Assembly (NCBI RefSeq): GCF_000297055.2
Contig: NC_022357.1
Location: 248,001-312,000, forward strand
Reading direction: 5' to 3'
Length of the DNA stretch: 64,000 nucleotides
From: Sulfuricella denitrificans skB26
GTDB taxonomy: Bacteria; Pseudomonadota; Gammaproteobacteria; Burkholderiales; Sulfuricellaceae
Shown here one piece after another: positions 1 through 64,000 of the stretch (within the stretch, counting starts at the first letter, position 1; the number at the start of each line of letters is the position of its first letter). Under the pieces are notes generated by a model that searched no databases, had not been told where the DNA came from, and was given only the letters and a program-made list of their open reading frames with translations. The position numbers and the translations under genes are program-made.

Positions 1-555
1 ATGATCGGCGAAATCCGTGACCGCGACACCATGCAGCAGGCGATGATCTACGCTGAAACCGGGCACCTGATGATGTCCACCCTGCACGCCAACAACAGCT
101 ATCACACCCTGAACCGCATCATCAATCTGTTCCCCCACGAAGCGCGCAACCATTTGCTGCATGACCTCTCGATCAGCCTGAAGGCGGTGATTTCGCAGCG
201 ACTGGTACGTGGAGTGAACGGCAAGCGTTTGCCGGCAACGGAAATTCTGGTGAACTCGCCCTATGTTGCAGAACTGATCAAGAGCGGGGAGACGGACAAA
301 ATCAAGGAAGCGATGGAGCAAAGTCTCACTGCCGGCTCGCAAACTTTCGAACAGGCGCTGTTCGCCCTCTATCGGGAGGGTAAAATCAGCCTGGACGAGG
401 CGCTCGCCAATGCCGACTCTCGCACCAATCTGTCTTGGCTGATCAACAACGAAAAGCGCGATGGGTCCGATACCCGGTCCCCCGACGATCCTCCTGTCGA
501 TGTAGCCACGGGCACCGACTTCGCCGGCTTCGCCCTCAATAGCGACAAAGTCTGA
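1..555 (+). CDS. pilU: Type IV pilus retraction ATPase PilU, C-terminal part
   Basis: This is the C-terminal 184 residues of a PilT/PilU secretion-type ATPase; the gene is cut by the window start, so the first ATG is internal. The Walker B/Asp-box motif IGEIRD opens the fragment, followed by the His-box segment AETGHLMMSTLHANN and the conserved arginine-rich RIINLFP stretch. The tail (TFEQALFALYREGKI...EALANAD) fits PilU better than PilT. The family are cytoplasmic hexameric ATPases that help retract type IV pili, which also take up DNA in natural transformation. The gene ends ten bases from the convergent comM fragment. Confident on family, fairly confident on PilU over PilT. Confidence 0.88.
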   Translation: MIGEIRDRDTMQQAMIYAETGHLMMSTLHANNSYHTLNRIINLFPHEARNHLLHDLSISLKAVISQRLVRGVNGKRLPATEILVNSPYVAELIKSGETDKIKEAMEQSLTAGSQTFEQALFALYREGKISLDEALANADSRTNLSWLINNEKRDGSDTRSPDDPPVDVATGTDFAGFALNSDKV

Positions 556-565
556 CAGGTCGCGC

Positions 566-1221
566 TTATTCCGTAGCGAAGCGCCGGTACTGGATCGCCT
601 CGGCAATATGTCCGCTGCTGACCCCCTCGCTGCCGGCAAGATCGGCGATGGTTCGCGCCACCTTGAGTACGCGGTGATAGGCGCGGGCGGAAAGGTTCAA
701 CCGCGCAATCGCCTGCTTCAGCAACCCTTCCCCTGCCGCATCGGGCTGACAGAATTGGTCGATCTCCTGCGTGGTCAGCAGGGCATTGGCTTTGCCTTGC
801 CGCGCCAACTGCCTGCCATAGGCGGCTTCCACGCGGGCCTGAATAGCCGCGCTGGGCTCACTCGCTCCGTGTTGGGTAAGGTCACTCTCAGGCAGGGCGG
901 GGACCTCAATCTGCAAGTCGATGCGATCGAGCAACGGACCGGATATTTTTCCGCGGTAGCGCGTCACCTGGTCCGGGGTGCAGCGGCATTTTCCACCGGG
1001 GTGGCCGAGATAACCGCACGGGCAGGGATTCATCGCGGCCACCAGTTGAAAGCGCGCTGGAAAGTCAGCCTGGTGGGCGGCGCGGGAAATGGTAATACGC
1101 CCTGATTCGAGCGGTTCGCGCAACGCCTCCAGCACAGGGCGCGCAAACTCCGGCAGTTCGTCCAGGAACAGCACCCCGTGGTGCGCCAGGGAAATCTCGC
1201 CAGGGCGCGGGTTGCCGCCGC
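566..1221 (-). pseudogene. comM: comM 3' part (Mg-chelatase-like AAA+ protein), separated by the transposon
   Basis: This is the C-terminal half of ComM/YifB. Visible landmarks are the Walker B-like segment GVLFLDELPEF, the cysteine-containing stretch AAMNPCPCGYLGHPGGKCRC, and sensor segments ending in RYHRVLKVARTIADL. It is open in frame up to 1221, where it meets the transposon end, and has no start of its own. The 5' part lies at 34069-34911. Removing the element and one copy of GCCGC restores an uninterrupted frame across PALVGGGGNPRPGEIS. ComM is known as a hexameric helicase that helps integrate incoming DNA during natural transformation, so the insertion should impair transformability (inference). 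Confidence 0.93.
1217..1221. repeat. Target site duplication of the Tn7-like element, left copy
   Basis: The five bases GCCGC directly precede the left transposon terminus (TGGGGGGATT). The same five bases follow the right terminus at 34069-34073. Five-base duplications are the rule for Tn7-type insertion. Dropping one copy restores the comM frame with the same residue count as in E. coli YifB around the GGG motif. Confidence 0.9.
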
Positions 1222-1268
1222 TGGGGGGATTTTTGCTTTTTTAGAATTTAGTATTATTATTTAAGAAT
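1222..1268. other. Transposon left (tnsA-proximal) end
   Basis: This is a short AT-rich end, only 45 bases from the terminus to the tnsA start codon. It contains one copy of TATTTAAGAAT (1258-1268) that overlaps the tnsA ATG and a degenerate TTTTTTAGAAT just outside it. The same 11-mer occurs twice in the right end, so it is a candidate TnsB-binding core (inference). TnsB bound here would sit on the tnsA promoter or start and could repress transposase expression. Confidence 0.7.
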
Positions 1269-1953
1269 GCCAACGCGCAAAATCCGAGCGTGCCCTGTAA
1301 AGGTGACCGGTACCGCACCCGATGGGCAACAATTCGAGTCCACCATCGAAGAGGATTTCTTTGTCTTGCTCCGCTTCAACCGTTCGGTAGCGAGTTTCGA
1401 GGCACAACCCGTCAAGGTTGAATGGCTAGACGCCAAGGGAAAAATCCACACCTACACCCCAGACGTTCTGGTTCACTACCATCAGGATATGGACGAATCT
1501 GTCAGCAAGCCGCCCCTGTTATGTGAGATCAAACCCGACCACCCTGAAGACGCTCCCCAGCCAGTCAAGCGTAAACACCCTTACAAGGAGAACGCGGCCG
1601 AAAACGCACTCAAGTGGGCCGCCGCGAAGCGCTACGCAACGGCACAAGGCTGGGAGTTCAGCGTTTTCCGTGAAAAGGATGTCCGCACGCCCTACCTGAA
1701 GAACGTTCGTTTCCTGCTCCGCGCCCTGGAGAAAGTGAAGGACTCCCATTTCCAGCCGGAATTACTCGAGAAGCTGGATGAGAACGGCTCCCTTACTCTG
1801 GATGAATGGGCCGGCACCCTGGCGTCAACCCTGGAGGCACGGGCCAAGGTCCTGCCAGCCTGCTACCGGCTGATCGCCCTGCAGCGCGTGGAGGTGGATC
1901 TGGAGCAGCCGCTTACGCTCCAATCCATGGTGAGGGCGATGTCCCATGCCTAA
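1267..1953 (+). CDS. tnsA: TnsA-like transposon endonuclease
   Basis: A 228-residue protein of the TnsA nuclease family, which cuts the 5' ends of the element so that transposition is cut-and-paste. The PD-(D/E)xK-type core is visible: Glu28 in ESTIEEDF, Asp66 in YTPDVLV, and the Glu87-x-Lys89 pair in LLCEIKPD. The motif PYLKNVRFLL near residue 145 is typical of TnsA, and a C-terminal helical part (about 160-228) would correspond to the TnsC-contacting domain. It is the first gene of the transposition operon, and its stop overlaps the tnsB start by eight bases. The ATG at 1267 lies immediately inside the transposon end. Confidence 0.88.
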   Translation: MPTRKIRACPVKVTGTAPDGQQFESTIEEDFFVLLRFNRSVASFEAQPVKVEWLDAKGKIHTYTPDVLVHYHQDMDESVSKPPLLCEIKPDHPEDAPQPVKRKHPYKENAAENALKWAAAKRYATAQGWEFSVFREKDVRTPYLKNVRFLLRALEKVKDSHFQPELLEKLDENGSLTLDEWAGTLASTLEARAKVLPACYRLIALQRVEVDLEQPLTLQSMVRAMSHA

Positions 1954-3985
1954 CACCATCCCACTCCAGCCTGGCGACATCGTTTCCTTCCGAGACCAGA
2001 ACTGGCGGATCCTCCACGTGGAAGATTTCGAGCGGGTACTGGCCACCCGGGTTTCCGACCAGCGGCACGATTTCCTGCCTATCGCCGAACTGGGTCTTCC
2101 AGTTTGGGACGGCACCGCGACGTCCAAGGACTCCCAAGGTAAGCCCTCCGACGAGATGGGTACTGCAAACATTCCCACTTCCCGGAACGCGCAGCGGCTA
2201 CTTAAGCGCAAGATTCGCCAATTCATGGGCGAGGAGCTGACCGAAGAGCAGAAAAAATTGCTCGACAATGCGATCAAAGAATTCAAGTCCATCATTGTCA
2301 TCCTGAAAACGCCGCGACAAGCGCGCGGGCCGCTTGTGGACGAACTTTGCAAGAAGTTCAACATCAGCACGGCGACCGCCTACAGGCATATCGCGCTCGT
2401 GCGGCTGCATGGATCGCCAGAGGCCATATTGCCCGCCGTCCGCGCCGACAGCGGACATTACCGCTTGAAATCCGAGGTGCGGGAGGTCATGCGCGATCAC
2501 CTGCGCAAATACCGGTTCATCGAAGAACCCAAGACCCTGTCCAATATCCACGAGCTGATAAATGGAGCGCTCAAAAGAGGGACGTACCAGATAAAGGAAT
2601 GCAAGGGCATATCGCTCTCCGCGCTGCGCAACATGGAACAGGAGACCACGCTCAAGGAAAAGCTCCTGCTGCAGGGCCGCAAGAAAATCGTCAAGGACAA
2701 GTTCGGTTCCAAGGTTGGGAAGCTTCCGGACAATGATTACCCGCTGGCTATCGTCCAGGTCGACCATACCCCGACCCAGGTCTGCCTGGTGGACGAGCTA
2801 GACCGGCAACCCATCGGCGATGCCTGGCTGACGCTCGTTATCGACACCTACTCCCGGATGGTCCTGGGCTTTTTCTTATCCCTCGACCCGCCGTCCACGC
2901 TTTCCACCGGCATGGCGCTCGCGCATGCCTTCCTGCCTAAGGAGGATTTCATGCGAAGCGTGGGGGTGAGCGGCGAATGGCCGTGCTGGGGATTTCCCGA
3001 CATTGTCCACGTGGACAATGCAGCCGAGCTGAACGGGCGCATGATGCATGGCGCCCGCCGTCTTTACCGTTTCGACCTGAGGGACCGGCCAGTGGGCTCT
3101 CCCAACTTCGGCGGGCACGTCGAAAGCGCTTTCAAAACGTTCATGTATGAATTCAAGAGCCTCCCGGGCACGAAGTTCTCCAACCCAACGGAAAGAGGTG
3201 AATACGATTCCGAGGGTAAGGCGATTTTCACGATCGCTGAATTTGAGACGTTGTTCACGGAATTCCTGGTCAACGACTACCATCTGAGGAAACACAGGGG
3301 CAAGGAAATGGACAGGCTCACCCCCCTGCAGAAGTGGAAGAAAGGCATATTCGAGGGGGATAGCATGCCTCCAACGGGCCTGCCCGAGCGACCAGCCGAT
3401 CCTATGGCGCTGCGCATTTCACTTTTGCCGTTCTATATGCGGACTATCCGCAATGGGATAGTGGAGATTTTTACGGAAAACTACCACAACCCGGCATTGA
3501 CCCTGATCGGAGACTCCATCAATCTGGAAAAGCCGTACGCCGAACGCCTCTACGAGGTCCGCTACGATCCCCGTGATATCTCCCAGCTATGGCTCCTGAA
3601 TCCGGCCACGGGGGATTATCTGGATATCCATTTCACAGACCTGCGCAAGGGCTCGATCAGCCTGTGGGAACATAACGCCCGGAAGAAGCGCCTGGGCGAC
3701 CCATCCGCGCAGTTCGCTGATCAGCGCTACGAAAGCAAGCAGCGGCGGGAGGAGTTCAAGATCACTTCCGCCCGGCGGACAAAGCAACAGCGCCTGGCAA
3801 ATGAAAAGGAACGCCGCCGAGCCGAAGGCTCCTTGGTCAAGCCGCCCCCTTCACCCAATAGCCGCTCGGCCGTGTCCGCCCATAAAAAACCGCTCGACCC
3901 GGAGCGCCTGAAGGCCCTGCGCGACAAAGTTCGGCCAGCGGCTGTAGATCCGTCGATCATCAAGGAGAAACCAGATGACACCTGA
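1946..3985 (+). CDS. tnsB: TnsB-like DDE transposase
   Basis: A 679-residue transposase of the TnsB/TniA/Mu family, which binds the transposon ends and joins 3' ends to the target. The catalytic triad is readable: Asp273 in IVQVDHTPTQ, Asp357 in HVDNAAELNG and Glu393 in GGHVESAFKTF, giving a DD(35)E spacing. N-terminal helix-turn-helix segments precede the catalytic core (for example FNISTATAYRHI near residue 140), and a beta-barrel Mu-C-like region follows (LYEVRYDPRDISQLWL near 540). The basic, proline-rich tail is the expected TnsC-contacting segment. It overlaps tnsA by 8 bases and tnsC by 11, so the three are translationally coupled. Confidence 0.93.
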   Translation: MPNTIPLQPGDIVSFRDQNWRILHVEDFERVLATRVSDQRHDFLPIAELGLPVWDGTATSKDSQGKPSDEMGTANIPTSRNAQRLLKRKIRQFMGEELTEEQKKLLDNAIKEFKSIIVILKTPRQARGPLVDELCKKFNISTATAYRHIALVRLHGSPEAILPAVRADSGHYRLKSEVREVMRDHLRKYRFIEEPKTLSNIHELINGALKRGTYQIKECKGISLSALRNMEQETTLKEKLLLQGRKKIVKDKFGSKVGKLPDNDYPLAIVQVDHTPTQVCLVDELDRQPIGDAWLTLVIDTYSRMVLGFFLSLDPPSTLSTGMALAHAFLPKEDFMRSVGVSGEWPCWGFPDIVHVDNAAELNGRMMHGARRLYRFDLRDRPVGSPNFGGHVESAFKTFMYEFKSLPGTKFSNPTERGEYDSEGKAIFTIAEFETLFTEFLVNDYHLRKHRGKEMDRLTPLQKWKKGIFEGDSMPPTGLPERPADPMALRISLLPFYMRTIRNGIVEIFTENYHNPALTLIGDSINLEKPYAERLYEVRYDPRDISQLWLLNPATGDYLDIHFTDLRKGSISLWEHNARKKRLGDPSAQFADQRYESKQRREEFKITSARRTKQQRLANEKERRRAEGSLVKPPPSPNSRSAVSAHKKPLDPERLKALRDKVRPAAVDPSIIKEKPDDT

Positions 3986-4874
3986 AGAACGCTATCCACA
4001 TTTGACCGACGAGGCGGCAGTGATGGCTGATCAGGACGATGGGCACCGGATCGCCTACATTTCACGGGACCGGTTCATCTCCCATCAGCAGGCAGAGAGC
4101 ATCCTCGACGAGCTCGAAGCGCTCTACAAGGTAGAGGATGCCGTACGACCGCAAGGGCGACTGGTAGTGGGACGGTCTCTCATGGGGAAGAGCACTCTGT
4201 TCGACGAGTTCCTGCGAAGACACCCCGCCGATGACAACCCGGATGGAGATGCCGCGATCATACCGATCGTATCGGTGCAATATCCGGATACGGCCAAGGA
4301 GGGCATCTACCCGGAAATACTGGCGAGTCTGAATGCCCGGATACCCGCCAACACCAAAGCCCCGGAACTGCGGCGGGCGACGGTCGAATTGCTCCGCCAG
4401 GTGGGGATGCGGGTGCTGCTGATTGATGAAATACACAATTTGCTGGAGGGCAGCGCCAACTCCCAGCGTAAGGGGCTGAACTCGATTAAATACCTTATGA
4501 ATGAATTACATCGCCCCGTAATTACTGCAGGGACGATCGAGGCGCTCAATGCGATTCGCACGGACGAACAGATCAGCAGTCGGCTCACCCCGCTGCCTTT
4601 GGTGCGTTTCAAGGACGACGACGCGTTCCAGGAGCTGCTGCAGTGCTTCGAACTGATGCTGCCTCTGCGAAAGCCATCATATCTGGGCGACCCAGAACTC
4701 AGCAGCGTCATTTACCAGCATACGTTCGGCATCGTTGGCCGAGTGGCGGAGGTGCTCAACAAGGCGGCGATCTACGCGATCCGTGAAGGCATCGAATGCA
4801 TTACGGCCGAGATGATTGAAGAGCATCGCTGGGGAGTCCAGGATTACAAAGAATTGAAGGAGCAGTTGTCGTGA
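3975..4874 (+). CDS. tnsC: TnsC-like AAA+ transposition regulator (TniB family)
   Basis: A 299-residue AAA+ ATPase of the TniB/TnsC type, which links the target selector to the TnsAB transposase and gives target immunity. Walker A is GRSLMGKST (residues 66-74) and Walker B is VLLIDEIHNLL with Asp151 and Glu152. Sensor-like segments follow (PVITAGTIEALNAI, then SRLTPLPLVRF). The length is that of the short TniB-type regulators rather than of Tn7 TnsC (about 555 residues). The gene overlaps tnsB by 11 bases and tniQ by 4 bases. Confidence 0.92.
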   Translation: MTPEERYPHLTDEAAVMADQDDGHRIAYISRDRFISHQQAESILDELEALYKVEDAVRPQGRLVVGRSLMGKSTLFDEFLRRHPADDNPDGDAAIIPIVSVQYPDTAKEGIYPEILASLNARIPANTKAPELRRATVELLRQVGMRVLLIDEIHNLLEGSANSQRKGLNSIKYLMNELHRPVITAGTIEALNAIRTDEQISSRLTPLPLVRFKDDDAFQELLQCFELMLPLRKPSYLGDPELSSVIYQHTFGIVGRVAEVLNKAAIYAIREGIECITAEMIEEHRWGVQDYKELKEQLS

Positions 4875-6403
4875 CCCCATTGTACGGGCTATCCGGTACC
4901 CGGCTGCCCGTGCATCCCCAACCCTTGCCCGACGAACTGCTGACCCACTGGTTCATGAGGCTTGCCCATATGAACCAGGTGAAGGCGCAAACTCTGGCGG
5001 ACAGATTATTCGGTCGGCAGAGCGCTTTCTGGGCTCGCGACCAGGACAAGCTGGCTTCCCCTGCCGTCATCTCACATCTCGCTGACATGACCGGCAAGAA
5101 CCCTGACGATCTCCTTGCGCTGACCCTTGCTCCTTTCGAGGGGGTTCTCTACCAGCACCACAATCCCAACGGGAATACTCGGTGGATCATGCCGCTGGGT
5201 GTGTATCACCGCACCCGGCGACGCTATGGGCTGCAGTTCTGTCCGCTGTGCCTGGCCACGGATGCAGAGCCATACTTTCGACGAAGTTGGCGGCTTGCCT
5301 TCGCTACGGTCTGTGAACGACATGGGGTACTGATGCATGACCGCTGCCACCGATGCGGTGCACCGGTCGCTTTTTTCCGGCGCGAGCTGGGGCACCGGGA
5401 TGATCACCGGTTCGAACCTGCGGCCAAATGCCATGCCTGCGGCAACGACCTTTCACGGGCTCCGGCCTGGGATCCGTCCGCCGGTGACGTGCATGCACTC
5501 ATCCAGCTGCGCTCCCTGGCGACTTTTTATGACATGGGGTGGACGTTCTGCGGGAATGAGGTGTACCAGTATGGACATACTTTCATGGACGTTCTGCACC
5601 GGATGTGCAATTTCCTTTCATCGACTAAGGGGAAGAAGCTGCTGGCGGTTGCAGCCGGGGAAAGTCGGTTGGTGGACATGGCGGTAACGAGCAATGGGCG
5701 AGATTTCGAATCACGGCCACTGATTGAACGGCATTATCTGCTGCTAGCGGCACTCTGGCTTCTGATGGATTGGCCGGACCGGTTCGTGCAGGCATGCATC
5801 CTAGCCAGGACAACCCAATCGAGGCTACTTTCCGACTGGGAGCCACCATACTGGTTCGAGAGCGAGGTTCGGAAGCGATTGGATCGGTCTGGATACACGC
5901 CAACAGAGGAAGAGGCGAAACATGCCGCGGCTTATTTAGAACGGACTCAGCAAAGGGTGTCGGGGAAATCGGTTGGTCAGCTAATTGGTAACCCGGATTC
6001 CATGGCTGCCACCGCCTACCGGAAGCAGAAGCCGCGGACGATGACGGAAGAAGAGATGGAACGTTTTTTTGCCGGGATCGATGAAGCAATCCGCTCAAAG
6101 CCGAAAGGGTCGAGAGCCAGGCTGCTTCTGGAAAGGGATCGGGCGATTTTTTGGTTTATTCGGCTGACTGGGATGTCTCAACGTCAAGTTCGGACGATAA
6201 CTGTTGCCGAGGCATTGGCGCTGGCGAAGATGGGCAGGTTGGCTGGGCCGGGACGAAGCAAGCTGGAAGGAGTGGTTCTGTCTTATCTGCGGGATGTGAG
6301 GCCGGCTCTAGTGAAAAGTCGGGACAATCGGATATTGTTTCTGGCGGCTAATGGGTCGGAGATGTGCGCGGAAGCGCTGAGACAAAGATTTGTGGGCAAA
6401 TAA
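4871..6403 (+). CDS. tniQ: TniQ/TnsD-type target selector with degenerate recombinase-like C-terminus
   Basis: A 510-residue TniQ-family protein starting with GTG, which overlaps the tnsC stop by four bases. The N-terminal TniQ domain carries a zinc-finger series: CPLC near residue 123, then CERHGVLMHDRCHRCG and a later CHAC pair. From about residue 410 the sequence resembles the start of a tyrosine recombinase catalytic domain (LLERDRAIFWFIRLTG...), but box-I arginine is replaced (TGMSQRQV) and the protein stops before the HxLRH and tyrosine boxes. Published work on Tn6022-type elements describes TnsF, an inactive tyrosine-recombinase-like selector for comM; this gene may carry both parts in one chain. 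Target selection in comM is inferred from its location. Confidence 0.85.
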   Translation: MTPLYGLSGTRLPVHPQPLPDELLTHWFMRLAHMNQVKAQTLADRLFGRQSAFWARDQDKLASPAVISHLADMTGKNPDDLLALTLAPFEGVLYQHHNPNGNTRWIMPLGVYHRTRRRYGLQFCPLCLATDAEPYFRRSWRLAFATVCERHGVLMHDRCHRCGAPVAFFRRELGHRDDHRFEPAAKCHACGNDLSRAPAWDPSAGDVHALIQLRSLATFYDMGWTFCGNEVYQYGHTFMDVLHRMCNFLSSTKGKKLLAVAAGESRLVDMAVTSNGRDFESRPLIERHYLLLAALWLLMDWPDRFVQACILARTTQSRLLSDWEPPYWFESEVRKRLDRSGYTPTEEEAKHAAAYLERTQQRVSGKSVGQLIGNPDSMAATAYRKQKPRTMTEEEMERFFAGIDEAIRSKPKGSRARLLLERDRAIFWFIRLTGMSQRQVRTITVAEALALAKMGRLAGPGRSKLEGVVLSYLRDVRPALVKSRDNRILFLAANGSEMCAEALRQRFVGK

Positions 6404-6545
6404 ACCGTGCAAGGTTAAAGTTGGTTTTACCTACCTTTTCCACACAAGAGACCATCTGCCGCACTTTGCAGTATTTTTTGATAGTAAATCTTAATTTTCC
6501 TGTCAAAAGCACGCCCAGCTTGTTAGTTCTTAAAGTTAATGCAGA

Positions 6546-7232
6546 CTAAAAGAACATTTCTTTTCCGACATTCTCGGTCATGGGGTAATTTTTGAGACAT
6601 TGTTCCATTTGTCCACGTGCATATTTCAGCGTTTTTGTAACCCAAGAGATGACATCTTTTTCCTGAAACTGATGTGCATGGCTAAAGTTACCTTCATCAG
6701 CGATTGCACGCCATTTTGCGCACATAGCGAGATGCAGATTAGACTGGACATTGCTCCACCGCCCTTCGCTAGGGTCATCGAAAAGTGGACGCCCCGGGAT
6801 CGCATGCCAATGCGGCTGCGCATGGTCCGCATTGGCAATAGACCTGGAATCCCATTCGGCTCTCAGGATGTATGATTTGGTTTGCGAACCTCGGATCAAC
6901 GAGATCGAAATTGAGATCAAGCTGAGCCCTTGCCCCTGTTTATCATTCTCGAAGCGCGCAACGAACCCCAGCCAGATAGCCACCTCCTGCGGGTTATTGG
7001 GTTCGAAGATGAACGGCATGATAATAAGCGGTCGGGGTGAGCTTTTATCCTCAAATACGTCGGTTAAATTGTTGCGAGCGATTTCGACATATATGGCATT
7101 ATTTGGAATAATGACCCGCTTGTTCTGCCGTGACTTCAAATCCGCAACACCGTCTTGCAGATGAGCCCCGATCTCGCTTTTTATAATTGTAGTCAGTTCC
7201 TTAACGAAGTCTTTACTGTAAGGAATAGACAT
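6546..7232 (-). CDS. Hypothetical protein paired with DNA methyltransferase
   Basis: A 228-residue soluble protein that I do not recognise. It has no signal peptide or membrane segment. Notable stretches are NNAIYVEIARNN near residue 45, an alternating hydrophobic pattern SLISISISLIRG near 105 and a histidine-rich patch DHAQPHWHAIPGRP near 135. It starts four bases after the stop of the upstream methyltransferase gene on the same strand, so the two are almost certainly co-transcribed. A restriction or accessory partner of the methyltransferase is plausible from position only; no nuclease motif can be seen with confidence. Confidence 0.75.
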   Translation of the reverse strand: MSIPYSKDFVKELTTIIKSEIGAHLQDGVADLKSRQNKRVIIPNNAIYVEIARNNLTDVFEDKSSPRPLIIMPFIFEPNNPQEVAIWLGFVARFENDKQGQGLSLISISISLIRGSQTKSYILRAEWDSRSIANADHAQPHWHAIPGRPLFDDPSEGRWSNVQSNLHLAMCAKWRAIADEGNFSHAHQFQEKDVISWVTKTLKYARGQMEQCLKNYPMTENVGKEMFF

Positions 7233-7236
7233 GGGA

Positions 7237-9618
7237 CTAAAGCGAATACGCCTCTACAACCAAGCTGTTCAGAGCTTCGCGGTCGACATGATGATCATTG
7301 GCAATCTCTTCTCCGACAGCACTTAACTTCCGGATGGTAGACAGAGACAAAACCGTTCCTTTGCCAAGCCATGGCAATGGAATATTACGCAGAAACTGCT
7401 TTTCGAGTTTAAGCTGACCGCCGCCGATATGAGTTGAAACCGCTTCTAATAATTGACCGAACAGACGTGATGCAGTAATAGCCACATAAGCATATGCCAA
7501 GTCATCAGTAAATGACGATTCGTAGGTTTTATGCGGAATCCAGCCATGTCCTACGACCACGACAAAGTCACCGGTTGCATCGTAAGCGAAGCAGCCCTCT
7601 TCGCCAAAGTAAGTCGATATGATCTTTTTCTTTTTCTCGAATTGCCATTGTCTTGGCCAAATCAGATCCCACCAATTTAATTCTTCTCGTGCTCTCGAAT
7701 TGCCCGAGGATATTCTTAGTGTGCTACTGGCGAGCTTTTCTTGATAATACTGCGGTACTAAATTACGCAGCATTTCTTCATCTGCAATTTTCGGCAAGCC
7801 TGGTGTATAAGGAAACCAAACATACCAATCACGATTCAGTACACCAAAATCAATTGATGCGTTGACGACAGCCGGCCGGAAAAACCTTGCCTCTTCTGGA
7901 CTCAAGCTGTGCACATATTCGGCTGGCTGAACGAATACACTATCACCGGTCCTTGATCCCTGTTTTACATCAAACAATTCACCCAGCTTGGGTAAGTAAC
8001 TATATTTGCCGATCAGGCTCATCAGTTCATAACTACGTGGACGCCAGGGTTCACCATTCCTACCGATGGCATAGTCCGCATAAACACTATATTCAGAGGT
8101 GCTGACTGTCTCTGAACTAATGTTGGCAGATGAGAGGCTTCTCAGGGTGCGCAATGCTTTATAAGTGCTGGCTTTTTTATGATCAGCCCAGATTACGCGG
8201 CATGGGGCAGACGAATTCTGTCGGCGGATAGAAACGACTAGATTGGCATCAACGAGGGCATTCGTAAATAGGGTTTGGCTACCTAGCTTTGCAATGAGGT
8301 GGGGTGTGAAATTTGAAGCGGCCTGCTCGCGCCAGTCCTGTGCAGATTTTGTATCAGTCACGGCAGCAGGCAGGACGGCAGCAAACACTCCCTCGGCTCG
8401 GATGCAATCCATGGCTAATTGAGCAAACGCAACCGCAAGATTGGGTTTGCCATTGCCGAACAGTTCGGTCAAACGATCCCGGTATGCTTCGCCCAGGAAT
8501 TGCCAGGCAGCGTATGGCGGGTTCATAAGAACGATATCCACGTTTTGCGGCCATTCATCTCGATTAGTCAATATGGTATCGCGATGCAGGATACGGTATT
8601 CCAGCCTGAACTTCGACGGAAACTGTTTTTCGAAGGCAAGCGTAAAATTGCTGATCTTGAGTGCGGGCTCGGAGATATCCCACCCTTCGATATACACCAA
8701 ACCGTTATAGCCCAACATATTGAGCTGACGCAGTAATTCCTTAAAAAATTCTGAGGAGCCACAAGCTGGATCAAACACTTTGAGCACAGAAGGAAGGTTT
8801 GGTCCCAATGCCCTGAGCGCCTCTTCAACAAGCGTCCGTGCAATAAATGGCGGAGTAAAGTAAACCCCTGATACCTTGTCCTGGGATTTGCTCAGAATTT
8901 TCGCAGGTGCTGGCGGGATGCCAGGCAAGTCACGGGTCAAGGGAATTTGGATTCTGTAGTGAACATCCTGAAACAAATTACCCGAACTATGCCTGAGCAA
9001 GAGCATGATGAGAGGCTTCAATGAGCTGACGGGACGATCACGCGTTAGCTCGTTCAGTAGCATATCCCATTCAGAATTGCGCAGCATGTCTTCATCCAAC
9101 TGCAGCGTATCCCCAACACATGATTGTCCGAATGGCTGCGGTGCTGTTTTATCTGATCCGTATGCAAGCAACCGTAGGAAATGGTCAATGGTTTGTGCAG
9201 GTGTCGCCTCAAATGGAAGCAGTTGCCTGAGTTGACCCAAGATACGGAGCGCATGAGTCACAATCGATGCATCGCGATTAGGCTCACGTTTTTCCAAGTA
9301 TTGATGGAATTCGTTGAGACGCTGGCTTACATCTTCGATGGGATAACTGGTCGGGAAAGCAGAAGGATCTTGCCAGCTCAGTACGCTGATGTGCTGATTC
9401 CCGATCTTCAGGAAATGTCCAACATCCGATGACCATGCGATGCTCCTAGGGTCATCTTCTGGGTCCCCTGCAACCTGAAGACAGAAATTACCTAAAGCTC
9501 CATTGAGCAGAACATAGCCACTTTCATTGCTGTGCCCATACATGGGGACAGGCAGAAGCCCTAGCTTTTCGCGCCAGTAGCTCGGGTCTCTTAATCGTTC
9601 TGTTGAGGCGTTCGACAT
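7237..9618 (-). CDS. N6-adenine class DNA methyltransferase
   Basis: A 793-residue class I SAM-dependent DNA methyltransferase of the Eco57I/N6_Mtase type. The SAM-binding motif I is VFDPACGSSEF (around residues 280-290; the usual GSG is GSS) and catalytic motif IV is NPPY at about residue 366. The preceding segment KVSGVYFTPPFIARTLV is the common start of the catalytic domain. The C-terminal third (from about 540) looks like a target-recognition region. The N-terminal 250 residues show no clear nuclease motif, so it is probably not a self-contained type IIG enzyme. It forms an operon with the unknown gene at 6546-7232 and is divergent from the HTH gene at 9743. Likely a restriction-modification or other defence component (inference). 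Confidence 0.88.
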   Translation of the reverse strand: MSNASTERLRDPSYWREKLGLLPVPMYGHSNESGYVLLNGALGNFCLQVAGDPEDDPRSIAWSSDVGHFLKIGNQHISVLSWQDPSAFPTSYPIEDVSQRLNEFHQYLEKREPNRDASIVTHALRILGQLRQLLPFEATPAQTIDHFLRLLAYGSDKTAPQPFGQSCVGDTLQLDEDMLRNSEWDMLLNELTRDRPVSSLKPLIMLLLRHSSGNLFQDVHYRIQIPLTRDLPGIPPAPAKILSKSQDKVSGVYFTPPFIARTLVEEALRALGPNLPSVLKVFDPACGSSEFFKELLRQLNMLGYNGLVYIEGWDISEPALKISNFTLAFEKQFPSKFRLEYRILHRDTILTNRDEWPQNVDIVLMNPPYAAWQFLGEAYRDRLTELFGNGKPNLAVAFAQLAMDCIRAEGVFAAVLPAAVTDTKSAQDWREQAASNFTPHLIAKLGSQTLFTNALVDANLVVSIRRQNSSAPCRVIWADHKKASTYKALRTLRSLSSANISSETVSTSEYSVYADYAIGRNGEPWRPRSYELMSLIGKYSYLPKLGELFDVKQGSRTGDSVFVQPAEYVHSLSPEEARFFRPAVVNASIDFGVLNRDWYVWFPYTPGLPKIADEEMLRNLVPQYYQEKLASSTLRISSGNSRAREELNWWDLIWPRQWQFEKKKKIISTYFGEEGCFAYDATGDFVVVVGHGWIPHKTYESSFTDDLAYAYVAITASRLFGQLLEAVSTHIGGGQLKLEKQFLRNIPLPWLGKGTVLSLSTIRKLSAVGEEIANDHHVDREALNSLVVEAYSL

Positions 9619-9708
9619 TATTCTACCTTGTTCGCATGCGTATCTTACTCTATAGGGTTAAGAAAGTCATGTAACACATTGAATTAACTTCACTGTAATC
9701 AAATGGCT

Positions 9709-9743
9709 ATAATATAGCTCAGTTATGCTATATTATAGCATAA
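9709..9743. promoter_or_regulatory. Paired operator-like palindromes between methyltransferase and HTH genes
   Basis: GCTATAATATAGC at 9709-9721 and GCTATATTATAGC at 9727-9739 are near-palindromes and exact reverse complements of each other, 18 bases apart. Each contains a TATAAT box, one per strand, so the sites coincide with likely -10 elements of the two divergent transcripts. The second lies within TTATGCTATATTATAGCATAA (9723-9743), an almost perfect palindrome. The layout fits binding by the adjacent HTH protein as an autorepressor or controller. Confidence 0.6.
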
Positions 9744-10135
9744 TGTCGCGCACACAACGTACTCAAAATTTCCAGACATCATTTGGCGATCGCTTACGCT
9801 TCCTGATGCAGGTTCATCTTGAACTAAGCCTTAAGGAACTTGCTGAGCGCTTGCAACTGGCAAGCACCTCAACCCTACGCAAGGCATTGAGCGGTAAAGG
9901 TGGAATGGATATAGAGCGCCTGCAGTTGCTGGCTGCAATCCCTACACGGTCAGGGGCATTGCCCAATCTGGATTGGCTACTAACTGGTAGGGGACCCCCT
10001 ACTATTAGCCCTTATATCGAAACAAATACAAAGGGTGTTACTTGGGCCAATTGGCTGTCCGATGAGAAATTACAAGCGCTCCGGGTCTTAACATCGTCGC
10101 CATTTCCCGCCTCCCACGACAGGGCTATAAAATAG
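9743..10135 (+). CDS. Helix-turn-helix regulator
   Basis: A 130-residue XRE/lambda-repressor-like protein. The HTH is seen in SLKELAERLQLASTSTLRKALSGKGGMDIERLQLLA (roughly residues 31-65). I chose the second ATG at 9743 because the six extra codons of the start at 9725 fall entirely inside a palindromic operator-like sequence. The gene is divergent from the methyltransferase operon, 125 bases away. By position it probably controls that operon and itself, as controller proteins do in restriction-modification loci (inference). Confidence 0.75.
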   Translation: MSRTQRTQNFQTSFGDRLRFLMQVHLELSLKELAERLQLASTSTLRKALSGKGGMDIERLQLLAAIPTRSGALPNLDWLLTGRGPPTISPYIETNTKGVTWANWLSDEKLQALRVLTSSPFPASHDRAIK

Positions 10136-10143
10136 CCTCTCGC

Positions 10144-10932
10144 TTAGTTATCCACATCATCCCACAAAGCCCCAGCCTTGGTGGACTCGACTGCATCCTC
10201 AATCTTCGGTTTCAGCCTCGACAGGAAATTGAGCCCCGTTTTCTCCTCCACTTCCCGAACCGTCACTATGTAATTCGGCATATCCGAGCTTTTCAGCTTC
10301 ATGTTGGGCATGATGAAGGCGATCGCCTCCACCTGAACGGGGTCGTAAACTATCTTGTAGATGTGTGTTGGGACAGCGACCTTGTTGGCACCGATGGTCT
10401 TGGGGGCTGCGTTGACGTAGATCGGGCCGGTATAGATGTAAAGCTCACCCCGGTTCAGCGCCCAATGCCGAACCTTCTCCTCCAAATCCTTCCAGATGCC
10501 CTGGTTCATGCCCTTGCCAACCTGGGGAACCATATTCGAGAGAAAAAAGCTTTCGCTCATGGACTGCTGGTCCCACCGCATGTCACCGGCCGACGCCATG
10601 TGGCCCCGATCGTAGCCACTGCCCTTGTAGTCGGAAAGTTCGGCGCGCTCACCCTCCTCAAGATCGGGGTCAGGCTGGAAGTTATTCGTCCGGGCTAGAG
10701 TGGCTGCAGCCTTATCGTGGGTCAGGTGTTCCGCAACCCATATTGGTGTCTTTCGGGCGGGGTCGTGTGCCAGGAGGTAGCCCGTTCGGCAGAGCAGAGT
10801 GCCGCTCGTCCCCGGCACCCCTAGTTTGGCGTATTCCTTACAACCCTCCAGAGAGCCATCGGCAGATGCGCCCGCAGTAAGGATGGCAAGAAGGATGACC
10901 AGCGTATATCGAGACAAATAGCTTCCAGACAA
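10144..10932 (-). CDS. DNA/RNA non-specific endonuclease (NUC family), secreted
   Basis: A 262-residue nuclease of the Serratia-type beta-beta-alpha metal family. The signature DRGH is at residues 108-111 with catalytic His111, and the metal-ligand asparagine is Asn143 in GMNQGIWKDLE. A signal peptide is evident (hydrophobic core LVILLAILTAGASA, residues 11-24), so the enzyme is exported to the periplasm or beyond. Two cysteines in the mature N-terminus may form a disulfide. It stands alone, convergent with the HTH gene and divergent from the next gene. It could degrade incoming DNA or serve nutrition; the sequence does not decide. Confidence 0.88.
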   Translation of the reverse strand: MSGSYLSRYTLVILLAILTAGASADGSLEGCKEYAKLGVPGTSGTLLCRTGYLLAHDPARKTPIWVAEHLTHDKAAATLARTNNFQPDPDLEEGERAELSDYKGSGYDRGHMASAGDMRWDQQSMSESFFLSNMVPQVGKGMNQGIWKDLEEKVRHWALNRGELYIYTGPIYVNAAPKTIGANKVAVPTHIYKIVYDPVQVEAIAFIMPNMKLKSSDMPNYIVTVREVEEKTGLNFLSRLKPKIEDAVESTKAGALWDDVDN

Positions 10933-11044
10933 TTTTCCCTCCCCGGAAAAAACACGTTCTGCTATTGTGTTGTTATAAAAACAGAAAGTAAACCTGCATA
11001 GAGCGCTTTCCCAAACCCTGAGGCCCTGCGATGGGAGTTAATCC

Positions 11045-11353
11045 ATGAACAGACTGTTTCTCGCTCTCCTGACAATTTCGCTTCTCACCTTTCCTCATCT
11101 GGCCGAAGCACGCCGGTCCTCGGATCAGAATCAGACCTATACGCAAGAAGCCTCCCCGAACGAAAGCGACCTAGAGGCCCATGGGCATTACACCAACAAG
11201 GATGGCCAGACAGTCCATTCGCCATCCAAGAGTAAGTCTGGCGCAGTTCCAGCAGGCGCATCTGCCCAATGCCGTGACAGCTCCTACAGCTTCAGCCGCT
11301 CCCGCTCAGGTACTTGCTCGCATCACGGCGGCGTAGCGCAGTGGCTCAATTAG
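11045..11353 (+). CDS. DUF3761-type small secreted protein
   Basis: A 102-residue protein with an N-terminal signal peptide (FLALLTISLLTFPHLAEA) and the DUF3761 pattern GHYTNKDGQTVHSPSKS followed by AQCRDSSYSFSRSRSGTCSHHGGVAQWL. The two cysteines in the mature part could form a disulfide. Members of this family are common in proteobacteria and in mobile elements; their role is unknown. It is separate from its neighbours. Confidence 0.82.
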   Translation: MNRLFLALLTISLLTFPHLAEARRSSDQNQTYTQEASPNESDLEAHGHYTNKDGQTVHSPSKSKSGAVPAGASAQCRDSSYSFSRSRSGTCSHHGGVAQWLN

Positions 11354-11419
11354 TGGCGAACTGCCAGTCGGCGTTAACCGCCGACGAACCGACGACTCAG
11401 TATTAAAAGGTGTGATTGA

Positions 11420-12784
11420 ATGTCGAATAATGGGACAAAACAAGCCTTGAGGATATTCTTGGCACACAATGCCTGCTTCAATGCGAGCTACGACTTTAAC
11501 CTGCTTAGAGAAGGCCTAAGACGGCAGGGTTACCAACTGGTCCAAAAGCCCGAGGATGCTGATGAGGTGATATTCGCAGGTTGCGCCGTGCGGGGAAAAT
11601 GGGTGGACGATGCCATCCGGCAAATTACTTCGATTCACGACCGGGCTCCCAAGGCGAAAGTGACCGTCACCGGCTGTGTTGCTAGTATTGACGCTGAAAT
11701 GGTGCGCAGCCTAACCCGTGTGCATAACCTGACCATCGGTCGCCAAGAAGATGTTCTTAAGCGCTATACTGGTTTGGAAATTGGCACTTTGGATCGTGAT
11801 GTCACGCAGGATACCTCAATCGACTTCGAAGGCGCGACTGACAATGGATTGAGTCAACTTCGGCGGCGTTTGGGACCCGAGAAAGCTGAAGTAGTTGCCT
11901 CGCTGCAACAGGTGGATAGGGAGCATGGTACGGTGCTGGAATCTACCTACCGGCGCACTACTAGGGGCTTCGTCTTTTACCATGAGAATGAACCTACCGA
12001 ATTCATTGTGGTCACCCGTAGCTGCCCTTACAAATGCGCGTTCTGTGCTATCCCGCACGGCAGAGGGGCTTACACGTCAGTTCCTTTGGATGCGGTTCTT
12101 GAAAAGGCCCGCACCTCTTTGGCCCGCGGAATACGACGGATCACTCTTATCGGTGACGAGGTAGGCAACTACGGCGCCAATGAGAAAGGCCCAAAGTTTC
12201 GCGACTTGATGACCGCGCTCCTAGACCTTGACCCGGGCATTCGTCTTTCAATTCGCTACCTCGAGCCCAAACCGTTTCTAAGAAACGCAGACCTTTTCCG
12301 TCGATGGTGCGGGGATGGCCGCATTGATCTCCTTTATGTGTCGCTGCAGAGCGGATCTCAGCGAATCCTGGACGCGATGAGCCGCCGCTACAACATTGGC
12401 GAGATCGCCAACTTTTATTCTACGCTTCGACGCACGACGGACACCGTGTTTTATTGCAACTGGATGGTGGGGTTCCCGAGCGAAACCCATTCGGAATATA
12501 TGGAAACCGTTAGCTTGGTAAAAGACCTTAATCTCCAGATCAACACCGCCGTTCCATTCTCGGCGCGGCCAAACACACCAGCAAACGATATGACGGGACA
12601 GATCGACGAGCAGGAAAAGGAGCTGCGTGTTGACGGGTTGAAACGGGTCATCGCGGACATCAAGGTGGCAAGTTTTGCAGGCTTGTTTGATGTACTCGAA
12701 CCGGCACGTCGAGCATCGTTAGTGCAGAAAATCGGCAACGCGGAGCTGGTCGAGCACGATAACCTAATGCCAGGCCCAGCGTAG
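11420..12784 (+). CDS. Radical SAM protein, MiaB/RimO-like methylthiotransferase family
   Basis: A 454-residue protein with the two-part layout of methylthiotransferases. An N-terminal UPF0004-like domain (NACFNASYDFNLLREGLR near residue 19, later FAGCAVRG and VTGCVAS) carries three candidate Fe-S cysteines. The radical SAM domain follows, with the CxxxCxxC cluster at Cys202, Cys206 and Cys209 in CPYKCAFCAIPHGRG. There is no clear C-terminal TRAM domain, unlike MiaB. A good ribosome binding site (AAAAGGTG) precedes the ATG. The stop is TAG, and the frame stays open beyond it into the exonuclease domain at 12899. Its substrate is unknown; placement in a defence island suggests a nucleic-acid or protein modification role (inference). 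Confidence 0.82.
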   Translation: MSNNGTKQALRIFLAHNACFNASYDFNLLREGLRRQGYQLVQKPEDADEVIFAGCAVRGKWVDDAIRQITSIHDRAPKAKVTVTGCVASIDAEMVRSLTRVHNLTIGRQEDVLKRYTGLEIGTLDRDVTQDTSIDFEGATDNGLSQLRRRLGPEKAEVVASLQQVDREHGTVLESTYRRTTRGFVFYHENEPTEFIVVTRSCPYKCAFCAIPHGRGAYTSVPLDAVLEKARTSLARGIRRITLIGDEVGNYGANEKGPKFRDLMTALLDLDPGIRLSIRYLEPKPFLRNADLFRRWCGDGRIDLLYVSLQSGSQRILDAMSRRYNIGEIANFYSTLRRTTDTVFYCNWMVGFPSETHSEYMETVSLVKDLNLQINTAVPFSARPNTPANDMTGQIDEQEKELRVDGLKRVIADIKVASFAGLFDVLEPARRASLVQKIGNAELVEHDNLMPGPA

Positions 12785-12898
12785 CAAGAGTTCCGGCCAA
12801 CGTGGCTGCCGGTCGACAAGCCGAATCATGCATGCGGATGGAGAGATTTTCTGAATAGGTCACCTACGAGCCACTGGTACGAACACACTTTTCTTGCG

Positions 12899-13474
12899 GT
12901 GGATGTCGAGGGAAATGGTCGACAACCACCCGGCTTGGTAGAACTTGCAATAGCCAAGATCGTGGGCGGTACTGTACTGATGCCGCCCAAGGAATGGATG
13001 GTGCGCCCATCCGAGCCGATTACCTGGCAAGCTGAGCGCGTCCACGGCATATCTAATCGAGATGTACGGGGTAAACAGACATTGTCGGAAGTGAGTGGGG
13101 ACTTGGAGCTGGAGCTGGGCGCCGAAATGATTATTGGGCACCATGTAGGAGTTGACTACCGGGTTCTGCAGTTGAGCCTTCCCAAGTGGAAGCCTAGCGC
13201 AACGCTAGATACTTTGAAATTGGCCCGGACCGTTGTACCAGGCCTTGAGAGCTACTCACTTTCTGCCCTTGTGGAAGAATTCAATCTCGAGAACGTGCTG
13301 GAGGGCCGTCCGCATCGTGCTGCATATGATGCTTTGGCTGCTGCCCATGTCTTTGTTATTCTGGCTAAGCGGTTTGATGGTAACGGCGATTTGACACTCG
13401 ATGCGATTCTGGACATTTGTGGCTCGAACAATGCGGAACACCGCGCTGAAAACCGGCAAGGAAGTTTGTTCTAA
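12899..13474 (+). CDS. DEDD-type 3'-5' exonuclease (DnaQ-like)
   Basis: An exonuclease of the DnaQ/epsilon family, about 191 residues from the GTG at 12899. Exo I is VDVEGNG (Asp and Glu), exo II falls in HHVGVDYRVLQL, and exo III is HRAAYDALAAAHVF. The GTG start cuts into the first beta strand: FLAVDVEG in frame upstream clearly belongs to the fold, yet there is no ATG, GTG or TTG upstream in that open stretch, only CTG at 12851. The frame is continuous with the radical SAM gene apart from its TAG at 12782-12784. The real N-terminus may come from CTG initiation or from TAG readthrough. Confidence 0.75.
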   Translation: MDVEGNGRQPPGLVELAIAKIVGGTVLMPPKEWMVRPSEPITWQAERVHGISNRDVRGKQTLSEVSGDLELELGAEMIIGHHVGVDYRVLQLSLPKWKPSATLDTLKLARTVVPGLESYSLSALVEEFNLENVLEGRPHRAAYDALAAAHVFVILAKRFDGNGDLTLDAILDICGSNNAEHRAENRQGSLF

Positions 13475-13527
13475 AGGCCATTCTATTGATATTTACCTGA
13501 GAAACAATATGTACAAAGGGTCAACAA

Positions 13528-13836
13528 ATGTTTGAAAAAATTATTGCTTTCCTTTTTTGGCTTGGCGAGATCTTTACCACGAGCCGCGATCCATTTTTAG
13601 AGGAATACAGAAAGCATTGGAGGCAGATGGTCATGTTCGGCATGGCGGGCCTTCTAGGATTTGTCTGCGCCATGCTTATAGCGCCCACAGATGCGCCGGT
13701 GACGGGGCTTCAATTGATAATCAATAAGTTCACGGATCTACTTTACTTAGGTTCTTTAGTGGTCACTTTGTTCGCAGCAATCGGTTTCTTGTGGGCGTCA
13801 TATCGATACTGGATCTTCGTAGATGAAAATGGATAA
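13528..13836 (+). CDS. Small two-helix membrane protein
   Basis: A 102-residue protein that I do not recognise. Two membrane segments are visible, about residues 35-53 (MVMFGMAGLLGFVCAMLIA) and 72-92 (LLYLGSLVVTLFAAIGFLW), with a charged N-terminal part (SRDPFLEEYRKHWRQ). It is followed 18 bases later by the gene at 13855, so the two are probably in one operon. Confidence 0.65.
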   Translation: MFEKIIAFLFWLGEIFTTSRDPFLEEYRKHWRQMVMFGMAGLLGFVCAMLIAPTDAPVTGLQLIINKFTDLLYLGSLVVTLFAAIGFLWASYRYWIFVDENG

Positions 13837-13854
13837 TTTGAATTTGAGGATTTC

Positions 13855-14559
13855 ATGAAACTCTATGAAAACATTGTAATTGGCAATTTCTTATATGGAC
13901 TCGGCTTTGCCGTGCGGGCTCGCACCACGACTGGCCTTGTGCCCTCCGTAATCAACCTGTTGCAGCAGACCCCTGCTGACAAGGAGCTGGCCGACGTCTT
14001 GCTGGAATTCCCTGGCGTCATTCGCCTTATAGAATTCAAACAGCTCAATAATAAGTCCAACAAGGAAAAAACAAGGCACGAGCAGCTTACCGCGGCAATT
14101 GGAGGGGGCACACGTATGGCTGAAGTGTCTAGAGCGATACATTGGTTTGTCGAAACCCATCCGGAAAACAAAACATTCATTTCTCGTATCGTTCCGTACC
14201 TTGATGCATACCCGCAAGATAAGCAACAGCATAGCCTTGCCCAGTTTATTAGTTCAATAGCAGAAGATGTTGTTAATGGGCAGAATACATTTTCCCCCAA
14301 AGAGCTAAGGGGCTACCTCTCCCTTGTTGCACGCTGCCAAGGATCCGGTAGCGTAAGCACAGGTGGACTGCTTCTTGCGATCAATGCTAAAGGGGATATC
14401 AACTTTGTCGAGCTGACCGATATGATGCAACTGCGTCTTCAACACAAGAACTTTGTCGCCGAAATCAAAGCCAACATGGAAAAGGCATTAGAGCAGGACA
14501 GGCAGCGAGAACTGTCGCTTGATCGGAAAGACAGGGGTTATGAACATGAGAGATCTTGA
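13855..14559 (+). CDS. Hypothetical protein, possible PD-(D/E)xK nuclease fold
   Basis: A 234-residue soluble protein of no recognised family. Residues 47-63 (ADVLLEFPGVIRLIEFK) have the beta-hairpin look of a PD-(D/E)xK nuclease core, with an Asp, then Glu-x-Lys on the next strand; this is a weak, tentative reading. The C-terminus is charged and helical (EIKANMEKALEQDRQREL). It overlaps the start of the next gene, so the three genes 13528-15106 look like one operon. Confidence 0.6.
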   Translation: MKLYENIVIGNFLYGLGFAVRARTTTGLVPSVINLLQQTPADKELADVLLEFPGVIRLIEFKQLNNKSNKEKTRHEQLTAAIGGGTRMAEVSRAIHWFVETHPENKTFISRIVPYLDAYPQDKQQHSLAQFISSIAEDVVNGQNTFSPKELRGYLSLVARCQGSGSVSTGGLLLAINAKGDINFVELTDMMQLRLQHKNFVAEIKANMEKALEQDRQRELSLDRKDRGYEHERS

Positions 14560-15106
14560 TCAGCTTTACGATTCGCTCGGGCGAGTTCTAGCGGCTGCTG
14601 AAAATCACCAGCAAGCGGCAGATCGTTCGATTCAGGCAATGAACAAGGCTTCAGCGAATCTTGAGCACAAGGCGAACACACTTGATGGCCAACTTTCGAG
14701 GGAGATGACGCGCGCCATGAACTTGGCAGTAGCAGATGTCGCTAAAGCGCTAACCGCGCAATTTAAGACGTCCCACGAGTTGGCGAAACAGGCAGAGACC
14801 TGTTATCGCAATAGCGTACGGTGGGCAGCTTGGAAAGTTTTTGCAACTGCAACGATTTGCGGGGTTGTTCTGATATTAAGCACTGCGTACCTGATGCAAG
14901 GAACAATCCCCCCATATGCTGAAATCGAGGCTCTACGTTCGGAAAAAGCTTATCTGACCAAGAATATTTCCGAGTTGGAGAGGCGCGGTGGTCGCGTAAA
15001 CTTGTCCCCCTGCAGTGATGGATCAAATCGTCGTCGACTTTGCGTCAAAATTGATGAGCAGGCTGGGGCTTTTCAGAATGGTTACCGCGTTATTGCGGGT
15101 TACTAG
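14546..15106 (+). CDS. Coiled-coil membrane protein
   Basis: About 186 residues from the ATG at 14546, chosen because AGGGG lies eight bases upstream; the frame is open from 14519. The N-terminal half is helical and likely coiled-coil, and one membrane helix lies near residues 95-118 (KVFATATICGVVLILSTAYLM), followed by a second short coiled coil (EALRSEKAYLTKNISELERRG) and a small C-terminal domain with two cysteines. The layout is that of a single-span protein with an external domain. It overlaps the previous gene by 14 bases. Function unknown. Confidence 0.6.
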   Translation: MRDLDQLYDSLGRVLAAAENHQQAADRSIQAMNKASANLEHKANTLDGQLSREMTRAMNLAVADVAKALTAQFKTSHELAKQAETCYRNSVRWAAWKVFATATICGVVLILSTAYLMQGTIPPYAEIEALRSEKAYLTKNISELERRGGRVNLSPCSDGSNRRRLCVKIDEQAGAFQNGYRVIAGY

Positions 15107-15153
15107 GTTTTGTTAGCCTACTAAATATTTGGTCCATTGCGTTCGCCGGCACG

Positions 15154-16908
15154 ATGCGCTCAAACGATACTGACTTCCGACCGGTATTCCATAAGCTAGG
15201 CCGTGGCATCCACCGGATAGCCTGGTTCGGGGACATAACTTACGCCAGCCGAACCGGAGGGTCTTCACCCATGGCCCAGCTCGTTCTATCCCGCTGGAAG
15301 GATAACGAGCACGCCGCTCGTATCCACCGGGACCAGTTCACCACCATAGCGATCCCCATAGCCTACCTTCGACTGTTCCGCATCGGCGATCTATGGAATG
15401 GCGAGGAACGGATCGGGACCGACAAGGACTTCGTCCAGGAAACCTTCGAGGACCTGACAATCAATGACGCTACAGTGGAAGTCGCGCCGACCGGTCTCCC
15501 TCTGAACCAAGGAGGCATTTCACTATACCCACTACCGTTTTCGGCCTTGGAAGCACACCGAGACCACACTGGGGCATTCTGCGCCCGTGTGCCCGTAGCC
15601 AACAACGTCACTCTAGTAGTGCCCTGCATGGAACTCATCCGCTTCTACTTCGGCGCAAGCGGAGGTCTCCTGAAGCGCCTATTTTCTGGCGCATTGGCTA
15701 GCCGTCAACTGTACACCTCGGCACGAATCAATCCCGCCACCGGGATCGCACACCTGGATCTGTTCCCAGGTCTTCCTGGCGTCGCGGCCAGCACAGTTGG
15801 ACGCATCGCGTTCGATCCGCAAGCACGAAAGGCCATGCGTTGGCTCGTTAACTCAGGGGTGAGCGCAGCCGCCAACAAGGAACGCCATTACCCTCGTACC
15901 ACATTTCCATTCCTTGGCGAGACGACCCTGACCGCTCAGGGCAGGTGGATCGAGCAAGGTAGGCACCGGGTGTTCCTGGCCGAACGGCTGGTCCGATGCA
16001 CACACCCGTTTCCTTTCCAGAAACTTTTCTACACGTCGCAGGTGAATCTGGCCGCTATGTCTAATGCCTCGCGCCAAAAATCAGAAAGAATGGCGAGACA
16101 TGACGAGGATCCCCGCCCCAAGGTCTATCTTACCGATGGAATGGTGGCTCGTGACCTGCAAGCGATGGCAGTACCTAGCCCCGAAGACATCGACTGCTCT
16201 TTTCCGGACCTCATGACAAAGCACGTCCGGAGAGTCAAGACGGCTAGACCGGTGGGCGCCCACCATCACGCGGCACCAGACGTTACTCTTGCTACTGGTG
16301 ACCCGTTGTCTTCCAGCAATAATCGGGAAGCCGAAGTGACCACTGAGACCGCAGAACAGGCCATTATAGAAACCTATCCCGAAGGGGCTGCCTTCTTGCA
16401 TCAAGTGATCGAAGATGTCAGGTTTGAGGGTAATGATTCCATCGAGATGGTTCCCATTCGAGATGAGGCTGCTAGCCAGGAGACCCCTTTCACGCGTGCG
16501 GACTACCTGGTGCCGACGACCGACTCTCGGCTTGAGACCATTTGGGCCACTCGGCTAAGTATTAGCGCCCCAGGCATAGAGCCCTCCCTGCTGCTGCTGG
16601 TCAAAGAAAAGCCGCCCTGGGCGAGCGAGAACAGCGACGACCAAGGCATCCTCTTGCCCTACCGCCCCGATAAGGATCCGCAGGGTCACGTGCTTGAAAA
16701 ACTTCTCATCGATTTCGCAGGTATGGACAGAGGGCCGGACCCGAACGAAGGCACGGTGAACTATCCAGGACAAATCGGATTGTCTTACGGCGTCAGTGCC
16801 CTGCTGCCCTTTCTGATGCGGGTATGGGGGATAGAGAACAAGCATTACGAAGAACAGAAGCGCCAACGTGCGTTAAGTGTCACACCCCTAGAAAGTGGCG
16901 TAGGATAA
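15154..16908 (+). CDS. Large hypothetical protein of unknown family
   Basis: A 584-residue soluble protein that I cannot place. The N-terminal 310 residues look like one or two globular domains (RIAWFGDITYASRTGG..., LVLSRWKDNEHAARIHRDQF, then ELIRFYFGASGGLLKRLF). A variable histidine- and serine-containing linker (about residues 355-410) is followed by a C-terminal domain (LETIWATRLSISAPGIEPSLLLLV to the end). I considered the Tn7 accessory selector TnsE, which has a similar length, but see no motif to support it. It lies 47 bases after the previous gene on the same strand. Confidence 0.65.
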   Translation: MRSNDTDFRPVFHKLGRGIHRIAWFGDITYASRTGGSSPMAQLVLSRWKDNEHAARIHRDQFTTIAIPIAYLRLFRIGDLWNGEERIGTDKDFVQETFEDLTINDATVEVAPTGLPLNQGGISLYPLPFSALEAHRDHTGAFCARVPVANNVTLVVPCMELIRFYFGASGGLLKRLFSGALASRQLYTSARINPATGIAHLDLFPGLPGVAASTVGRIAFDPQARKAMRWLVNSGVSAAANKERHYPRTTFPFLGETTLTAQGRWIEQGRHRVFLAERLVRCTHPFPFQKLFYTSQVNLAAMSNASRQKSERMARHDEDPRPKVYLTDGMVARDLQAMAVPSPEDIDCSFPDLMTKHVRRVKTARPVGAHHHAAPDVTLATGDPLSSSNNREAEVTTETAEQAIIETYPEGAAFLHQVIEDVRFEGNDSIEMVPIRDEAASQETPFTRADYLVPTTDSRLETIWATRLSISAPGIEPSLLLLVKEKPPWASENSDDQGILLPYRPDKDPQGHVLEKLLIDFAGMDRGPDPNEGTVNYPGQIGLSYGVSALLPFLMRVWGIENKHYEEQKRQRALSVTPLESGVG

Positions 16909-16933
16909 GAAAAACAACCCCTCGTGAAATCTT

Positions 16934-17191
16934 ATGCCTTGGCCCGTTATCCTAACGACTCTGACTCTCGCCCTAGTTTCTGCTTGGCTGGTATTTATAC
17001 GAAACTGGGAGGCGTGGCAGGCGATGCTGGCTGTTGCATTTGCCGCTTTTGGAATCATCAGTTTATTGATAGTCGCGATTCAGCTTCTCTCGGATCGGGA
17101 TGGCCGTGCTGAGAACTGGCGTGTTGTCAAAAAGACATTCGATGATGATCTGGACCAGATGCTCAAGTATTTCCGGATTAGGAAAAGGTAA
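16934..17191 (+). CDS. Small membrane protein
   Basis: An 85-residue protein with two likely membrane helices, residues 4-22 (PVILTTLTLALVSAWLVFI) and 29-53 (AMLAVAFAAFGIISLLIVAIQLL), and a basic, soluble C-terminal tail (VVKKTFDDDLDQMLKYFRIRKR). It follows the 15154 gene by 25 bases. Family unknown. Confidence 0.55.
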   Translation: MPWPVILTTLTLALVSAWLVFIRNWEAWQAMLAVAFAAFGIISLLIVAIQLLSDRDGRAENWRVVKKTFDDDLDQMLKYFRIRKR

Positions 17192-17439
17192 CCCTTACTC
17201 TCTTTATTGGCGCCCCGGTGCTAGTTTCCCCAGTGCCTGGACTTACAAGCTGCCGTAGCTGGGCATTTTATTGTGGGTTAAATAATTATCTAATTTCAAA
17301 TAATTATTAATAATTTTGTGGAGGGACGCGCTTGGGCTATTTAGAGGCCAAATCAGCAGCGTGGAAGCTGATAACTAGCGACGCCAAGCTGAGGTGCCGA
17401 GGCGGGGTGGACTGCCAAAGAAACACCTCGATGGACGGG

Positions 17440-17778
17440 CTAGAGTCGCACATTTGCGAAATGGATATTCGGCAAGCCTGCTGCAATCCAACTTAAAACC
17501 GCTTTTGATACAATTTTCTGTGTTTCGTCAGGGAGATAGTCATAAACACTCGTGTACATATAAAAATCCGACCACCCACGATCTATCACTTCAGTAGAAA
17601 GATGTATTAATTTTGGACCATCTTCAGAGTCTTCGTTGACACCAAGTTTGTCAATGGTTTCTGCTGCAATAGATTTCGCGTGAGTTCTGGTTGTTTCAAT
17701 AACGACAAGCCCGTGTTCGCGTAGACAGTCGCAAACTAATTCGATTTGTATGTCGCCAGAGAGAACGGGGACGAGCAT
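17440..17778 (-). CDS. Hypothetical protein
   Basis: About 112 residues from the ATG at 17778 (MLVPVLSGDIQIELVCDCLREHG...). The open frame continues upstream to 17883, but that part overlaps the DUF4236 gene and is unlikely to be coding. No family is recognised; the sequence is soluble and of mixed alpha/beta character. It is the last gene of the run 19763-17440 on the minus strand, 14 bases downstream of the DUF4236 stop. Confidence 0.55.
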   Translation of the reverse strand: MLVPVLSGDIQIELVCDCLREHGLVVIETTRTHAKSIAAETIDKLGVNEDSEDGPKLIHLSTEVIDRGWSDFYMYTSVYDYLPDETQKIVSKAVLSWIAAGLPNIHFANVRL

Positions 17779-17792
17779 GGGTATCCGCAGGA

Positions 17793-17809
17793 CTATCCCG
17801 CAGGGATAG
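17793..17809. other. Small hairpin at the 3' end of the DUF4236 gene
   Basis: CTATCCC-GCA-GGGATAG forms a seven-pair stem that includes the stop codon of the DUF4236 gene. No T-tract follows on either strand, so it is not a standard terminator; it might affect translation of the downstream gene at 17778. Confidence 0.4.
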
Positions 17810-18905
17810 CACCGTTTCCCTCCTGGGGGATTTTCTGACCCAACAAGGCAATTGCTGCTGCGAAGCTCTCGCCGCCGCCACACTGCGAGATTTGCAACAC
17901 CTCGTTTAGCCCCGTTTGACTGGATAAGGAAATCTCCTCATATAGACAGATAGGCAGCTCCTTGTTGTCCTTGAACCGGCGATCCGGACCTCCAGACTTG
18001 TTGACATATTTCCACGTCCTATCCACAACCTTTGCGTCCCTTGGAACGGGGTCACTCTCGATGAACCTCCTTGTTCCAACATTGACGCGAAGCTCTTGAT
18101 AGCCGACGGCTCCAACGCCGTTTTGATCGTAGATGAGGACGCGGTCGGGAAAGAAGTGCAGCGTTTGGCGACCAACCCCGATGGCTATCGTTTCGATGTT
18201 GGTCTTGACGTAGGGTGGTTCTGCCCTGCGAACAAACGTTTGCTTTCGGCTAACGAGGTTGCTCGCACCGGCGTGATACTTTCGATCATGAACCTTCCCC
18301 TCAGCCTCGATATGCCATGCCGCTGCGCAATCAGCCAACCTTCCGGCGCAACTGTGAAGCTGTCCATAGGCATTTTCCATCTCGGGATCGAAGTCATAGA
18401 AAAGTACGACCGTTTTGGCAAGGGCGTCTCGACCATGAGCAACGTATGTGCCCGCAATAGCCACCAGGAAAAGTAGCACCAATAACCAATTCGGCCACCC
18501 CGACGACAACCCAACGATAAGAACCGCCATTGAGGCCACAGCCACAATAGGCCAAAGCCGTGTGGTCTTTTGTTTTTGATTCAGTTCATTCAAAAGCTCA
18601 CGCGAGGAAGAGTCAACGATTTGGGCAACGTCCGCCGACTCGATTTCTTCGAGCGGCGCACGTGTTCCCGGTGGGATTTGAGGGTCAAGTCGCTGCGCAG
18701 GCTGGCGTCGCTGCTCGGAAGGTGCAGAGGATGACGGAATGGTTGCTCTGTAATACAACCCACCTCGACCCATGTGGACATAGTTGCCTCGCGGCCCGAC
18801 TCCGAAGCGTAGTCCTTTTACACCTGCGGAAACTCCGATACCCGACTTCGAAAGATTGAAGCGGAGAGGACCAACACTAATGCTCTTACGAAGATAGAAA
18901 CCCAT
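17793..18905 (-). CDS. DUF4236 domain protein
   Basis: A 370-residue protein beginning with the DUF4236 domain: MGFYLRKSISVGPLRFNLS, then SGIGVSAGVKGLRFGVGPRG and GRGGLYYRATIP (residues 1-56). After a linker come two adjacent membrane helices near residues 118-155 (WPIVAVASMAVLIVGLSSGW and LLVLLFLVAIAGTYVAHG), and then a soluble domain of about 200 residues. The family is widespread in defence and mobile regions, with no established activity. It starts three bases after the methyltransferase stop, so the two are co-transcribed. Confidence 0.82.
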   Translation of the reverse strand: MGFYLRKSISVGPLRFNLSKSGIGVSAGVKGLRFGVGPRGNYVHMGRGGLYYRATIPSSSAPSEQRRQPAQRLDPQIPPGTRAPLEEIESADVAQIVDSSSRELLNELNQKQKTTRLWPIVAVASMAVLIVGLSSGWPNWLLVLLFLVAIAGTYVAHGRDALAKTVVLFYDFDPEMENAYGQLHSCAGRLADCAAAWHIEAEGKVHDRKYHAGASNLVSRKQTFVRRAEPPYVKTNIETIAIGVGRQTLHFFPDRVLIYDQNGVGAVGYQELRVNVGTRRFIESDPVPRDAKVVDRTWKYVNKSGGPDRRFKDNKELPICLYEEISLSSQTGLNEVLQISQCGGGESFAAAIALLGQKIPQEGNGAIPAG

Positions 18906-18908
18906 GGG

Positions 18909-19763
18909 CTATTCCTTTAATTCTGACCCCGCCAACGACTCGGATCGATCGATAACCGCCTTGGCAGACCCAAGCGCTATAACCTTGGCCACAGCCATAT
19001 CGGCTGACGTCAAATACTGAATATGGGAGGTGTGAAGACTATCTTCCATTTTTTTGAGGAAAGTTGCCTCTTTCGTTACTACGTAGCCATTTCCTGCCAA
19101 TTCACTATGATTTTCAACGAGCTGACTGCGCAGAGCGTCTTTGTCGCTCCATGAGCGCATAGCCATGCGATCCACAATCTGAACAGTGCCGCCCTGCTTA
19201 AGACAGGATCGCCCTAACTCATAGCATTGCTTATGTACCTGCTCACGATAGAATGGCATTTCGCTGCCATCGAAGCTTTTTAGTTGCTTACCCAACTGGG
19301 CCGAAATGGCCCCTGGGCTTGATCCAATCATCCAGCAGACGAGTGCATCGAATGCTTGATATGGAAGACTTGTTGCTAGTGTGGGGTCAAACGCATTCAC
19401 CTGAACAATGTGCACTTGAGTGTCTGCCGCCAAATCACGGTGATTAAGTGCCTCAAGCGATATCACTTCGACTGAAATCCCGCTGGCTTTCAGGTGCTCA
19501 ACCGCTATGGCCACTAAGTGCTCGTTATCCTCAAGAGACACCACCCACATGCCCGCTTGGACCAAACTCAATGTGCTGGCGCCTGAACCACAACCTACTT
19601 CCAACACTAAGTGCTTGTCACCCAATTGTTGAGTCATCCAAGCGTAGTGCCGATTCACAGAAAAATGCTCGGCCGAGGCTTTCCATTCATGCGCATATTC
19701 CTGGGGAGTCATTGCCCGACCAAATATCGTGTTCATGTCATTCATTTTATTTTGTGGTTCCAT
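18909..19763 (-). CDS. Class I SAM-dependent methyltransferase
   Basis: A 284-residue Rossmann-type methyltransferase. Motif I is VLEVGCGSGASTL (about residues 53-65), followed by the acidic end of strand two (VVSLEDNEHLV). No NPPY-type DNA methyltransferase motif is present, so a small-molecule, RNA or protein substrate is more likely. Alternative starts a few codons in (residues 5 and 8) cannot be excluded. It heads the minus-strand operon with the DUF4236 gene and the 17440 gene. Confidence 0.8.
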   Translation of the reverse strand: MEPQNKMNDMNTIFGRAMTPQEYAHEWKASAEHFSVNRHYAWMTQQLGDKHLVLEVGCGSGASTLSLVQAGMWVVSLEDNEHLVAIAVEHLKASGISVEVISLEALNHRDLAADTQVHIVQVNAFDPTLATSLPYQAFDALVCWMIGSSPGAISAQLGKQLKSFDGSEMPFYREQVHKQCYELGRSCLKQGGTVQIVDRMAMRSWSDKDALRSQLVENHSELAGNGYVVTKEATFLKKMEDSLHTSHIQYLTSADMAVAKVIALGSAKAVIDRSESLAGSELKE

Positions 19764-19852
19764 TTTTATTTGAATTACGTAGCGATATCCTTAATTAACG
19801 CCAACCCCGCCGACCCAAGAGGGGCTGTCGCTCCCACATGCAGCCCAGAAAA

Positions 19853-20137
19853 CTAATTCGGAACGATTGGAGGGTCTTCCGTGTTACAAGTACAGGAGGG
19901 AGAGTTGGAGCCATCACAGCAAACCACCCTGCCACCTTGGCAACCACAAACACCTTGTTGCCATGAGCAACAGCCTCTTTGAGCCACTTGCTCTTTATCA
20001 GCAGACAAAACCTGCTGGCATTGCTCTTTTTGTATTAACCCCTGATCCTGGCTTTGACTTGTGGTATTAACATCGGCAAAAGCGCCAGAAAAAGCGAGAC
20101 TAGCGAGAAGAATAAAAAGTAGCTTCTTCATGTTCAC
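19853..20137 (-). CDS. Small cysteine-rich secreted protein
   Basis: A 94-residue protein with a clear signal peptide (MKKLLFILLASLAFSGAFA). The mature part has eight cysteines packed in its second half (QRGCCSWQQGVCGCQGG, then VVCCDGSNSPSCTC), suggesting a disulfide-knotted extracytoplasmic peptide. No family is recognised. It lies six bases downstream of the DUF2938 gene on the same strand, so the two may be co-transcribed. Confidence 0.65.
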   Translation of the reverse strand: MNMKKLLFILLASLAFSGAFADVNTTSQSQDQGLIQKEQCQQVLSADKEQVAQRGCCSWQQGVCGCQGGRVVCCDGSNSPSCTCNTEDPPIVPN

Positions 20138-20143
20138 ACTCCT

Positions 20144-20650
20144 TTATTTCGCGGTACTGTACACACCTAAGCCCATCGTGATAACAGCCCCGACCCCGAG
20201 GCCATAGGGAATATGGGAAAGCGTGCTTGCAAGCAAGGCATTTGAGCCTTGAGGTCCGCCCCGCCCGAAAAATCCCCAGCCAAATGAGGGAAAAAGAATG
20301 AACCAAGGCAGCAATGACGTAGCTAAACCGAATAGCAGACCGCCAAGCAAATGATTACTCGGGAGGGGCTGTCCAGTGGCTTGAAAAAAGAGTGGGTAGA
20401 TAAGCGCCACCCCGCCGCCGCCGACAAGGAAATGGAATGCCCAGCCCATTTTCACCTCATGGGGAAATGGCCTGGAATTGAGGATGTTGGTATGAACGAA
20501 CTGCCCACGCAGCAAGCCCAGAAACCAACGACCAACCAAAGCGATATTTACTCCGCTGGTAATGCCGACTTTAGCCGCATAAGTTTCGGTGACATCCATG
20601 AGTACGGCACCGACTATGCCGCCAAGAAATGCCCAAGCGATTATTTCCAT
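20144..20650 (-). CDS. DUF2938-type membrane protein
   Basis: A 168-residue integral membrane protein with about four helices (residues 3-17, 70-90, 100-124 and 143-163). The start MEIIAWAFLGGIVGAVLMDVTETYAAKVG and the central GWAFHFLVGGGGVALIYPLFF match the DUF2938 pattern. Role unknown. It is followed six bases later by the cysteine-rich secreted protein gene. Confidence 0.75.
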   Translation of the reverse strand: MEIIAWAFLGGIVGAVLMDVTETYAAKVGITSGVNIALVGRWFLGLLRGQFVHTNILNSRPFPHEVKMGWAFHFLVGGGGVALIYPLFFQATGQPLPSNHLLGGLLFGLATSLLPWFILFPSFGWGFFGRGGPQGSNALLASTLSHIPYGLGVGAVITMGLGVYSTAK

Positions 20651-20756
20651 TATTCACCTTGAGTGGATCAGCGTTTGAATTCACCGGCCTGCGCGACTTT
20701 TCGCGCAAGCCTAGTGGAATGATGGGTTGGGCAATGGTCGTTACCAGCGAAAACAA

Positions 20757-21026
20757 TTACAAGTTATTCTTAAGCCAACTGGAACAGTCGTCATCAAACC
20801 CAGTCCATGCTCCAACACCGGACAAAACGGCAACAAGTAATGAATCGTTATTATCAATAGCCGGGGTAAGCGAGTCTCGCACCTGAACCGCCGTGAGACT
20901 TGATTTCACGATCCATGTTGAATCTAGGCAGTGCCACCAAATGCCAATTTTTTTTATTGCCTCAAACAGGTCGTTGTAATTTTGCCCTGGCTGATTGAGA
21001 TCATAGGTAATGAGATATGTTGCCAT
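20757..21026 (-). CDS. Cas2/VapD-like ferredoxin-fold small protein
   Basis: An 89-residue protein starting MATYLITYDLNQPGQNYNDL, the pattern of the stand-alone Cas2-like proteins often labelled SinR family. The first strand with its Asp (YDL), the helix ending WWHCLDSTWIV and the strand DSLLVAVLSG fit a ferredoxin-like fold. No cas1, other cas gene or repeat array lies nearby, so a CRISPR role is not supported. Possible nuclease or toxin relatives include VapD; activity is unknown. Confidence 0.75.
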   Translation of the reverse strand: MATYLITYDLNQPGQNYNDLFEAIKKIGIWWHCLDSTWIVKSSLTAVQVRDSLTPAIDNNDSLLVAVLSGVGAWTGFDDDCSSWLKNNL

Positions 21027-21103
21027 TTGAGGCTCCTTGTTGATGGAATCTAATGTAATTGTAACAGGCGCCCGCGCAAAGGATCACGTTGCAAAGCGCC
21101 CAC

Positions 21104-21538
21104 TTACCGGGTGTCCTGTTGCCCGGTAAGCCGGGCATAGGCGCTAGCAATGGAGCAAACGCCTTGCTTCGATAACAACCAAGCCATGGCATCGCTTCGA
21201 TTCAAAAAGACTTTCAGATTCCATCTCTCATCCCGTGGATATGAGGCCAATGTTTCCGTGGAAAGTATTGTCGCCCGATTGTAAGCGACCACGGCCATTA
21301 CATTTATTTCTTTCAGGGTAGCCAACTTTTGTTGGGCATCGAAATTATATGTGTAGGAGTTAACCTTATTAACGAGTAACGAAAATGGGGCTCGTAAATG
21401 TGAAAGCAAAAAGTCATGGTATTGACCCACCATATTTACGTCCATTTCAACGCCATCATTAATCATGACTTCAGCAATATCTTCTCGAAGGATAATAATT
21501 TTGGCAAAAGGCAGCTCATGTAAGCTCATATTAATCAC
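21104..21538 (-). CDS. STAS/SpoIIAA-like small protein
   Basis: A 144-residue soluble protein. The pattern of short strands and helices (AKIIILREDIAEVMIND, PFSLLVNKVNSYTY, NVMAVVAYNRATILSTETLA, LKVFLNRSDAMAWLLSK) resembles STAS/SpoIIAA-like proteins of unknown function; this is a tentative reading by pattern only. It stands 77 bases upstream of the Cas2-like gene on the same strand. Confidence 0.6.
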   Translation of the reverse strand: MINMSLHELPFAKIIILREDIAEVMINDGVEMDVNMVGQYHDFLLSHLRAPFSLLVNKVNSYTYNFDAQQKLATLKEINVMAVVAYNRATILSTETLASYPRDERWNLKVFLNRSDAMAWLLSKQGVCSIASAYARLTGQQDTR

Positions 21539-21960
21539 CCAGCCGCCCAGCCTTGGATACTAAGATCCTTAGAACATGGGATTCAACAACTGCACGATTC
21601 ATTATGAGCGCCCCGAAGTACCTTGTTAGCATATGCCATAATAATACAAAAACTTATCAAGTGACTGTTTATGCGAAAATATTCAATCTACTCTTCCTGA
21701 CATATGTCAGCTTTTTTGCGGTCTTTACTACTCCACTATTTTGGCACCGAACATAATATTAAGCGGCGGGTTTAATCGGAATACACAGTATCGATGTGAC
21801 AAAGTGCAGCGACATGCTTCCTTTTTGGACCAACTGCAAAATTACGGGCCTTAAAGCCTCTCGCATCCGGGCCAGTTCATAGAGTATGCTCACCACGTAA
21901 TTCCTGGTGCATATATTTCTCTGCAATAATTTTTACTTTGGGCCTTTCTCTATTGCGTGT
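21539..21960. other. Intergenic stretch without a supported gene
   Basis: About 420 AT-rich bases between divergent genes. It should hold the promoters of the genes at 21538 and 21973. An AGGAG ribosome binding site at 21961-21965 supports the 21973 start. I see no RNA gene, strong hairpin or repeat. Confidence 0.5.
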
Positions 21961-21972
21961 AGGAGATCATGA

Positions 21973-22953
21973 ATGGGTTGGAACGACCATATAGACGACA
22001 GTGAACTTGGCAATCTTCCGCCAGAGGCATTCAGTCCATTTAATGTTGATGAGCCATTTGACCCTCAAGATCATTGGCTCGAGACAGCAGATGAAGAAGA
22101 GCAACGAATTGCGATGCGAGAATGGTTTTTGGCACGCTTCTGTGACCCAGCTATCGAGACTCCCTACAACGGTCGCGAGGGAGGATATCTTTTCATTAAC
22201 GGAGGGCCTTATGACCCTGATGATGAGATATCTCACCGTTTTGCCGGTATTGTTGACGACGATGTTATTCAGGAGGTCGTCCACGATTTATATACTGAGG
22301 TTGGTAACCAATGGGCTCCAATTCGCGATGATTTTCCCAGTGATTTCGATTTCGATGAGCGGTTTGATCTTCAACTTCTGACCAGCAATGAACCGTTGGA
22401 CAAGCTCAAGGCACGCTTGCAGCATGCCCGACTAGTTCTCACCCTTGAAGGGGATGAGGTTGCAAAGTCACTTGCTGAAAAGCTGGTCTTCGGTGGAACG
22501 GTCGCGGCTCTGGAGGCTTTCCTATGGGAGACGGTAGATTACTGGGTTGAGCATGACGAAAGGGCTCTACACGATATCGTGACGCGAATCCCAGCGCTGA
22601 AAGACCAACCGATGAAGCTTGGTGACATCTTCAAGCAACATGCCGGCCTAAAGGAGCACGTTAAGGGTTACTTACAAAATCTCGTCTGGCATCGCTGGGA
22701 TAGAGTTGCACCGCTACTCAAAACCGGACTCGGCATAGAGCCCCCCAGTTTCAAGCAATTTGAGGAAGCACTCGTCAAACGCCATCATATTGTTCATCGA
22801 AGCGGCCATGACAAGACTGGGAATCCAATCTCGGTAACGAAGGAAGAAATAGGTTCACTGTGCGATATGATTGAAGCATTCGCCACTGAAATCCATGCCA
22901 AGCTGGCACCGCGAGGCCTTCCATTGAATGAGAATAATACTGGAGAGTTTTGA
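21973..22953 (+). CDS. HEPN-domain protein (predicted ribonuclease-like)
   Basis: A 326-residue protein. The C-terminal part has a HEPN-type active-site motif, Arg270-x4-His275, in KRHHIVHRSGH, preceded by helices that include GGTVAALEAFLWETVDYW; this resembles MAE_28990/RiboL-PSP-type HEPN domains. The acidic N-terminal 140 residues (FINGGPYDPDDEISHRF...) are not recognised. HEPN proteins are often RNases in toxin-antitoxin or abortive-infection systems. No obvious antitoxin gene (for example a nucleotidyltransferase) is next to it. The start is set by AGGAG seven bases upstream. Confidence 0.7.
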   Translation: MGWNDHIDDSELGNLPPEAFSPFNVDEPFDPQDHWLETADEEEQRIAMREWFLARFCDPAIETPYNGREGGYLFINGGPYDPDDEISHRFAGIVDDDVIQEVVHDLYTEVGNQWAPIRDDFPSDFDFDERFDLQLLTSNEPLDKLKARLQHARLVLTLEGDEVAKSLAEKLVFGGTVAALEAFLWETVDYWVEHDERALHDIVTRIPALKDQPMKLGDIFKQHAGLKEHVKGYLQNLVWHRWDRVAPLLKTGLGIEPPSFKQFEEALVKRHHIVHRSGHDKTGNPISVTKEEIGSLCDMIEAFATEIHAKLAPRGLPLNENNTGEF

Positions 22954-23018
22954 GTCGGTCGGCATCATGCAAATTCAACGTGACTGAATATTAACCTCAG
23001 CACGAAATCCACACACCG

Positions 23019-23654
23019 TTACGCGGTCGCTGGATTGCTTTGCAAATACTGAATCAAAGCCTGGAATTGAGATTGGGCTTTTCCGCTAGGATCAATGATG
23101 GAGTGGCTAAAATATTTCTCGATGTTTGCCGCAGTAATTTCCGTGTTGATCGGATCGTAAGTAGTTCCATTGGCGCCGCCGGCCGTATGCCCCATCATCC
23201 TGATGAGTGCAATCTGGCTCAGGCCTGCGACAGCGGCCGTGTTGCCGCTGGCAACCATTTTGTTATACAGCGTTTTTTCCGCAGGGTTGAGATTGGCCAT
23301 GGTATTGACGAGCCCCCCGGCCTTTTGCGCGTAATCGAGTTCTTCAGCTGTAAGACTGTCGGGGCCATGGTTTTCTTTCATCTTGTCGCGGATTGCAGCG
23401 AACCTGGTGTCGTGGGCGAGCACGTAATCCGTTTCTTCCTGCGTTCTGCTCAAGGCGTCTTTAGACTTGATCTCGGTGAGCCTGGCGTCGACTGAATTGG
23501 TGGAAGATAGCGCAAGTGCATCCCATGCTGCTTGCGAGATGGTCACTGCATCGGCGGTTTTTGCCGGTTCACCGGCAGAGGTTTGCCGCTGGGGCGGCAA
23601 GGTTGTTTTTGCCGCAACCGCAGGCAAGGCTGCATAGGGCTGTATTGTTATCAT
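23019..23654 (-). CDS. Hypothetical protein
   Basis: A 211-residue protein that I do not recognise. The N-terminus is alanine/threonine-rich and low in complexity (residues 1-40), followed by a helical domain (SKDALSRTQEETDYVLAHD, then TAEELDYAQKAGGLVNTMANLNPAEKTLYNKMV). No signal peptide or membrane segment is seen. Its composition is closer to the backbone than to the AT-rich cargo. It lies beside a decayed response-regulator fragment on the opposite strand. Confidence 0.6.
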   Translation of the reverse strand: MITIQPYAALPAVAAKTTLPPQRQTSAGEPAKTADAVTISQAAWDALALSSTNSVDARLTEIKSKDALSRTQEETDYVLAHDTRFAAIRDKMKENHGPDSLTAEELDYAQKAGGLVNTMANLNPAEKTLYNKMVASGNTAAVAGLSQIALIRMMGHTAGGANGTTYDPINTEITAANIEKYFSHSIIDPSGKAQSQFQALIQYLQSNPATA

Positions 23655-23758
23655 GGCATCCTCGATTGCCTGTGTAATTGATTTGCATTAAGCAACTTGT
23701 ATGCCATAGCCATCTCGGCCAGATTGCAATCTGCCGACCTGATGCGCTGTTTATAGGC

Positions 23759-23990
23759 ATCAGCACACTATCCGTTTTCGTGGTCGAGCCTTCCAATGTT
23801 TAATCCCAGTTTATTGATGCGCACCTGAAAACGATTGGCGTCCTGTCCTCCAAAGTGTTCAAGGATGGCGCGAGTGCGTTGAAGGCGATGGGCGGAGAGA
23901 ATCGTCCCGACGTCATCATCAGTTCGATGCGCATGCCTGACATGACCGGGGTGACTTGGTGGGGCGCTGCGCGCCGATGGCGAGACAAAC
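23759..23990 (+). pseudogene. Response-regulator receiver domain remnant
   Basis: On the plus strand the frame reads SVFVVEPSNV, then a TAA, then SQFIDAHLKTIGVLSSKVF and ASALKAMGGENRPDVIISSM followed by RMPDMTG. This is the first two thirds of a CheY-like receiver domain, with the phosphoacceptor-loop region IISSMRMPDMTG. The TAA replaces a residue in the first helix (CAA to TAA would explain it). Similarity ends just before the internal transposon end at 23989. There is no start codon or output domain, so it is a fragment, probably a chromosomal leftover trapped inside the island. Confidence 0.65.
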
Positions 23991-24034
23991 GTCGAGAAAT
24001 TAATTATCACATATTCTTAATTTTAATCCCTCCA
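23989..24034. repeat. Internal copy of the transposon right end
   Basis: This stretch matches the true right end: ACGTCGAGAAATT, then TTATCACATATTCTTAA, then TTTTAATCCCTCCA ending at 24034. Compared with 34001-34068 it lacks about 23 bases between two AATT repeats and four bases (ATAA) nearer the tip. It faces the same way as the outer right end. No left end is visible beside it. It is best read as the terminus of an earlier or second element. Confidence 0.8.
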
Positions 24035-24391
24035 ATCAGCTTTCTGGAAAGGCGTACAGTTGAAATCGACCCATTAGGAAAACTCGAGATAAGCGCTACG
24101 GATGACCGCTCCTCGGCTAAAGGAGCCGGTCGCTCCGGTCCGAGTTCTGTTGACTATCGACGCCGCTTTGTGGCGGGCAGTTAGCAAGACGTTATTTCGG
24201 GTTCGTGCCATTTTCTGCCGGTCGAGGTGTAAGATATCCGGCAAGAAAGCTGTCGGTCACGACCGGCAACAAGCGGCCATTAGCATTCCATTTGCTTGGT
24301 GGGCGGATAAGATGCTTGCTGTGTGCAATGCTCGCGGCAAGCGTGGCCAGTAGAATTCGGACAATAACGAACCGATGGAGTCGCTATATAA
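24035..24391. other. Intergenic stretch with one arm of an inverted repeat
   Basis: No gene is supported here. The bases 24234-24280 are one arm of an inverted repeat whose partner is at 28413-28458. The remaining sequence should hold the promoter of the 24392 gene. Confidence 0.5.
24234..24280. repeat. Inverted repeat arm flanking helicase/nuclease module, left
   Basis: Read on the minus strand this begins TGGCCGCTTGTTGC and continues to AGCTTTCTTGCCGGATAT; the partner at 28413-28458 reads TGGCCGCTTGTTGC to AGCTTTCTCGCAGGATAG on the plus strand. About 40 of 46 bases agree by eye. The two arms enclose the genes at 24392 and 25776. Confidence 0.7.
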
Positions 24392-25288
24392 ATGCCTACA
24401 CTTGCCGATTCGCGCGTCGCCCCTCCGAAGGGCTGGGACGAATTTGAAGATATCGTGTGCTCTGCGGCCAAGAACCGCTGGCGCAATTCGGATTTCACGC
24501 GACACGGACGCCAAGGGCAAGAGCAGCATGGCGTAGACGTATATGGGAAAGACGATAAGGGGCAAGTGGTTGGCTTGCAGTGCAAGAACACTTGTTCCGG
24601 GGTGACTGAGCGGACAATTGAAGACGAGGTGGAAAACGCCGAAGCCTTCGAGCCGGCACTGAGGATGCTATATATCGCCACAACGGCCCTCACGGACAAG
24701 AAGATTCAGGCGTTTGTTCGCACTCGGTCAGAGAATCGTCAAGCGGCAGGTCTCTTTGGCATCGAAATCCTGTTCTGGAATGACGTCTGGCACGACCTTA
24801 CTCTCGATGAGGCGCGTGTTTATCAGCATTTCCCACACTTAAAACCACATGCAGTGACTGAACGGGAGCAACCGCACGACCAGCGTCTATTTCAGGAATT
24901 CCAGTCGGTCTTTTCCTTCGTGCCGGCTATTCAGCTCCTTCGGGACCATGATTTCGGAGGATCGTATCCCCGCAAGGCCATTCAGCCACTCTTTGATTTT
25001 GTCGAGGCCTGGAACCAGCCCGACAGGGAGTTTCTTGACAAAGGCCTACAGGCAGCTCTTGCAGACCTCTACCGAGCGGCTCGTGTCATGTCGAATCACT
25101 TATGTGACAAGACTGTGCCGATTGGCAATGGTGATTACGCTTCCGTGTTCTCAGACCAGCAAAGAGCGACTGGCCCTCGACCCGAGCATGTCATAGAGGA
25201 GGCTCGCATACTGAATCAACAGGCCAGCCTGTTTGTTCCAATCTACGAACACTTCTTCAGGTTATGTCGCTCAACGTTGTCGAGGTAG
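24392..25288 (+). CDS. Mrr-like restriction endonuclease-fold protein
   Basis: A 298-residue protein with an N-terminal PD-(D/E)xK nuclease domain of the Mrr_cat type. Glu19 lies in the first helix (WDEFEDIV), Asp49 in EQHGVDVYG, and Gln63-x-Lys65 in GLQCKN, where glutamine replaces the usual glutamate, as is common in this family. The C-terminal 150 residues are helical and unrecognised. It faces the helicase-nuclease gene at 25776-28250 across a MITE, and both sit between inverted repeats. A role in restricting foreign DNA is likely but inferred. Confidence 0.8.
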   Translation: MPTLADSRVAPPKGWDEFEDIVCSAAKNRWRNSDFTRHGRQGQEQHGVDVYGKDDKGQVVGLQCKNTCSGVTERTIEDEVENAEAFEPALRMLYIATTALTDKKIQAFVRTRSENRQAAGLFGIEILFWNDVWHDLTLDEARVYQHFPHLKPHAVTEREQPHDQRLFQEFQSVFSFVPAIQLLRDHDFGGSYPRKAIQPLFDFVEAWNQPDREFLDKGLQAALADLYRAARVMSNHLCDKTVPIGNGDYASVFSDQQRATGPRPEHVIEEARILNQQASLFVPIYEHFFRLCRSTLSR

Positions 25289-25434
25289 GGTTCGGGAAGT
25301 AGTTCAAGAGATTCTATGGCTCCTTGAAAGGCTGTTTCGGGGAATCTCATCGACTGTAATGGGTTATTTGGAGAAATGAGTCTCGCTAAATTGTTTGCCA
25401 GATAGCTGCCCTTCGCCAACTTCCGCTCAGGGTC

Positions 25435-25654
25435 TATTCTGTTGAAAAACTCTTTTTCTGAGGGAGGCTAAAAAAATGCCCGGTGCTGTTGCGCTCAAAG
25501 AATCCTATCAACGGCCTGTGTTGTAAAAGAATTAAGCGTTCTGCAACGAACTATTATGTTCCACATGACCCCGGGTACGATCTTCGAGAGAAAACCGATC
25601 TAAACGGCTAGAATTTTTTCAAACCACATGAAAAATGAGTTTTTCAACAGAATA
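25435..25654. mobile_element. MITE-like element, 220 bp, with 4-bp flanking repeats
   Basis: Exact 18-bp terminal inverted repeats TATTCTGTTGAAAAACTC (25435-25452 and its complement at 25637-25654) enclose 184 non-coding bases. GGTC flanks both sides (25431-25434 and 25655-25658), a candidate target duplication. There is no transposase gene, so it would be moved by an enzyme supplied in trans. It lies in the gap between the convergent genes at 24392 and 25776. Confidence 0.75.
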
Positions 25655-25775
25655 GGTCGATTGTGTGAGTTCGAACCGGAACGTGGCCGAAGCAGACGTT
25701 CCTTTCGTTTGCAGCGAAGTCTTGGCCCGTTGATGAACGTTCGGTGAGGCCGACGATTGCCGATGTGGTAGATCT

Positions 25776-28250
25776 CTATTTGGCACCTTGAGCAACGGTA
25801 CATAGCCTGACAATCTCAGCAGCGGACAACTTGTGGTGCTGAAGCTGCTTCTCCACTTCTTTTGCGCCCCTAAAACCTCCGGAAGTGGTTAACGACACCG
25901 AATAGGCGCGAACCGCATCTCGCAGTTTCTTAAGACCTGGGCCATTCACGATCCGTATGTCCGCGTGCGGCGAAGCGGCGAACTCGAAGACTGTTTTTGG
26001 GTGAACCATGATGGGCGTCATAGAGCACGTCTTGTCGTATTTCTCGCTGAACCAGACTATCGACCCGTTTAGCTGATTGGTGTCGGCTTTCGAGACCCTG
26101 TCGGCCAACACTGCCCCACTCTTGCACTCTATCACCAGGTACTTAAGTCCTCCGAGCGCCCAGAGATTGTCCGGGCCGCGGCCAACCTTGTCTTCCGGTC
26201 GCTGCGATCCAAATCCCAGGAACTGGCCCAAGTCCAGCATAGCGGCTTCGAAACGCTTACTGCCTTCTTCTCCCCAGTCTAGGTCGTCGAGCAAACCATT
26301 CACCCAGATAATGAGATCATTGCCTTCGAGGAATCTGTCCATGAAGCGGACGGCTGCCGCAGCTTGGCCGGCGACCGGCGCACTTAGCTTGTTATAGGTG
26401 GCACCGGTGATGGGCTTTAGTAGGCGCGAGTTATGGCTCACGGCAGCCAATTGTAATTCCTGCGCGTTCGCAGGGTTTATGAAGTTGGTGTATTCGGCAA
26501 GTTGCTGCTTTAGGTAGCCCTTGACTTTAGCCTCCGTCGTTCCATTCACCGCTTCCTGCGCCTTGTCGATGGCGATGTCGTACCTGCCGATGCGGACGGC
26601 ATCGAATGCCTCCCGAAGTTTCACTTGATTCTCGTCGAGATTACCGCCATTGATCGGCGGCGCATTCACTACGGCGTTTCGGCCAGCCTGGGTCCAGTCG
26701 TCGTCCTGCTTTAGGCACAGGTTTAGAATCGGTTTCAGTTCTTCGAGGGGCTTGCCACGGACCTGGGCTGCGACCGCCTTTCCAAGAGCGATCTGAGCGC
26801 GGGTTGCCGACGAGAACATTTCCTCCGCTTCCGGCTGATGCAGTCTTTGGGTCAACTTTCCGCCGAGCAGCAGCACTACGCAGTGGTCGTCGCTTGATCG
26901 AACACCGCGGCCCATGCCTTGCTCGATTCGTTGAACCTGGCGAACCAACTGTCTCTTGGTCCCGTCGAGAAGGAGCATCTCGAGACGCTCGCCCAAACCG
27001 TATACTTCCGGAAGGCCATCTATGACGAGCAGCTCGCATGCTGCTCCTGGGAGGTCGATGCCATCGTACTTGTTTATCAGTACGGTCAGGCCAACGTGCC
27101 CGGCCTTTAGGCGATCGACTCCCTTGTGGATGTTGTCCTTGTTCAAGACACTTTCGGCAACATCTTTCCAGAAGTCGGCTCGCTGGTTCGACGGTACGAT
27201 GACCACCACGTTTAGTTCTTTTGCGATGCCGGATACCAGTGCCTTGATCTCCTCGACCGTGAAGTCGGGGTTGATCTCCTGCGGCGCGAGGATCATTCGA
27301 TCCCCTATGTCCCCGCCACCTTTTGGCCTAATGGGCTGCGCGACCTCGGCGGCATCGGCCTGGAAATGACTGACCAGAATCGTGTCGTCAGCTAGAGTCG
27401 CCGTCATGTAAATGCGCCTTTGCGCGGAAGCAAAGGCCGGGATGCGGTCGATGGGGACAAAGCGCGGGGCGATCTCAAGCCGACCGCCCCCGAACAGGCA
27501 GGCACACTGTGGGATGCACTCATTCAGCAACGGCCAGTTCCACTCAAGCTCATTAGTGTTCCTTTGGGCGTGCAGGAGACGGACGACATCGTCCTGGTGA
27601 GCCTGCCAGGCCCAGTACGGCACGGCCATGACGACACTGGGATCCTCAGCCTTGACATCGAGCAGACCGGCCGGCGATTGCGCTTTCAGATCCTCCTCGA
27701 AGAGCGCCAACAGCCCGTCGTAGACCGGACTCCCTGCCGTGGACTTTATACAGAATTGGTCGTGCACGACCCCTAGGCAAGCGTGGGCATCGTCGATCAC
27801 GATGCAGCCTATCGGAATCTTCCTCTCGCCGACTCCGAACACCGAACGGCCGTTGAAGAGTTTGTGGACGTTAGCCACCAAGATGGAGCGACCGGCTATG
27901 AAGTCCGGATCCTTCTCGTCACCGGTTACGGCGATCCCCAGCGCTTTGGCTTCCGCGAGCACTTGCACCACCAAGAAGGGGTCAGGGGTTATGTAGACGG
28001 CGGGCTTGACGTTTTCGTTGAGCGAACCCTGAAGGCAGAGCAGACCAACCACGGTCTTGCCGCCACCGGTGTTCATCTTAATGGTCAAATCCCTTGCGGT
28101 CCTGCGTGCGTACCACGCGTCTAGAACATCCGCTTGTTCATCAAGGGGACGCTTGAAGCGCGCATCGCGCTTCAAAGTAGTGAATATCTTTCGCGGATCC
28201 GTTTGTTTCGCAGCTGTTCCCGCATTCAGCTTTCCGAAATCCAAAGCCAT
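25776..28250 (-). CDS. DEAD/DEAH-box helicase with C-terminal nuclease-like domain
   Basis: An 824-residue superfamily 2 helicase. Walker A is NTGGGKT (about residues 60-66) and the DExH box is IVIDDAHACLG (near 150). The second RecA domain contains VVIVPSNQRADFW and the arginine-finger region QRIEQGMGRGVRS. Near residue 700 the sequence GRGPDNLWALGGLKYLVIECK fits a PD-(D/E)xK nuclease (Asp, then Glu-x-Lys), so it is probably a helicase-nuclease. The ATG is preceded by a strong ribosome binding site (AGGAGGGG). It converges on the Mrr-like gene and is probably an antiphage component (inference). Confidence 0.85.
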   Translation of the reverse strand: MALDFGKLNAGTAAKQTDPRKIFTTLKRDARFKRPLDEQADVLDAWYARRTARDLTIKMNTGGGKTVVGLLCLQGSLNENVKPAVYITPDPFLVVQVLAEAKALGIAVTGDEKDPDFIAGRSILVANVHKLFNGRSVFGVGERKIPIGCIVIDDAHACLGVVHDQFCIKSTAGSPVYDGLLALFEEDLKAQSPAGLLDVKAEDPSVVMAVPYWAWQAHQDDVVRLLHAQRNTNELEWNWPLLNECIPQCACLFGGGRLEIAPRFVPIDRIPAFASAQRRIYMTATLADDTILVSHFQADAAEVAQPIRPKGGGDIGDRMILAPQEINPDFTVEEIKALVSGIAKELNVVVIVPSNQRADFWKDVAESVLNKDNIHKGVDRLKAGHVGLTVLINKYDGIDLPGAACELLVIDGLPEVYGLGERLEMLLLDGTKRQLVRQVQRIEQGMGRGVRSSDDHCVVLLLGGKLTQRLHQPEAEEMFSSATRAQIALGKAVAAQVRGKPLEELKPILNLCLKQDDDWTQAGRNAVVNAPPINGGNLDENQVKLREAFDAVRIGRYDIAIDKAQEAVNGTTEAKVKGYLKQQLAEYTNFINPANAQELQLAAVSHNSRLLKPITGATYNKLSAPVAGQAAAAVRFMDRFLEGNDLIIWVNGLLDDLDWGEEGSKRFEAAMLDLGQFLGFGSQRPEDKVGRGPDNLWALGGLKYLVIECKSGAVLADRVSKADTNQLNGSIVWFSEKYDKTCSMTPIMVHPKTVFEFAASPHADIRIVNGPGLKKLRDAVRAYSVSLTTSGGFRGAKEVEKQLQHHKLSAAEIVRLCTVAQGAK

Positions 28251-29059
28251 TTACCCCTCCTGTTTTTTAGGTTTTCTAATGTTTGATTCTGGCATAAATT
28301 ATTTGAGGGGACTAATATTCAGTAGCGGCACCCATTCTGATGCGAACTTTCCCGCGCAGGCGGCGTCTCGCTTGCCGGAGCCAGTTGAGTCTTTGGGCGG
28401 AACGTCCGCTTCTGGCCGCTTGTTGCAGGTCGCGACCGTCAGCTTTCTCGCAGGATAGATGCTGAGCAGCCGTTTAAGACAATGCGACTAGCATGGGTTA
28501 AGATAAAGCATGTGTGGACGCTACCCCGAGCGTTTTATGGAAGCCCGTTAGCCGCAAGGTTAATAGCCCGCAGCATGATTCGCCGGATTTGATTGAGACA
28601 GCCTTGATCTGACAGGCATTGTAAGTGCGCGAACTTCCCCTCGTGACACACAGCGCCCATTTCACTGGAATCCAGCCCAATGGCCGGTCTGGAGAAAGAT
28701 GGCTGAGTACTATCGACCCTAATCCGTCTGATGACATATGGAAGGCGATTGGCCGCTTACCGCGACTTAGGAGACGCTGGTGGAAACTGATCATCCGGCA
28801 GGAACTCGGCCAAAGCGGACTGTCACAAGTTATCTGATTCTACTATCAGCGAATGTCTGCTTATTGAGTTCTTTGAGTGACGCTTCTGCCCCTGATCCAG
28901 CAGTTTCAGTGTACACTTTTACTACAATTACTAGGCTTGTCCCACATTCGTTTTGCGGATAATTAGTTACGCTTTATGAGTGTTCTTATTTTCCATAAGA
29001 GTTATTTTAATGATTATTCTTCTTCCCGTAATTTGTTAGCATAACTTCACTTGATTTTC
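28251..29059. other. Long intergenic stretch without a supported gene
   Basis: About 800 bases with short spurious frames only. It holds the second arm of the inverted repeat (28413-28458) and, at its right side, AT-rich sequence that should carry the promoter of the DUF6527 gene. I see no RNA gene. Confidence 0.5.
28413..28458. repeat. Inverted repeat arm flanking helicase/nuclease module, right
   Basis: This is the partner of 24234-24280 in opposite orientation. The preceding bases GGAACGTCCGCTTC also partly match the bases outside the left arm. A related string, TGGCCGCTTCTGCC, occurs at about 33893 near the transposon right end, so this sequence may belong to a dispersed repeat family. 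Confidence 0.65.
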
Positions 29060-29422
29060 ATGATACGCAAACTTGTAAGTGCCTTAGCACAATTCTTTGG
29101 CTTTGCTCAAAAACCCAGAAATCCACTCGAACAGAAATTTAAACTCCTGGAATTTAATGACCGAGCCTCAGCCACATCAGCAGCACGCCAACAGGGTGTT
29201 GCTGCAATCATTCGCGGAGGGAAAACCAATAAATGGCTCCTCTTTACCTGTCCTTGTGGATGTAATCAGCAAATCGCGCTAAACCTCATGCAGAGTCACA
29301 AACCTCACTGGTCGATAGAAATACGCACACCCACCTCATTTTCTGTTCATCCATCCGTTGACGCTATGCAGTGCGGTGCCCATTTCTGGATTCGTGATGG
29401 AAGCGTTATTTGGTGTGAGTAG
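29060..29422 (+). CDS. DUF6527 protein of ubiquitin-like conjugation loci
   Basis: About 120 residues from the ATG at 29060 (a TTG at 29051 is also in frame). The DUF6527 pattern is clear: WLLFTCPCGCNQQIALNL, then HPSVDAMQCGAHFWIRDGSVIW. The cysteines CxCxC and the later C-x2-H look like metal ligands, or could include catalytic residues. This family accompanies bacterial Ubl/E2/E1-JAB operons. Here it is on the opposite strand from those genes and overlaps the 3' end of the JAB-E1 gene by 17 bases, an unusual arrangement. Confidence 0.8.
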   Translation: MIRKLVSALAQFFGFAQKPRNPLEQKFKLLEFNDRASATSAARQQGVAAIIRGGKTNKWLLFTCPCGCNQQIALNLMQSHKPHWSIEIRTPTSFSVHPSVDAMQCGAHFWIRDGSVIWCE

Positions 29423-30773
29423 CCCAGACCATATCAAGGTACGGCTGTACATCTCCACGTCCCCACATTGTATGATCGCCACAAAAACAGCCGTCTCTTG
29501 GCTCGATACGATTGGTCCGAATGCGCGACTGGTCAAACGCTAAAAGCACTTCAGAAGATTGACGCTCTTCCCCCATAAATCCGGTTAGACGATGCAGTAA
29601 TTCAGAGATGGCTGCGCTGGCAGTTGCGCTAGTAAAAGCAATTACAGCTGGTGCCGGCTCATCAAGCTCTGGTGCATAACCATCACGGATTTGGTTGCGT
29701 CGATCTTCATCAGAAAGAGTTTCGACTCGAATAGCTTCAGCCGATATCCGCCCACGGCAGAAAAGACAAGCTTCTCCAGAAATCAAAGTTGTCACGCGAC
29801 CATATACACTTGTAATGGCTCCATGTTGTGAACTTATCAATACGCCTAAATCTATTACGGGAATATTGTAATGCATTGCTAATTGAGTAAGAATCGAACG
29901 TGGCAATTCATTGTCTGTACAACCAAATACAACGTCGCAATCTCGAATGGATTCAGCCGTGTTTTTGTCAGTTATGTGTTTAGGAAAGACGTCTATGATG
30001 GTTTTTAAACCGATACTATCGAGGTGCCTTTTAATTATTTCAACCTTGAACTGCCCGGCATCATCAACCTTAGACCCATAAACACGATTGACGTTAGTTG
30101 CATCCAATACATCCCCATCAAACAATGAAAGACGCCCAACCCCAAGGCGGCATAATTGTTCGGCCACTGGCGAACCAGTCCCACCCAATCCAACAATGCC
30201 GATATGTAAATTGGAAAGTATTTTCTGAATATCTTGGCCAAATGCTCTAACTTGACGATCAAAGATAGCAGTAATTTCGTTTTCTGGATTCTTAGACCAA
30301 CTACGAATTCGAGCCCCCACTTCTAAAATGACATCTGCTGGTTCTTGGTGCGGAAGATATAATCGTCCACGAATATCATTCTCTGTTAGAACCAATGTGC
30401 CATGCACCCTGTCGGGGACGCGTTTCTGTAAGAAAGGCAGAAGCTTCAGTTCTTCACCATCATCTTGATCGGAAAAGTCAGCAAAACCTTCTGGATGTGA
30501 GTGAGCAAAGATAATGCTGAGGTTCTCAATCTTGGCTTGCTTAGTTATCCGTACCAAAGCGCTAGATGAAATGCTTAAGCCATAAGCTTCACGGTAAAGG
30601 AAATCCTCCTCAGCTATCGGCATGATGACATGCGCAATAAGTTTTGTTGCGCGTTCAGTCTGAGATTGCCCACACAGCAAAAATGCCGCCCCCTCCACTC
30701 CCATACGATCAAAAAGCAGTTTTCGCAATAAAGCCATTTGCGGTTCTAGCAATACTATTCTTGTGTCTCTCAT
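29406..30773 (-). CDS. JAB-peptidase/ThiF E1-like fusion enzyme
   Basis: A 455-residue two-domain protein. The N-terminal domain (1-145) is a JAB/JAMM metallopeptidase with Glu27, His91-x-His93 and Ser101-x2-Asp104 all present, so it should be active in removing or maturing a ubiquitin-like protein. The E1/ThiF domain follows, with the nucleotide-binding GxGGxG at residues 195-200 (GIVGLGGTGSPV), the arginine-containing NVNRVY segment and a CLFC pair near 330. It would adenylate the C-terminus of the Ubl encoded upstream. The start overlaps the E2 stop (ATGA), so the genes are translationally coupled. Confidence 0.9.
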   Translation of the reverse strand: MRDTRIVLLEPQMALLRKLLFDRMGVEGAAFLLCGQSQTERATKLIAHVIMPIAEEDFLYREAYGLSISSSALVRITKQAKIENLSIIFAHSHPEGFADFSDQDDGEELKLLPFLQKRVPDRVHGTLVLTENDIRGRLYLPHQEPADVILEVGARIRSWSKNPENEITAIFDRQVRAFGQDIQKILSNLHIGIVGLGGTGSPVAEQLCRLGVGRLSLFDGDVLDATNVNRVYGSKVDDAGQFKVEIIKRHLDSIGLKTIIDVFPKHITDKNTAESIRDCDVVFGCTDNELPRSILTQLAMHYNIPVIDLGVLISSQHGAITSVYGRVTTLISGEACLFCRGRISAEAIRVETLSDEDRRNQIRDGYAPELDEPAPAVIAFTSATASAAISELLHRLTGFMGEERQSSEVLLAFDQSRIRTNRIEPRDGCFCGDHTMWGRGDVQPYLDMVWATHTK

Positions 30774-31159
30774 ACCTTCCCCACCCCTTGAAGTTCTCTT
30801 TGAATCAGAGCGAAGAATGTCCTAAGACAATCGACGCCCGGTTGCCAATTCCCATTCAAATGTCGTGAAAACCGTTGCCATGAGCGTCCCAAGTGCGATT
30901 CCATTACTTCAGTAGCCTGCGCAAACTGCCCTGTTGTAGTCAGTCTAATTGGCGGATCGCAATACCACATGTCCAACGGTGACATCGGGTATTGAGGTGG
31001 AATTCTAATCATCAGATCAATCATCGATGGAGTGAACCCCCCAGCCGTAACGTCAAATTCCTTAATTAAGAGGCAAACAGCACCCTGCGGATCAGGTACT
31101 ACCTCCCATTTGAACTCTCGTTCACTGAGGAATTTCACGTCACGGACTGGCAGATTCAT
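30770..31159 (-). CDS. Bacterial E2-like protein (Prok-E2_E type)
   Basis: A 129-residue protein of the bacterial E2 family found in ubiquitin-like operons. Landmarks are PPQYPMSPLDMWYCDPPIRL, the HLGRSWQRFSRHL segment and NWQPGVDCLRTFFALIQREL. Two cysteines, in WYCDPP and GVDCLR, are candidates for the conjugating residue; I cannot tell from sequence alone which, if either, is used. Its ribosome binding site AGGAGG lies within the last codons of the Ubl gene, one base upstream of it. It would pass the activated Ubl to targets. Confidence 0.85.
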   Translation of the reverse strand: MNLPVRDVKFLSEREFKWEVVPDPQGAVCLLIKEFDVTAGGFTPSMIDLMIRIPPQYPMSPLDMWYCDPPIRLTTTGQFAQATEVMESHLGRSWQRFSRHLNGNWQPGVDCLRTFFALIQRELQGVGKV

Positions 31160-31160
31160 T

Positions 31161-31424
31161 TCACATGCCTCCTGGATTAATCGTGCTTGGCGCCGTATAA
31201 AAATCAGATCCTGACTTCACATCGTAATTGGACTCGGGGCGAATAAGTATGTCGTCCTTTGGTCCATGCACATCAAGCCAAAGATCACGATCACCCGGCA
31301 CTGGTACGAGTGCGCGAAGCTCTGCACCTGTAGCTTCGTTACTTGGCAATACGTATTGCACCTCATCAATTTTGATGTGGACGGCATGTTTTTGCTGCTT
31401 TGATTCATGGACAGAAGTGTTCAT
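31161..31424 (-). CDS. Ubiquitin-like protein (multiubiquitin family)
   Basis: An 87-residue protein with a single beta-grasp domain of the Multi_ubiq type (VHIKIDEVQYVLPSNEATGAELRAL, then DLWLDVHGPKDDILI). The tail is INPGGM, so a Gly-Gly pair is followed by just one methionine; trimming of that residue by the JAB domain would expose a diglycine end as in ubiquitin (inference). Part of that codon string is also the Shine-Dalgarno sequence of the E2 gene, which could explain the glycines. It is the first gene of the Ubl-E2-E1 operon. Confidence 0.87.
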   Translation of the reverse strand: MNTSVHESKQQKHAVHIKIDEVQYVLPSNEATGAELRALVPVPGDRDLWLDVHGPKDDILIRPESNYDVKSGSDFYTAPSTINPGGM

Positions 31425-31543
31425 TTTTTGCTCCTTATTATGGCTGGTGAATTTATATTAGCCAACAATTAGCTAAATAGCAAGCAAATTTAATTGTAAT
31501 TATTAGCTAGTTAGTCTATAGTTTAGAAAAAGGAGATGGCAAA

Positions 31544-31756
31544 GTGACTGTAAAAAAGACAATGACCCTTAATCTAACTGAAGCAGAGATGACTGCGTTG
31601 GAGGAGTTGTGTATTGAAAAAGACATGAGCAAAACAGCCGTTCTCCGACAAGCTTTACGTTTGTATCAGTTAATTAATAACAGGAAAAATTTAGGTGATA
31701 AGCTGTTCTTAGAGAATGACACCATCAAAGAAAAGAAGGAGCTTGTCGTTTTGTGA
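31544..31756 (+). CDS. Ribbon-helix-helix (CopG-like) regulator or antitoxin
   Basis: A 70-residue protein whose N-terminal half is a ribbon-helix-helix DNA-binding fold (KKTMTLNLTEAEMTALEELC, then EKDMSKTAVLRQALRLYQLI). The GTG at 31544 is preceded by AAAGGAG at a good distance; an in-frame ATG is not available. Its last bases overlap the GNAT gene start (GTGA), the layout of a RHH antitoxin with a GNAT toxin. It heads a four-gene operon. Confidence 0.82.
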   Translation: MTVKKTMTLNLTEAEMTALEELCIEKDMSKTAVLRQALRLYQLINNRKNLGDKLFLENDTIKEKKELVVL

Positions 31757-32352
31757 AAACCACCCTTAATGTTCCGTTATTCAACCCTGCTCAGGGTATA
31801 TACGTTGAAGCCTCACTTCACGAGCGTATCGATGCTGGCTTTGCTCGCCGTGCTGACGAATTATGGAAAGCACATATAAAGGAAATTATCTTGTCCGGAC
31901 GCACTCTGGAAAAGATGGAACACGACCACTGGAAATGGGAAAGCAAGGTGGCTAACTCTGCTAACCTGCTCTCTTGCCCAACGTTTGCTATTGAATATAA
32001 TAATGAACCCCAGGGCTTAATGCTGTTAACTACGGATGGTTATTTTTCTCGATTGGACAGCCAAAAAGGAACACCATTGGTGTACGTAACTTATCTTGCT
32101 TGCGCACCTTGGAACGATAGAAATATTGCAGAGACTCGTAGATTCAAGGGTGTTGGAACTATTTTGATGCGAGCCGCTATTGAAACTAGCATTGACATCG
32201 GTTTTAAGGGAAGAATTGGGCTACATTCACTTCCGCAATCTGAAGAATTCTATGAAAATTGTGGACTTGATTTCCAAGGTATTGATGCAAGCGTGGGGAA
32301 TTTGAAATATTTTGAACTCAGCCAGAAGGCTGCAACTGAGTTTTTGAGATAG
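31753..32352 (+). CDS. GNAT-family acetyltransferase
   Basis: A 199-residue GNAT-like protein. The acetyl-CoA-binding motif A is seen in RRFKGVGTILMRAAIETSIDIGF (about residues 135-157), followed by IGLHSLPQSEEFYENCGL, the typical strand and helix ending in Y-x-x-x-G. The N-terminal 60 residues are extra. Overlap with the RHH gene recalls TacAT-type toxin-antitoxin pairs, but size and the additional downstream genes differ, so a toxin role is only a possibility. Confidence 0.78.
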   Translation: MKTTLNVPLFNPAQGIYVEASLHERIDAGFARRADELWKAHIKEIILSGRTLEKMEHDHWKWESKVANSANLLSCPTFAIEYNNEPQGLMLLTTDGYFSRLDSQKGTPLVYVTYLACAPWNDRNIAETRRFKGVGTILMRAAIETSIDIGFKGRIGLHSLPQSEEFYENCGLDFQGIDASVGNLKYFELSQKAATEFLR

Positions 32353-32361
32353 GAGAGTGCC

Positions 32362-32856
32362 ATGAAATTTGAGATCACTCAGGAATGGCTCGCAAAAAGA
32401 CTTGCACACTGCGAGGAGGATGGCATTGCAGCTGGAGGTATTCATCTTGAAGATTTCAAGAAAGATATTGAGCGAAGAACTGTAACACCATCTGTGCTTC
32501 AAAATGTACCAACCCAACTTGGCAAGGTAGTACGTTACGTTCGAGAACAGAAGGGATGGACAAGAGCTGAAATGGCTGAACTTGCGGACATAGATGAATC
32601 AGACTTGGTGTCTATCGAAACACTATCCAGCTATGACCCAAGGCCAAGAACAGTAATACAGCTTGCTGAAGTGTGCCGTTTCAAACGAAATGAATTTGTC
32701 CAGTTAGCTAATCACCGTACCATGGTTGCAGCCAACGACAATTCTGTCAGATTTGCTGCCAGCTCCAATGGAACAGAATCAATTAGTGATGAAGAATATG
32801 ATGCGATTCGAGCACTAATCCAAGCACTGGCTCAATCAACATCTAAAACGCAGTGA
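32362..32856 (+). CDS. XRE-family helix-turn-helix protein
   Basis: A 164-residue protein with a central HTH (LGKVVRYVREQKGWTRAEM, then AELADIDESDLVSIETL, about residues 53-88) and an N-terminal extension of 45 residues. It overlaps the next gene by four bases (GTGA). An XRE protein directly followed by an ImmA/IrrE-like peptidase is a common regulatory or toxin-antitoxin-like pair, in which the peptidase cleaves the regulator. Confidence 0.82.
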   Translation: MKFEITQEWLAKRLAHCEEDGIAAGGIHLEDFKKDIERRTVTPSVLQNVPTQLGKVVRYVREQKGWTRAEMAELADIDESDLVSIETLSSYDPRPRTVIQLAEVCRFKRNEFVQLANHRTMVAANDNSVRFAASSNGTESISDEEYDAIRALIQALAQSTSKTQ

Positions 32857-33758
32857 AAAATATCCATCTCGACAAGAGAACAGCCAAGGATATTGATCAG
32901 CATATAGACAGGGTGCATCGTGACTTGGGCTATACAGATGGCATGATTATGTTGCCACAGGTGCGTGAGTTGTTGCGATTAGACTTGCACTACTACCAAC
33001 TTGATGATCCAAAGCTTCTTGATGAAGTGGTTCACAAACTCAGGGTTGGTGCTAAGCAAGTAATCAATCGCCCAGGCTTGTTGTTGGACGCGGTGCGCAA
33101 GTTTGACCTGAATGCGTTATTCATTCCAGATGGGAAGCGCATTCTCATTGACGGGAGAGTTCCCGATTTGAAGAAGCGATGGTATGAATCGCACGAAGTA
33201 GCACACAGCCTTATTCCGTGGCATGCGGAATACATGCTAGGTGATGACAAGGAAACTCTATCGCAGTCTTGCCACCAATTTATTGAGGCAGAAGCGAATT
33301 ACGGTTCTGGACGGCTTCTTTTTCCACACAATAATTTTACTGAAGCAAGACTTTCGAGTGAAATATCGATAGATCATGTTCGAAAATTAGCCAAGCACTT
33401 TGGCAACACAATTACCAGTACTCTATGGAGGTGTGTCGAACAGAGCGAGCATGCAATTTTTGCCGCCGTTGGGGAGCATCCTAAACATTATTGTGAAGGT
33501 AATTCGAAAATTGAGTACTTTGTTCGCTCAGAAAAGTTTGAACAGCAGTTTCAAAATGTATGCGAAGAGGATATTTGGGGGTGGAAACAATCTTACTGTG
33601 GATATAATAAATCTGGGCCACTGGGCTGTTCGGAAATTCAAGTGGCTGATATAGATGGCGAGCTTCAAGTGCTCCTCATGGAGAGCTTCAGCAATAGCCA
33701 CAATGTGTTGACACTAGGGTGCTGGGTGCGGCCACAGCCTATTCAAGTATTTTTTTAA
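32853..33758 (+). CDS. ImmA/IrrE-family metallopeptidase
   Basis: A 301-residue protein with the zinc-peptidase motif His114-Glu115-x-x-His118 in SHEVAHSLIPWH, and the downstream helix FIEAEANYGSGRLLFP supplying the third ligand (Glu). It is the last gene of the four-gene operon 31544-33758 and overlaps the XRE gene. In related systems such peptidases cleave the partner repressor in response to a signal. The C-terminal 120 residues form an extra domain of unknown role. Confidence 0.85.
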   Translation: MKNIHLDKRTAKDIDQHIDRVHRDLGYTDGMIMLPQVRELLRLDLHYYQLDDPKLLDEVVHKLRVGAKQVINRPGLLLDAVRKFDLNALFIPDGKRILIDGRVPDLKKRWYESHEVAHSLIPWHAEYMLGDDKETLSQSCHQFIEAEANYGSGRLLFPHNNFTEARLSSEISIDHVRKLAKHFGNTITSTLWRCVEQSEHAIFAAVGEHPKHYCEGNSKIEYFVRSEKFEQQFQNVCEEDIWGWKQSYCGYNKSGPLGCSEIQVADIDGELQVLLMESFSNSHNVLTLGCWVRPQPIQVFF

Positions 33759-34068
33759 TTGACCTGAACACAACTCTCCGTAGAAGCTTTCAGAAAGACT
33801 ATTACAGTAAACTTGAGTGCGGCTTGTCGATAGCAACCGTTCGACGAACCTTGAAAGCGGACACACAATGCTGACAACCAGACCTCCTACGAGTGGCCGC
33901 TTCTGCCAAAAGCTGTCGTTCATCAGCGGGGCATTATTTTCTCCGCAATGCCTCTTTCTGGCACGTTGCTGACCGTAACGGGCCAACGTCAGAATTCGTC
34001 GAGAAATTCTTAAATAGCGATAATCTTAATTAATTATCACATATTCTTAAATAATTTTAATCCCTCCA
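33759..34068. other. Transposon right (distal) end region
   Basis: No gene lies here. The last 70 bases carry the end: ATTCTTAAATA at 34006-34016 and again at 34043-34053, with a degenerate copy near 34021, then TTTTAATCCCTCCA up to 34068. These are the complement of TATTTAAGAAT in the left end and are candidate TnsB sites. The asymmetry (about three sites here, one or two at the other end) is typical of Tn7-like elements. Confidence 0.75.
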
Positions 34069-34073
34069 GCCGC
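34069..34073. repeat. Target site duplication of the Tn7-like element, right copy
   Basis: GCCGC follows the CA terminus of the element and repeats the five bases at 1217-1221. Confidence 0.9.
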
Positions 34074-34911
34074 CTCCCACCAGCGCCGGACCGGAAGCGG
34101 AATGATGCGGCGAGCGATAAGGCCGTTGCTTCCAGTGCTCGATCTTGAAGCCGCCGTTGAGAGATTGAATCGCCGCGGACTCCAGCGCCTGGCTCTCGGT
34201 CATGGCCGGCAGAATGCCGGGCAGTCGGGCAGCCAGCATGGTCTTGCCGGTGCCTGGCGGGCCCGCCATCAGGATGCTGTGCCCTCCGGCGGCCGCGATC
34301 TCGAGAGCACGCTTGGCATGGGCCTGCCCCTTGACTTCGCTGAAATCGGGATAGCTCCGCTGACTTGCCTCGGGAATCTCCTGCCACCTGGCAAGCAACT
34401 GTCGACCGGTGAGTTGGGCGCAAACTTCGAGCAGCGAACTGGCCGGATAAATTTTAGCTTCTTCCACCAAAGCGGCTTCGGCGGCATTCTCGACGGGAAG
34501 AATGAAGGCGCGCCCGTCCTGACTGGCTTTGCAAGTCATTGCCAGCGCCCCGCGTATCGGGCGCAGTGCGCCGGTCAGGGCAAGCTCGCCGGCAAACTCG
34601 TACTGCGCCAGGTCATTCAAGGGAATTTGCCCGGATGCCGCCAGGATGCCAAGTGCGATCGGCAGGTCGAAACGGCCGCTTTCCTTGGGTAAATCGGCGG
34701 GCGCAAGATTGACGGTAATGCGACGGGCGGGAAATTCGAACTGAGCATTGAGCAGGGCGGATCGCACCCTGTCCTTGCTCTCCCTTACTTCGATCTCGGG
34801 TAGTCCGACCAGATTGAAGCTGGGCAGCCCATTTGACAGGTGCACCTCGACCGTCACCAGCGGTGCTTCCATGCCGGCCAATGCCCGGCTGTACAAGACC
34901 GCCAGCCCCAT
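34069..34911 (-). pseudogene. comM: comM 5' part (Mg-chelatase-like AAA+ protein), separated by the transposon
   Basis: This is the N-terminal half of ComM. The Lon-like domain comes first (MGLAVLYSRALAGMEAPLVT, SNGLPSFNLVGLPE), then the AAA+ domain with Walker A GPPGTGKTML. It runs into the transposon end after PALVGGG, and only three codons later a stop occurs inside the element. Because the start and Walker A are retained, a truncated protein of about 285 residues could still be made, without Walker B and sensors. It follows ubiK by three bases, so the two are an operon. Confidence 0.93.
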
Positions 34912-34914
34912 CGC

Positions 34915-35166
34915 TTACTCCGGACTTGCGCCGGATGGTTTCTCCATCTCGGCAACCTTGGCTTCCAGCGCTTCCAGCTTTTCGCGGGTCTTAAGGAGCA
35001 CAGCCTGTTGCACGTCGAATTCCTCGCGCGTCACCAGATCCAGTTTGGTGAACACGCCTTGCAGCACGGCACGCAGGTTCTTTTCCAGATCCTTGGCCGG
35101 ACTGTCGGCCAGCACCTGGCCAAGCTTACCGCTGATTTCTTCAAACACTTTTTGGCCCAACATCAT
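34915..35166 (-). CDS. ubiK: Ubiquinone biosynthesis accessory factor UbiK
   Basis: An 83-residue BMFP/YqiC-family protein. The helical N-terminus (KVFEEISGKLGQVL), the middle LRAVLQGVFTKLDLVTREEFD and the coiled-coil tail (LLKTREKLEALEAKVAEME) are characteristic. UbiK is known to form a complex with UbiJ and to assist the Ubi enzymes at the membrane; ubiJ is present at 55584 in this window. It is immediately upstream of comM on the same strand. Confidence 0.9.
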   Translation of the reverse strand: MMLGQKVFEEISGKLGQVLADSPAKDLEKNLRAVLQGVFTKLDLVTREEFDVQQAVLLKTREKLEALEAKVAEMEKPSGASPE

Positions 35167-35270
35167 GAATTGCTCCTTGTATAAACTTGAATTTTTTGCG
35201 AGCTTTCACCATACGGCGAAATACCTGCTTACCCCATTCAGTGTACCAAAATGAGGCCGGCCGAACACGC

Positions 35271-35285
35271 GCACTTTATTGGTGC
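35271..35285. promoter_or_regulatory. NtrC-binding site
   Basis: GCACTTTATTGGTGC matches the NtrC consensus GCAC-N5-TGGTGC exactly. It lies about 95 bases upstream of the sigma-54 -24 element, a normal enhancer distance. A second, weaker dyad (GGTGCCAGGCACG) is at about 35313. Confidence 0.7.
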
Positions 35286-35380
35286 ATCTGGCCGCCAGGA
35301 TGACTCAAATCGGTGCCAGGCACGCATAGCTAACCCACAAAAAAACGCTATATTGTTGAATACACACAGAATAATAATTC

Positions 35381-35396
35381 TGGCACGGCAAATGCT
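35381..35396 (+). promoter_or_regulatory. Sigma-54 promoter of the porin/glnK/amtB group
   Basis: TGGCACGGCAAATGCT fits the -24/-12 consensus TGGCACG-N4-TTGC with one mismatch and correct spacing. It is about 47 bases upstream of the porin start. With the NtrC site this implies induction under nitrogen limitation. Confidence 0.72.
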
Positions 35397-35442
35397 AAGA
35401 ACAAGGCGAGGCTTATCTCATTTCACTTGAAAGGAAAATATC

Positions 35443-36646
<1,204 letters not shown>

Positions 36647-36660
36647 AGGAGCAAGCCATA

Positions 36661-38057
36661 ATGAAAAAAATCTTGAGTATGCTCGCCTTGCTGGGGATGC
36701 TGGGATTCTCCGGCCTGACCCTTGCCGAGGAAGCTGCAGCTCCGGCTGATGCCATGCCGGCTGTAACCGCACCCGAAGCCGCAGTAACTGCTGTAGCCCC
36801 GGCAGCGGAACCGGATGCTGCACCCGCTCCGGTGGCACAGAAACTGGACAGTGGCAACACCGCCTGGCTTCTGACCTCAACAGCGCTGGTGCTGTTCATG
36901 ACCATTCCCGGTCTGGCACTGTTCTACGGCGGCATGGTGCGCAAGAAGAACGTGCTCGCCACGCTGATGCAAAGCTTCTCGATCACCGCCCTGATCACGG
37001 TAATATGGATGATCGCAGGTTACAGCCTGGCGTTCCGTGCAGGCGGTCCCTGGATAGGCGGGTTGGACAGGTTGTTCCTGGGTGGCATGGGGGTGAATGA
37101 GATGGCCGGTACTGACGGCCAGAACATCCCCGAGTCGGTGTTCATGATGTTCCAGATGACCTTCGCCATTATCACCCGGCCCTGATCGCCGGTGCCTTTG
37201 CCGACCGTATGAAGTTCTCTGCCATGCTGTGGTTCATGGCGATCTGGTCGCTCGCGGTGTACGCACCGGTTGCGCACTGGGTATGGGGTCCTGGCGGCTG
37301 GCTGCTGGACAAGGGCGTGCTCGACTACGCTGGCGGTACCGTCGTGCACATCAACGCCGGTATTGCCGGCCTGGTGGCAGCCATCGTCCTTGGCAAGCGT
37401 CTTGGCTATGGTCGTGAACCCATGGCTCCGCACAACCTGGTGCTGACCATCATCGGTGCAGCCATGCTGTGGGTAGGCTGGTTCGGCTTCAATGCCGGCT
37501 CTGCGGTGGCAGCCGACGGTCGTGCCGGCATGGCCATGGCGGTAACCCAGATCGGCGCTGCCGCTGCCGCGCTCTCCTGGATGTTCGCGGAGTGGATGGG
37601 CAAGGGCAAGCCCAGTGTGCTGGGCATCGCTTCCGGTGCTGTTGCCGGTCTGGTTGCCATCACCCCCGCATCCGGTTTCGTCGGCCCGATGGGCGGGCTG
37701 ATCATCGGCCTGGCTGCTGGCGTGACCTGCTTCTGGGGCGCAACCAGCCTGAAGCGTATGCTCGGTTATGACGACTCGCTCGATGCCTTCGGCGTGCACG
37801 GCGTGGGCGGCATCGTCGGCGCCATCCTGACCGGCGTGTTCGCGGTCAAGGAAATCGGTGGAACCGCTGGCCTGCTGGAAGGCAACGGCGGCCAGGTCGT
37901 CACCCAGTTGTTGGGTGTTGGTGTCACGGTAGTCTACGGTCTGGTGATGACCTATATCATCCTCAAGGTGATCGATGTCGCCATTGGCTTGCGCGTCTCC
38001 GAAGAAGAAGAACGCGAAGGCCTGGACGTTGCGCTGCATGGCGAGCACGTCGAATAA
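36661..38057 (+). pseudogene. amtB: Ammonium transporter AmtB, frameshifted
   Basis: An Amt/Rh ammonium channel with an N-terminal signal peptide and an Ala/Pro-rich linker before the first helix. The reading frame breaks near 37177: the first part ends FAIITRP and the second resumes at ALIAGAFADRMKF. One extra C in the CCC run (ATCACCCCGGCC instead of ATCACCCGGCC) would join them into the conserved TPALIAGAFADRMKF. The twin histidines are present (GGTVVHINAG and FGVHGVGG). All else is intact, so the deletion is recent or a sequence error. It is followed by a strong terminator. Function would be ammonium transport in the inner membrane, controlled by GlnK. Confidence 0.9.
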
Positions 38058-38079
38058 CAATCATCTCTCGCAGTATTCA

Positions 38080-38104
38080 GGGCGCCTTCGGGCGCCCTTT
38101 TTTA
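38080..38104 (+). terminator. Rho-independent terminator after amtB
   Basis: A perfect stem GGGCGCC-TTCG-GGCGCCC is followed by six T. The tetraloop and T-run make this a strong terminator for the porin-glnK-amtB transcript. Confidence 0.92.
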
Positions 38105-38313
38105 TTTGCGATCAGGCGATTTTCGTCGTTTTCTCCTGACAGCCTGCTGACTTCTAAAATCAGCAATAAATGCTTCATGGCAGGGGAGTCTGACAAAGCA
38201 GAATTAACAAAGTAGAATCGTGAGCGCTCAGATTGATGAAATTGATCTGGTCAGCGGAATCGGCGCACGTGTTTTTTCTTGTGCTCTTCCGGAATCGAAA
38301 CTTGCTGAAGAAT

Positions 38314-40437
38314 ATGTCTGTGAACATGAAATACTTACCTACATCCAGACGGTTATGGGTGCCCTTGCTGTGCCTGTGCGCAAGCATGACCTTGACCACC
38401 CCGGTTGCGATGAGCAATCCGGGCCTGTCTGAAGACGCCAAAGTCACGACCTGCGGCGGGCCGAAAGAAGCTGCCACGCGCCTTCAGCAGCGCATCGAGC
38501 AGGCTGGGGAAACGCTCCAAGGATTGTCCGTTTTTGTTTCCGGTAACGCCCTGGACGTACCGCCACCCGCATCACTGTTTATTGTCGACCTGGCTGATGA
38601 AGATGCGATCAAACGCCGTGTCGCCGAACTGGCCGAGGCGGTCAAAGCCAAACAACCTGTCCCACCCCAGCCTGGCTCTGTTGCCGATTGTGCCAGCCGT
38701 TATCCTGAACTGGCTGCGCAGTCTGCAGAACTGGACTCCCTGAAAACAAAGATCAACCGCCTTCGCCTCGAGTTCCTGTCTTTGCCGCGCGTGCGTCGCG
38801 ACACCTTGGTCAGCTCGCAACAAAGCGTTTTGGCCCATGGCCAAAAGGTGGCGGAGCTCGAACACGAACGCGCAAGCGCCGAGCGGCAGCAAAGCGAAGC
38901 TTCTGGATTGATCGAAACTGCCGAGGCGCAGGCCCGTTCGGAAATTACAGTCGATCTGCGCGAACTGGCTTCGCAGCGGGCTTTGCTTGAAAAGTCCCGC
39001 GAGGAAATTGCCGGTCTGCAAGTCAGGTTCTCAACCCATTTGCGTGAGCGCACGGAAGGCTACCGCAATACCGCATCGCAGTTGTCCGGACTGGCCAGCG
39101 TGCTGACGCAGGGCTATCTGCCGCAGAAGATTAACGCAGCGTATGATCAGACTGTACAGATCTGGCGCCAGCTGGTCGATCAGGGGTTTGAACGCATTGT
39201 GGACCCGCAGCGCTATGAGCCTTTGCCGACCTTGCCGGTCGTTCCAGCCGTGCTGCTTTCCCGCCTTGGCGCAGACCCCCAGGCCGGAGCCTACCAGGAT
39301 GCATACCGGAAGGCGCAGATCGAATATGCTTCGGTCGCTGCTCTTCGCCAGGAGCGATTTGCCGAAGAGCGCAACAGCCTGTTCCGGTTGCTGTTGCAGG
39401 CGAGCAAGCTGCGCTCGGAACTGCTCAAGGAAACGGCGGCGATTGACCACACCCCGGCTTTCCAACTATCCAGGAATTATTTTTCCGACCTCTACCGCGA
39501 AATTCGCATCGTGCCCTACCGGCTTTACGCTTTCCTTGCGACCCAATTTCTTGATATTCGCGAGAAGGCCGGCAAGGGGATGCTCGGGCTGCTGGAAATT
39601 GCCGGCCAACTGGCGATCTTTGCACTGCTCGTCGCGATTCCGTTCGCTATTTTTTATAGTGTACGCGGCATCGGTGGATGGCTGGACGGCCTTCGCCGCG
39701 AAATGATCCGCGAGCAGATGCATCTAACTGAGGCGCGTCGTCGCATGGTTCGTGTTACCGCTATCGTGATTCGGCGCATCACCGTCTATCTGCCGTGGGT
39801 CGTCATGTTGCTGGGAATATGGCTTGCCGAACGGCTGATTGCCGCTACGGTCTTCGCCGAGATCGCTGCGGTGCTGCCCTACCTGGCCTACTATGTGTGG
39901 TTCCGTATTTTCGTCAATCTGGTATCGGGCCTGATGGGCATCATTGCTTACACCGGAACGCTCAAGGGTGTTACCGCAGTGGGTGTGCGCATTCAACATA
40001 CCGCCAAAAGGGTAGGCGCATTCTTTTTCATAGCGCTGGCGATGAAGCACGCGACACTGGACGTTGTAGGGGAAGCGCTGGTCTATCGCATCGTGTCTGT
40101 TCTCATGATATACCTCGGTGCGGTCATCTGTTTTGTCGCCGCCCGTCAGTGGCGTGACGAAATCGTGTCGCGTGCCGACCGTGTGCTTCCCGTGTGGCTG
40201 GCCGGTCGCGTGCAGCAGGTCTGTTCGGGCTGGCTAACCTGGTTCGGCTGCCTGCCAGCGCTGATTCTGGTTATCGGCGGGATGCTTTTCTCCCGCGTCC
40301 GCAACTGGGCCGGAGAAACCGATCTCTTCAAACACATCGGCGCAGAGATTTTTCGTCGGCGTATCGAGGGTAAGGTAGGGGGGGATGCGGAAAATGCCGC
40401 TCAGAAAAAAACGGGGCGCTACCGGCTGAATATCTGA
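38314..40437 (+). CDS. Large membrane protein with periplasmic coiled coil (front part of an ATPase-linked protein)
   Basis: About 707 residues from the ATG at 38314 (frame open from 38233; ATG at 38326 is also possible). A signal peptide (LWVPLLCLCASMTLTTPVAMS) is followed by a long periplasmic region rich in coiled coil (for example LDSLKTKINRLRLEF and QQSVLAHGQKVAELEHERAS), then about six membrane helices between residues 425 and 660, giving a MscK/KefA-like outline without an MscS pore domain. The frame ends shortly after, at an A7 run; one more base would continue into an AAA ATPase domain. Confidence 0.7.
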   Translation: MSVNMKYLPTSRRLWVPLLCLCASMTLTTPVAMSNPGLSEDAKVTTCGGPKEAATRLQQRIEQAGETLQGLSVFVSGNALDVPPPASLFIVDLADEDAIKRRVAELAEAVKAKQPVPPQPGSVADCASRYPELAAQSAELDSLKTKINRLRLEFLSLPRVRRDTLVSSQQSVLAHGQKVAELEHERASAERQQSEASGLIETAEAQARSEITVDLRELASQRALLEKSREEIAGLQVRFSTHLRERTEGYRNTASQLSGLASVLTQGYLPQKINAAYDQTVQIWRQLVDQGFERIVDPQRYEPLPTLPVVPAVLLSRLGADPQAGAYQDAYRKAQIEYASVAALRQERFAEERNSLFRLLLQASKLRSELLKETAAIDHTPAFQLSRNYFSDLYREIRIVPYRLYAFLATQFLDIREKAGKGMLGLLEIAGQLAIFALLVAIPFAIFYSVRGIGGWLDGLRREMIREQMHLTEARRRMVRVTAIVIRRITVYLPWVVMLLGIWLAERLIAATVFAEIAAVLPYLAYYVWFRIFVNLVSGLMGIIAYTGTLKGVTAVGVRIQHTAKRVGAFFFIALAMKHATLDVVGEALVYRIVSVLMIYLGAVICFVAARQWRDEIVSRADRVLPVWLAGRVQQVCSGWLTWFGCLPALILVIGGMLFSRVRNWAGETDLFKHIGAEIFRRRIEGKVGGDAENAAQKKTGRYRLNI

Positions 40438-41482
40438 ACTGGTTTGACCTGGGAGCACCAGAGGATGCCTCGCTGCTGATCGAGCCAAGTAACGGTATCG
40501 TCGAACGGATTCAGGCAATAGTTCAGGCATGGACACGGGAATCTGGCGGCGAACACTCACTGGCGATATACGGCGACAAGGGCAGCGGAAAGTCGTCGTT
40601 GCTGCGCGTAGTTGAGAACGCAAGCCAGGGCTGCCGGGTAATCAAGATTACCGTTCCGGCCAAACTGGCAACCCGGGCCAGTGCGCTCGAATTCTTCTCG
40701 AAATCTCTCGCGCTCGATCTTGCCGAGGGCCTGGCCTCGCTTGCCGCCATGGACAAGCGCAGCGAAAAGACGCTGGTGCTGGTGGACGAGGCGCATAATC
40801 TGTTCCTCGCAAAGCCGGGGGGTTCGAGGGCTATCTGGCGTTCATGGAACTGGTCAATGCCAATACCACCAACCTGTTCTGGTGCGTGAATTTCAATCGC
40901 CGTTCCTGGGATTATCTGGAGGGGGCTTTCGGCCGTGGCCAGTTGTTTCGCAATACGCTGGAAATCCCGCCTTTGACCGATGCTGATGTGCAGAACCTGA
41001 TTCTGAGGCGGCACCGGCACACCGGATTTTTACTTTCTTACGACACCATCATCCGAGCCACGCAAGGTCCGGATGATTTTACCGGTCTGGCGCAAATCGA
41101 GACCCAGTTCTTTCGCTTGCTGTGGGGTCAATCCAAGGGCAATCCCCGTGCTGCAATCGTGCTCTGGACATCGGCGCTATCGCCTGCGGGCAAGGACAGA
41201 CTCAAGGTCGGCATTCCCTATTACCGACCGATTATCGGGTTGGCAAAACTAGGCGATGAAGCCCTGTTTGTGTATGCGGCAATCGTTCGTCACGAAAATC
41301 TGACTGTGGCCGAAGCTGTTGCGACCACCAGCCTGCCTGAAGCTGTAGTGCGGGATGCTATCCGGGCAGGTATTAATGCCAATGCCATTGCCTGCGGCGA
41401 GGATCAGCGCTACCGTTTCAGCCCGACCGCGCAGTTTGCATTGATCCAGTTTCTGCGGGGAAAGAATTTCATCCATGGATAG
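40405..41482 (+). pseudogene. AAA ATPase domain, frameshifted continuation of the preceding membrane protein
   Basis: Read after the A7 run at about 40405, the frame gives NGALPAEYLNWFDLGAPEDA, Walker A GDKGSGKSSLL and Walker B TLVLVDEAHNLF. A second break at the G6 run near 40818 separates AKPGG from FEGYLAFMELVNANTTNLFW; one extra G repairs it. The rest (41 to 41482) holds sensor-like and winged-helix segments. Both breaks are single-base losses in homopolymers. Repaired, the whole locus 38314-41482 would encode a membrane protein of about 1055 residues with a cytoplasmic ATPase. It overlaps the next MscS gene by eight bases. Confidence 0.7.
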
Positions 41483-42281
41483 CAACGACCTGAACCCGCT
41501 TGCCGGGCTGGCTACGATCTTTCAACTGGATCGCTTGCTGCTTCTGGTGGTGAGCATTGTTCTGCTGGCACTGTTCGTGAAGACGATCAAGCGTTTCGCC
41601 GACAAGCTGTACCAGGAATTCCCGGCACGCCGGCTGGCCATCTCTCAGACCATCACCAGCCTCAGTTTCTTTATCTACATCGTGGGCGGCACCTTCCTGG
41701 TCTACGGCATTCTCAACCCTCCAAAGGAGCTGATGATTGCGGTAGGGGGCAGTGCGGCGGTCGCCATCGGGCTGTCGCTGAAGGATCTCGTTTCTTCGGT
41801 GATCGCCGGTTTTATCCTGCTCTTCGATCGCCCTTTTCAGGTCGGCGACCGGGTGAGTTTCGGCGGTGTTTATGGTGAAATCAAAAGCATCGGATTGCGG
41901 GCGGTCCGGCTGGTTACCCTGGATGACAACGAAGTGACCATCCCCAACAACCGCTTCATGACTGATGTGGTTTCGTCAGGAAATTCCGGTGCGCTGGACA
42001 TGATGATCACGGCGAATTTTCATCTCGCGCTGGACGCCGACATTCAGCTCGCCCGCAGCCTGCTCCGTGAAGTGCTGGTGACCAGCCGCTACGCTTACCT
42101 CAAGAAACCGGTTTCCATCGTGGTTGCCGAAGTCGAAGTGGCCGAACGCCTGGCAGTGCAACTCAAGGCCAAGGCCTATGTGATCGACGTGCGCTTCGAA
42201 AAGGCTTTCCAGACCGATGTCTATCTGCGCGCCATCGAAGCCTTCGAACGGCATGGCATCAAGCGCCCGGTGCTGAAATAG
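41475..42281 (+). CDS. MscS-family mechanosensitive channel
   Basis: A 268-residue protein with three membrane helices and the MscS pore and beta domain: GGSAAVAIGLSLKDLVSSVIAGFILLFDRPFQVGDRV, then TLDDNEVTIPNNRFM. Size is close to E. coli MscS (286). The start overlaps the end of the ATPase gene by eight bases, so the two products may work together. Known members open on membrane tension to release solutes; coupling to an ATPase would be unusual. Confidence 0.88.
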   Translation: MDSNDLNPLAGLATIFQLDRLLLLVVSIVLLALFVKTIKRFADKLYQEFPARRLAISQTITSLSFFIYIVGGTFLVYGILNPPKELMIAVGGSAAVAIGLSLKDLVSSVIAGFILLFDRPFQVGDRVSFGGVYGEIKSIGLRAVRLVTLDDNEVTIPNNRFMTDVVSSGNSGALDMMITANFHLALDADIQLARSLLREVLVTSRYAYLKKPVSIVVAEVEVAERLAVQLKAKAYVIDVRFEKAFQTDVYLRAIEAFERHGIKRPVLK

Positions 42282-42359
42282 GCCGGCGGGCAGCTTTTCT
42301 CATATACTTGGGATAATATCTACCTGCGCCATCCTCCTTAACCGACCGGATCTACCCGT

Positions 42360-43307
42360 ATGCAAGACCTGATCGACAAGTGGTTGTTTGACCCTGTGGT
42401 GGGAAAAATCGTCGCCGTGGTCTTGGTGGTGGTTGCCGTCATCGTGCTGGTACGCTTCCTACAGGGCGCCATCGGTCGTCATATTGAAAATTCAGAGCTG
42501 CGCTACCGCATCAGGAAACTGATCACCTTCTTCGGTTATGTCCTCGCGATCTTTCTGCTGTCCCTGATATTCAGCGACAAACTGGCGGGGCTCACCGTGT
42601 TTTTTGGCGTGGCCGGCGCAGGTGTGGCTTTCGCCCTGCAAGAGGTCATCGCAAGCGCGGCGGGCTGGGTCTCGATGTCTTTTGGCCGTTTTTATAATGT
42701 CGGCGACCGTGTCCAGCTGGGCGGCATTAAGGGCGACGTCATCGATATCGGCGTGTTGCGGACCACCCTGATGGAGTGCGGCGGTTGGATCAATGGCGAC
42801 CAGTACAATGGCCGTATCGTGCGGGTCGCCAATAGCTTTATTTTCAAGGAGCCCGTCTACAATTATTCATCGGATTTTCCGTTTCTCTGGGACGAGATCC
42901 TGATCCCCGTCCGATACGGCAGCAATTACGAAATGGCGCGCAAGGAATTTCAGCTTGTGCTGGAAGATGTCACCGGTGAGCATGCCCGCATCCTCAAGGG
43001 AGACTGGCGAAAAATGACGGACCAATACATGCTGGAGGACGCCCGGCTGGAACCTATGGTCACGCTGAACATCAAGGAAAACTGGGTCGAGTATGCCCTG
43101 CGCTATGTCGTGGACTATAAGCAGCGGCGCAGCACCAAGGACAAGATCTGCGTCCGCCTCCTTCGGGCCATTGAACAGTCAGGGGGCGACATCAGGCTGG
43201 GCGCCCCATCATTTGAGGTGGCGTCAATCCCCCCACTGGATATTTTCCTGAAAAACGGGGGAGACGTGCCCTCGCCAATCGGAACAGAACATCCGTCAGA
43301 TACGTAA
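42360..43307 (+). CDS. MscS-family mechanosensitive channel
   Basis: A 315-residue MscS-like protein with three N-terminal helices and the pore/beta segment GVAGAGVAFALQEVIASAAGWVSMSFGRFYNVGDRVQLGGIKGDV. The beta domain contains the variation LMECGGWINGDQYNGRIVRVANS, characteristic of a different MscS subgroup from the preceding gene. It follows that gene by 78 bases. Confidence 0.87.
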   Translation: MQDLIDKWLFDPVVGKIVAVVLVVVAVIVLVRFLQGAIGRHIENSELRYRIRKLITFFGYVLAIFLLSLIFSDKLAGLTVFFGVAGAGVAFALQEVIASAAGWVSMSFGRFYNVGDRVQLGGIKGDVIDIGVLRTTLMECGGWINGDQYNGRIVRVANSFIFKEPVYNYSSDFPFLWDEILIPVRYGSNYEMARKEFQLVLEDVTGEHARILKGDWRKMTDQYMLEDARLEPMVTLNIKENWVEYALRYVVDYKQRRSTKDKICVRLLRAIEQSGGDIRLGAPSFEVASIPPLDIFLKNGGDVPSPIGTEHPSDT

Positions 43308-43523
43308 CTATGCGGCTCTCGGTCACGCCATCCAGGCAAGGGGGAGCGTCAATCCCACCTTGCCGTTCCTCGCAGGGCAACCGTTTTGGCGGCGCCCCCA
43401 GTTACCAATGCTCACCTTGGTCAAGTAAGCCGGTTGGAAACCTGACATGCTTATGAATTTCCTGCCGGTCGAGATAGCCCTGGACCTGGCTCACGACCGC
43501 CTGCGCCTTGTCGAAGGACGCCC

Positions 43524-44645
43524 ATGAGCGGCGCGCCGATCGTAACCTGGGACGAGGCTGGCGAGCCCCGCTCCGTCCTGTGGCGCTCTGAGAGCGGGGC
43601 TCCGCCGCCTACGCGTGTGGTCATTGCCGATGACCGCATGACGGCCGATACCGCCTATCGTTTGGCCTGCGATGGCACCGCACTGCTGTGGCGCGGCGAT
43701 TTCCAGAATGCGCGCCAGCTGCTGCAGTCGATGGTGCGCCGCGCCGATCGCAAGCCCCTCAAGTCATCCGCGACGCCTGCCGAAGCATTTCATCTGCACC
43801 GCATGACCCAAGGCCAGCGCGCACGTGCGCTAGGGATGCTGCTGCTGCCGCTGGATGACGACTATGGCATCCCTTTGCGACGTGCGCCCGACGTGCGGCA
43901 AGCCTGCGCGGAGGCTTATGGCCCCGGAGAGAGCCCCTCCGTGGTCTCGCTGCGCGAGCTTCTGGGCCTGATCGGCGCCCACGAATGGCGCAAAAAAGGC
44001 GTTGAAATCCCGGCGCTCGAAGATCGCATCCACCCGTACTATGGCGTGTTCTCCCCGGTTCGCGGCGAGTATGTGGGGCTGGTGGCCGAGGCGCCACTAC
44101 CCTCGATGGAGCTGGCTTTCGACATCGGTACCGGTACCGGCGTGCTGGCTGCAGTGCTTGCTCGCCGGGGTGTCGCGCGCATTGTGGCCACCGACCAGGA
44201 CCCGCGTGCACTGATGTGCGCCCGCGAGAATCTGGCGCGGCTGGGTCTGGCCGAGCAGGTAGAGGTCGTACAGGCGGATCTCTTCCCCGCAGGACGGGCT
44301 CCGCTCGTGGTGTGTAACCCGCCATGGGTTCCGGCGCGGGCAAACGCGCCCATCGAACACGCGGTTTATGATCCTGACAGCCGTATGCTGCGCGGATTTG
44401 TCAGTGGACTGGTCGAACATCTTGAGCCGGAAGGGGAGGGCTGGCTGATACTCTCGGACCTGGCCGAGCATCTGGGCTTGCGCACGCGGGCCGAGTTGCT
44501 TGCCCTCTTCGACAAGGCGGGTTTGAAGGTCGTGGGCCGGATCGATGTCCGGCCGACCCACCCCCGCGCGTCCGATGCCACAGACCCGCTCCATGTTGCG
44601 CGCGCGGCGGAAATAACGTCGCTCTGGCGTCTTGCGGCGTGCTGA
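43524..44645 (+). CDS. Class I SAM-dependent methyltransferase with NPPW motif
   Basis: A 373-residue protein. The C-terminal half is a Rossmann methyltransferase: motif I FDIGTGTGVLAAVLA, acidic motif VATDQDPRAL and motif IV VVCNPPWVPA, as in HemK/PrmC, RsmC or RlmG-type enzymes acting on protein glutamine or RNA bases. The N-terminal 190 residues (MTADTAYRLACDGTALLWRGDF...) are a separate domain. A short upstream frame (43447-43526) overlaps the ATG. Substrate not determinable from sequence. Confidence 0.8.
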   Translation: MSGAPIVTWDEAGEPRSVLWRSESGAPPPTRVVIADDRMTADTAYRLACDGTALLWRGDFQNARQLLQSMVRRADRKPLKSSATPAEAFHLHRMTQGQRARALGMLLLPLDDDYGIPLRRAPDVRQACAEAYGPGESPSVVSLRELLGLIGAHEWRKKGVEIPALEDRIHPYYGVFSPVRGEYVGLVAEAPLPSMELAFDIGTGTGVLAAVLARRGVARIVATDQDPRALMCARENLARLGLAEQVEVVQADLFPAGRAPLVVCNPPWVPARANAPIEHAVYDPDSRMLRGFVSGLVEHLEPEGEGWLILSDLAEHLGLRTRAELLALFDKAGLKVVGRIDVRPTHPRASDATDPLHVARAAEITSLWRLAAC

Positions 44646-44782
44646 TCGCGAATTACAATATGCTTTCGATCAAGGCATGGTGCTGGGCGAAATCCGGTAT
44701 TCCTGAATTTTAAATTCTTAATGAGGGCTGCCGATGTTGACTGAATTTTTACCCGCCTTGCCACCCCCGCAGGTAAGGGCCC

Positions 44783-45181
44783 TTGATTAGCGACGAACTC
44801 AGTCTCGGCGGCCTGTTTGTCAGCAGCTTTCTCGCCGCCACTTTGCTGCCGGGCGGCTCCGAGGCGGTGCTGTTCGGTGTTCTCAAGCTCAATCCCGGTT
44901 TGTTGTGGCCGGCGTTGGCGCTGGCGACGCTGGGCAACACTTTGGGCGGCATGAGTTCCTACCTGCTCGGGCGTATTCTGCCTGAGCGTAAGCCGACAAA
45001 ATGGCTGGTTTTCGTGCATCGCTATGGCAGCCCGGCGATGCTGTTGGCCTGGGCGCCACTGATCGGCGATGCGCTGTGCGTTGCGGCGGGATGGTTGCGG
45101 CTCAACGCCGTTCAGGTTGCGCTGTTCATGGCTGCCGGCAAGCTGGTGCGCTATCTGGTGATTGCCTGGGCGGCGGTGTAA
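44783..45181 (+). CDS. YqaA-family membrane protein
   Basis: A 132-residue membrane protein of the DedA/VTT-related YqaA type, with SFLAATLLPGGSEAVLFGVL near the N-terminus and GNTLGGMSSYLLGRILPE in the middle. A TTG start at 44783 is assumed; an ATG at 44733 lies in another frame and meets a stop, so a small frameshift near the 5' end cannot be excluded. Related proteins are putative lipid scramblases or transporters. Confidence 0.78.
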   Translation: MISDELSLGGLFVSSFLAATLLPGGSEAVLFGVLKLNPGLLWPALALATLGNTLGGMSSYLLGRILPERKPTKWLVFVHRYGSPAMLLAWAPLIGDALCVAAGWLRLNAVQVALFMAAGKLVRYLVIAWAAV

Positions 45182-45373
45182 AGCCTGGCCACAGCGTTTA
45201 CTGAGGCCAAAAGCAGGTGCCTTCAGGCGACACAGAGAAAGTGACAGCACTGGCTGAGTGGCTATTTTCTTTTTTTGGCGCTCAGCGAACCTGGTTGTAG
45301 TGCAATGGTCAGACATAAGACTTCAACCTCGAATTGCGCTAGAATTTGCCCTTTACGGCAGCACTGACAGAAC

Positions 45374-48300
45374 ATGACGACCGCACGCCTCAGAGAAATT
45401 CCTTACAACTACACTTCGTTTTCCGACCGCGAAATCATCATTCGCCTGCTCGGCGAGGAAGCCTGGGAAATCCTTAACACGCTGCGTGCCGAACGCAAGA
45501 CCGGGCGCTCGGCGCGCATGCTGTTCGAAGTGCTTGGCGACATCTGGGTGGTCTCGCGTAACCCCTACCTGCAGGACGATTTGCTCGCCAACATCAAGCG
45601 CCGCAAGGCACTGGTCGAGGCGCTGCGCCATCGCTTGCGGGCCATCGAGGCACGCCGCCAGGATAACGAGGTTGTCAGGCAGTTGCTCGAAAGTACTACC
45701 CGCGCTGTCGATACATTCGAAATGGATTTCGATCATACCGCGCGCCTGCGCCGCAAGGTGCTCAAGAGGCTGCTGCCCCACACCCGCCGCGACAATGTCC
45801 AGTTTGACGGCTTGGCGCGAGTGTCGCACGTCACCGATGCCACAGACTGGCGTGTCGAATATCCCTTCGTTGTGATCAATCCCGACACCGAAGAGGAAAT
45901 CGCGCCGCTGGTGCGCGCTTGCATCGAGCTCGGTCTGACCCTGATCCCGCGTGGTGGCGGCACCGGCTACACCGGCGGAGCAGTACCGCTGGACAAGATG
46001 TCGGCGGTAATCAACACCGAAAAACTAGACTACCACAATGGCGTGGAAATGCTCAGCCTGCCCGGCGTGCCGGAGCCCGTGCCCACCATCCGTTGCGGCG
46101 CAGGCGTCGTCACCCGGCGGGTGATGGAGGCGGCGGATGACGTCGGCCATGTATTCGCAGTCGATCCGACCTCAGCGGATGCCTGCTGCATCGGCGGCAA
46201 TGTAGCCATGAATGCCGGCGGCAAGAAGGCGGTCTTGTGGGGCACCGCGCTCGACAACCTGGCCTCGTGGCGGATGGTCGACCCCGATGGAAACTGGCTG
46301 GAGATTACCCGCCTCGACCATAATCTGGGCAAGATCCACGATGTCGAAACAGCGCGCTTTCGCATCACCCGCCTCGGTGCGGATGGCAAAACCACCAAAT
46401 CCGAAGAGATCCTCGAGATTCCCGGCAGTCATTTTCGCAAGACCGGGCTGGGCAAGGATGTTACCGACAAGTTCCTCTCCGGCCTGCCTGGTATTCAGAA
46501 GGAGGGCTGCGACGGTATCATCACCTCGGCACGCTTCATCCTGCACACCATGCCCAAACACATTCGTACCGTGTGTCTGGAATTCTTCGGTCAGTTACAC
46601 CGGGCCGTGCCGGCCATTGTCGAGATCAAGAGCTATCTGGATGCCCACCCTCTAACCATACTGGCCGGACTGGAACATCTCGACGAACGCTACATCAAGG
46701 CAGTCGGCTACGCCACCAAGGCAAACCGGGCGGAACGTCCGAAAATGTTGCTGCTAGCCGACATCGCCAGCGACGATGAAGCCGCAGTGGGCGAAGCGGC
46801 ATCGCACATCGTAAGGCTCGCTAACGCCCGTGGTGGAGAAGGCTTCATCGCGGTCAGCACAGAGGCGCGGAAAAAATTCTGGCTCGATCGCGCCCGCACC
46901 GCCGCTATCGCCACTCATACCAATGCCTTCAAGATTAACGAGGATGTCGTCATCCCCCTGCCGCGCCTGGCTGATTACAGCGATGGCATCGAGCGTATCA
47001 ACATCGAGCTTTCGACTCGCAACAAACTCAATCTGCTGGATGCGCTGGAAGAATTCATCGCTGGCGACTTGCCGCTGCACCGCGACGAAGAAGTGCAGCC
47101 CGACGCCGAACTGCTAGTTACACGGCGTGAAACTGCCCTGGCACTGCTGCGCGACACTCGCAAGCGTTGGCAGCAGCTGCTGGAAAATATGGATGCGCCC
47201 TACGCCGGCTCCGGTTTCGAGCCGGAGGCGTCCAATCCCGAACTCGAAACCATTTTTCATGCACTGCAGGACCACACCCTGCGTATCTCATGGAAGAAGG
47301 AGGTTCGCGCCGAGTTGCACCGCATTTTTTCCGGGCGCGAGTACCAGCCGATCCTGGAGAAATGTGATTCTATCCACCAGAAAATTCTGAAGAGCCGGGT
47401 GTTCGTGGCGCTGCACATGCATGCCGGCGACGGCAACGTGCATACCAACATCCCGGTCAACTCCGACGATTACGAGATGCTTCGGGCCGCAAATCAGGCG
47501 GTGGCACGCATCATGCGGCTGGCCATCGATCTGGGTGGGGTGATTTCGGGCGAACACGGTATCGGTATAACCAAGCTGGAGTTTCTCGAACCTGCAGCGA
47601 TCGCCACTTTCGCCGCCTACAAGACCAAGGTCGATCCAAATGGTCATTTCAACCGCGGCAAGCTGCTGCCGGGGGCGGATCTGCGTAATGCCTACACTCC
47701 CAGTTTCAACCTGCTCGAAGTCGAATCGCTGATCATGGAGCAGAGCGAGATCGGCGAAATCGCCGACTCGATCAAGGACTGCCTGCGCTGCGGCAAGTGC
47801 AAGCCGGTATGCAATACCCATATCCCGCGCGCCAACCTGCTTTATAGCCCGCGCAACAAAATTCTCGCCACCAGTCTGCTGATCGAGGCGTTTCTGTACG
47901 AAGAGCAGACCCGGCGCGGGATTTCCCTCAAGCATTTCGATGAATTCAACGACGTCGCCGACCATTGCACGGTGTGTCACAAATGCCTCGCCCCCTGCCC
48001 GGTGGATATCGACTTCGGCGATGTTTCGATCTCCATGCGCAACTTCCTGCGCAAGCAGGGCAAGAAGAAATTTAATCCCGGCAGCTATGCCGCGATGCTG
48101 TTCCTCAACGCGACCGATCCAACCACCATCAAGGCGATCCGCAAGGTCATGATCGAATGGGGCTACGCCGGGCAGCGCCTGGGCTACCAGCTGGCAAAAC
48201 GTTTCGGCCTGATCGGAGGACAGACCCGGAATCCGCCCGCCACCGTAGGCAAGCCGCCGATCAAGGCGCAGGTCATCCACATGATCAACAAGCCGATGCC

Positions 48301-49195
48301 GGGCAACCTGCCGAAGAAAACCTCGCGCGCCCTGCTCGGACTGGAGGACCCGGCCATCGTGCCGGTAATCCGCAACCCCGCCAAGCTCAACGAGGATTCC
48401 GATGCGGTGTTCTATTTCCCCGGTTGCGGTTCGGAGAGGCTGTTCGGCCAGGTGGGACTCGCCACCCAGGCGATGCTGTTCGACCTCGGTGCACAGACCG
48501 TATTGCCGCCGGGTTACCTGTGCTGCGGCTATCCGCAAACTGCGTCAGGCCAGGACGACAAGGGCCAAGCCATCACCACCGCCAATCGTGTGCTGTTCCA
48601 CCGCGTCGCCAATACCCTGAACTATCTCGACATCAAGACCGTGATCGTGTCCTGCGGCACCTGCATGGATCAGCTGCTGAAATACCAGTTCGACAAGATC
48701 TTCCCTGGTTGCCGCCTGCTCGACATCCACGAATACCTGATGGAAAAAGGGCTCAAACTGGAAGGCGTGACAGGCACACGCTACATGTACCACGACCCCT
48801 GCCACACTCCGATCAAGACCTACAACCCGCTGAAGGTGGCAAACGATCTGCTCGGCGGCGGAGTCAAATTGTCCGACCGCTGCTGCGGCGAATCCGGCAC
48901 GCTGGCGGTAACTCGTCCCGACATTTCCACCCAGATCCGCTCCCGAAAGCAGGAGGAAATCGTTAAGGTAGCAGCTGAAATAAACCGGGAAACCGGGTCT
49001 GATGTAAACCCGAAGATTAAATTATTGACATCTTGTCCCTCTTGTTTGCAGGGATTACACCGCTACAATGACGATACGGGTATTGAGGCCGATTACATCG
49101 TAGTGGAGATGGCGCGGCATCTTCTCGGGTCGACCTGGATGGAAGACTACATCGCCAATGCGAGCAATGGTGGTATCGAACGGGTGCTGCTGTAG
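45374..49195 (+). CDS. FAD/Fe-S oxidoreductase, DUF3683 type (D-2-hydroxyacid dehydrogenase-like)
   Basis: A 1273-residue multi-domain protein. Order: DUF3683 (about 1-135); FAD-binding domain of the PCMH/VAO type (about 160-340) with [20 protein letters not shown]-oxidase C-terminal domain ending near 770 with [15 protein letters not shown] and [10 protein letters not shown]; two 4Fe-4S clusters ([16 protein letters not shown] and [14 protein letters not shown], about 805-885); and CCG-type cysteine-rich domains ([34 protein letters not shown]). This is the GlpC/Dld-like arrangement, oxidising a 2-hydroxyacid such as D-lactate or glycolate and passing electrons to quinone (family inference). 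It is typical of Betaproteobacteria. Confidence 0.88.
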
Positions 49196-49206
49196 AAAAA
49201 TTATTC

Positions 49207-49623
49207 ATGTGCGATCTGTGTGAAAATACGGGCGGAACACCCCTGTGGCAGGATGCGCTATGCCGGGTGGTGCTGGTCGAAGATCACGACTACCCCGGCT
49301 TCTGCCGTGTCATCTGGGCCAGCCATGTCAAGGAGATGACCGACCTGCCGGTAGCGGAACGCCGGCATTTGATGGATGTGGTGTTCGCAGTGGAAAGTGC
49401 GGTTCGGCAGATACTGCAACCGGATAAAATCAATCTGGCCAGCCTGGGAAACCTGACCCCGCATCTCCACTGGCACGTTATTCCGCGCTGGCGGGGCGAC
49501 CGGCATTTCCCCAACCCGATCTGGGGAGAAATGCAGCGTGATGCGCAGCCGGTTGCGCCAGAGAGGCTGGTGGAAGGCTTGCGTAATCTAATCCATGAGG
49601 CGATGCATCCCGCTTCAAACTGA
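49207..49623 (+). CDS. HIT-family protein
   Basis: A 138-residue histidine-triad protein; the active-site motif is HLHWHVIPRW, of the HxHxHxx form. Members hydrolyse or transfer nucleoside monophosphates from dinucleotides or adenylates. The N-terminal CDLCENTGG pair could bind zinc. It starts 11 bases after the oxidoreductase stop and is followed by the 49643 gene, so the three may form an operon. Confidence 0.87.
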   Translation: MCDLCENTGGTPLWQDALCRVVLVEDHDYPGFCRVIWASHVKEMTDLPVAERRHLMDVVFAVESAVRQILQPDKINLASLGNLTPHLHWHVIPRWRGDRHFPNPIWGEMQRDAQPVAPERLVEGLRNLIHEAMHPASN

Positions 49624-49642
49624 TCGAATCAAGGAGGCTTTC

Positions 49643-51259
49643 ATGGACTCACCCGTGCTTCCCGAACCGGCGCTATCGCCCCAGTTCAGCGATGCCATTA
49701 CCTGCAAGCAATGGCTGAAAACGCTGCCGCTGACCAATGTCCCTCTGACCCACGCAGCCCTCACCGCCCAGATTGAGTTGCTTAACCGGGCTTCCGTTGC
49801 TCCGCTGGAGCGCCTCAAGATCAGCGAACTGCTCCGTGATCCGGTCGCCTTTGTGCAACTGGAGATGGTCAAGAAATACCTCGGCAAGCCCTTGCCACTC
49901 GAGATTGTTCAGCTCAATAACTGGAATAGCGTAGTCGGTCTTTGGGCTGCACTGGGCGCGGCCTACCGACTTTCCCTCCAGGCCTGCCTGGAAGGTGACT
50001 CCAGCGTTGCCACGCACGCTGCCCTGATCACCCAGCGTTGCCTGCGCTACACAGGCCTGCAGTTGTTGGAACATTATCGTATCTACCGCGAAGTCGATAA
50101 GGGCTTGTGGCAACAGGCGCACGAGTTGTATGCCCTCGCCGAGCAGCGGGGTTACGCCATGGACGCGGTAAGAGATAGTCTGAATAAGCAAGCTGACAGC
50201 GTCTCCTGCACGGCCTCCTATGCCCAGATTCTGCTCGCCCACGTGGCAGATCCTTACCGTTTGTCGTCTAAACAGCTCGCCTTGGTAGACCGCTGGCTGG
50301 ACAAATGGGGGGAGCGCGTAACGATCACCACGACTCCGCCGAAAGACTCTTCATTGTCGCTGATTGGAGTGGATCTGGCCTCGTCAGCGCCCCCCGTTAT
50401 TGTGCGCGACGACGTGAAACTGGCTAACCCTCGCTATCTCGACACCGAGCGGTTCGCCTCCGCTTTCCGCAGACGCATCAAGCGGCTCAGAAAGAATGAG
50501 GATCCCTTCGCGCTGGGACTGGGCGAAGACTGTGTTCAGCCCGAATGCGAAGCCTTGCTGACCGTGCTCTACCAGCACTGGTGCGAGTCCGCGCCGAAAC
50601 GCAGGAACTTTACCCGCCGACCGGGTGCGGACAAGGCGCAAGTCGCGCTCGGCATGGCGGCAATTCACTTTTTCCTGGGCGGAGAAAAACCCTTCAAGCA
50701 GCCGGGCGAAACGGAAAAGCTCACCAAGCGAGAAATCGAGGATCTGCAATTTTTTGGCCGCATCAGCGATCAGACTGAAAAACTGAATATTTCGCAGCTG
50801 GGATTTGGTCTGGAAACCTGGCAGATTCAAGATGAAGGCGCGCTCGGTTTCCGCCTGGCAAGGTCAGATAAGAGCGGCATCCGCAGCAGCCTGAAACAGC
50901 CTATCGCCATACGTCCGGCAGACAGCAGCACCTATTCGCTGGGCGTTATCAAGTGGCTGATATTTCCCTCGAGCGATGGGCTTAATATTGGCGTTCGCAT
51001 CTTGCCCGGCGCACCGCTCGCCATCGCAGTACGCCCCGTATCGCTGATGACGAATGCCACTACCAAATACGTCCAGGCTTTTCTGCTCCCGGACATGCCC
51101 GTGCTGAAAGAAACCACCAGCCTCGTGCTACCGTCGGGCTGGTTCGCTCCGGGCAGACTGGTGGAAATCCGTACCGGCGAAGAGTCCATGACCGTCAAGC
51201 TGAACAATTTGATTGAAAAAGGCAGCGATTACGAACGGGTGGGATTCGCCAAAGTTTAG
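49643..51259 (+). CDS. Conserved hypothetical protein
   Basis: About 538 residues from the ATG at 49643, chosen because AAGGAGG lies eight bases upstream; an earlier in-frame start at 49595 would overlap the HIT gene. It is a soluble protein. The N-terminal half is helical (QIELLNRASVAPLERLKISELLRDP) and the C-terminal 120 residues look like a beta-barrel (VKWLIFPSSDGLNIGVRILPGAPLAIAVRPV...), in outline like a PilZ-type domain but without a visible RxxxR/DxSxxG motif. Function unknown. Confidence 0.75.
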   Translation: MDSPVLPEPALSPQFSDAITCKQWLKTLPLTNVPLTHAALTAQIELLNRASVAPLERLKISELLRDPVAFVQLEMVKKYLGKPLPLEIVQLNNWNSVVGLWAALGAAYRLSLQACLEGDSSVATHAALITQRCLRYTGLQLLEHYRIYREVDKGLWQQAHELYALAEQRGYAMDAVRDSLNKQADSVSCTASYAQILLAHVADPYRLSSKQLALVDRWLDKWGERVTITTTPPKDSSLSLIGVDLASSAPPVIVRDDVKLANPRYLDTERFASAFRRRIKRLRKNEDPFALGLGEDCVQPECEALLTVLYQHWCESAPKRRNFTRRPGADKAQVALGMAAIHFFLGGEKPFKQPGETEKLTKREIEDLQFFGRISDQTEKLNISQLGFGLETWQIQDEGALGFRLARSDKSGIRSSLKQPIAIRPADSSTYSLGVIKWLIFPSSDGLNIGVRILPGAPLAIAVRPVSLMTNATTKYVQAFLLPDMPVLKETTSLVLPSGWFAPGRLVEIRTGEESMTVKLNNLIEKGSDYERVGFAKV

Positions 51260-51291
51260 CCTGGTCTATAAGCACTATTTTTCACAATCGT

Positions 51292-52602
51292 TTAATTGCT
51301 CGCTTCACCAGCAATTAAACGCCTTGCTGGAAAACATGCGCTGAAAGTGCTGCCCTTGCCTGGCGTGCTTTCGATTTCTAGCCGAGCCTGATGGCGTGTC
51401 AAGGCATGCTTTGCGATAGCCAGCCCCAGGCCGGTTCCGCCGGTTTCACGCGAGCGACTGCGGTCCACCCGGTAAAAACGCTCGGTGAGGCGCGGTATGT
51501 GCTGCGGCTCGATGCCGACACCACTGTCCTGCACGCTGAATACTCCTTCTTCCTCCCACTCTTCCCATTGCAGCACGATCTCACCACCGTCCGGCGTGTA
51601 CCGAATGGCATTGCTGACCAGGTTGCCAAAGGCGCTGCGCAACTCGTCCTCGTTGCCCAGCAGCCAGCGCTCCGAAGCCAGGTTAAGCCGCAGCCGATGC
51701 CGTCCAGAGCTCAAGGATAGGGCGTCTTTCAATAAATCCTGCAGCAGGTGTGGCACGTCAACTTTTTCTTCCCGATGGGCAGTGTGGGTGCTTTCCAGCT
51801 TCGACAGCATTAACAGATCCTTGACCAGATGTTGCATGCGGTTGGTCTGGTCGAACATCAGGTTCAAATAGTGCCGGGTCTGGGTTTCATCCAGATGCTC
51901 CATGTCCACCAGCGTTTCGAGAAAGCCGCCAACCACGGTCAGCGGCGTGCTCAGTTCGTGGGAAACGTTGGCGACGAAATCACGGCGCATGGTCTCGACC
52001 CGTTCGAGCTGGGTAATGTCTCGACTGATCAGGAGCTTCTGTTCGTCTCCAAAAGGGATTAGCTGAATCGACAGCACCAGTTCGCGGTTGCGGGTGGACT
52101 TGAAGATCAGCGGTTCGCGATAGTTATGCGCCGCCAGGTAATCGGTAAACTGGGCCTGGCGGATCAGATAGGTCATCCACTGCCCGCGGTCGCGGTCGAG
52201 GTTGATACCGAACTGCGTCTCGGCCACCGGATTACACCACTCGATCTGGCCGCTGCTGTTCATCATCACGACGCCGTCCGGCATCGCCTCGCCAGCCTGC
52301 TGGAAACGCTCCAGCGCATTGGAAAGATTGTGCTGGCTATCGGATTGCTGCCGCTCCAGCTGGTAAAGCACGGCAAAGGGTTCTTCCCACAATCCTGATC
52401 CGTGAGGCACCGTTCCGACATCAGGCTTGCGCAGCCAGCCATCCAGTGCATCCAGATTGCGCAAATGATGAAGAAGGTAAAACAATAGCAGGATGACCAT
52501 CAGGATCAAGGCCGGAACCGCGCCGACTGCCGCCCACAGGACGAGCGGAGCGGCCGCCAGCAGGGCTAGTGTCATCAATGAGCGCCACCAGAAACTAAGC
52601 AT
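51292..52602 (-). CDS. phoR: Phosphate regulon sensor kinase PhoR
   Basis: A 436-residue membrane histidine kinase. An N-terminal double membrane helix (residues 8-45) is followed by a PAS domain (AMPDGVVMMNSSGQIEWCNPVAE), a HisKA domain with phosphoacceptor His215 in NVSHELSTPLTVVGG, and an HATPase domain with N-box GNLVSNAIRY, G1 DSGVGI and G2 GGTGLGLAIAKH. The arrangement with phoB upstream (160 bases) identifies it as PhoR, which phosphorylates PhoB at low phosphate. An 11-bp inverted repeat, GTTTAATTGCT, sits at its 3' end (51290-51320), without a T-tract. Confidence 0.93.
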   Translation of the reverse strand: MLSFWWRSLMTLALLAAAPLVLWAAVGAVPALILMVILLLFYLLHHLRNLDALDGWLRKPDVGTVPHGSGLWEEPFAVLYQLERQQSDSQHNLSNALERFQQAGEAMPDGVVMMNSSGQIEWCNPVAETQFGINLDRDRGQWMTYLIRQAQFTDYLAAHNYREPLIFKSTRNRELVLSIQLIPFGDEQKLLISRDITQLERVETMRRDFVANVSHELSTPLTVVGGFLETLVDMEHLDETQTRHYLNLMFDQTNRMQHLVKDLLMLSKLESTHTAHREEKVDVPHLLQDLLKDALSLSSGRHRLRLNLASERWLLGNEDELRSAFGNLVSNAIRYTPDGGEIVLQWEEWEEEGVFSVQDSGVGIEPQHIPRLTERFYRVDRSRSRETGGTGLGLAIAKHALTRHQARLEIESTPGKGSTFSACFPARRLIAGEASN

Positions 52603-52762
52603 GAGGGATGGTGTGGAATCTGAACATGGGATTAAGGATATTCTAACCTGAATTGTTCATTAATCATGAAGCCCTCTCTCGCAAACGGGTTGCCCTCATT
52701 CCAACCTTCTCCCATTGGGATAAGGTGTAATGGTGAAGAGCGCTGGCTTTGATTTGTGCTTG

Positions 52763-53458
52763 TTATGAATTGGGATGAACCGACAGCCGGTAGCCGGAAC
52801 CCCGCACGGTCTGGACCAGGCCATCGTGTCCGGTCGCTTCGAGCGCACAGCGCAAACGGCGTATATGCACGTCAACAGTACGATCTTCGACAAACACATG
52901 GTTACCCCAAACCTGGTCGAGCAGCTGTGCTCGGGAATACACTCGCTCGGGATGGGCTATCAGGAAATGCAGGAGGCGGAATTCTGTCGGCCCCAGCTCG
53001 ATTGGCTTGTCGTTGCCGGTTACCCGGTGCGTCGCGGGGTCGAGGCGCAAGCCGGTCACCTCCACCACATCGCCTGCCATCTGCGGCGCACGGCGTCGCA
53101 GCACCGCCTTGATGCGGGCGTTCATCTCGCGCGGGCTGAATGGCTTGGTGATGTAGTCATCGGCGCCGGTTTCCAGGCCGGTGATCTTGTCCTGCTCATC
53201 GCCTCGCGCCGTCAGCATGATGATAGGCACGCCACGGGTTCGGCCGTCGGCCTTGAGGCGCCGAGCCAACTCTACCCCGCTCATACCCGGTAGCATCCAG
53301 TCGAGCAGGATCATGTCGGGCAACGTCTCGCGCATCAGGGCCAGCGCCTGCTCGGCGCTATCGGCGACAACGGGGCGATGCCCTGCCTGTTGCAGATTGA
53401 GTACCACCAGTTCCCGAATCGCGGGTTCGTCTTCCACCACCAGTATCATTGCCGACAT
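52763..53458 (-). CDS. phoB: Phosphate regulon response regulator PhoB
   Basis: A 231-residue OmpR-type regulator. The receiver domain has Asp10/Glu11, phosphoacceptor Asp53 ([13 protein letters not shown]) and Lys in [10 protein letters not shown]; the winged-helix output domain ends with [16 protein letters not shown] and [12 protein letters not shown]. It binds pho boxes, including one in front of its own gene (53511-53528), so the phoB-phoR operon should be autoinduced under phosphate limitation. Confidence 0.94.
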
Positions 53459-53510
53459 AGACGTTCCTGTGTAACCGATCGAATAAAATAGTGAATATTA
53501 TGTCGCCAAT

Positions 53511-53528
53511 ATGACAGTTTGATGACAA
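53511..53528 (-). promoter_or_regulatory. Pho box upstream of phoB
   Basis: On the minus strand the sequence is TTGTCAT-CAAA-CTGTCAT: two 7-base direct repeats 11 bases apart, the PhoB consensus. It lies about 50 bases upstream of the phoB start. Confidence 0.85.
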
Positions 53529-53578
53529 AAAATCGGCGGGCGTTGTGGCTTGTCTCAGGCTGGTTTATGTTTTACCAC

Positions 53579-53848
53579 AGAAGCTGCCTCAAAAAATAGC
53601 ATGGATGCGACTATGGCATTTGGCCCTCCGGCGCGAAGCAGTGAAGCGCCGTTTGGTTATTCCAAACAAGTGAGCCGCGACAAAGCCGGAGGGCCAAATG
53701 CCGACGTCCCGAAGGGTTGCTGCCAGAAAGGCCGGCAGCGTTGTTCCACTCCTTGGCATCGTAGACGCAGCTACGGCCGGCGTCGCGCGCCTAGCTGCCA
53801 GCCTTTCTGGCAGCAACGCATCCCATGATATTTATTGAGGCAGCTTCT
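53579..53848. repeat. 270-bp nested palindromic element
   Basis: Outer 14-bp inverted repeats AGAAGCTGCCTCAA (53579-53592, complement at 53835-53848) enclose two large stem-loops. The first has 17-bp arms GCATTTGGCCCTCCGGC (53616-53632 and 53685-53701) with a small inner hairpin; the second has 16-bp arms GTTGCTGCCAGAAAGG (53716-53731 and 53802-53817). No gene is supported inside. It resembles a non-autonomous transposable element or structured repeat between phoB and ubiE. Confidence 0.75.
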
Positions 53849-53899
53849 TAAGTCGGTTATGATTTCCACTTTACAATTGAGTCGCTTCTCCTGAACAGC

Positions 53900-54634
53900 A
53901 TGGAAAAAACCACCCATTTCGGTTTTCAGACCGTCGAGGAATCACAAAAAGCGAAGAAGGTCGCGGAAGTATTCCATTCCGTGGCTCAGCGCTACGACCT
54001 GATGAACGATCTGATGTCAGCCGGGCTACACCGGCTGTGGAAGCATTTCACCATCGAACAAAGCGGCACACGTGAAGGCAGCCGGGTGCTTGACATCGCC
54101 GGCGGCAGCGGCGACCTGGCACGCGCCTTTGCCAAGCGCGTCGGCAACAGCGGACAGGTAATCCTCACCGACATCAACAGCTCGATGCTTGGGGTCGGCC
54201 GCGACCGACTGCTGGACGATGGTATCGTTCCCCTGGCGGCACAGTGCGACGGCGAAAAGCTGCCTTTCCCGAGCAACCATTTCGACTGTGTCACCGTCGC
54301 CTTTGGCCTGCGCAATATGACCCACAAGGATGCCGCGCTGCAAGAGATGTACCGTGTCCTGCGCCCCGGCGGACGGCTTTTGGTGCTGGAATTCTCCAAG
54401 ATATGGAAACCGCTGCAACCCCTGTATGATGTGTACTCGTTCAAGGCACTGCCCGCAATGGGCAAGCTGGTGACGGACGACTCGGAAAGCTATCGTTACC
54501 TCGCCGAATCCATCCGCATGCACCCCGGACAGGAAGAACTGAAGCAGATGATGGAACAGGCAGGCTTCGAGCGTGTCGAATATTTCAATCTGAGCGCAGG
54601 CGTTGTCGCTCTGCACAAAGGTTACAAGTTTTAG
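53900..54634 (+). CDS. ubiE: Ubiquinone/menaquinone C-methyltransferase UbiE
   Basis: A 244-residue SAM methyltransferase with the UbiE signatures [17 protein letters not shown] and [16 protein letters not shown], plus motif [13 protein letters not shown]. It C-methylates the benzoquinone ring in ubiquinone synthesis. It heads the group ubiE, Tim44-like, ubiJ, ubiB. Confidence 0.95.
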
Positions 54635-54701
54635 TCGGCAGGTCGGCCTTCAGCCCGACCTGGAATCTGACATAGCTGAATTATCAATGGAGGTTTCCGT
54701 G

Positions 54702-55523
54702 AGTAAATTTTTCACCCTGTTTTTCGTTGCGTTGATCAGCTTTGGCCTGACTGCGCACGATGCTGACGCCAGGCGTTTGGGTGGCGGCACCAGTTTCGGC
54801 AAACAGCGCACGACCACATCCCAGCAGACGGCAACACCGCCAAAGCCGGCGCAAGCTCCTGCTGCGGCCCCGGCTGGCGGCAACAAATGGCTTGGCCCAT
54901 TGGCTGGTTTGGCAGCGGGTGGGCTGCTCGCCTCCATGTTCATGGGTGGTGGCCTGGGCGGCGGCATCGGCAACATCCTGATGATCCTCGCCCTGGTTGG
55001 CGGCGTATTTTTCATCATTCGCATGCTGAAGAAGCCACAGCCGCAACCGGTTCAATACGCCGGTCACACTGAACGATCGGTTGTGACCGACATGGCCGAG
55101 CCTGTTGGCTCTGCCGCGCCCGCCGCAGCGATGCAGGCCGGCAGCACCCGTCCGGCCTGGTTCGAGGATGAACCCTTCCTGCGCGAAGCCAAGAAGCAGT
55201 TCCTCCGCCTGCAGGACGCCAACGACCGCGGCGACATCAACGACATCCGCGAGTACGTCACGCCGGAAATGTATGCCGAAATCAGCATGCAAATTCAGGA
55301 ACGCAACGGCCAGGCAAACAAAACCGAAGTGGTGACGCTCAACGCCGACATCGCCGATGTGGTCACCGAAGGCGACTTGGTGATCGCCAGCGTGCGCTAC
55401 TCCGGCATGATCCGCGAAGAAGCCAATGGCCCGGCGGCAGCCTTCAGCGAAATCTGGCACATCCAGAAATCCCAGTCATTGCCCAACGCAACCTGGTTTA
55501 TTTCAGGCATACAGCAGGTTTAA
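54702..55523 (+). CDS. Tim44-domain membrane protein
   Basis: About 273 residues starting with GTG at 54702, which has GGAGG five bases upstream; an ATG at 54690 is in frame but overlaps that ribosome binding site. A signal anchor (FFTLFFVALISFGLTAHDADA) is followed by a Gly/Ala/Pro-rich stretch with two membrane segments (LGPLAGLAAGGLLASMFMGGGL and IGNILMILALVGGVFFIIRML) and a C-terminal Tim44-like domain (LREAKKQFLRLQDANDRGD to the end). The family is common next to ubi genes in Betaproteobacteria; its role is unclear. Confidence 0.85.
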   Translation, partial: SKFFTLFFVALISFGLTAHDADARRLGGGTSFGKQRTTTSQQTATPPKPAQAPAAAPAGGNKWLGPLAGLAAGGLLASMFMGGGLGGGIGNILMILALVGGVFFIIRMLKKPQPQPVQYAGHTERSVVTDMAEPVGSAAPAAAMQAGSTRPAWFEDEPFLREAKKQFLRLQDANDRGDINDIREYVTPEMYAEISMQIQERNGQANKTEVVTLNADIADVVTEGDLVIASVRYSGMIREEANGPAAAFSEIWHIQKSQSLPNATWFISGIQQV

Positions 55524-55583
55524 CCCCTCTCCTCAATCCTCTACCGCCAGCGGGAGAGGAGGCAAACGAGAAAGAAGCTTGTT

Positions 55584-56198
55584 TTGACCCAATTGATTTC
55601 TGAAACGCCGAGCAAACGGCCCGGCAGCGCAGTTTCGGCCTTGCCAGAAACTGCGCTGGCCGGGCTTCTCAATCATCTCCTCAGCCAGCACTCCTGGGCG
55701 ATGGCACGTCTGCGCCCGCATGCCGGTAAAACCCTGCAACTGCGACTACCGCTGACATCTGCCTCTTTTACCATCCAGGACGACGGCAGCTTCACACTCG
55801 CCGTGCCGGGCGCACAGGCAGACGCCACGCTGACCCCCAACCCCCTGGCTTGGCTGATCTCCTCGGATGCACGCTTCATCGCCGGCGGGGAAGATGCCGC
55901 TCTGGCCAAGGAGCTCGCAGATACCCTGGGCAAAATGCGCTGGGATGCAGAAGAAGACTTGAGCCGCGTGCTCGGCGATATTGCCGCGCACAAGCTGGTT
56001 TCCACCGTAGCCGATGTACTCGAGTGGCACAGGAACGCCGCTGAAACCATCGCCAAGTCCTGGGCCGAGCACTGGCAGGAGGAAAGCCCAATGCTGGCCC
56101 AACCCGAGCAGGTGCATGCCTTCTTCAAGGAAGTGGGTGAAATGCATGACCGGGTGGAACAACTGGAACAAAAAATAAAACAACTCTCAGCTAAGTAA
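55584..56198 (+). CDS. ubiJ: Ubiquinone biosynthesis accessory factor UbiJ
   Basis: A 204-residue SCP2-domain protein ([20 protein letters not shown], then [14 protein letters not shown]) with a C-terminal coiled coil ([13 protein letters not shown]). A TTG start at 55584 is assumed. UbiJ is known to bind ubiquinone intermediates and to work with UbiK in the Ubi metabolon. Its stop overlaps the ubiB start by one base (TAATG). Confidence 0.9.
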
Positions 56199-57742
56199 TG
56201 AAACTCCTGCGTCTCGCCAAAATTATCTATGTCACCCTGCGCTTCGGCCTGGAAGAATTCATCCTCGGTCATGAGCGCTTCCGCTGGCTGCGGCCGCTGG
56301 TCATGGTTGCGCTGTTCTGGCGACCGCTTGACGAGCCGCGGGCAGTCAGGCTGCGCCAGGCGCTCGAAGCGCTCGGGCCGATCTTCGTCAAGTTCGGCCA
56401 GGTGCTCTCCACCCGGCGCGACCTGATTCCTGCCGACATCGCCGACGAGCTCGCCAGATTGCAGGACCGAGTGCCGCCGTTCGCGCCAGAAATCGCCCTG
56501 GCGGCGATAGAAAAAGCTTACGGTAAGCCTGCCGGTGAGGTGTTTGCTGAATTCGACCCGGTGCCGGTGGCCTCTGCGTCCGTCGCCCAGGTTCACTTCG
56601 CCCGGCTAAAAGATGGGCGCGAGGCGGCAGTAAAAATCCTGCGTCCTGCCATCGCCCACGTCATCGCCCACGACGTTGCGCTGCTCTATGCCGGTGCCAG
56701 CCTGGTCGAGTCCCTGTGGGAGGACGGCAAGCGTCTGCGCCCGCGCGAGGTGGTGGCAGAATTCGAGAAACACCTTGAGGACGAGCTTGACTTGATGCGC
56801 GAGGCCGCCAACGGCAGCCAGTTGCGGCGCAATTTCCAGGATTCCGACCTGCTGCTGGTGCCGGAAATCTATTGGGACTGGTGCCATACCAGCGTGATGG
56901 TGATGGAACGCATGGCCGGCACGCCGATCAGCCAGGTCGATGCTTTGCGAGCGCAGGGCATCGACATCCCCAAACTCGCTCGGGAGGGGGTGACGATCTT
57001 CTTTACCCAGGTGTTCCGCGACGGTTTCTTTCATGCCGACATGCACCCCGGCAACATCCTGGTCAGTCCGGACGGGCGCTACATCGCACTCGATTTCGGC
57101 ATCATGAGCACCCTCACCGACAGCGACAAGAACTACCTGGCGCAGAACTTCCTCGCCTTCTTCAAGCGTGATTACAAGCGCGTTGCCCTGGCCCACATCG
57201 AGTCCGGCTGGGCGCCGCCGCAAACCCGCGTGGACGAGTTCGAGGCGGCGATTCGCGCGGTGTGCGAGCCGATCTTCGACCGTCCGCTCAAGGAAATTTC
57301 CTTCGGACGCTTCCTGTTGCGCCTGTTTCAGACCTCGCGCCGTTTCGGTGTAGTGATCCAGCCGCAACTGGTGATGCTGCAGAAAACCTTCCTCAACATC
57401 GAAGGACTGGGGCGTCAGCTCGACCCTGACCTCGATCTGTGGCAAACCGCGCTGCCTTTCCTGGATCGCTGGATGAACGAACAACTCGGCTGGCGCGGCC
57501 TGATCAGAACCATCAAGACTGAAGCGCCGCAATGGGGAACCCTGTTACCTCAGTTGCCGCGCCTGGTGCATCGCGCCTTGAGCCACGCAGGGGATAGCGA
57601 AGTTCAGCAACTCCGCGAAGAGTTGCGCGCGCGGGACGCGCGCGAACGGCGCTGGATGATGGTGATTGCCGTATTGTTGGCACTGGTGCTGCTGGGACAG
57701 TTGCTGCCGTGGCTCAGCCTGTTGTTGCCCGAATCCTACTAA
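56198..57742 (+). CDS. ubiB: Ubiquinone biosynthesis regulatory kinase-like protein UbiB
   Basis: A 514-residue ABC1/UbiB atypical kinase. The KxGQ motif is [16 protein letters not shown] (about residues 63-78), the A-rich loop is [17 protein letters not shown], and the catalytic and metal-binding region is [13 protein letters not shown] then IALDFGIMS. Two C-terminal membrane helices anchor it ([25 protein letters not shown]). Needed for efficient ubiquinone synthesis. Last gene of the ubiE-to-ubiB group. Confidence 0.95.
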
Positions 57743-57777
57743 ACTCGTTTTACCTGCTTATACCCGATTGGTTTGGC

Positions 57778-59007
57778 TTAACCCGCCGCTAGCCAGGCCA
57801 ACACCCCCAAGCCTGCGGCACGGCCACTTGCGAAACAGCCAGTAAGCAGATAGCCCCCGGTCGGCGCCTCCCAGTCCAGCATCTCACCCGCACAGAACAC
57901 GCCCGGCAAGGAACGGATCATCAAGCGCTCGTCGAGCGCCTCGAACGTAACGCCACCTGCACTGCTGATCGCCTCATCGAGCGGCCGCGGCGCAATCAGC
58001 CGCACTGGAAGTGCCTTGATCGCCGCCCCCAAGCGGGCCGGGTCAGCGTAGTCCGGCGCCGGTACGCACTCACGCAACAGGCCGGCCTTCACTCCCTTGA
58101 TCCCCAACCGGCTTTGCAAGTGGCTGGCCATCGACCGCGAACCCCTCGGTCGCGCCAGCTCTGCGATTACGAATGGTAGTTCCCTGTCGGGAAGCAGATC
58201 GAGATAAATTACCGCGGCGCCTGCGCTCTCGATCTCGTCGCGCAGACGGGCAGACAACGCATAGATCAGGCTGCCTTCGACACCGGTCGCCGTGACCATG
58301 AATTCGCCCTGCTTGCGAATCGTGGCGCCTTCTTGATTCGTGAAAGTCACCACTACCGACTTCAAGGGATGGCCGGCGAAGCGGGTTTGAAAGTGCTCGC
58401 TCCAGCTGACATTGAAACCACAGTTGGAGGGGCGCAGAGCCGCGACGGGAATGCCTTGCTGCTCAAGCAGCGGCACCCACGCGCCATTCGAGCCAAGGCG
58501 CGCCCAGCTGCCGCCTCCCAGCGCCAGCACCACCGCATCACTTCGCACCGAAATGTCTCCATCCGGTGATGAGAAGCTTAGCGCGCCATCCTCGTTCCAG
58601 CCCTGCCAGCGATGCCGCATATGAAAGCGAACACCGGCTGCGCGCAAGCGGTGCAGCCATGCACGCAGCAACGGCGCTGCTTTCATTTCGGTAGGGAATA
58701 CGCGACCGGAGGTGCCGATAAAGGTCTCGACCCCAATCTCATGCACCCACAGTCGCAAGGCTTCAGGCCCGAATGTTTTTAACCAGGGCTCGACCTGCGC
58801 GCGACGCGCGCCGTAACGCGACAGGAAAAGCTCGGACGCCTCAGAGTGAGTGATGTTCAAGCCACCTTTGCCGGCCAGTAGAAACTTGCGCCCCACGGAG
58901 GGCATGGCATCGTAGAGATCGACCTGTACGCCGTTCTGGGTCAATATTTCCGCCGCCATCAGTCCGGCAGGGCCGCCGCCGATGACCGAGACAGGCCGGC
59001 TGTTCAG
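57778..59007 (-). CDS. Flavoprotein of the YhiN/PP_4765 type (TIGR03862-like), 5' end disturbed
   Basis: A protein of about 400 residues in the BaiN/YhiN-like flavoprotein superfamily. The FAD-binding GGGPAGLMAAE lies upstream of the first ATG (58959), so that ATG cannot be the true start. The open frame reaches further upstream (SLNSRPVSVIGGGPAG) but contains no ATG, GTG or TTG; CTG at 59007 is the nearest candidate. Other landmarks are SVGRKFLLAGKGGLNITHSE, GRVFPTEMKAAPLLRAW and VFCAGEMLDWEAPTGGYLLTGCFASG. A higBA module lies directly upstream between 17-bp direct repeats, and the outer repeat is fused to SVAIIGGGP codons, so the original 5' end was probably displaced. It may be a pseudogene. 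Confidence 0.8.
   Translation of the reverse strand: MNSRPVSVIGGGPAGLMAAEILTQNGVQVDLYDAMPSVGRKFLLAGKGGLNITHSEASELFLSRYGARRAQVEPWLKTFGPEALRLWVHEIGVETFIGTSGRVFPTEMKAAPLLRAWLHRLRAAGVRFHMRHRWQGWNEDGALSFSSPDGDISVRSDAVVLALGGGSWARLGSNGAWVPLLEQQGIPVAALRPSNCGFNVSWSEHFQTRFAGHPLKSVVVTFTNQEGATIRKQGEFMVTATGVEGSLIYALSARLRDEIESAGAAVIYLDLLPDRELPFVIAELARPRGSRSMASHLQSRLGIKGVKAGLLRECVPAPDYADPARLGAAIKALPVRLIAPRPLDEAISSAGGVTFEALDERLMIRSLPGVFCAGEMLDWEAPTGGYLLTGCFASGRAAGLGVLAWLAAG
58969..58985. repeat. 17-bp direct repeat bounding higBA module, left copy
   Basis: AGGGCCGCCGCCGATGA, part of the coding sequence for the glycine-rich FAD motif of the flavoprotein gene. Identical to 59680-59696. Confidence 0.8.
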
Positions 59008-59012
59008 GCTTT

Positions 59013-59318
59013 TTATGCTGCAACCCGTTGAAAAACTCGAATACGAGGCGCAATTTTGTCTGTGAGATTGCGCGTTGCTATCCGCATGTCGTACTCGCTT
59101 TGCAGGTTTAGCCAGAAACGTGGCTCCATTCCGAAGAATATTCCGAGACGCAACGCAGTGTCGGCAGTAACAGGCCGTGATCCGTTGACAATATCACTAA
59201 TACGGCTAGGCGAAACATCAATGTCAGCAGCCAGTTGTCTGGCTGTAATTCCCATAGGCTTCATGAAATCCTCAAGGAGAATTTCGCCGGGGTGAATCTC
59301 TTCAAGCAGTTTTGTCAT
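59013..59318 (-). CDS. higA: HigA-family antitoxin
   Basis: About 101 residues from the ATG at 59318, which is preceded by GGAGTACAGGAA. The HTH region is PGEILLEDFMKPMGITARQL then ISDIVNGSRPVTADTALRL, the VapI/HigA pattern, ending with the conserved EPRFWLNLQSEYDMRIA. It neutralises HigB and represses the operon. It follows higB by 25 bases, the toxin-first order typical of higBA. Confidence 0.9.
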   Translation of the reverse strand: MTKLLEEIHPGEILLEDFMKPMGITARQLAADIDVSPSRISDIVNGSRPVTADTALRLGIFFGMEPRFWLNLQSEYDMRIATRNLTDKIAPRIRVFQRVAA

Positions 59319-59343
59319 TTCCTGTACTCCTCTAAATTCCCAT

Positions 59344-59622
59344 TCAGTGATAATCAACAATTTCCACACTATGGGCGCCATCCTCCTGCCACACGAAGCA
59401 CACCCGCCATTGATCGTTGACACGAATGCTGTGTTGACTCTTGCGGTCGTCTTTCAACGCTTCCAAGCGGTTCCCTGGAGGCACTTGCAAGCTGTTCAGC
59501 TCGGTGGCAGCATGCAGTTGAAGCAGCTTGCGACGTGCAACCCGTTCGATGTTCTTGAACCGGGGTACGTCCTGGCTATGGAATAGCGCCTCGGTATCGG
59601 AGCAGGCGAATGAATGAATCAT
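59344..59622 (-). CDS. higB: HigB-family toxin
   Basis: A 92-residue RelE/HigB-type mRNA interferase, with IERVARRKLLQLHAATELNSL, PPGNRLEALKDDRKSQHSIRVN and WRVCFVWQEDGAHSVEIVDYH, the complete family pattern. The first gene of the higBA operon. The module sits between 17-bp direct repeats in front of the flavoprotein gene. Confidence 0.92.
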   Translation of the reverse strand: MIHSFACSDTEALFHSQDVPRFKNIERVARRKLLQLHAATELNSLQVPPGNRLEALKDDRKSQHSIRVNDQWRVCFVWQEDGAHSVEIVDYH

Positions 59623-59679
59623 GGTTAATGATATTCCGTGGTGCGGAACCTGTCAAATGGAATAAAGCGGGACGCACAG

Positions 59680-59696
59680 AGGGCCGCCGCCGATGA
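59680..59696. repeat. 17-bp direct repeat bounding higBA module, right copy
   Basis: AGGGCCGCCGCCGATGA, same orientation as 58969-58985. On the minus strand it continues a frame reading SVAIIGGGP, the expected start of a flavoprotein of this family, and is then interrupted by the higB promoter region. Confidence 0.8.
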
Positions 59697-59718
59697 TCGC
59701 CACCGATCGGGGCGAACG

Positions 59719-60051
59719 CTAGCGATCAGTCATGCCGCAGGGGTGGCGGTCCGCCCCACATCGGTGGAACTCGCCGAGGGGCCGATTAAAGGTATATTCA
59801 GCGGGCCTGACAATCATCTCCTGAGCCGAAGCCCCTGCATTGCCGCCGGGGAGGGTAAAGGGCAGCGCCACCACCGTCAGCACTGTACCAATAATCGTGG
59901 CAGCCAAACCGAGTGGCCGCACCACCACCAGATCCACCACCATATCCGTGGCCTTGTCGCCAGTCACGGGTTCGTTATTTTCAGCGGTTGCAGAGAGAGG
60001 TGTGACAGCAAATATCAGTGCAATCAAGAATGCTTTCAATTTCTTGCTCAT
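59719..60051 (-). CDS. Conserved hypothetical exported protein
   Basis: About 110 residues from the ATG at 60051, which starts a signal peptide (KLKAFLIALIFAVTPLSATA). The mature part has DMVVDLVVVRPLGLAATIIGTVLTVVALPFTL, a membrane-like segment, and a tail YTFNRPLGEF. Small proteins with this RPLG...RPLG pattern are common in gammaproteobacteria and betaproteobacteria; no function is known. Confidence 0.7.
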   Translation of the reverse strand: MSKKLKAFLIALIFAVTPLSATAENNEPVTGDKATDMVVDLVVVRPLGLAATIIGTVLTVVALPFTLPGGNAGASAQEMIVRPAEYTFNRPLGEFHRCGADRHPCGMTDR

Positions 60052-60119
60052 TATTACTGTGCTCCTGTCATAATTCACACCGTACTAATCAGCAAACCAT
60101 TGGGTTAAACGGTGGCACC

Positions 60120-60374
60120 CTACGCGGACTTGGCAACCAAAGGGAATTGGCTAGGATTGCGAATGGACTCAACAGCCAGATCAACATCAAGTAGCGGCCA
60201 GTAGAGATGGTTGGGGGTCGGCCATTCAATGGTAGTAATTTGTTCCAGAGTGGCCTGTTTGAACCAAGGAAACTCTGCGTAGGGGACAAAAAGCTCCTCG
60301 CTCTTCAAAAGCAGCCAGAACCCCTTGTTGGATGCCAACGAAACTTCGACCTCAGAAGTGGCTACGTCAAGCAT
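60120..60374 (-). CDS. DUF2442 protein
   Basis: About 84 residues from the ATG at 60374. The DUF2442 pattern is visible in LFVPYAEFPWFKQATLEQI and WPLLDVDLAVESI. It overlaps the DUF4160 gene by eight bases. DUF4160/DUF2442 pairs are regarded as toxin-antitoxin-like by context; DUF2442 would be the antitoxin partner. Confidence 0.78.
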   Translation of the reverse strand: MLDVATSEVEVSLASNKGFWLLLKSEELFVPYAEFPWFKQATLEQITTIEWPTPNHLYWPLLDVDLAVESIRNPSQFPLVAKSA

Positions 60375-60585
60375 GGGCGATCTCCTCATAATGATCCTGC
60401 ACCAATGACGATGCTTCATGGAGCTGCGTTTTTGAAAGTCCTTGATTCATCGCCAACTCAATCTGGGGTTCCAACCAGAACTTGGCTTCCCCGTCCGTAT
60501 GTGCGACGTGAACATGCATACGCGGCTCTTCGCGTGAAAAGAAGAAAAAACGAAATGCGCCTTGACGGAATACGGTGGGAGCCAT
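60367..60585 (-). CDS. DUF4160 protein
   Basis: About 72 residues from the ATG at 60585 (MAPTVFRQGAFRFFFFSREEPRMHVHV). The pattern FFSREEPRMHVHVAHTDGEAKFWLEP is the DUF4160 signature. The longer frame up to 60717 is unlikely to be coding. It is the first gene of a two-gene unit with the DUF2442 gene. Confidence 0.82.
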   Translation of the reverse strand: MAPTVFRQGAFRFFFFSREEPRMHVHVAHTDGEAKFWLEPQIELAMNQGLSKTQLHEASSLVQDHYEEIAHA

Positions 60586-60759
60586 ACGCAAATCATAGCA
60601 GTTTTGGCACCGGGAAGTCTTGGAAGGGCTAATGTTCAAATTGAGTGGAGCGCTGCTTTTGGCGCGTTCCACTCGAATGCGTGATTGCAAGACCGGACCC
60701 CACGACTTGATCAACAAGCCATTGAATCAAACAGGGGGTAAGCGCCCTGCGCGGGCTGG

Positions 60760-61176
60760 TTATGCGTCATCGTCGCGGGGGCCTACCCAGAAGAGAGGGT
60801 TGTGTGCAATTTCCCAAAGGTGACCATCCGGGTCTTTGAAATAGCCGGAGTACCCGCCCCAAAAGACCTTCTGTGCAGCCTTGACGAGCGTTGCTCCAGC
60901 CACAAGCGCCTGGCCCATGACTTTTTCCACTTCTTCTTTCGAAGAAACATTGTGGGAAAGCGTGAACCCTTCGAACCCATTTCCTTCAGGCGGAACAGTA
61001 GCGTCTTCGGCCAGGGCGTTACGAGAATACAAACCCAGCCAGCTGCCATTAAGTGTGAAGAACGCGACCTCGGGCGGCGACTCCATGCGCGGGAAGCCCA
61101 GTCCGGTCTCGTAGAATTTAACCGCTGCTGCGAGATCTCGAACCCCGAGGGTGATCATGCTGATGCGTGGCTTCAT
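60760..61176 (-). CDS. VOC-family (glyoxalase-like) protein
   Basis: A 138-residue VOC-fold protein. Two beta-alpha-beta-beta-beta modules are seen, starting ISMITLGVRDLAAAVKFYET and ending YSGYFKDPDGHLWEIAHNP, with the metal-binding Glu in LWEIAHNP. The specific substrate is unknown. It overlaps the 61173 gene by four bases. Confidence 0.85.
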   Translation of the reverse strand: MKPRISMITLGVRDLAAAVKFYETGLGFPRMESPPEVAFFTLNGSWLGLYSRNALAEDATVPPEGNGFEGFTLSHNVSSKEEVEKVMGQALVAGATLVKAAQKVFWGGYSGYFKDPDGHLWEIAHNPLFWVGPRDDDA

Positions 61177-62027
61177 CGCGCAGCGTCCGGTGGAATGATG
61201 GGTTGGGCTGCACTGGCTTCGGCTTCGCGAATACGTTGTTCGCTTGCCTTAGCAATAGCCTCCATGCCTGCCTTAACCTTGGTTGTCTCACGCTCAAGTA
61301 GCGCCTCGAATCCCTTCGGGTACTTTGTACGAACCAGAGCCTGCGTTACCCGGACAAAGAACGGCGGGTTCTTCATGAGAAGGTTGGCGACTGCAAATAG
61401 GCGAACAAGATCGTCATGCGCTTGAGTAAGGAACGGCCTAACTTGAACACATCGATCACGAGTTCGCCGCGCGTTTTCCAAGTAGTCACTCTCGGAGATG
61501 GTCTTTGAGATAAAGGCATCACGAATCTGACCGTACGCCCGATCTATGGTGGCCAACGATTCGTTCATTTTCTTGAGATCTGCATTCAACGAAGCCATCT
61601 CGTTAATGAGATCGAGATTCGTCAATCCGATCATTAGCTCCGTATCGATCTGGTACTGGTGGAAGACGTTCATATAGATTGGATGATTGCCGGAAGTCAA
61701 TCGAGTGTCGGTGAATACACCGATGCAATCGATTGCTATGTAGAGATTGTCACTTGTGGTGTTCAGGCAATCATTGAAATAGTGTTGGAGACGGACCAGG
61801 GATGTATGGTTCTTTTCTTTCCGGTCGTACCCCTTCTTCATTGCGTCACCGAAGCGGACAAACAAATACGCGAAAAAAGCGCCAGCGAAGGCTCCTACAA
61901 GAGCGCGGAAGGCTTCAAGGTCAGTAGCCTTCCAGGCGTCCCAAAACACCCAAGCTGCTGAGGACGCAGCGATGGCTGCGGCAACTGCAACGATTGCAAC
62001 GCCAAGCCCGAAGAGAATTGATGTCAT
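61173..62027 (-). CDS. Membrane-anchored helical protein
   Basis: A 284-residue protein with two N-terminal membrane segments (residues 5-29 and 40-60) and a long, charged helical cytoplasmic part with coiled-coil character (LINEMASLNADLKKMNESLATI). No family is recognised. It is upstream of and overlaps the VOC gene. Confidence 0.65.
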   Translation of the reverse strand: MTSILFGLGVAIVAVAAAIAASSAAWVFWDAWKATDLEAFRALVGAFAGAFFAYLFVRFGDAMKKGYDRKEKNHTSLVRLQHYFNDCLNTTSDNLYIAIDCIGVFTDTRLTSGNHPIYMNVFHQYQIDTELMIGLTNLDLINEMASLNADLKKMNESLATIDRAYGQIRDAFISKTISESDYLENARRTRDRCVQVRPFLTQAHDDLVRLFAVANLLMKNPPFFVRVTQALVRTKYPKGFEALLERETTKVKAGMEAIAKASEQRIREAEASAAQPIIPPDAAR

Positions 62028-62070
62028 GTGGTCATCGGTGCGACTGTTGTGAGGCCCAACACGGAGCTAA

Positions 62071-62096
62071 GGGACGGCGCGCTTTTGCGCCGTCCC
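62071..62096. other. Strong hairpin between two minus-strand genes
   Basis: GGGACGGCGC-GCTTTT-GCGCCGTCCC is a perfect ten-pair stem. There is no T-tract on either strand, so a Rho-independent terminator is possible but not shown. Confidence 0.5.
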
Positions 62097-62117
62097 GCTT
62101 GAGCGCAGGGTTAACGG

Positions 62118-62417
62118 TCACTTGTTGAGTGGCTGGCATGAGAATGGATTGAGACAACCCTGGCCGCCTGTTTCATTGCACGCATCCTTGTTAAGTGCTT
62201 CAGCAATAATCAAACAACTTTTCATGTCATCCATGAATCCGTGAACTGTGGCAACGTGATCATCCGGGTTGTTCCACTTGATCACCGCGTAATCAGCAGA
62301 ACCGCCAATTTTGTTTTTGTTAAAGAACTTCCTTGGCGCTTCCAAGTTGGATTCCTGCTCGCAGCCTGCCAGTAAGGCCACAATTGAAAACCCAATCAGT
62401 AATAAGCGAGTTGGCAT
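62118..62417 (-). CDS. Small lipoprotein
   Basis: A 99-residue protein with a lipoprotein signal peptide; the lipobox is LLAGC, with Cys19 as the lipidated residue. Four more cysteines in the mature part (SCLIIAEALNKDACNETGGQGCLNPFSC) could form two disulfides. Family unknown. Confidence 0.7.
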   Translation of the reverse strand: MPTRLLLIGFSIVALLAGCEQESNLEAPRKFFNKNKIGGSADYAVIKWNNPDDHVATVHGFMDDMKSCLIIAEALNKDACNETGGQGCLNPFSCQPLNK

Positions 62418-63263
62418 AGATGCTCCTATGTAATGACTGCTAACGAGTGGGCATCCTAAAAATGACAGATGCTACCGTCTTGTCTGCTCTGCCGCGCTTA
62501 TTGGATCAGGTGAGGGGGAAGATTCGGTCGGAGCACTAAAGCATTCGCACCGAATCTGCCTATGCCGATGGAATTAAGCGCTTAATCTTGTATTTTGGCA
62601 AGCACCATCCGAATGAGAGGGGGCGGGTAGCTTGGATGGAGTGAAACGGAATCCGGGGAAAATGGGTGCTGCATAAGGTGCGCTTCGCGCAGATGCTTAG
62701 ATGCCGGGGGCTGCCCGGCAGCAGGTTACTTTATTTTGCTTGTCCAAAATACAAGTAACCAAACAAAAAGACACCCTGCCGCGCCGGCCCTGCGGGCTAC
62801 CTTCGGTTTGACGGCCAAATTGGGCGGCTGCGCAACTCGCCCTAGCGGGGTGCACACCCCGCACCCCACCGCGGAGCTCGAACAGTGCTCGCCTTCATCC
62901 CAATTTGACCGTCAAACCGAAGCGGCGCAGAAGGGGATTTGGGTTTTGTGGGCGAAGCCCGTATTTTGGGTGCCCTCCCCGTCGGGGAGGGCGGTTTTGT
63001 GTTGTTTTGTTTTTTGGTCCCCTTGGGCCGCCGCCGAGTAGCGCAGGCGAGCCGGGGGATTTTTGCGAGGACTGTCTGAGCGCAAAGCGCGAGTTCCGCA
63101 GCAACCCGGCTTGGTGAGCAACGCAGGGAACCCCGCAGGGGCGGTGGAGAGGGGCGGCTTTCTTTGGTTCCTTACTTTGGCCGTTTAAAGAAAGGAACTA
63201 GCCCGCCGGGCTACCCCCGGCACTTAAATCATCCGCGAAGCGCACAAAACCAACTAACTCAGC
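62418..63263. other. Repeat-rich intergenic stretch
   Basis: About 850 bases with no credible gene. It contains a 16/15-bp inverted repeat (62724-62738 and 62745-62760, GGTTACTT..ATTTTG), a 24-bp inverted repeat with one mismatch (62801-62824 and 62899-62922), and a GC-rich hairpin CCCTCCCC-GTC-GGGGAGGG (62973-62991) followed by a T-rich run on the plus strand. Short frames on both strands are low-complexity and most likely non-coding. Confidence 0.7.
62973..62991 (+). terminator. Terminator-like hairpin
   Basis: An eight-pair GC stem with a 3-base loop, followed by CGGTTTTGTGTTGTTTTG. It could end a plus-strand transcript, but no plus-strand gene precedes it nearby, so it may simply be part of the repeat. 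Confidence 0.4.
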
Positions 63264-64000
63264 CTAGCTTACCCGCTGCACCTTAAACCAAACCGCATAC
63301 AACGCCGGCACAAACAGCAGTGTCAGCATCGTGGCGACAAACAATCCGCCCATAATGGCCGCGGCCATCGGCCCCCAGAAGGTGCTGAAGGTGAGCGGGA
63401 TCATGGCCAGGATCGCCGCCGCCGCAGTCAGCATGATGGGTCGGAAGCGGCGCACCGCCGACTCGATGATCGCCTCACGGGGCGGGTGCCCGGCATGAAT
63501 ATCCTGATCGATCTGGTCCACCAGAATCACCGAATTACGCATGATCATACCGCCCAGGGCAATGAAGCCCAGGTTGGCGACGAAGCCGAAGGGCAGCTGA
63601 AATACCAGCAGTGCCAGCGCCACGCCGATCAGGCCCAGGGGGGCGGTGAGCAGCACCAGAATCATGCGGCGGAAGCTCTTCAGCTGGATCATCAGCAGGG
63701 TCATTACGGTCAACAGCATCATCGGCACTACTGCCTTGATCGATGCTTCAGCCTTGCCGCTTTCCTCCACGGTGCCGCCGGTTTCCAGGCTATATCCCGG
63801 CGGCAGTTTGCTGCGGATAGATGCCAGTTTCGGTTCGATTTCCTTGGTCACGGCAGGCGCCTGGGCGTTGCCGACCACGTCGGCGCGTACAGAAATTACT
63901 CGTACGCGGTCGCGCCGCCAGATGATGCCTTCCTCGAACTCGTAGCTGATATGGGCAATCTGGGCCAGTGGTACATGCCGCCCATCATGGGTGTAGATGT
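63264..64000 (-). CDS. RND efflux permease (AcrB family), C-terminal part
   Basis: This is the 3' end of an RND-family inner-membrane pump, cut by the window edge; the frame is open through 64000. The part seen covers the end of the second periplasmic loop (VPLAQIAHISYEF, VRADVVGNAQAPAV) and the last membrane block: KAVVPMMLLTVMTLLMIQL, APLGLIGVALALLVF, then FIALGGMIMRNSVILVDQID and a long helix to the end. These pumps export drugs, solvents or metals with proton exchange; the substrate cannot be told from this fragment. Confidence 0.9.
   Translation of the reverse strand, partial: IYTHDGRHVPLAQIAHISYEFEEGIIWRRDRVRVISVRADVVGNAQAPAVTKEIEPKLASIRSKLPPGYSLETGGTVEESGKAEASIKAVVPMMLLTVMTLLMIQLKSFRRMILVLLTAPLGLIGVALALLVFQLPFGFVANLGFIALGGMIMRNSVILVDQIDQDIHAGHPPREAIIESAVRRFRPIMLTAAAAILAMIPLTFSTFWGPMAAAIMGGLFVATMLTLLFVPALYAVWFKVQRVS

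Follow-up and report, generated by a model that had tools for sequence, protein, structure and literature searches.

We found that the window, by which we mean the whole stretch of 64,000 nucleotides of Sulfuricella denitrificans skB26 that was analysed, carries a Bub (bacterial ubiquitination-like) operon next to a divergent module of four genes coding for RHH, GNAT, XRE and M78 proteins. The reading that we favour, with reasonable if not strong confidence, is that the operon, probably acquired horizontally, stands under a composite RHH-GNAT-XRE-M78 controller and that DUF6527, the gene of which is reversed here, is a separable core partner of the system. Gene content, orientation, recurrence, a hexamer array and the shared module were taken from the sequence, and from these we infer conjugation and every regulatory step. 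Within the literature searched, the composite controller and its array are new.

The Bub operon of the window

The features discussed in the following are compiled in Table 1. The cassette comprises genes for a ubiquitin-like protein (Ubl), an E2, a JAB-E1 fusion and DUF6527, and judged by its proteins it is a Bub operon, because JAB-E1 and E2 match solved structures of Citrobacter: in a sequence search of the PDB the best match of JAB-E1 was BubCD (1.1e-43, residues 4-399) and that of E2 was BubB (1.6e-8). The Ubl gene lies at a distance of 1 base from the E2 gene, and the E2 and JAB-E1 genes overlap by 4 bases. An earlier sequence-only reading had described these three genes as a tight ubiquitin-like conjugation operon, with the DUF6527 gene convergent to the E1 gene and overlapping it by 17 bases; gene spacing, Pfam matches and the BubCD and BubB hits bear out the first statement, and the coordinates the second. 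In Pfam, the Prok-JAB match in JAB-E1 (0.0019) remained under the curated cut-off, as did Multi_ubiq in the Ubl protein (0.0021, 18.7 bits vs a cut-off of 24.5). An iterated profile tied the Ubl protein to Ubl ORFs in 87 loci, its sole PDB match was unrelated (0.74), and for DUF6527 a PDB sequence search up to E 1 found nothing. The DUF6527 start at 29060 agrees with the Thiobacillus homologue, where a start codon likewise stands at the corresponding residue. Anti-phage activity of Bub is undemonstrated according to the accessible part of PMC13373217.

Table 1. Position of the Bub genes, the divergent module and the candidate operator within the window
Feature	Position	Strand	Description
DUF6527 gene	29060-29422	+	120 aa; reversed; Cys/His-rich (CPCGC ... 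C..H ... WC); Pfam PF20137 5.6e-20
Tail-to-tail overlap DUF6527/JAB-E1	29406-29422		exactly 17 bases
JAB-E1 fusion, BubCD-like	29406-30773	-	455 aa; ThiF 9.2e-39
E2, BubB-like, Prok-E2_E	30770-31159	-	129 aa; Pfam 4.8e-48
Ubl, ubiquitin-like protein ending INPG-GM	31161-31424	-	87 aa; first gene of the operon
Candidate operator array	31459-31509		TAGCCA-N5-TAGCTA at 31459-31475; third TAGCTA 34 bases after the second
RHH (CopG-like) regulator	31544-31756	+	RHH_1 6.6e-5; family profile vs PDB: CopG 5e-5
GNAT-family protein	31753-32352	+	Acetyltransf_1 1.9e-4; conserved family, 14 aligned
XRE-type HTH protein, CapH-like	32362-32856	+	PADLOC HTH_VI 5.4e-7, capH 1e-6
M78 / ImmA-IrrE metallopeptidase, CapP-like	32853-33758	+	PADLOC capP 5e-15; Peptidase_M78 0.0087, below cut-off

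The operon of the window presumably carries out conjugation. Candidate JAMM residues of its JAB domain (E27, H91, H93, S101, D104) are invariant in seven aligned sequences including that of the window. The E2 family shares the motif WQRWSRH, with Ser in 87 and His in 86 of 89 aligned homologues (copies included), and no column of the alignment holds Cys in more than 16 of the 89; conservation of this motif together with the lack of a conserved cysteine points to a chemistry unlike that of cysteine E2 enzymes. Bub reportedly proceeds through oxyester instead of thioester steps. Among the window's relatives, the sequence Asn-Pro-Gly followed by a short variable tail closes several Ubl proteins (INPG-GM in the window), and many others end in TEG, with or without a tail; the tail would be trimmed by the JAB domain, and the pattern is as expected for that. 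In DUF6527, C64 and H108 (domain positions C18 and H62) are each conserved in 91 of the 92 homologues aligned, a set that contains copies of the window, and the Cys/His pattern suggests a metal-binding fold.

The G+C content drops to 0.42-0.45 at 29-33.5 kb of the window, compared to values of 0.52-0.58 for 23-28.5 kb and of 0.53-0.59 for 34-39.5 kb. Since cassette and module share this low-GC stretch, they were probably acquired together. A second low-GC stretch (0.45-0.49) is present at 19-22.5 kb. A helicase gene at 25776-28250 was discarded as a further part of the system: its GC content is 0.571 vs 0.446 for JAB-E1, and among the sources searched its profile matched only the window and two copies of the window. 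Viral carriage of the cassette is disfavoured, as two E1 scans of viral contigs yielded no relatives. The window's GNAT protein had no match in phage records either, and a scan of viral contigs with the GNAT profile gave eight distant loci. An RHH match was absent from all seven viral GNAT loci searched with the module profiles; in two of the viral loci (L128, L132) the GNAT ORF is immediately followed by an M78-like ORF, and one (L131) shows a weak XRE match.

The divergent module and its hexamer array

The four genes of the module are divergent from the Bub operon, and two of their three junctions are 4-base overlaps, among them that of the RHH and GNAT genes. The earlier reading made no mention of this module. 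The GNAT family profile found no PDB match up to E 0.1, toxins included. With the XRE family profile we obtained a designed protein, SinR and the entry 7t5u, which is titled only helix-turn-helix protein and which we take to be CapH, while the M78 family profile hit IrrE (2.6e-6) and CapP (7t5t, 3.2e-4). The HExxH residues of the M78 protein (H114, E115, H118) are invariant in 14 aligned sequences. An HTH protein and an M78 peptidase with HExxH are thus both present, as in CapH+CapP, at modest scores. CapH-CapP is a known DNA-damage switch. Identity to the window's protein amounts to 54-77% for RHH in 16 module homologues, and to 30-52% for GNAT, 23-64% for XRE and 36-66% for M78. RHH is the best conserved among these proteins, which would be expected of a protein that reads the conserved site. 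According to the accessible part of PMC13373217, ssDNA activates the protease of CapH+CapP, which then cleaves the repressor, and either CapW or CapH+CapP is carried by 219 of 544 Bub operons.

E1 relatives were collected from genome contigs (104 confirmed, of which 80 were kept), whole genomes and two plasmids. Ten loci were removed as copies (nine checked letter for letter over the middle part; L004 is a copy of L094), which left a final set of 100 E1 rows, 95 of them different in the kept columns. The four module genes are divergent from Bub in the window and in L009, L023, L024, L026, L031, L032, L053 and L125, where L026, L031 and L032 are copies in E1 or nearly so, and on plasmids in L111, L116, L118, L139, L140 and L141. 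The same four genes are divergent from CBASS in three loci; in L114 cyclase, HORMA, TRIP13 and SAVED endonuclease were confirmed by profile, and in L115 and L119 the cyclase was confirmed by profile, the remaining genes being as annotated. In L138 they are divergent from an E1-N/JAB/Metal_CEHH cassette, and in L113 the module is located upstream of, and on the same strand as, a profile-confirmed Cas9 gene. Five cases are less clear: L117 has no annotated M78 gene and restriction genes at some distance upstream; L126 shows no XRE match and an E1-JAB set opposite; in L127 the GNAT gene is shortened; in L136 an IS element occupies the operon position and a Bub operon converges from the other side; and L137 is unannotated, with a Ubl-like match opposite and only weak E1 matches. 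No immune operon was found next to the cyanobacterial GNAT relatives L112, L142 and L143, which are three of many. In the genomes sampled the GNAT family is rare, occurring in 3 of 274 of the window's class, a count to which the window's genome contributes, and in 1 of 385 of another class.

The pattern TRGCYA-N5-TRGCYA has a single match in the window, where 0.03 are expected. In the whole genome this pair is found at nine places vs three for the pattern read backwards, and among the nine only that of the window has TAGC in both hexamers. Upstream of Ubl, TRGCYA-N5-TRGCYA is present in all nine Bub rows with RHH-GNAT (the copies L026, L031 and L032 among them) and in none of 86 without, counted in the same loci in which the array was first noticed and after five of the 100 E1 rows without a Ubl ORF had been dropped. 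The strict form TAGCTA-N5-TAGCTA was identified in 20 of 152 fetched loci, which represent 15 distinct places, and an RHH ORF is never more than 133 bases away. At least two hexamers lie between the RHH gene and its neighbor in each of 20 regions, and in 16 of these a pair is spaced by 11 bases; the exceptions are L138 (33 and 49), L113 (22), L136 (33) and L117 (65). Of the 55 hexamer pairs in 22 regions, 45 have a spacing that is a multiple of 11 bases; the null averaged 4.7 such pairs and never exceeded 16 in 5000 draws. The third hexamer of the window and of L009 follows at 34 rather than 33 bases. Phasing by one helical turn would be required by RHH dimers, Arc for example, that bind side by side. 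In the window itself, promoter-like matches are about as frequent as chance predicts (10 found, 9.7 expected). Counted without a null, 19 of 22 regions have a hexamer inside the top promoter-like match for the divergent gene and 11 have two there, vs 7 of 22 in which the array lies in the top match for the RHH gene; in L113, L117 and L136 the divergent gene is not an immune gene.

Within the favoured reading, RHH would bind the TRGCYA hexamers, which recur at roughly every helical turn within the promoter region between the divergent genes, and would thereby hold the Bub operon down. The XRE-M78 pair, as a relative of CapH-CapP and IrrE, may sense DNA damage and cleave a repressor, so that conjugation would be switched on under attack. 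GNAT might set the state of RHH by binding or acetylation, or might itself be a toxin held by RHH. DUF6527 would be a core Bub partner for which co-transcription is not needed and which is read from its own upstream region. A wider reading, to which we lean by a little, takes RHH-GNAT-XRE-M78 as an undescribed immune controller that is swapped as a unit among systems unrelated to each other, namely Bub, CBASS with HORMA and TRIP13, an E1-JAB cassette and Cas9, with RHH reading the array and TAGCTA having converged with the site of the unrelated RptR; if true, TAGCTA would act as a kind of shared address of immune promoters in bacteria.

As a tentative alternative, to which we give clearly less weight, RHH and GNAT could form a type II toxin-antitoxin system that guards the immune operon by killing cells that lose or silence it, in which case the array would be the site of autoregulation. 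The GNAT protein does have an RxxGxG-like motif, but this is degraded in both L026 and L053. In gene order and in the 4-base overlap the two genes resemble the RHH-GNAT pairs among the predicted systems of PMC2701414, the accessible part of which judged such pairs likelier to serve antibiotic resistance. Autoregulation would also sit poorly with the position of the array which, counted without a null, lies far more often in the top promoter-like match for the divergent gene than in that for the RHH gene. Moreover, the RHH-GNAT pair travels with XRE-M78, and toxins were among the structures that the GNAT family failed to match, though a missing match is no proof. Control of the operon by the composite module is the reading that we retain.

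Orientation of the DUF6527 gene

A DUF6527 gene was found near E1 in 92 of the 100 rows; it is on the E1 strand in 86, reversed in 6, and in the remaining 8 none is present within 2 kb. The expectation that DUF6527 is usually in line with the conjugation genes thus holds for 86 of the 92 rows with an adjacent DUF6527 gene, and the window belongs to the few in which it is adjacent but reversed. Apart from the window these are loci from Thiobacillus (L009, 72% identical), Chthonomonadaceae (L010, 53%) and Daviesbacteria (L014, 49%), and a near-identical pair from Paenibacillus (L020 and L021, 36-37%). All six are among the 16 rows nearest to the window, the other ten of which are in line. As to close homologues sharing the window's orientation, which the earlier reading had set against its own view, the result is divided: five of the 15 nearest are reversed, including the closest, but ten are in line. 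On plasmids, counted by eye among the matches listed (60 of 109 records and 60 of 63 records, 37 being in both), E2 and DUF6527 are on one strand within ~3 kb in 36 of 36 informative records, many of which are near copies; CP064191 is uninformative, its two listed matches being 27 kb apart. The window's own genome has a second Ubl-E2-E1-DUF6527 cluster at ~C1:137-139 kb (L094), which is in line. The in-line arrangement is the rule, and reversal is uncommon but recurring.

The 16 nearest rows fall into two branches, one with 7 and one with 9 rows, and may not be one clade. The orientation label requires three changes on the E1 tree, which may represent one gain and two losses, while the well-supported branches alone force only two. 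In a careful tree of 26 E1 rows a single origin of the reversal was rejected (p 8e-5), and it was still rejected without Paenibacillus (p 0.006). The short DUF6527 alignment requires three changes too and is compatible with one clade of six (p 0.23). Because the groupings of the DUF6527 tree are much like those of the E1 tree, the gene appears to have flipped at its existing position and not to have been exchanged for another. Across the five reversed loci examined, the distance from the DUF6527 start to the next gene or kept ORF ranges from 107 bases (L014) to 809 bases (window). The next ORF upstream in L010 is on the same strand as DUF6527, so co-transcription is possible there. The four-gene module was not seen in four of the six reversed loci and therefore does not explain the reversal. 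We conclude from these comparisons that DUF6527 is probably a separable, regular Bub partner which tolerates transcription apart from the conjugation enzymes.

It had also been suggested that the antisense overlap balances the expression of the conjugation enzymes against DUF6527, for instance if convergent JAB-E1 and DUF6527 transcripts interfere and fix their ratio. We consider such a regulator improbable. The two genes converge closely in all six reversed loci, and at the junction in the window they overlap tail to tail with no terminator-like site, but the overlap measures 17 bases in the window and L009, drops to 4 in L010 and L014, and gives way to a 1-base gap in the Paenibacillus loci L020 and L021. 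Since its length is not conserved, the balancing role is left unsupported, and the overlap length does not appear to be evidently under selection; the ten in-line rows among the 15 nearest, moreover, manage without an overlap. That DUF6527 is part of an invertible on/off switch is far less probable still: orientation did change more than once among the nearest relatives and in some loci short inverted repeats lie near the gene (for instance a 13-base one at 85% in the window and a 22-base one at 77% in L014), but these repeats, compared without a null in the window, L009, L010, L014 and L020, are short, imperfect and different between loci, which speaks against an invertible element.

Significance and comparison with known systems

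The silencing and later switching on of costly immune operons pose an open question, and here a module found beside unrelated immune systems, with its candidate operator, offers a control circuit that can be tested. Phased TRGCYA hexamers beside an RHH-GNAT-XRE-M78 cluster may serve as a sequence tag in the search for further immune operons. DUF6527 is uncharacterised, and its having been reversed repeatedly suggests that it can function without sharing a transcript with the conjugation enzymes. The RHH-GNAT addition and the array appear unreported in the papers searched, preprints and most subscription papers lying outside the search: neither was found in the accessible parts of PMC12255303, PMC9122588 and PMC2701414, and the accessible part of PMC13373217 has no occurrence of GNAT, acetyltransferase, RHH or ribbon-helix-helix.

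With the Bub operon of Citrobacter the cassette shares relatives of E2 and JAB-E1 and a Ubl gene ahead of both; it differs in the reversed DUF6527 gene and the weak Multi_ubiq match. A DUF6527 gene next to E1, common in our rows, is not known as a published hallmark of Bub operons. RHH-GNAT toxin-antitoxin pairs have the same gene order and overlap, whereas the GNAT family of the window is without a PDB match and is tied to XRE-M78 and immune operons. RptR, according to the accessible part of PMC12255303, represses a type I restriction defence island of E. coli via repeated TAGCTA in its promoter. The likeness extends to the same word, in repeats, at the promoter of a defence island, but RptR is a four-helix protein of 9 kDa encoded by the first gene of that island and the window's regulator is an RHH protein. 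Because a four-helix protein binds the same word, RHH need not own the site and XRE could bind it; the shared word may reflect convergence, or else caution that some protein other than RHH reads the site. The nearest parallel to the module as a controller is CapH+CapP, likewise a pair of XRE and M78 proteins adjoining an immune operon; in the window RHH and GNAT genes precede the pair, the layout is divergent, and a hexamer array phased at 11 bases is present.

Other features of the window

The helicase-like gene has a GC content of 0.57 and therefore apparently differs in origin from the stretch carrying the Bub operon (Ubl, E2, JAB-E1 and DUF6527 genes). The HEPN-like match was weak (0.00054, under the cut-off).

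Coordinates of the features
Locus	Position	Strand	Feature
Window	25776-28250	minus	Helicase-like gene, full-length match to PADLOC candidate PDC-S28
Window	21973-22953		HEPN-like match
Same genome, G000:C1 (L004, L094)	~137359-139018		Second Ubl-E2-JAB-E1-DUF6527 cluster
Sideroxydans (L083)	8766-10025		DUF6527 ORFs
Methylocystis plasmid (L008)	3123-4160		DUF6290, small and Fic genes
Jiella (L136)	5792-12082		Bub operon, divergent XRE-M78 pair, converging RHH-GNAT-XRE-M78 module
Viral contig L128	6353-7896		Distant GNAT relative, M78-like ORF
Viral contig L132	7602-9139		Distant GNAT relative, M78-like ORF

DUF6527 in other loci

In the second Sulfuricella cluster DUF6527 lies in line with E1, and in the Sideroxydans genome two DUF6527 ORFs stand side by side, separated from the E1 gene.

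Variants of the RHH-GNAT-XRE-M78 module

On both viral contigs the M78-like ORF directly follows the GNAT relative, with no RHH match. The Jiella operon has its own XRE-M78 pair, and a complete module converges on it from downstream. On the Methylocystis bryophila plasmid (L119, L008) the module is replaced opposite the Bub operon by the RHH-like DUF6290 gene with the small and Fic genes; the module itself adjoins CBASS, with this module-free operon about 10 kb away.
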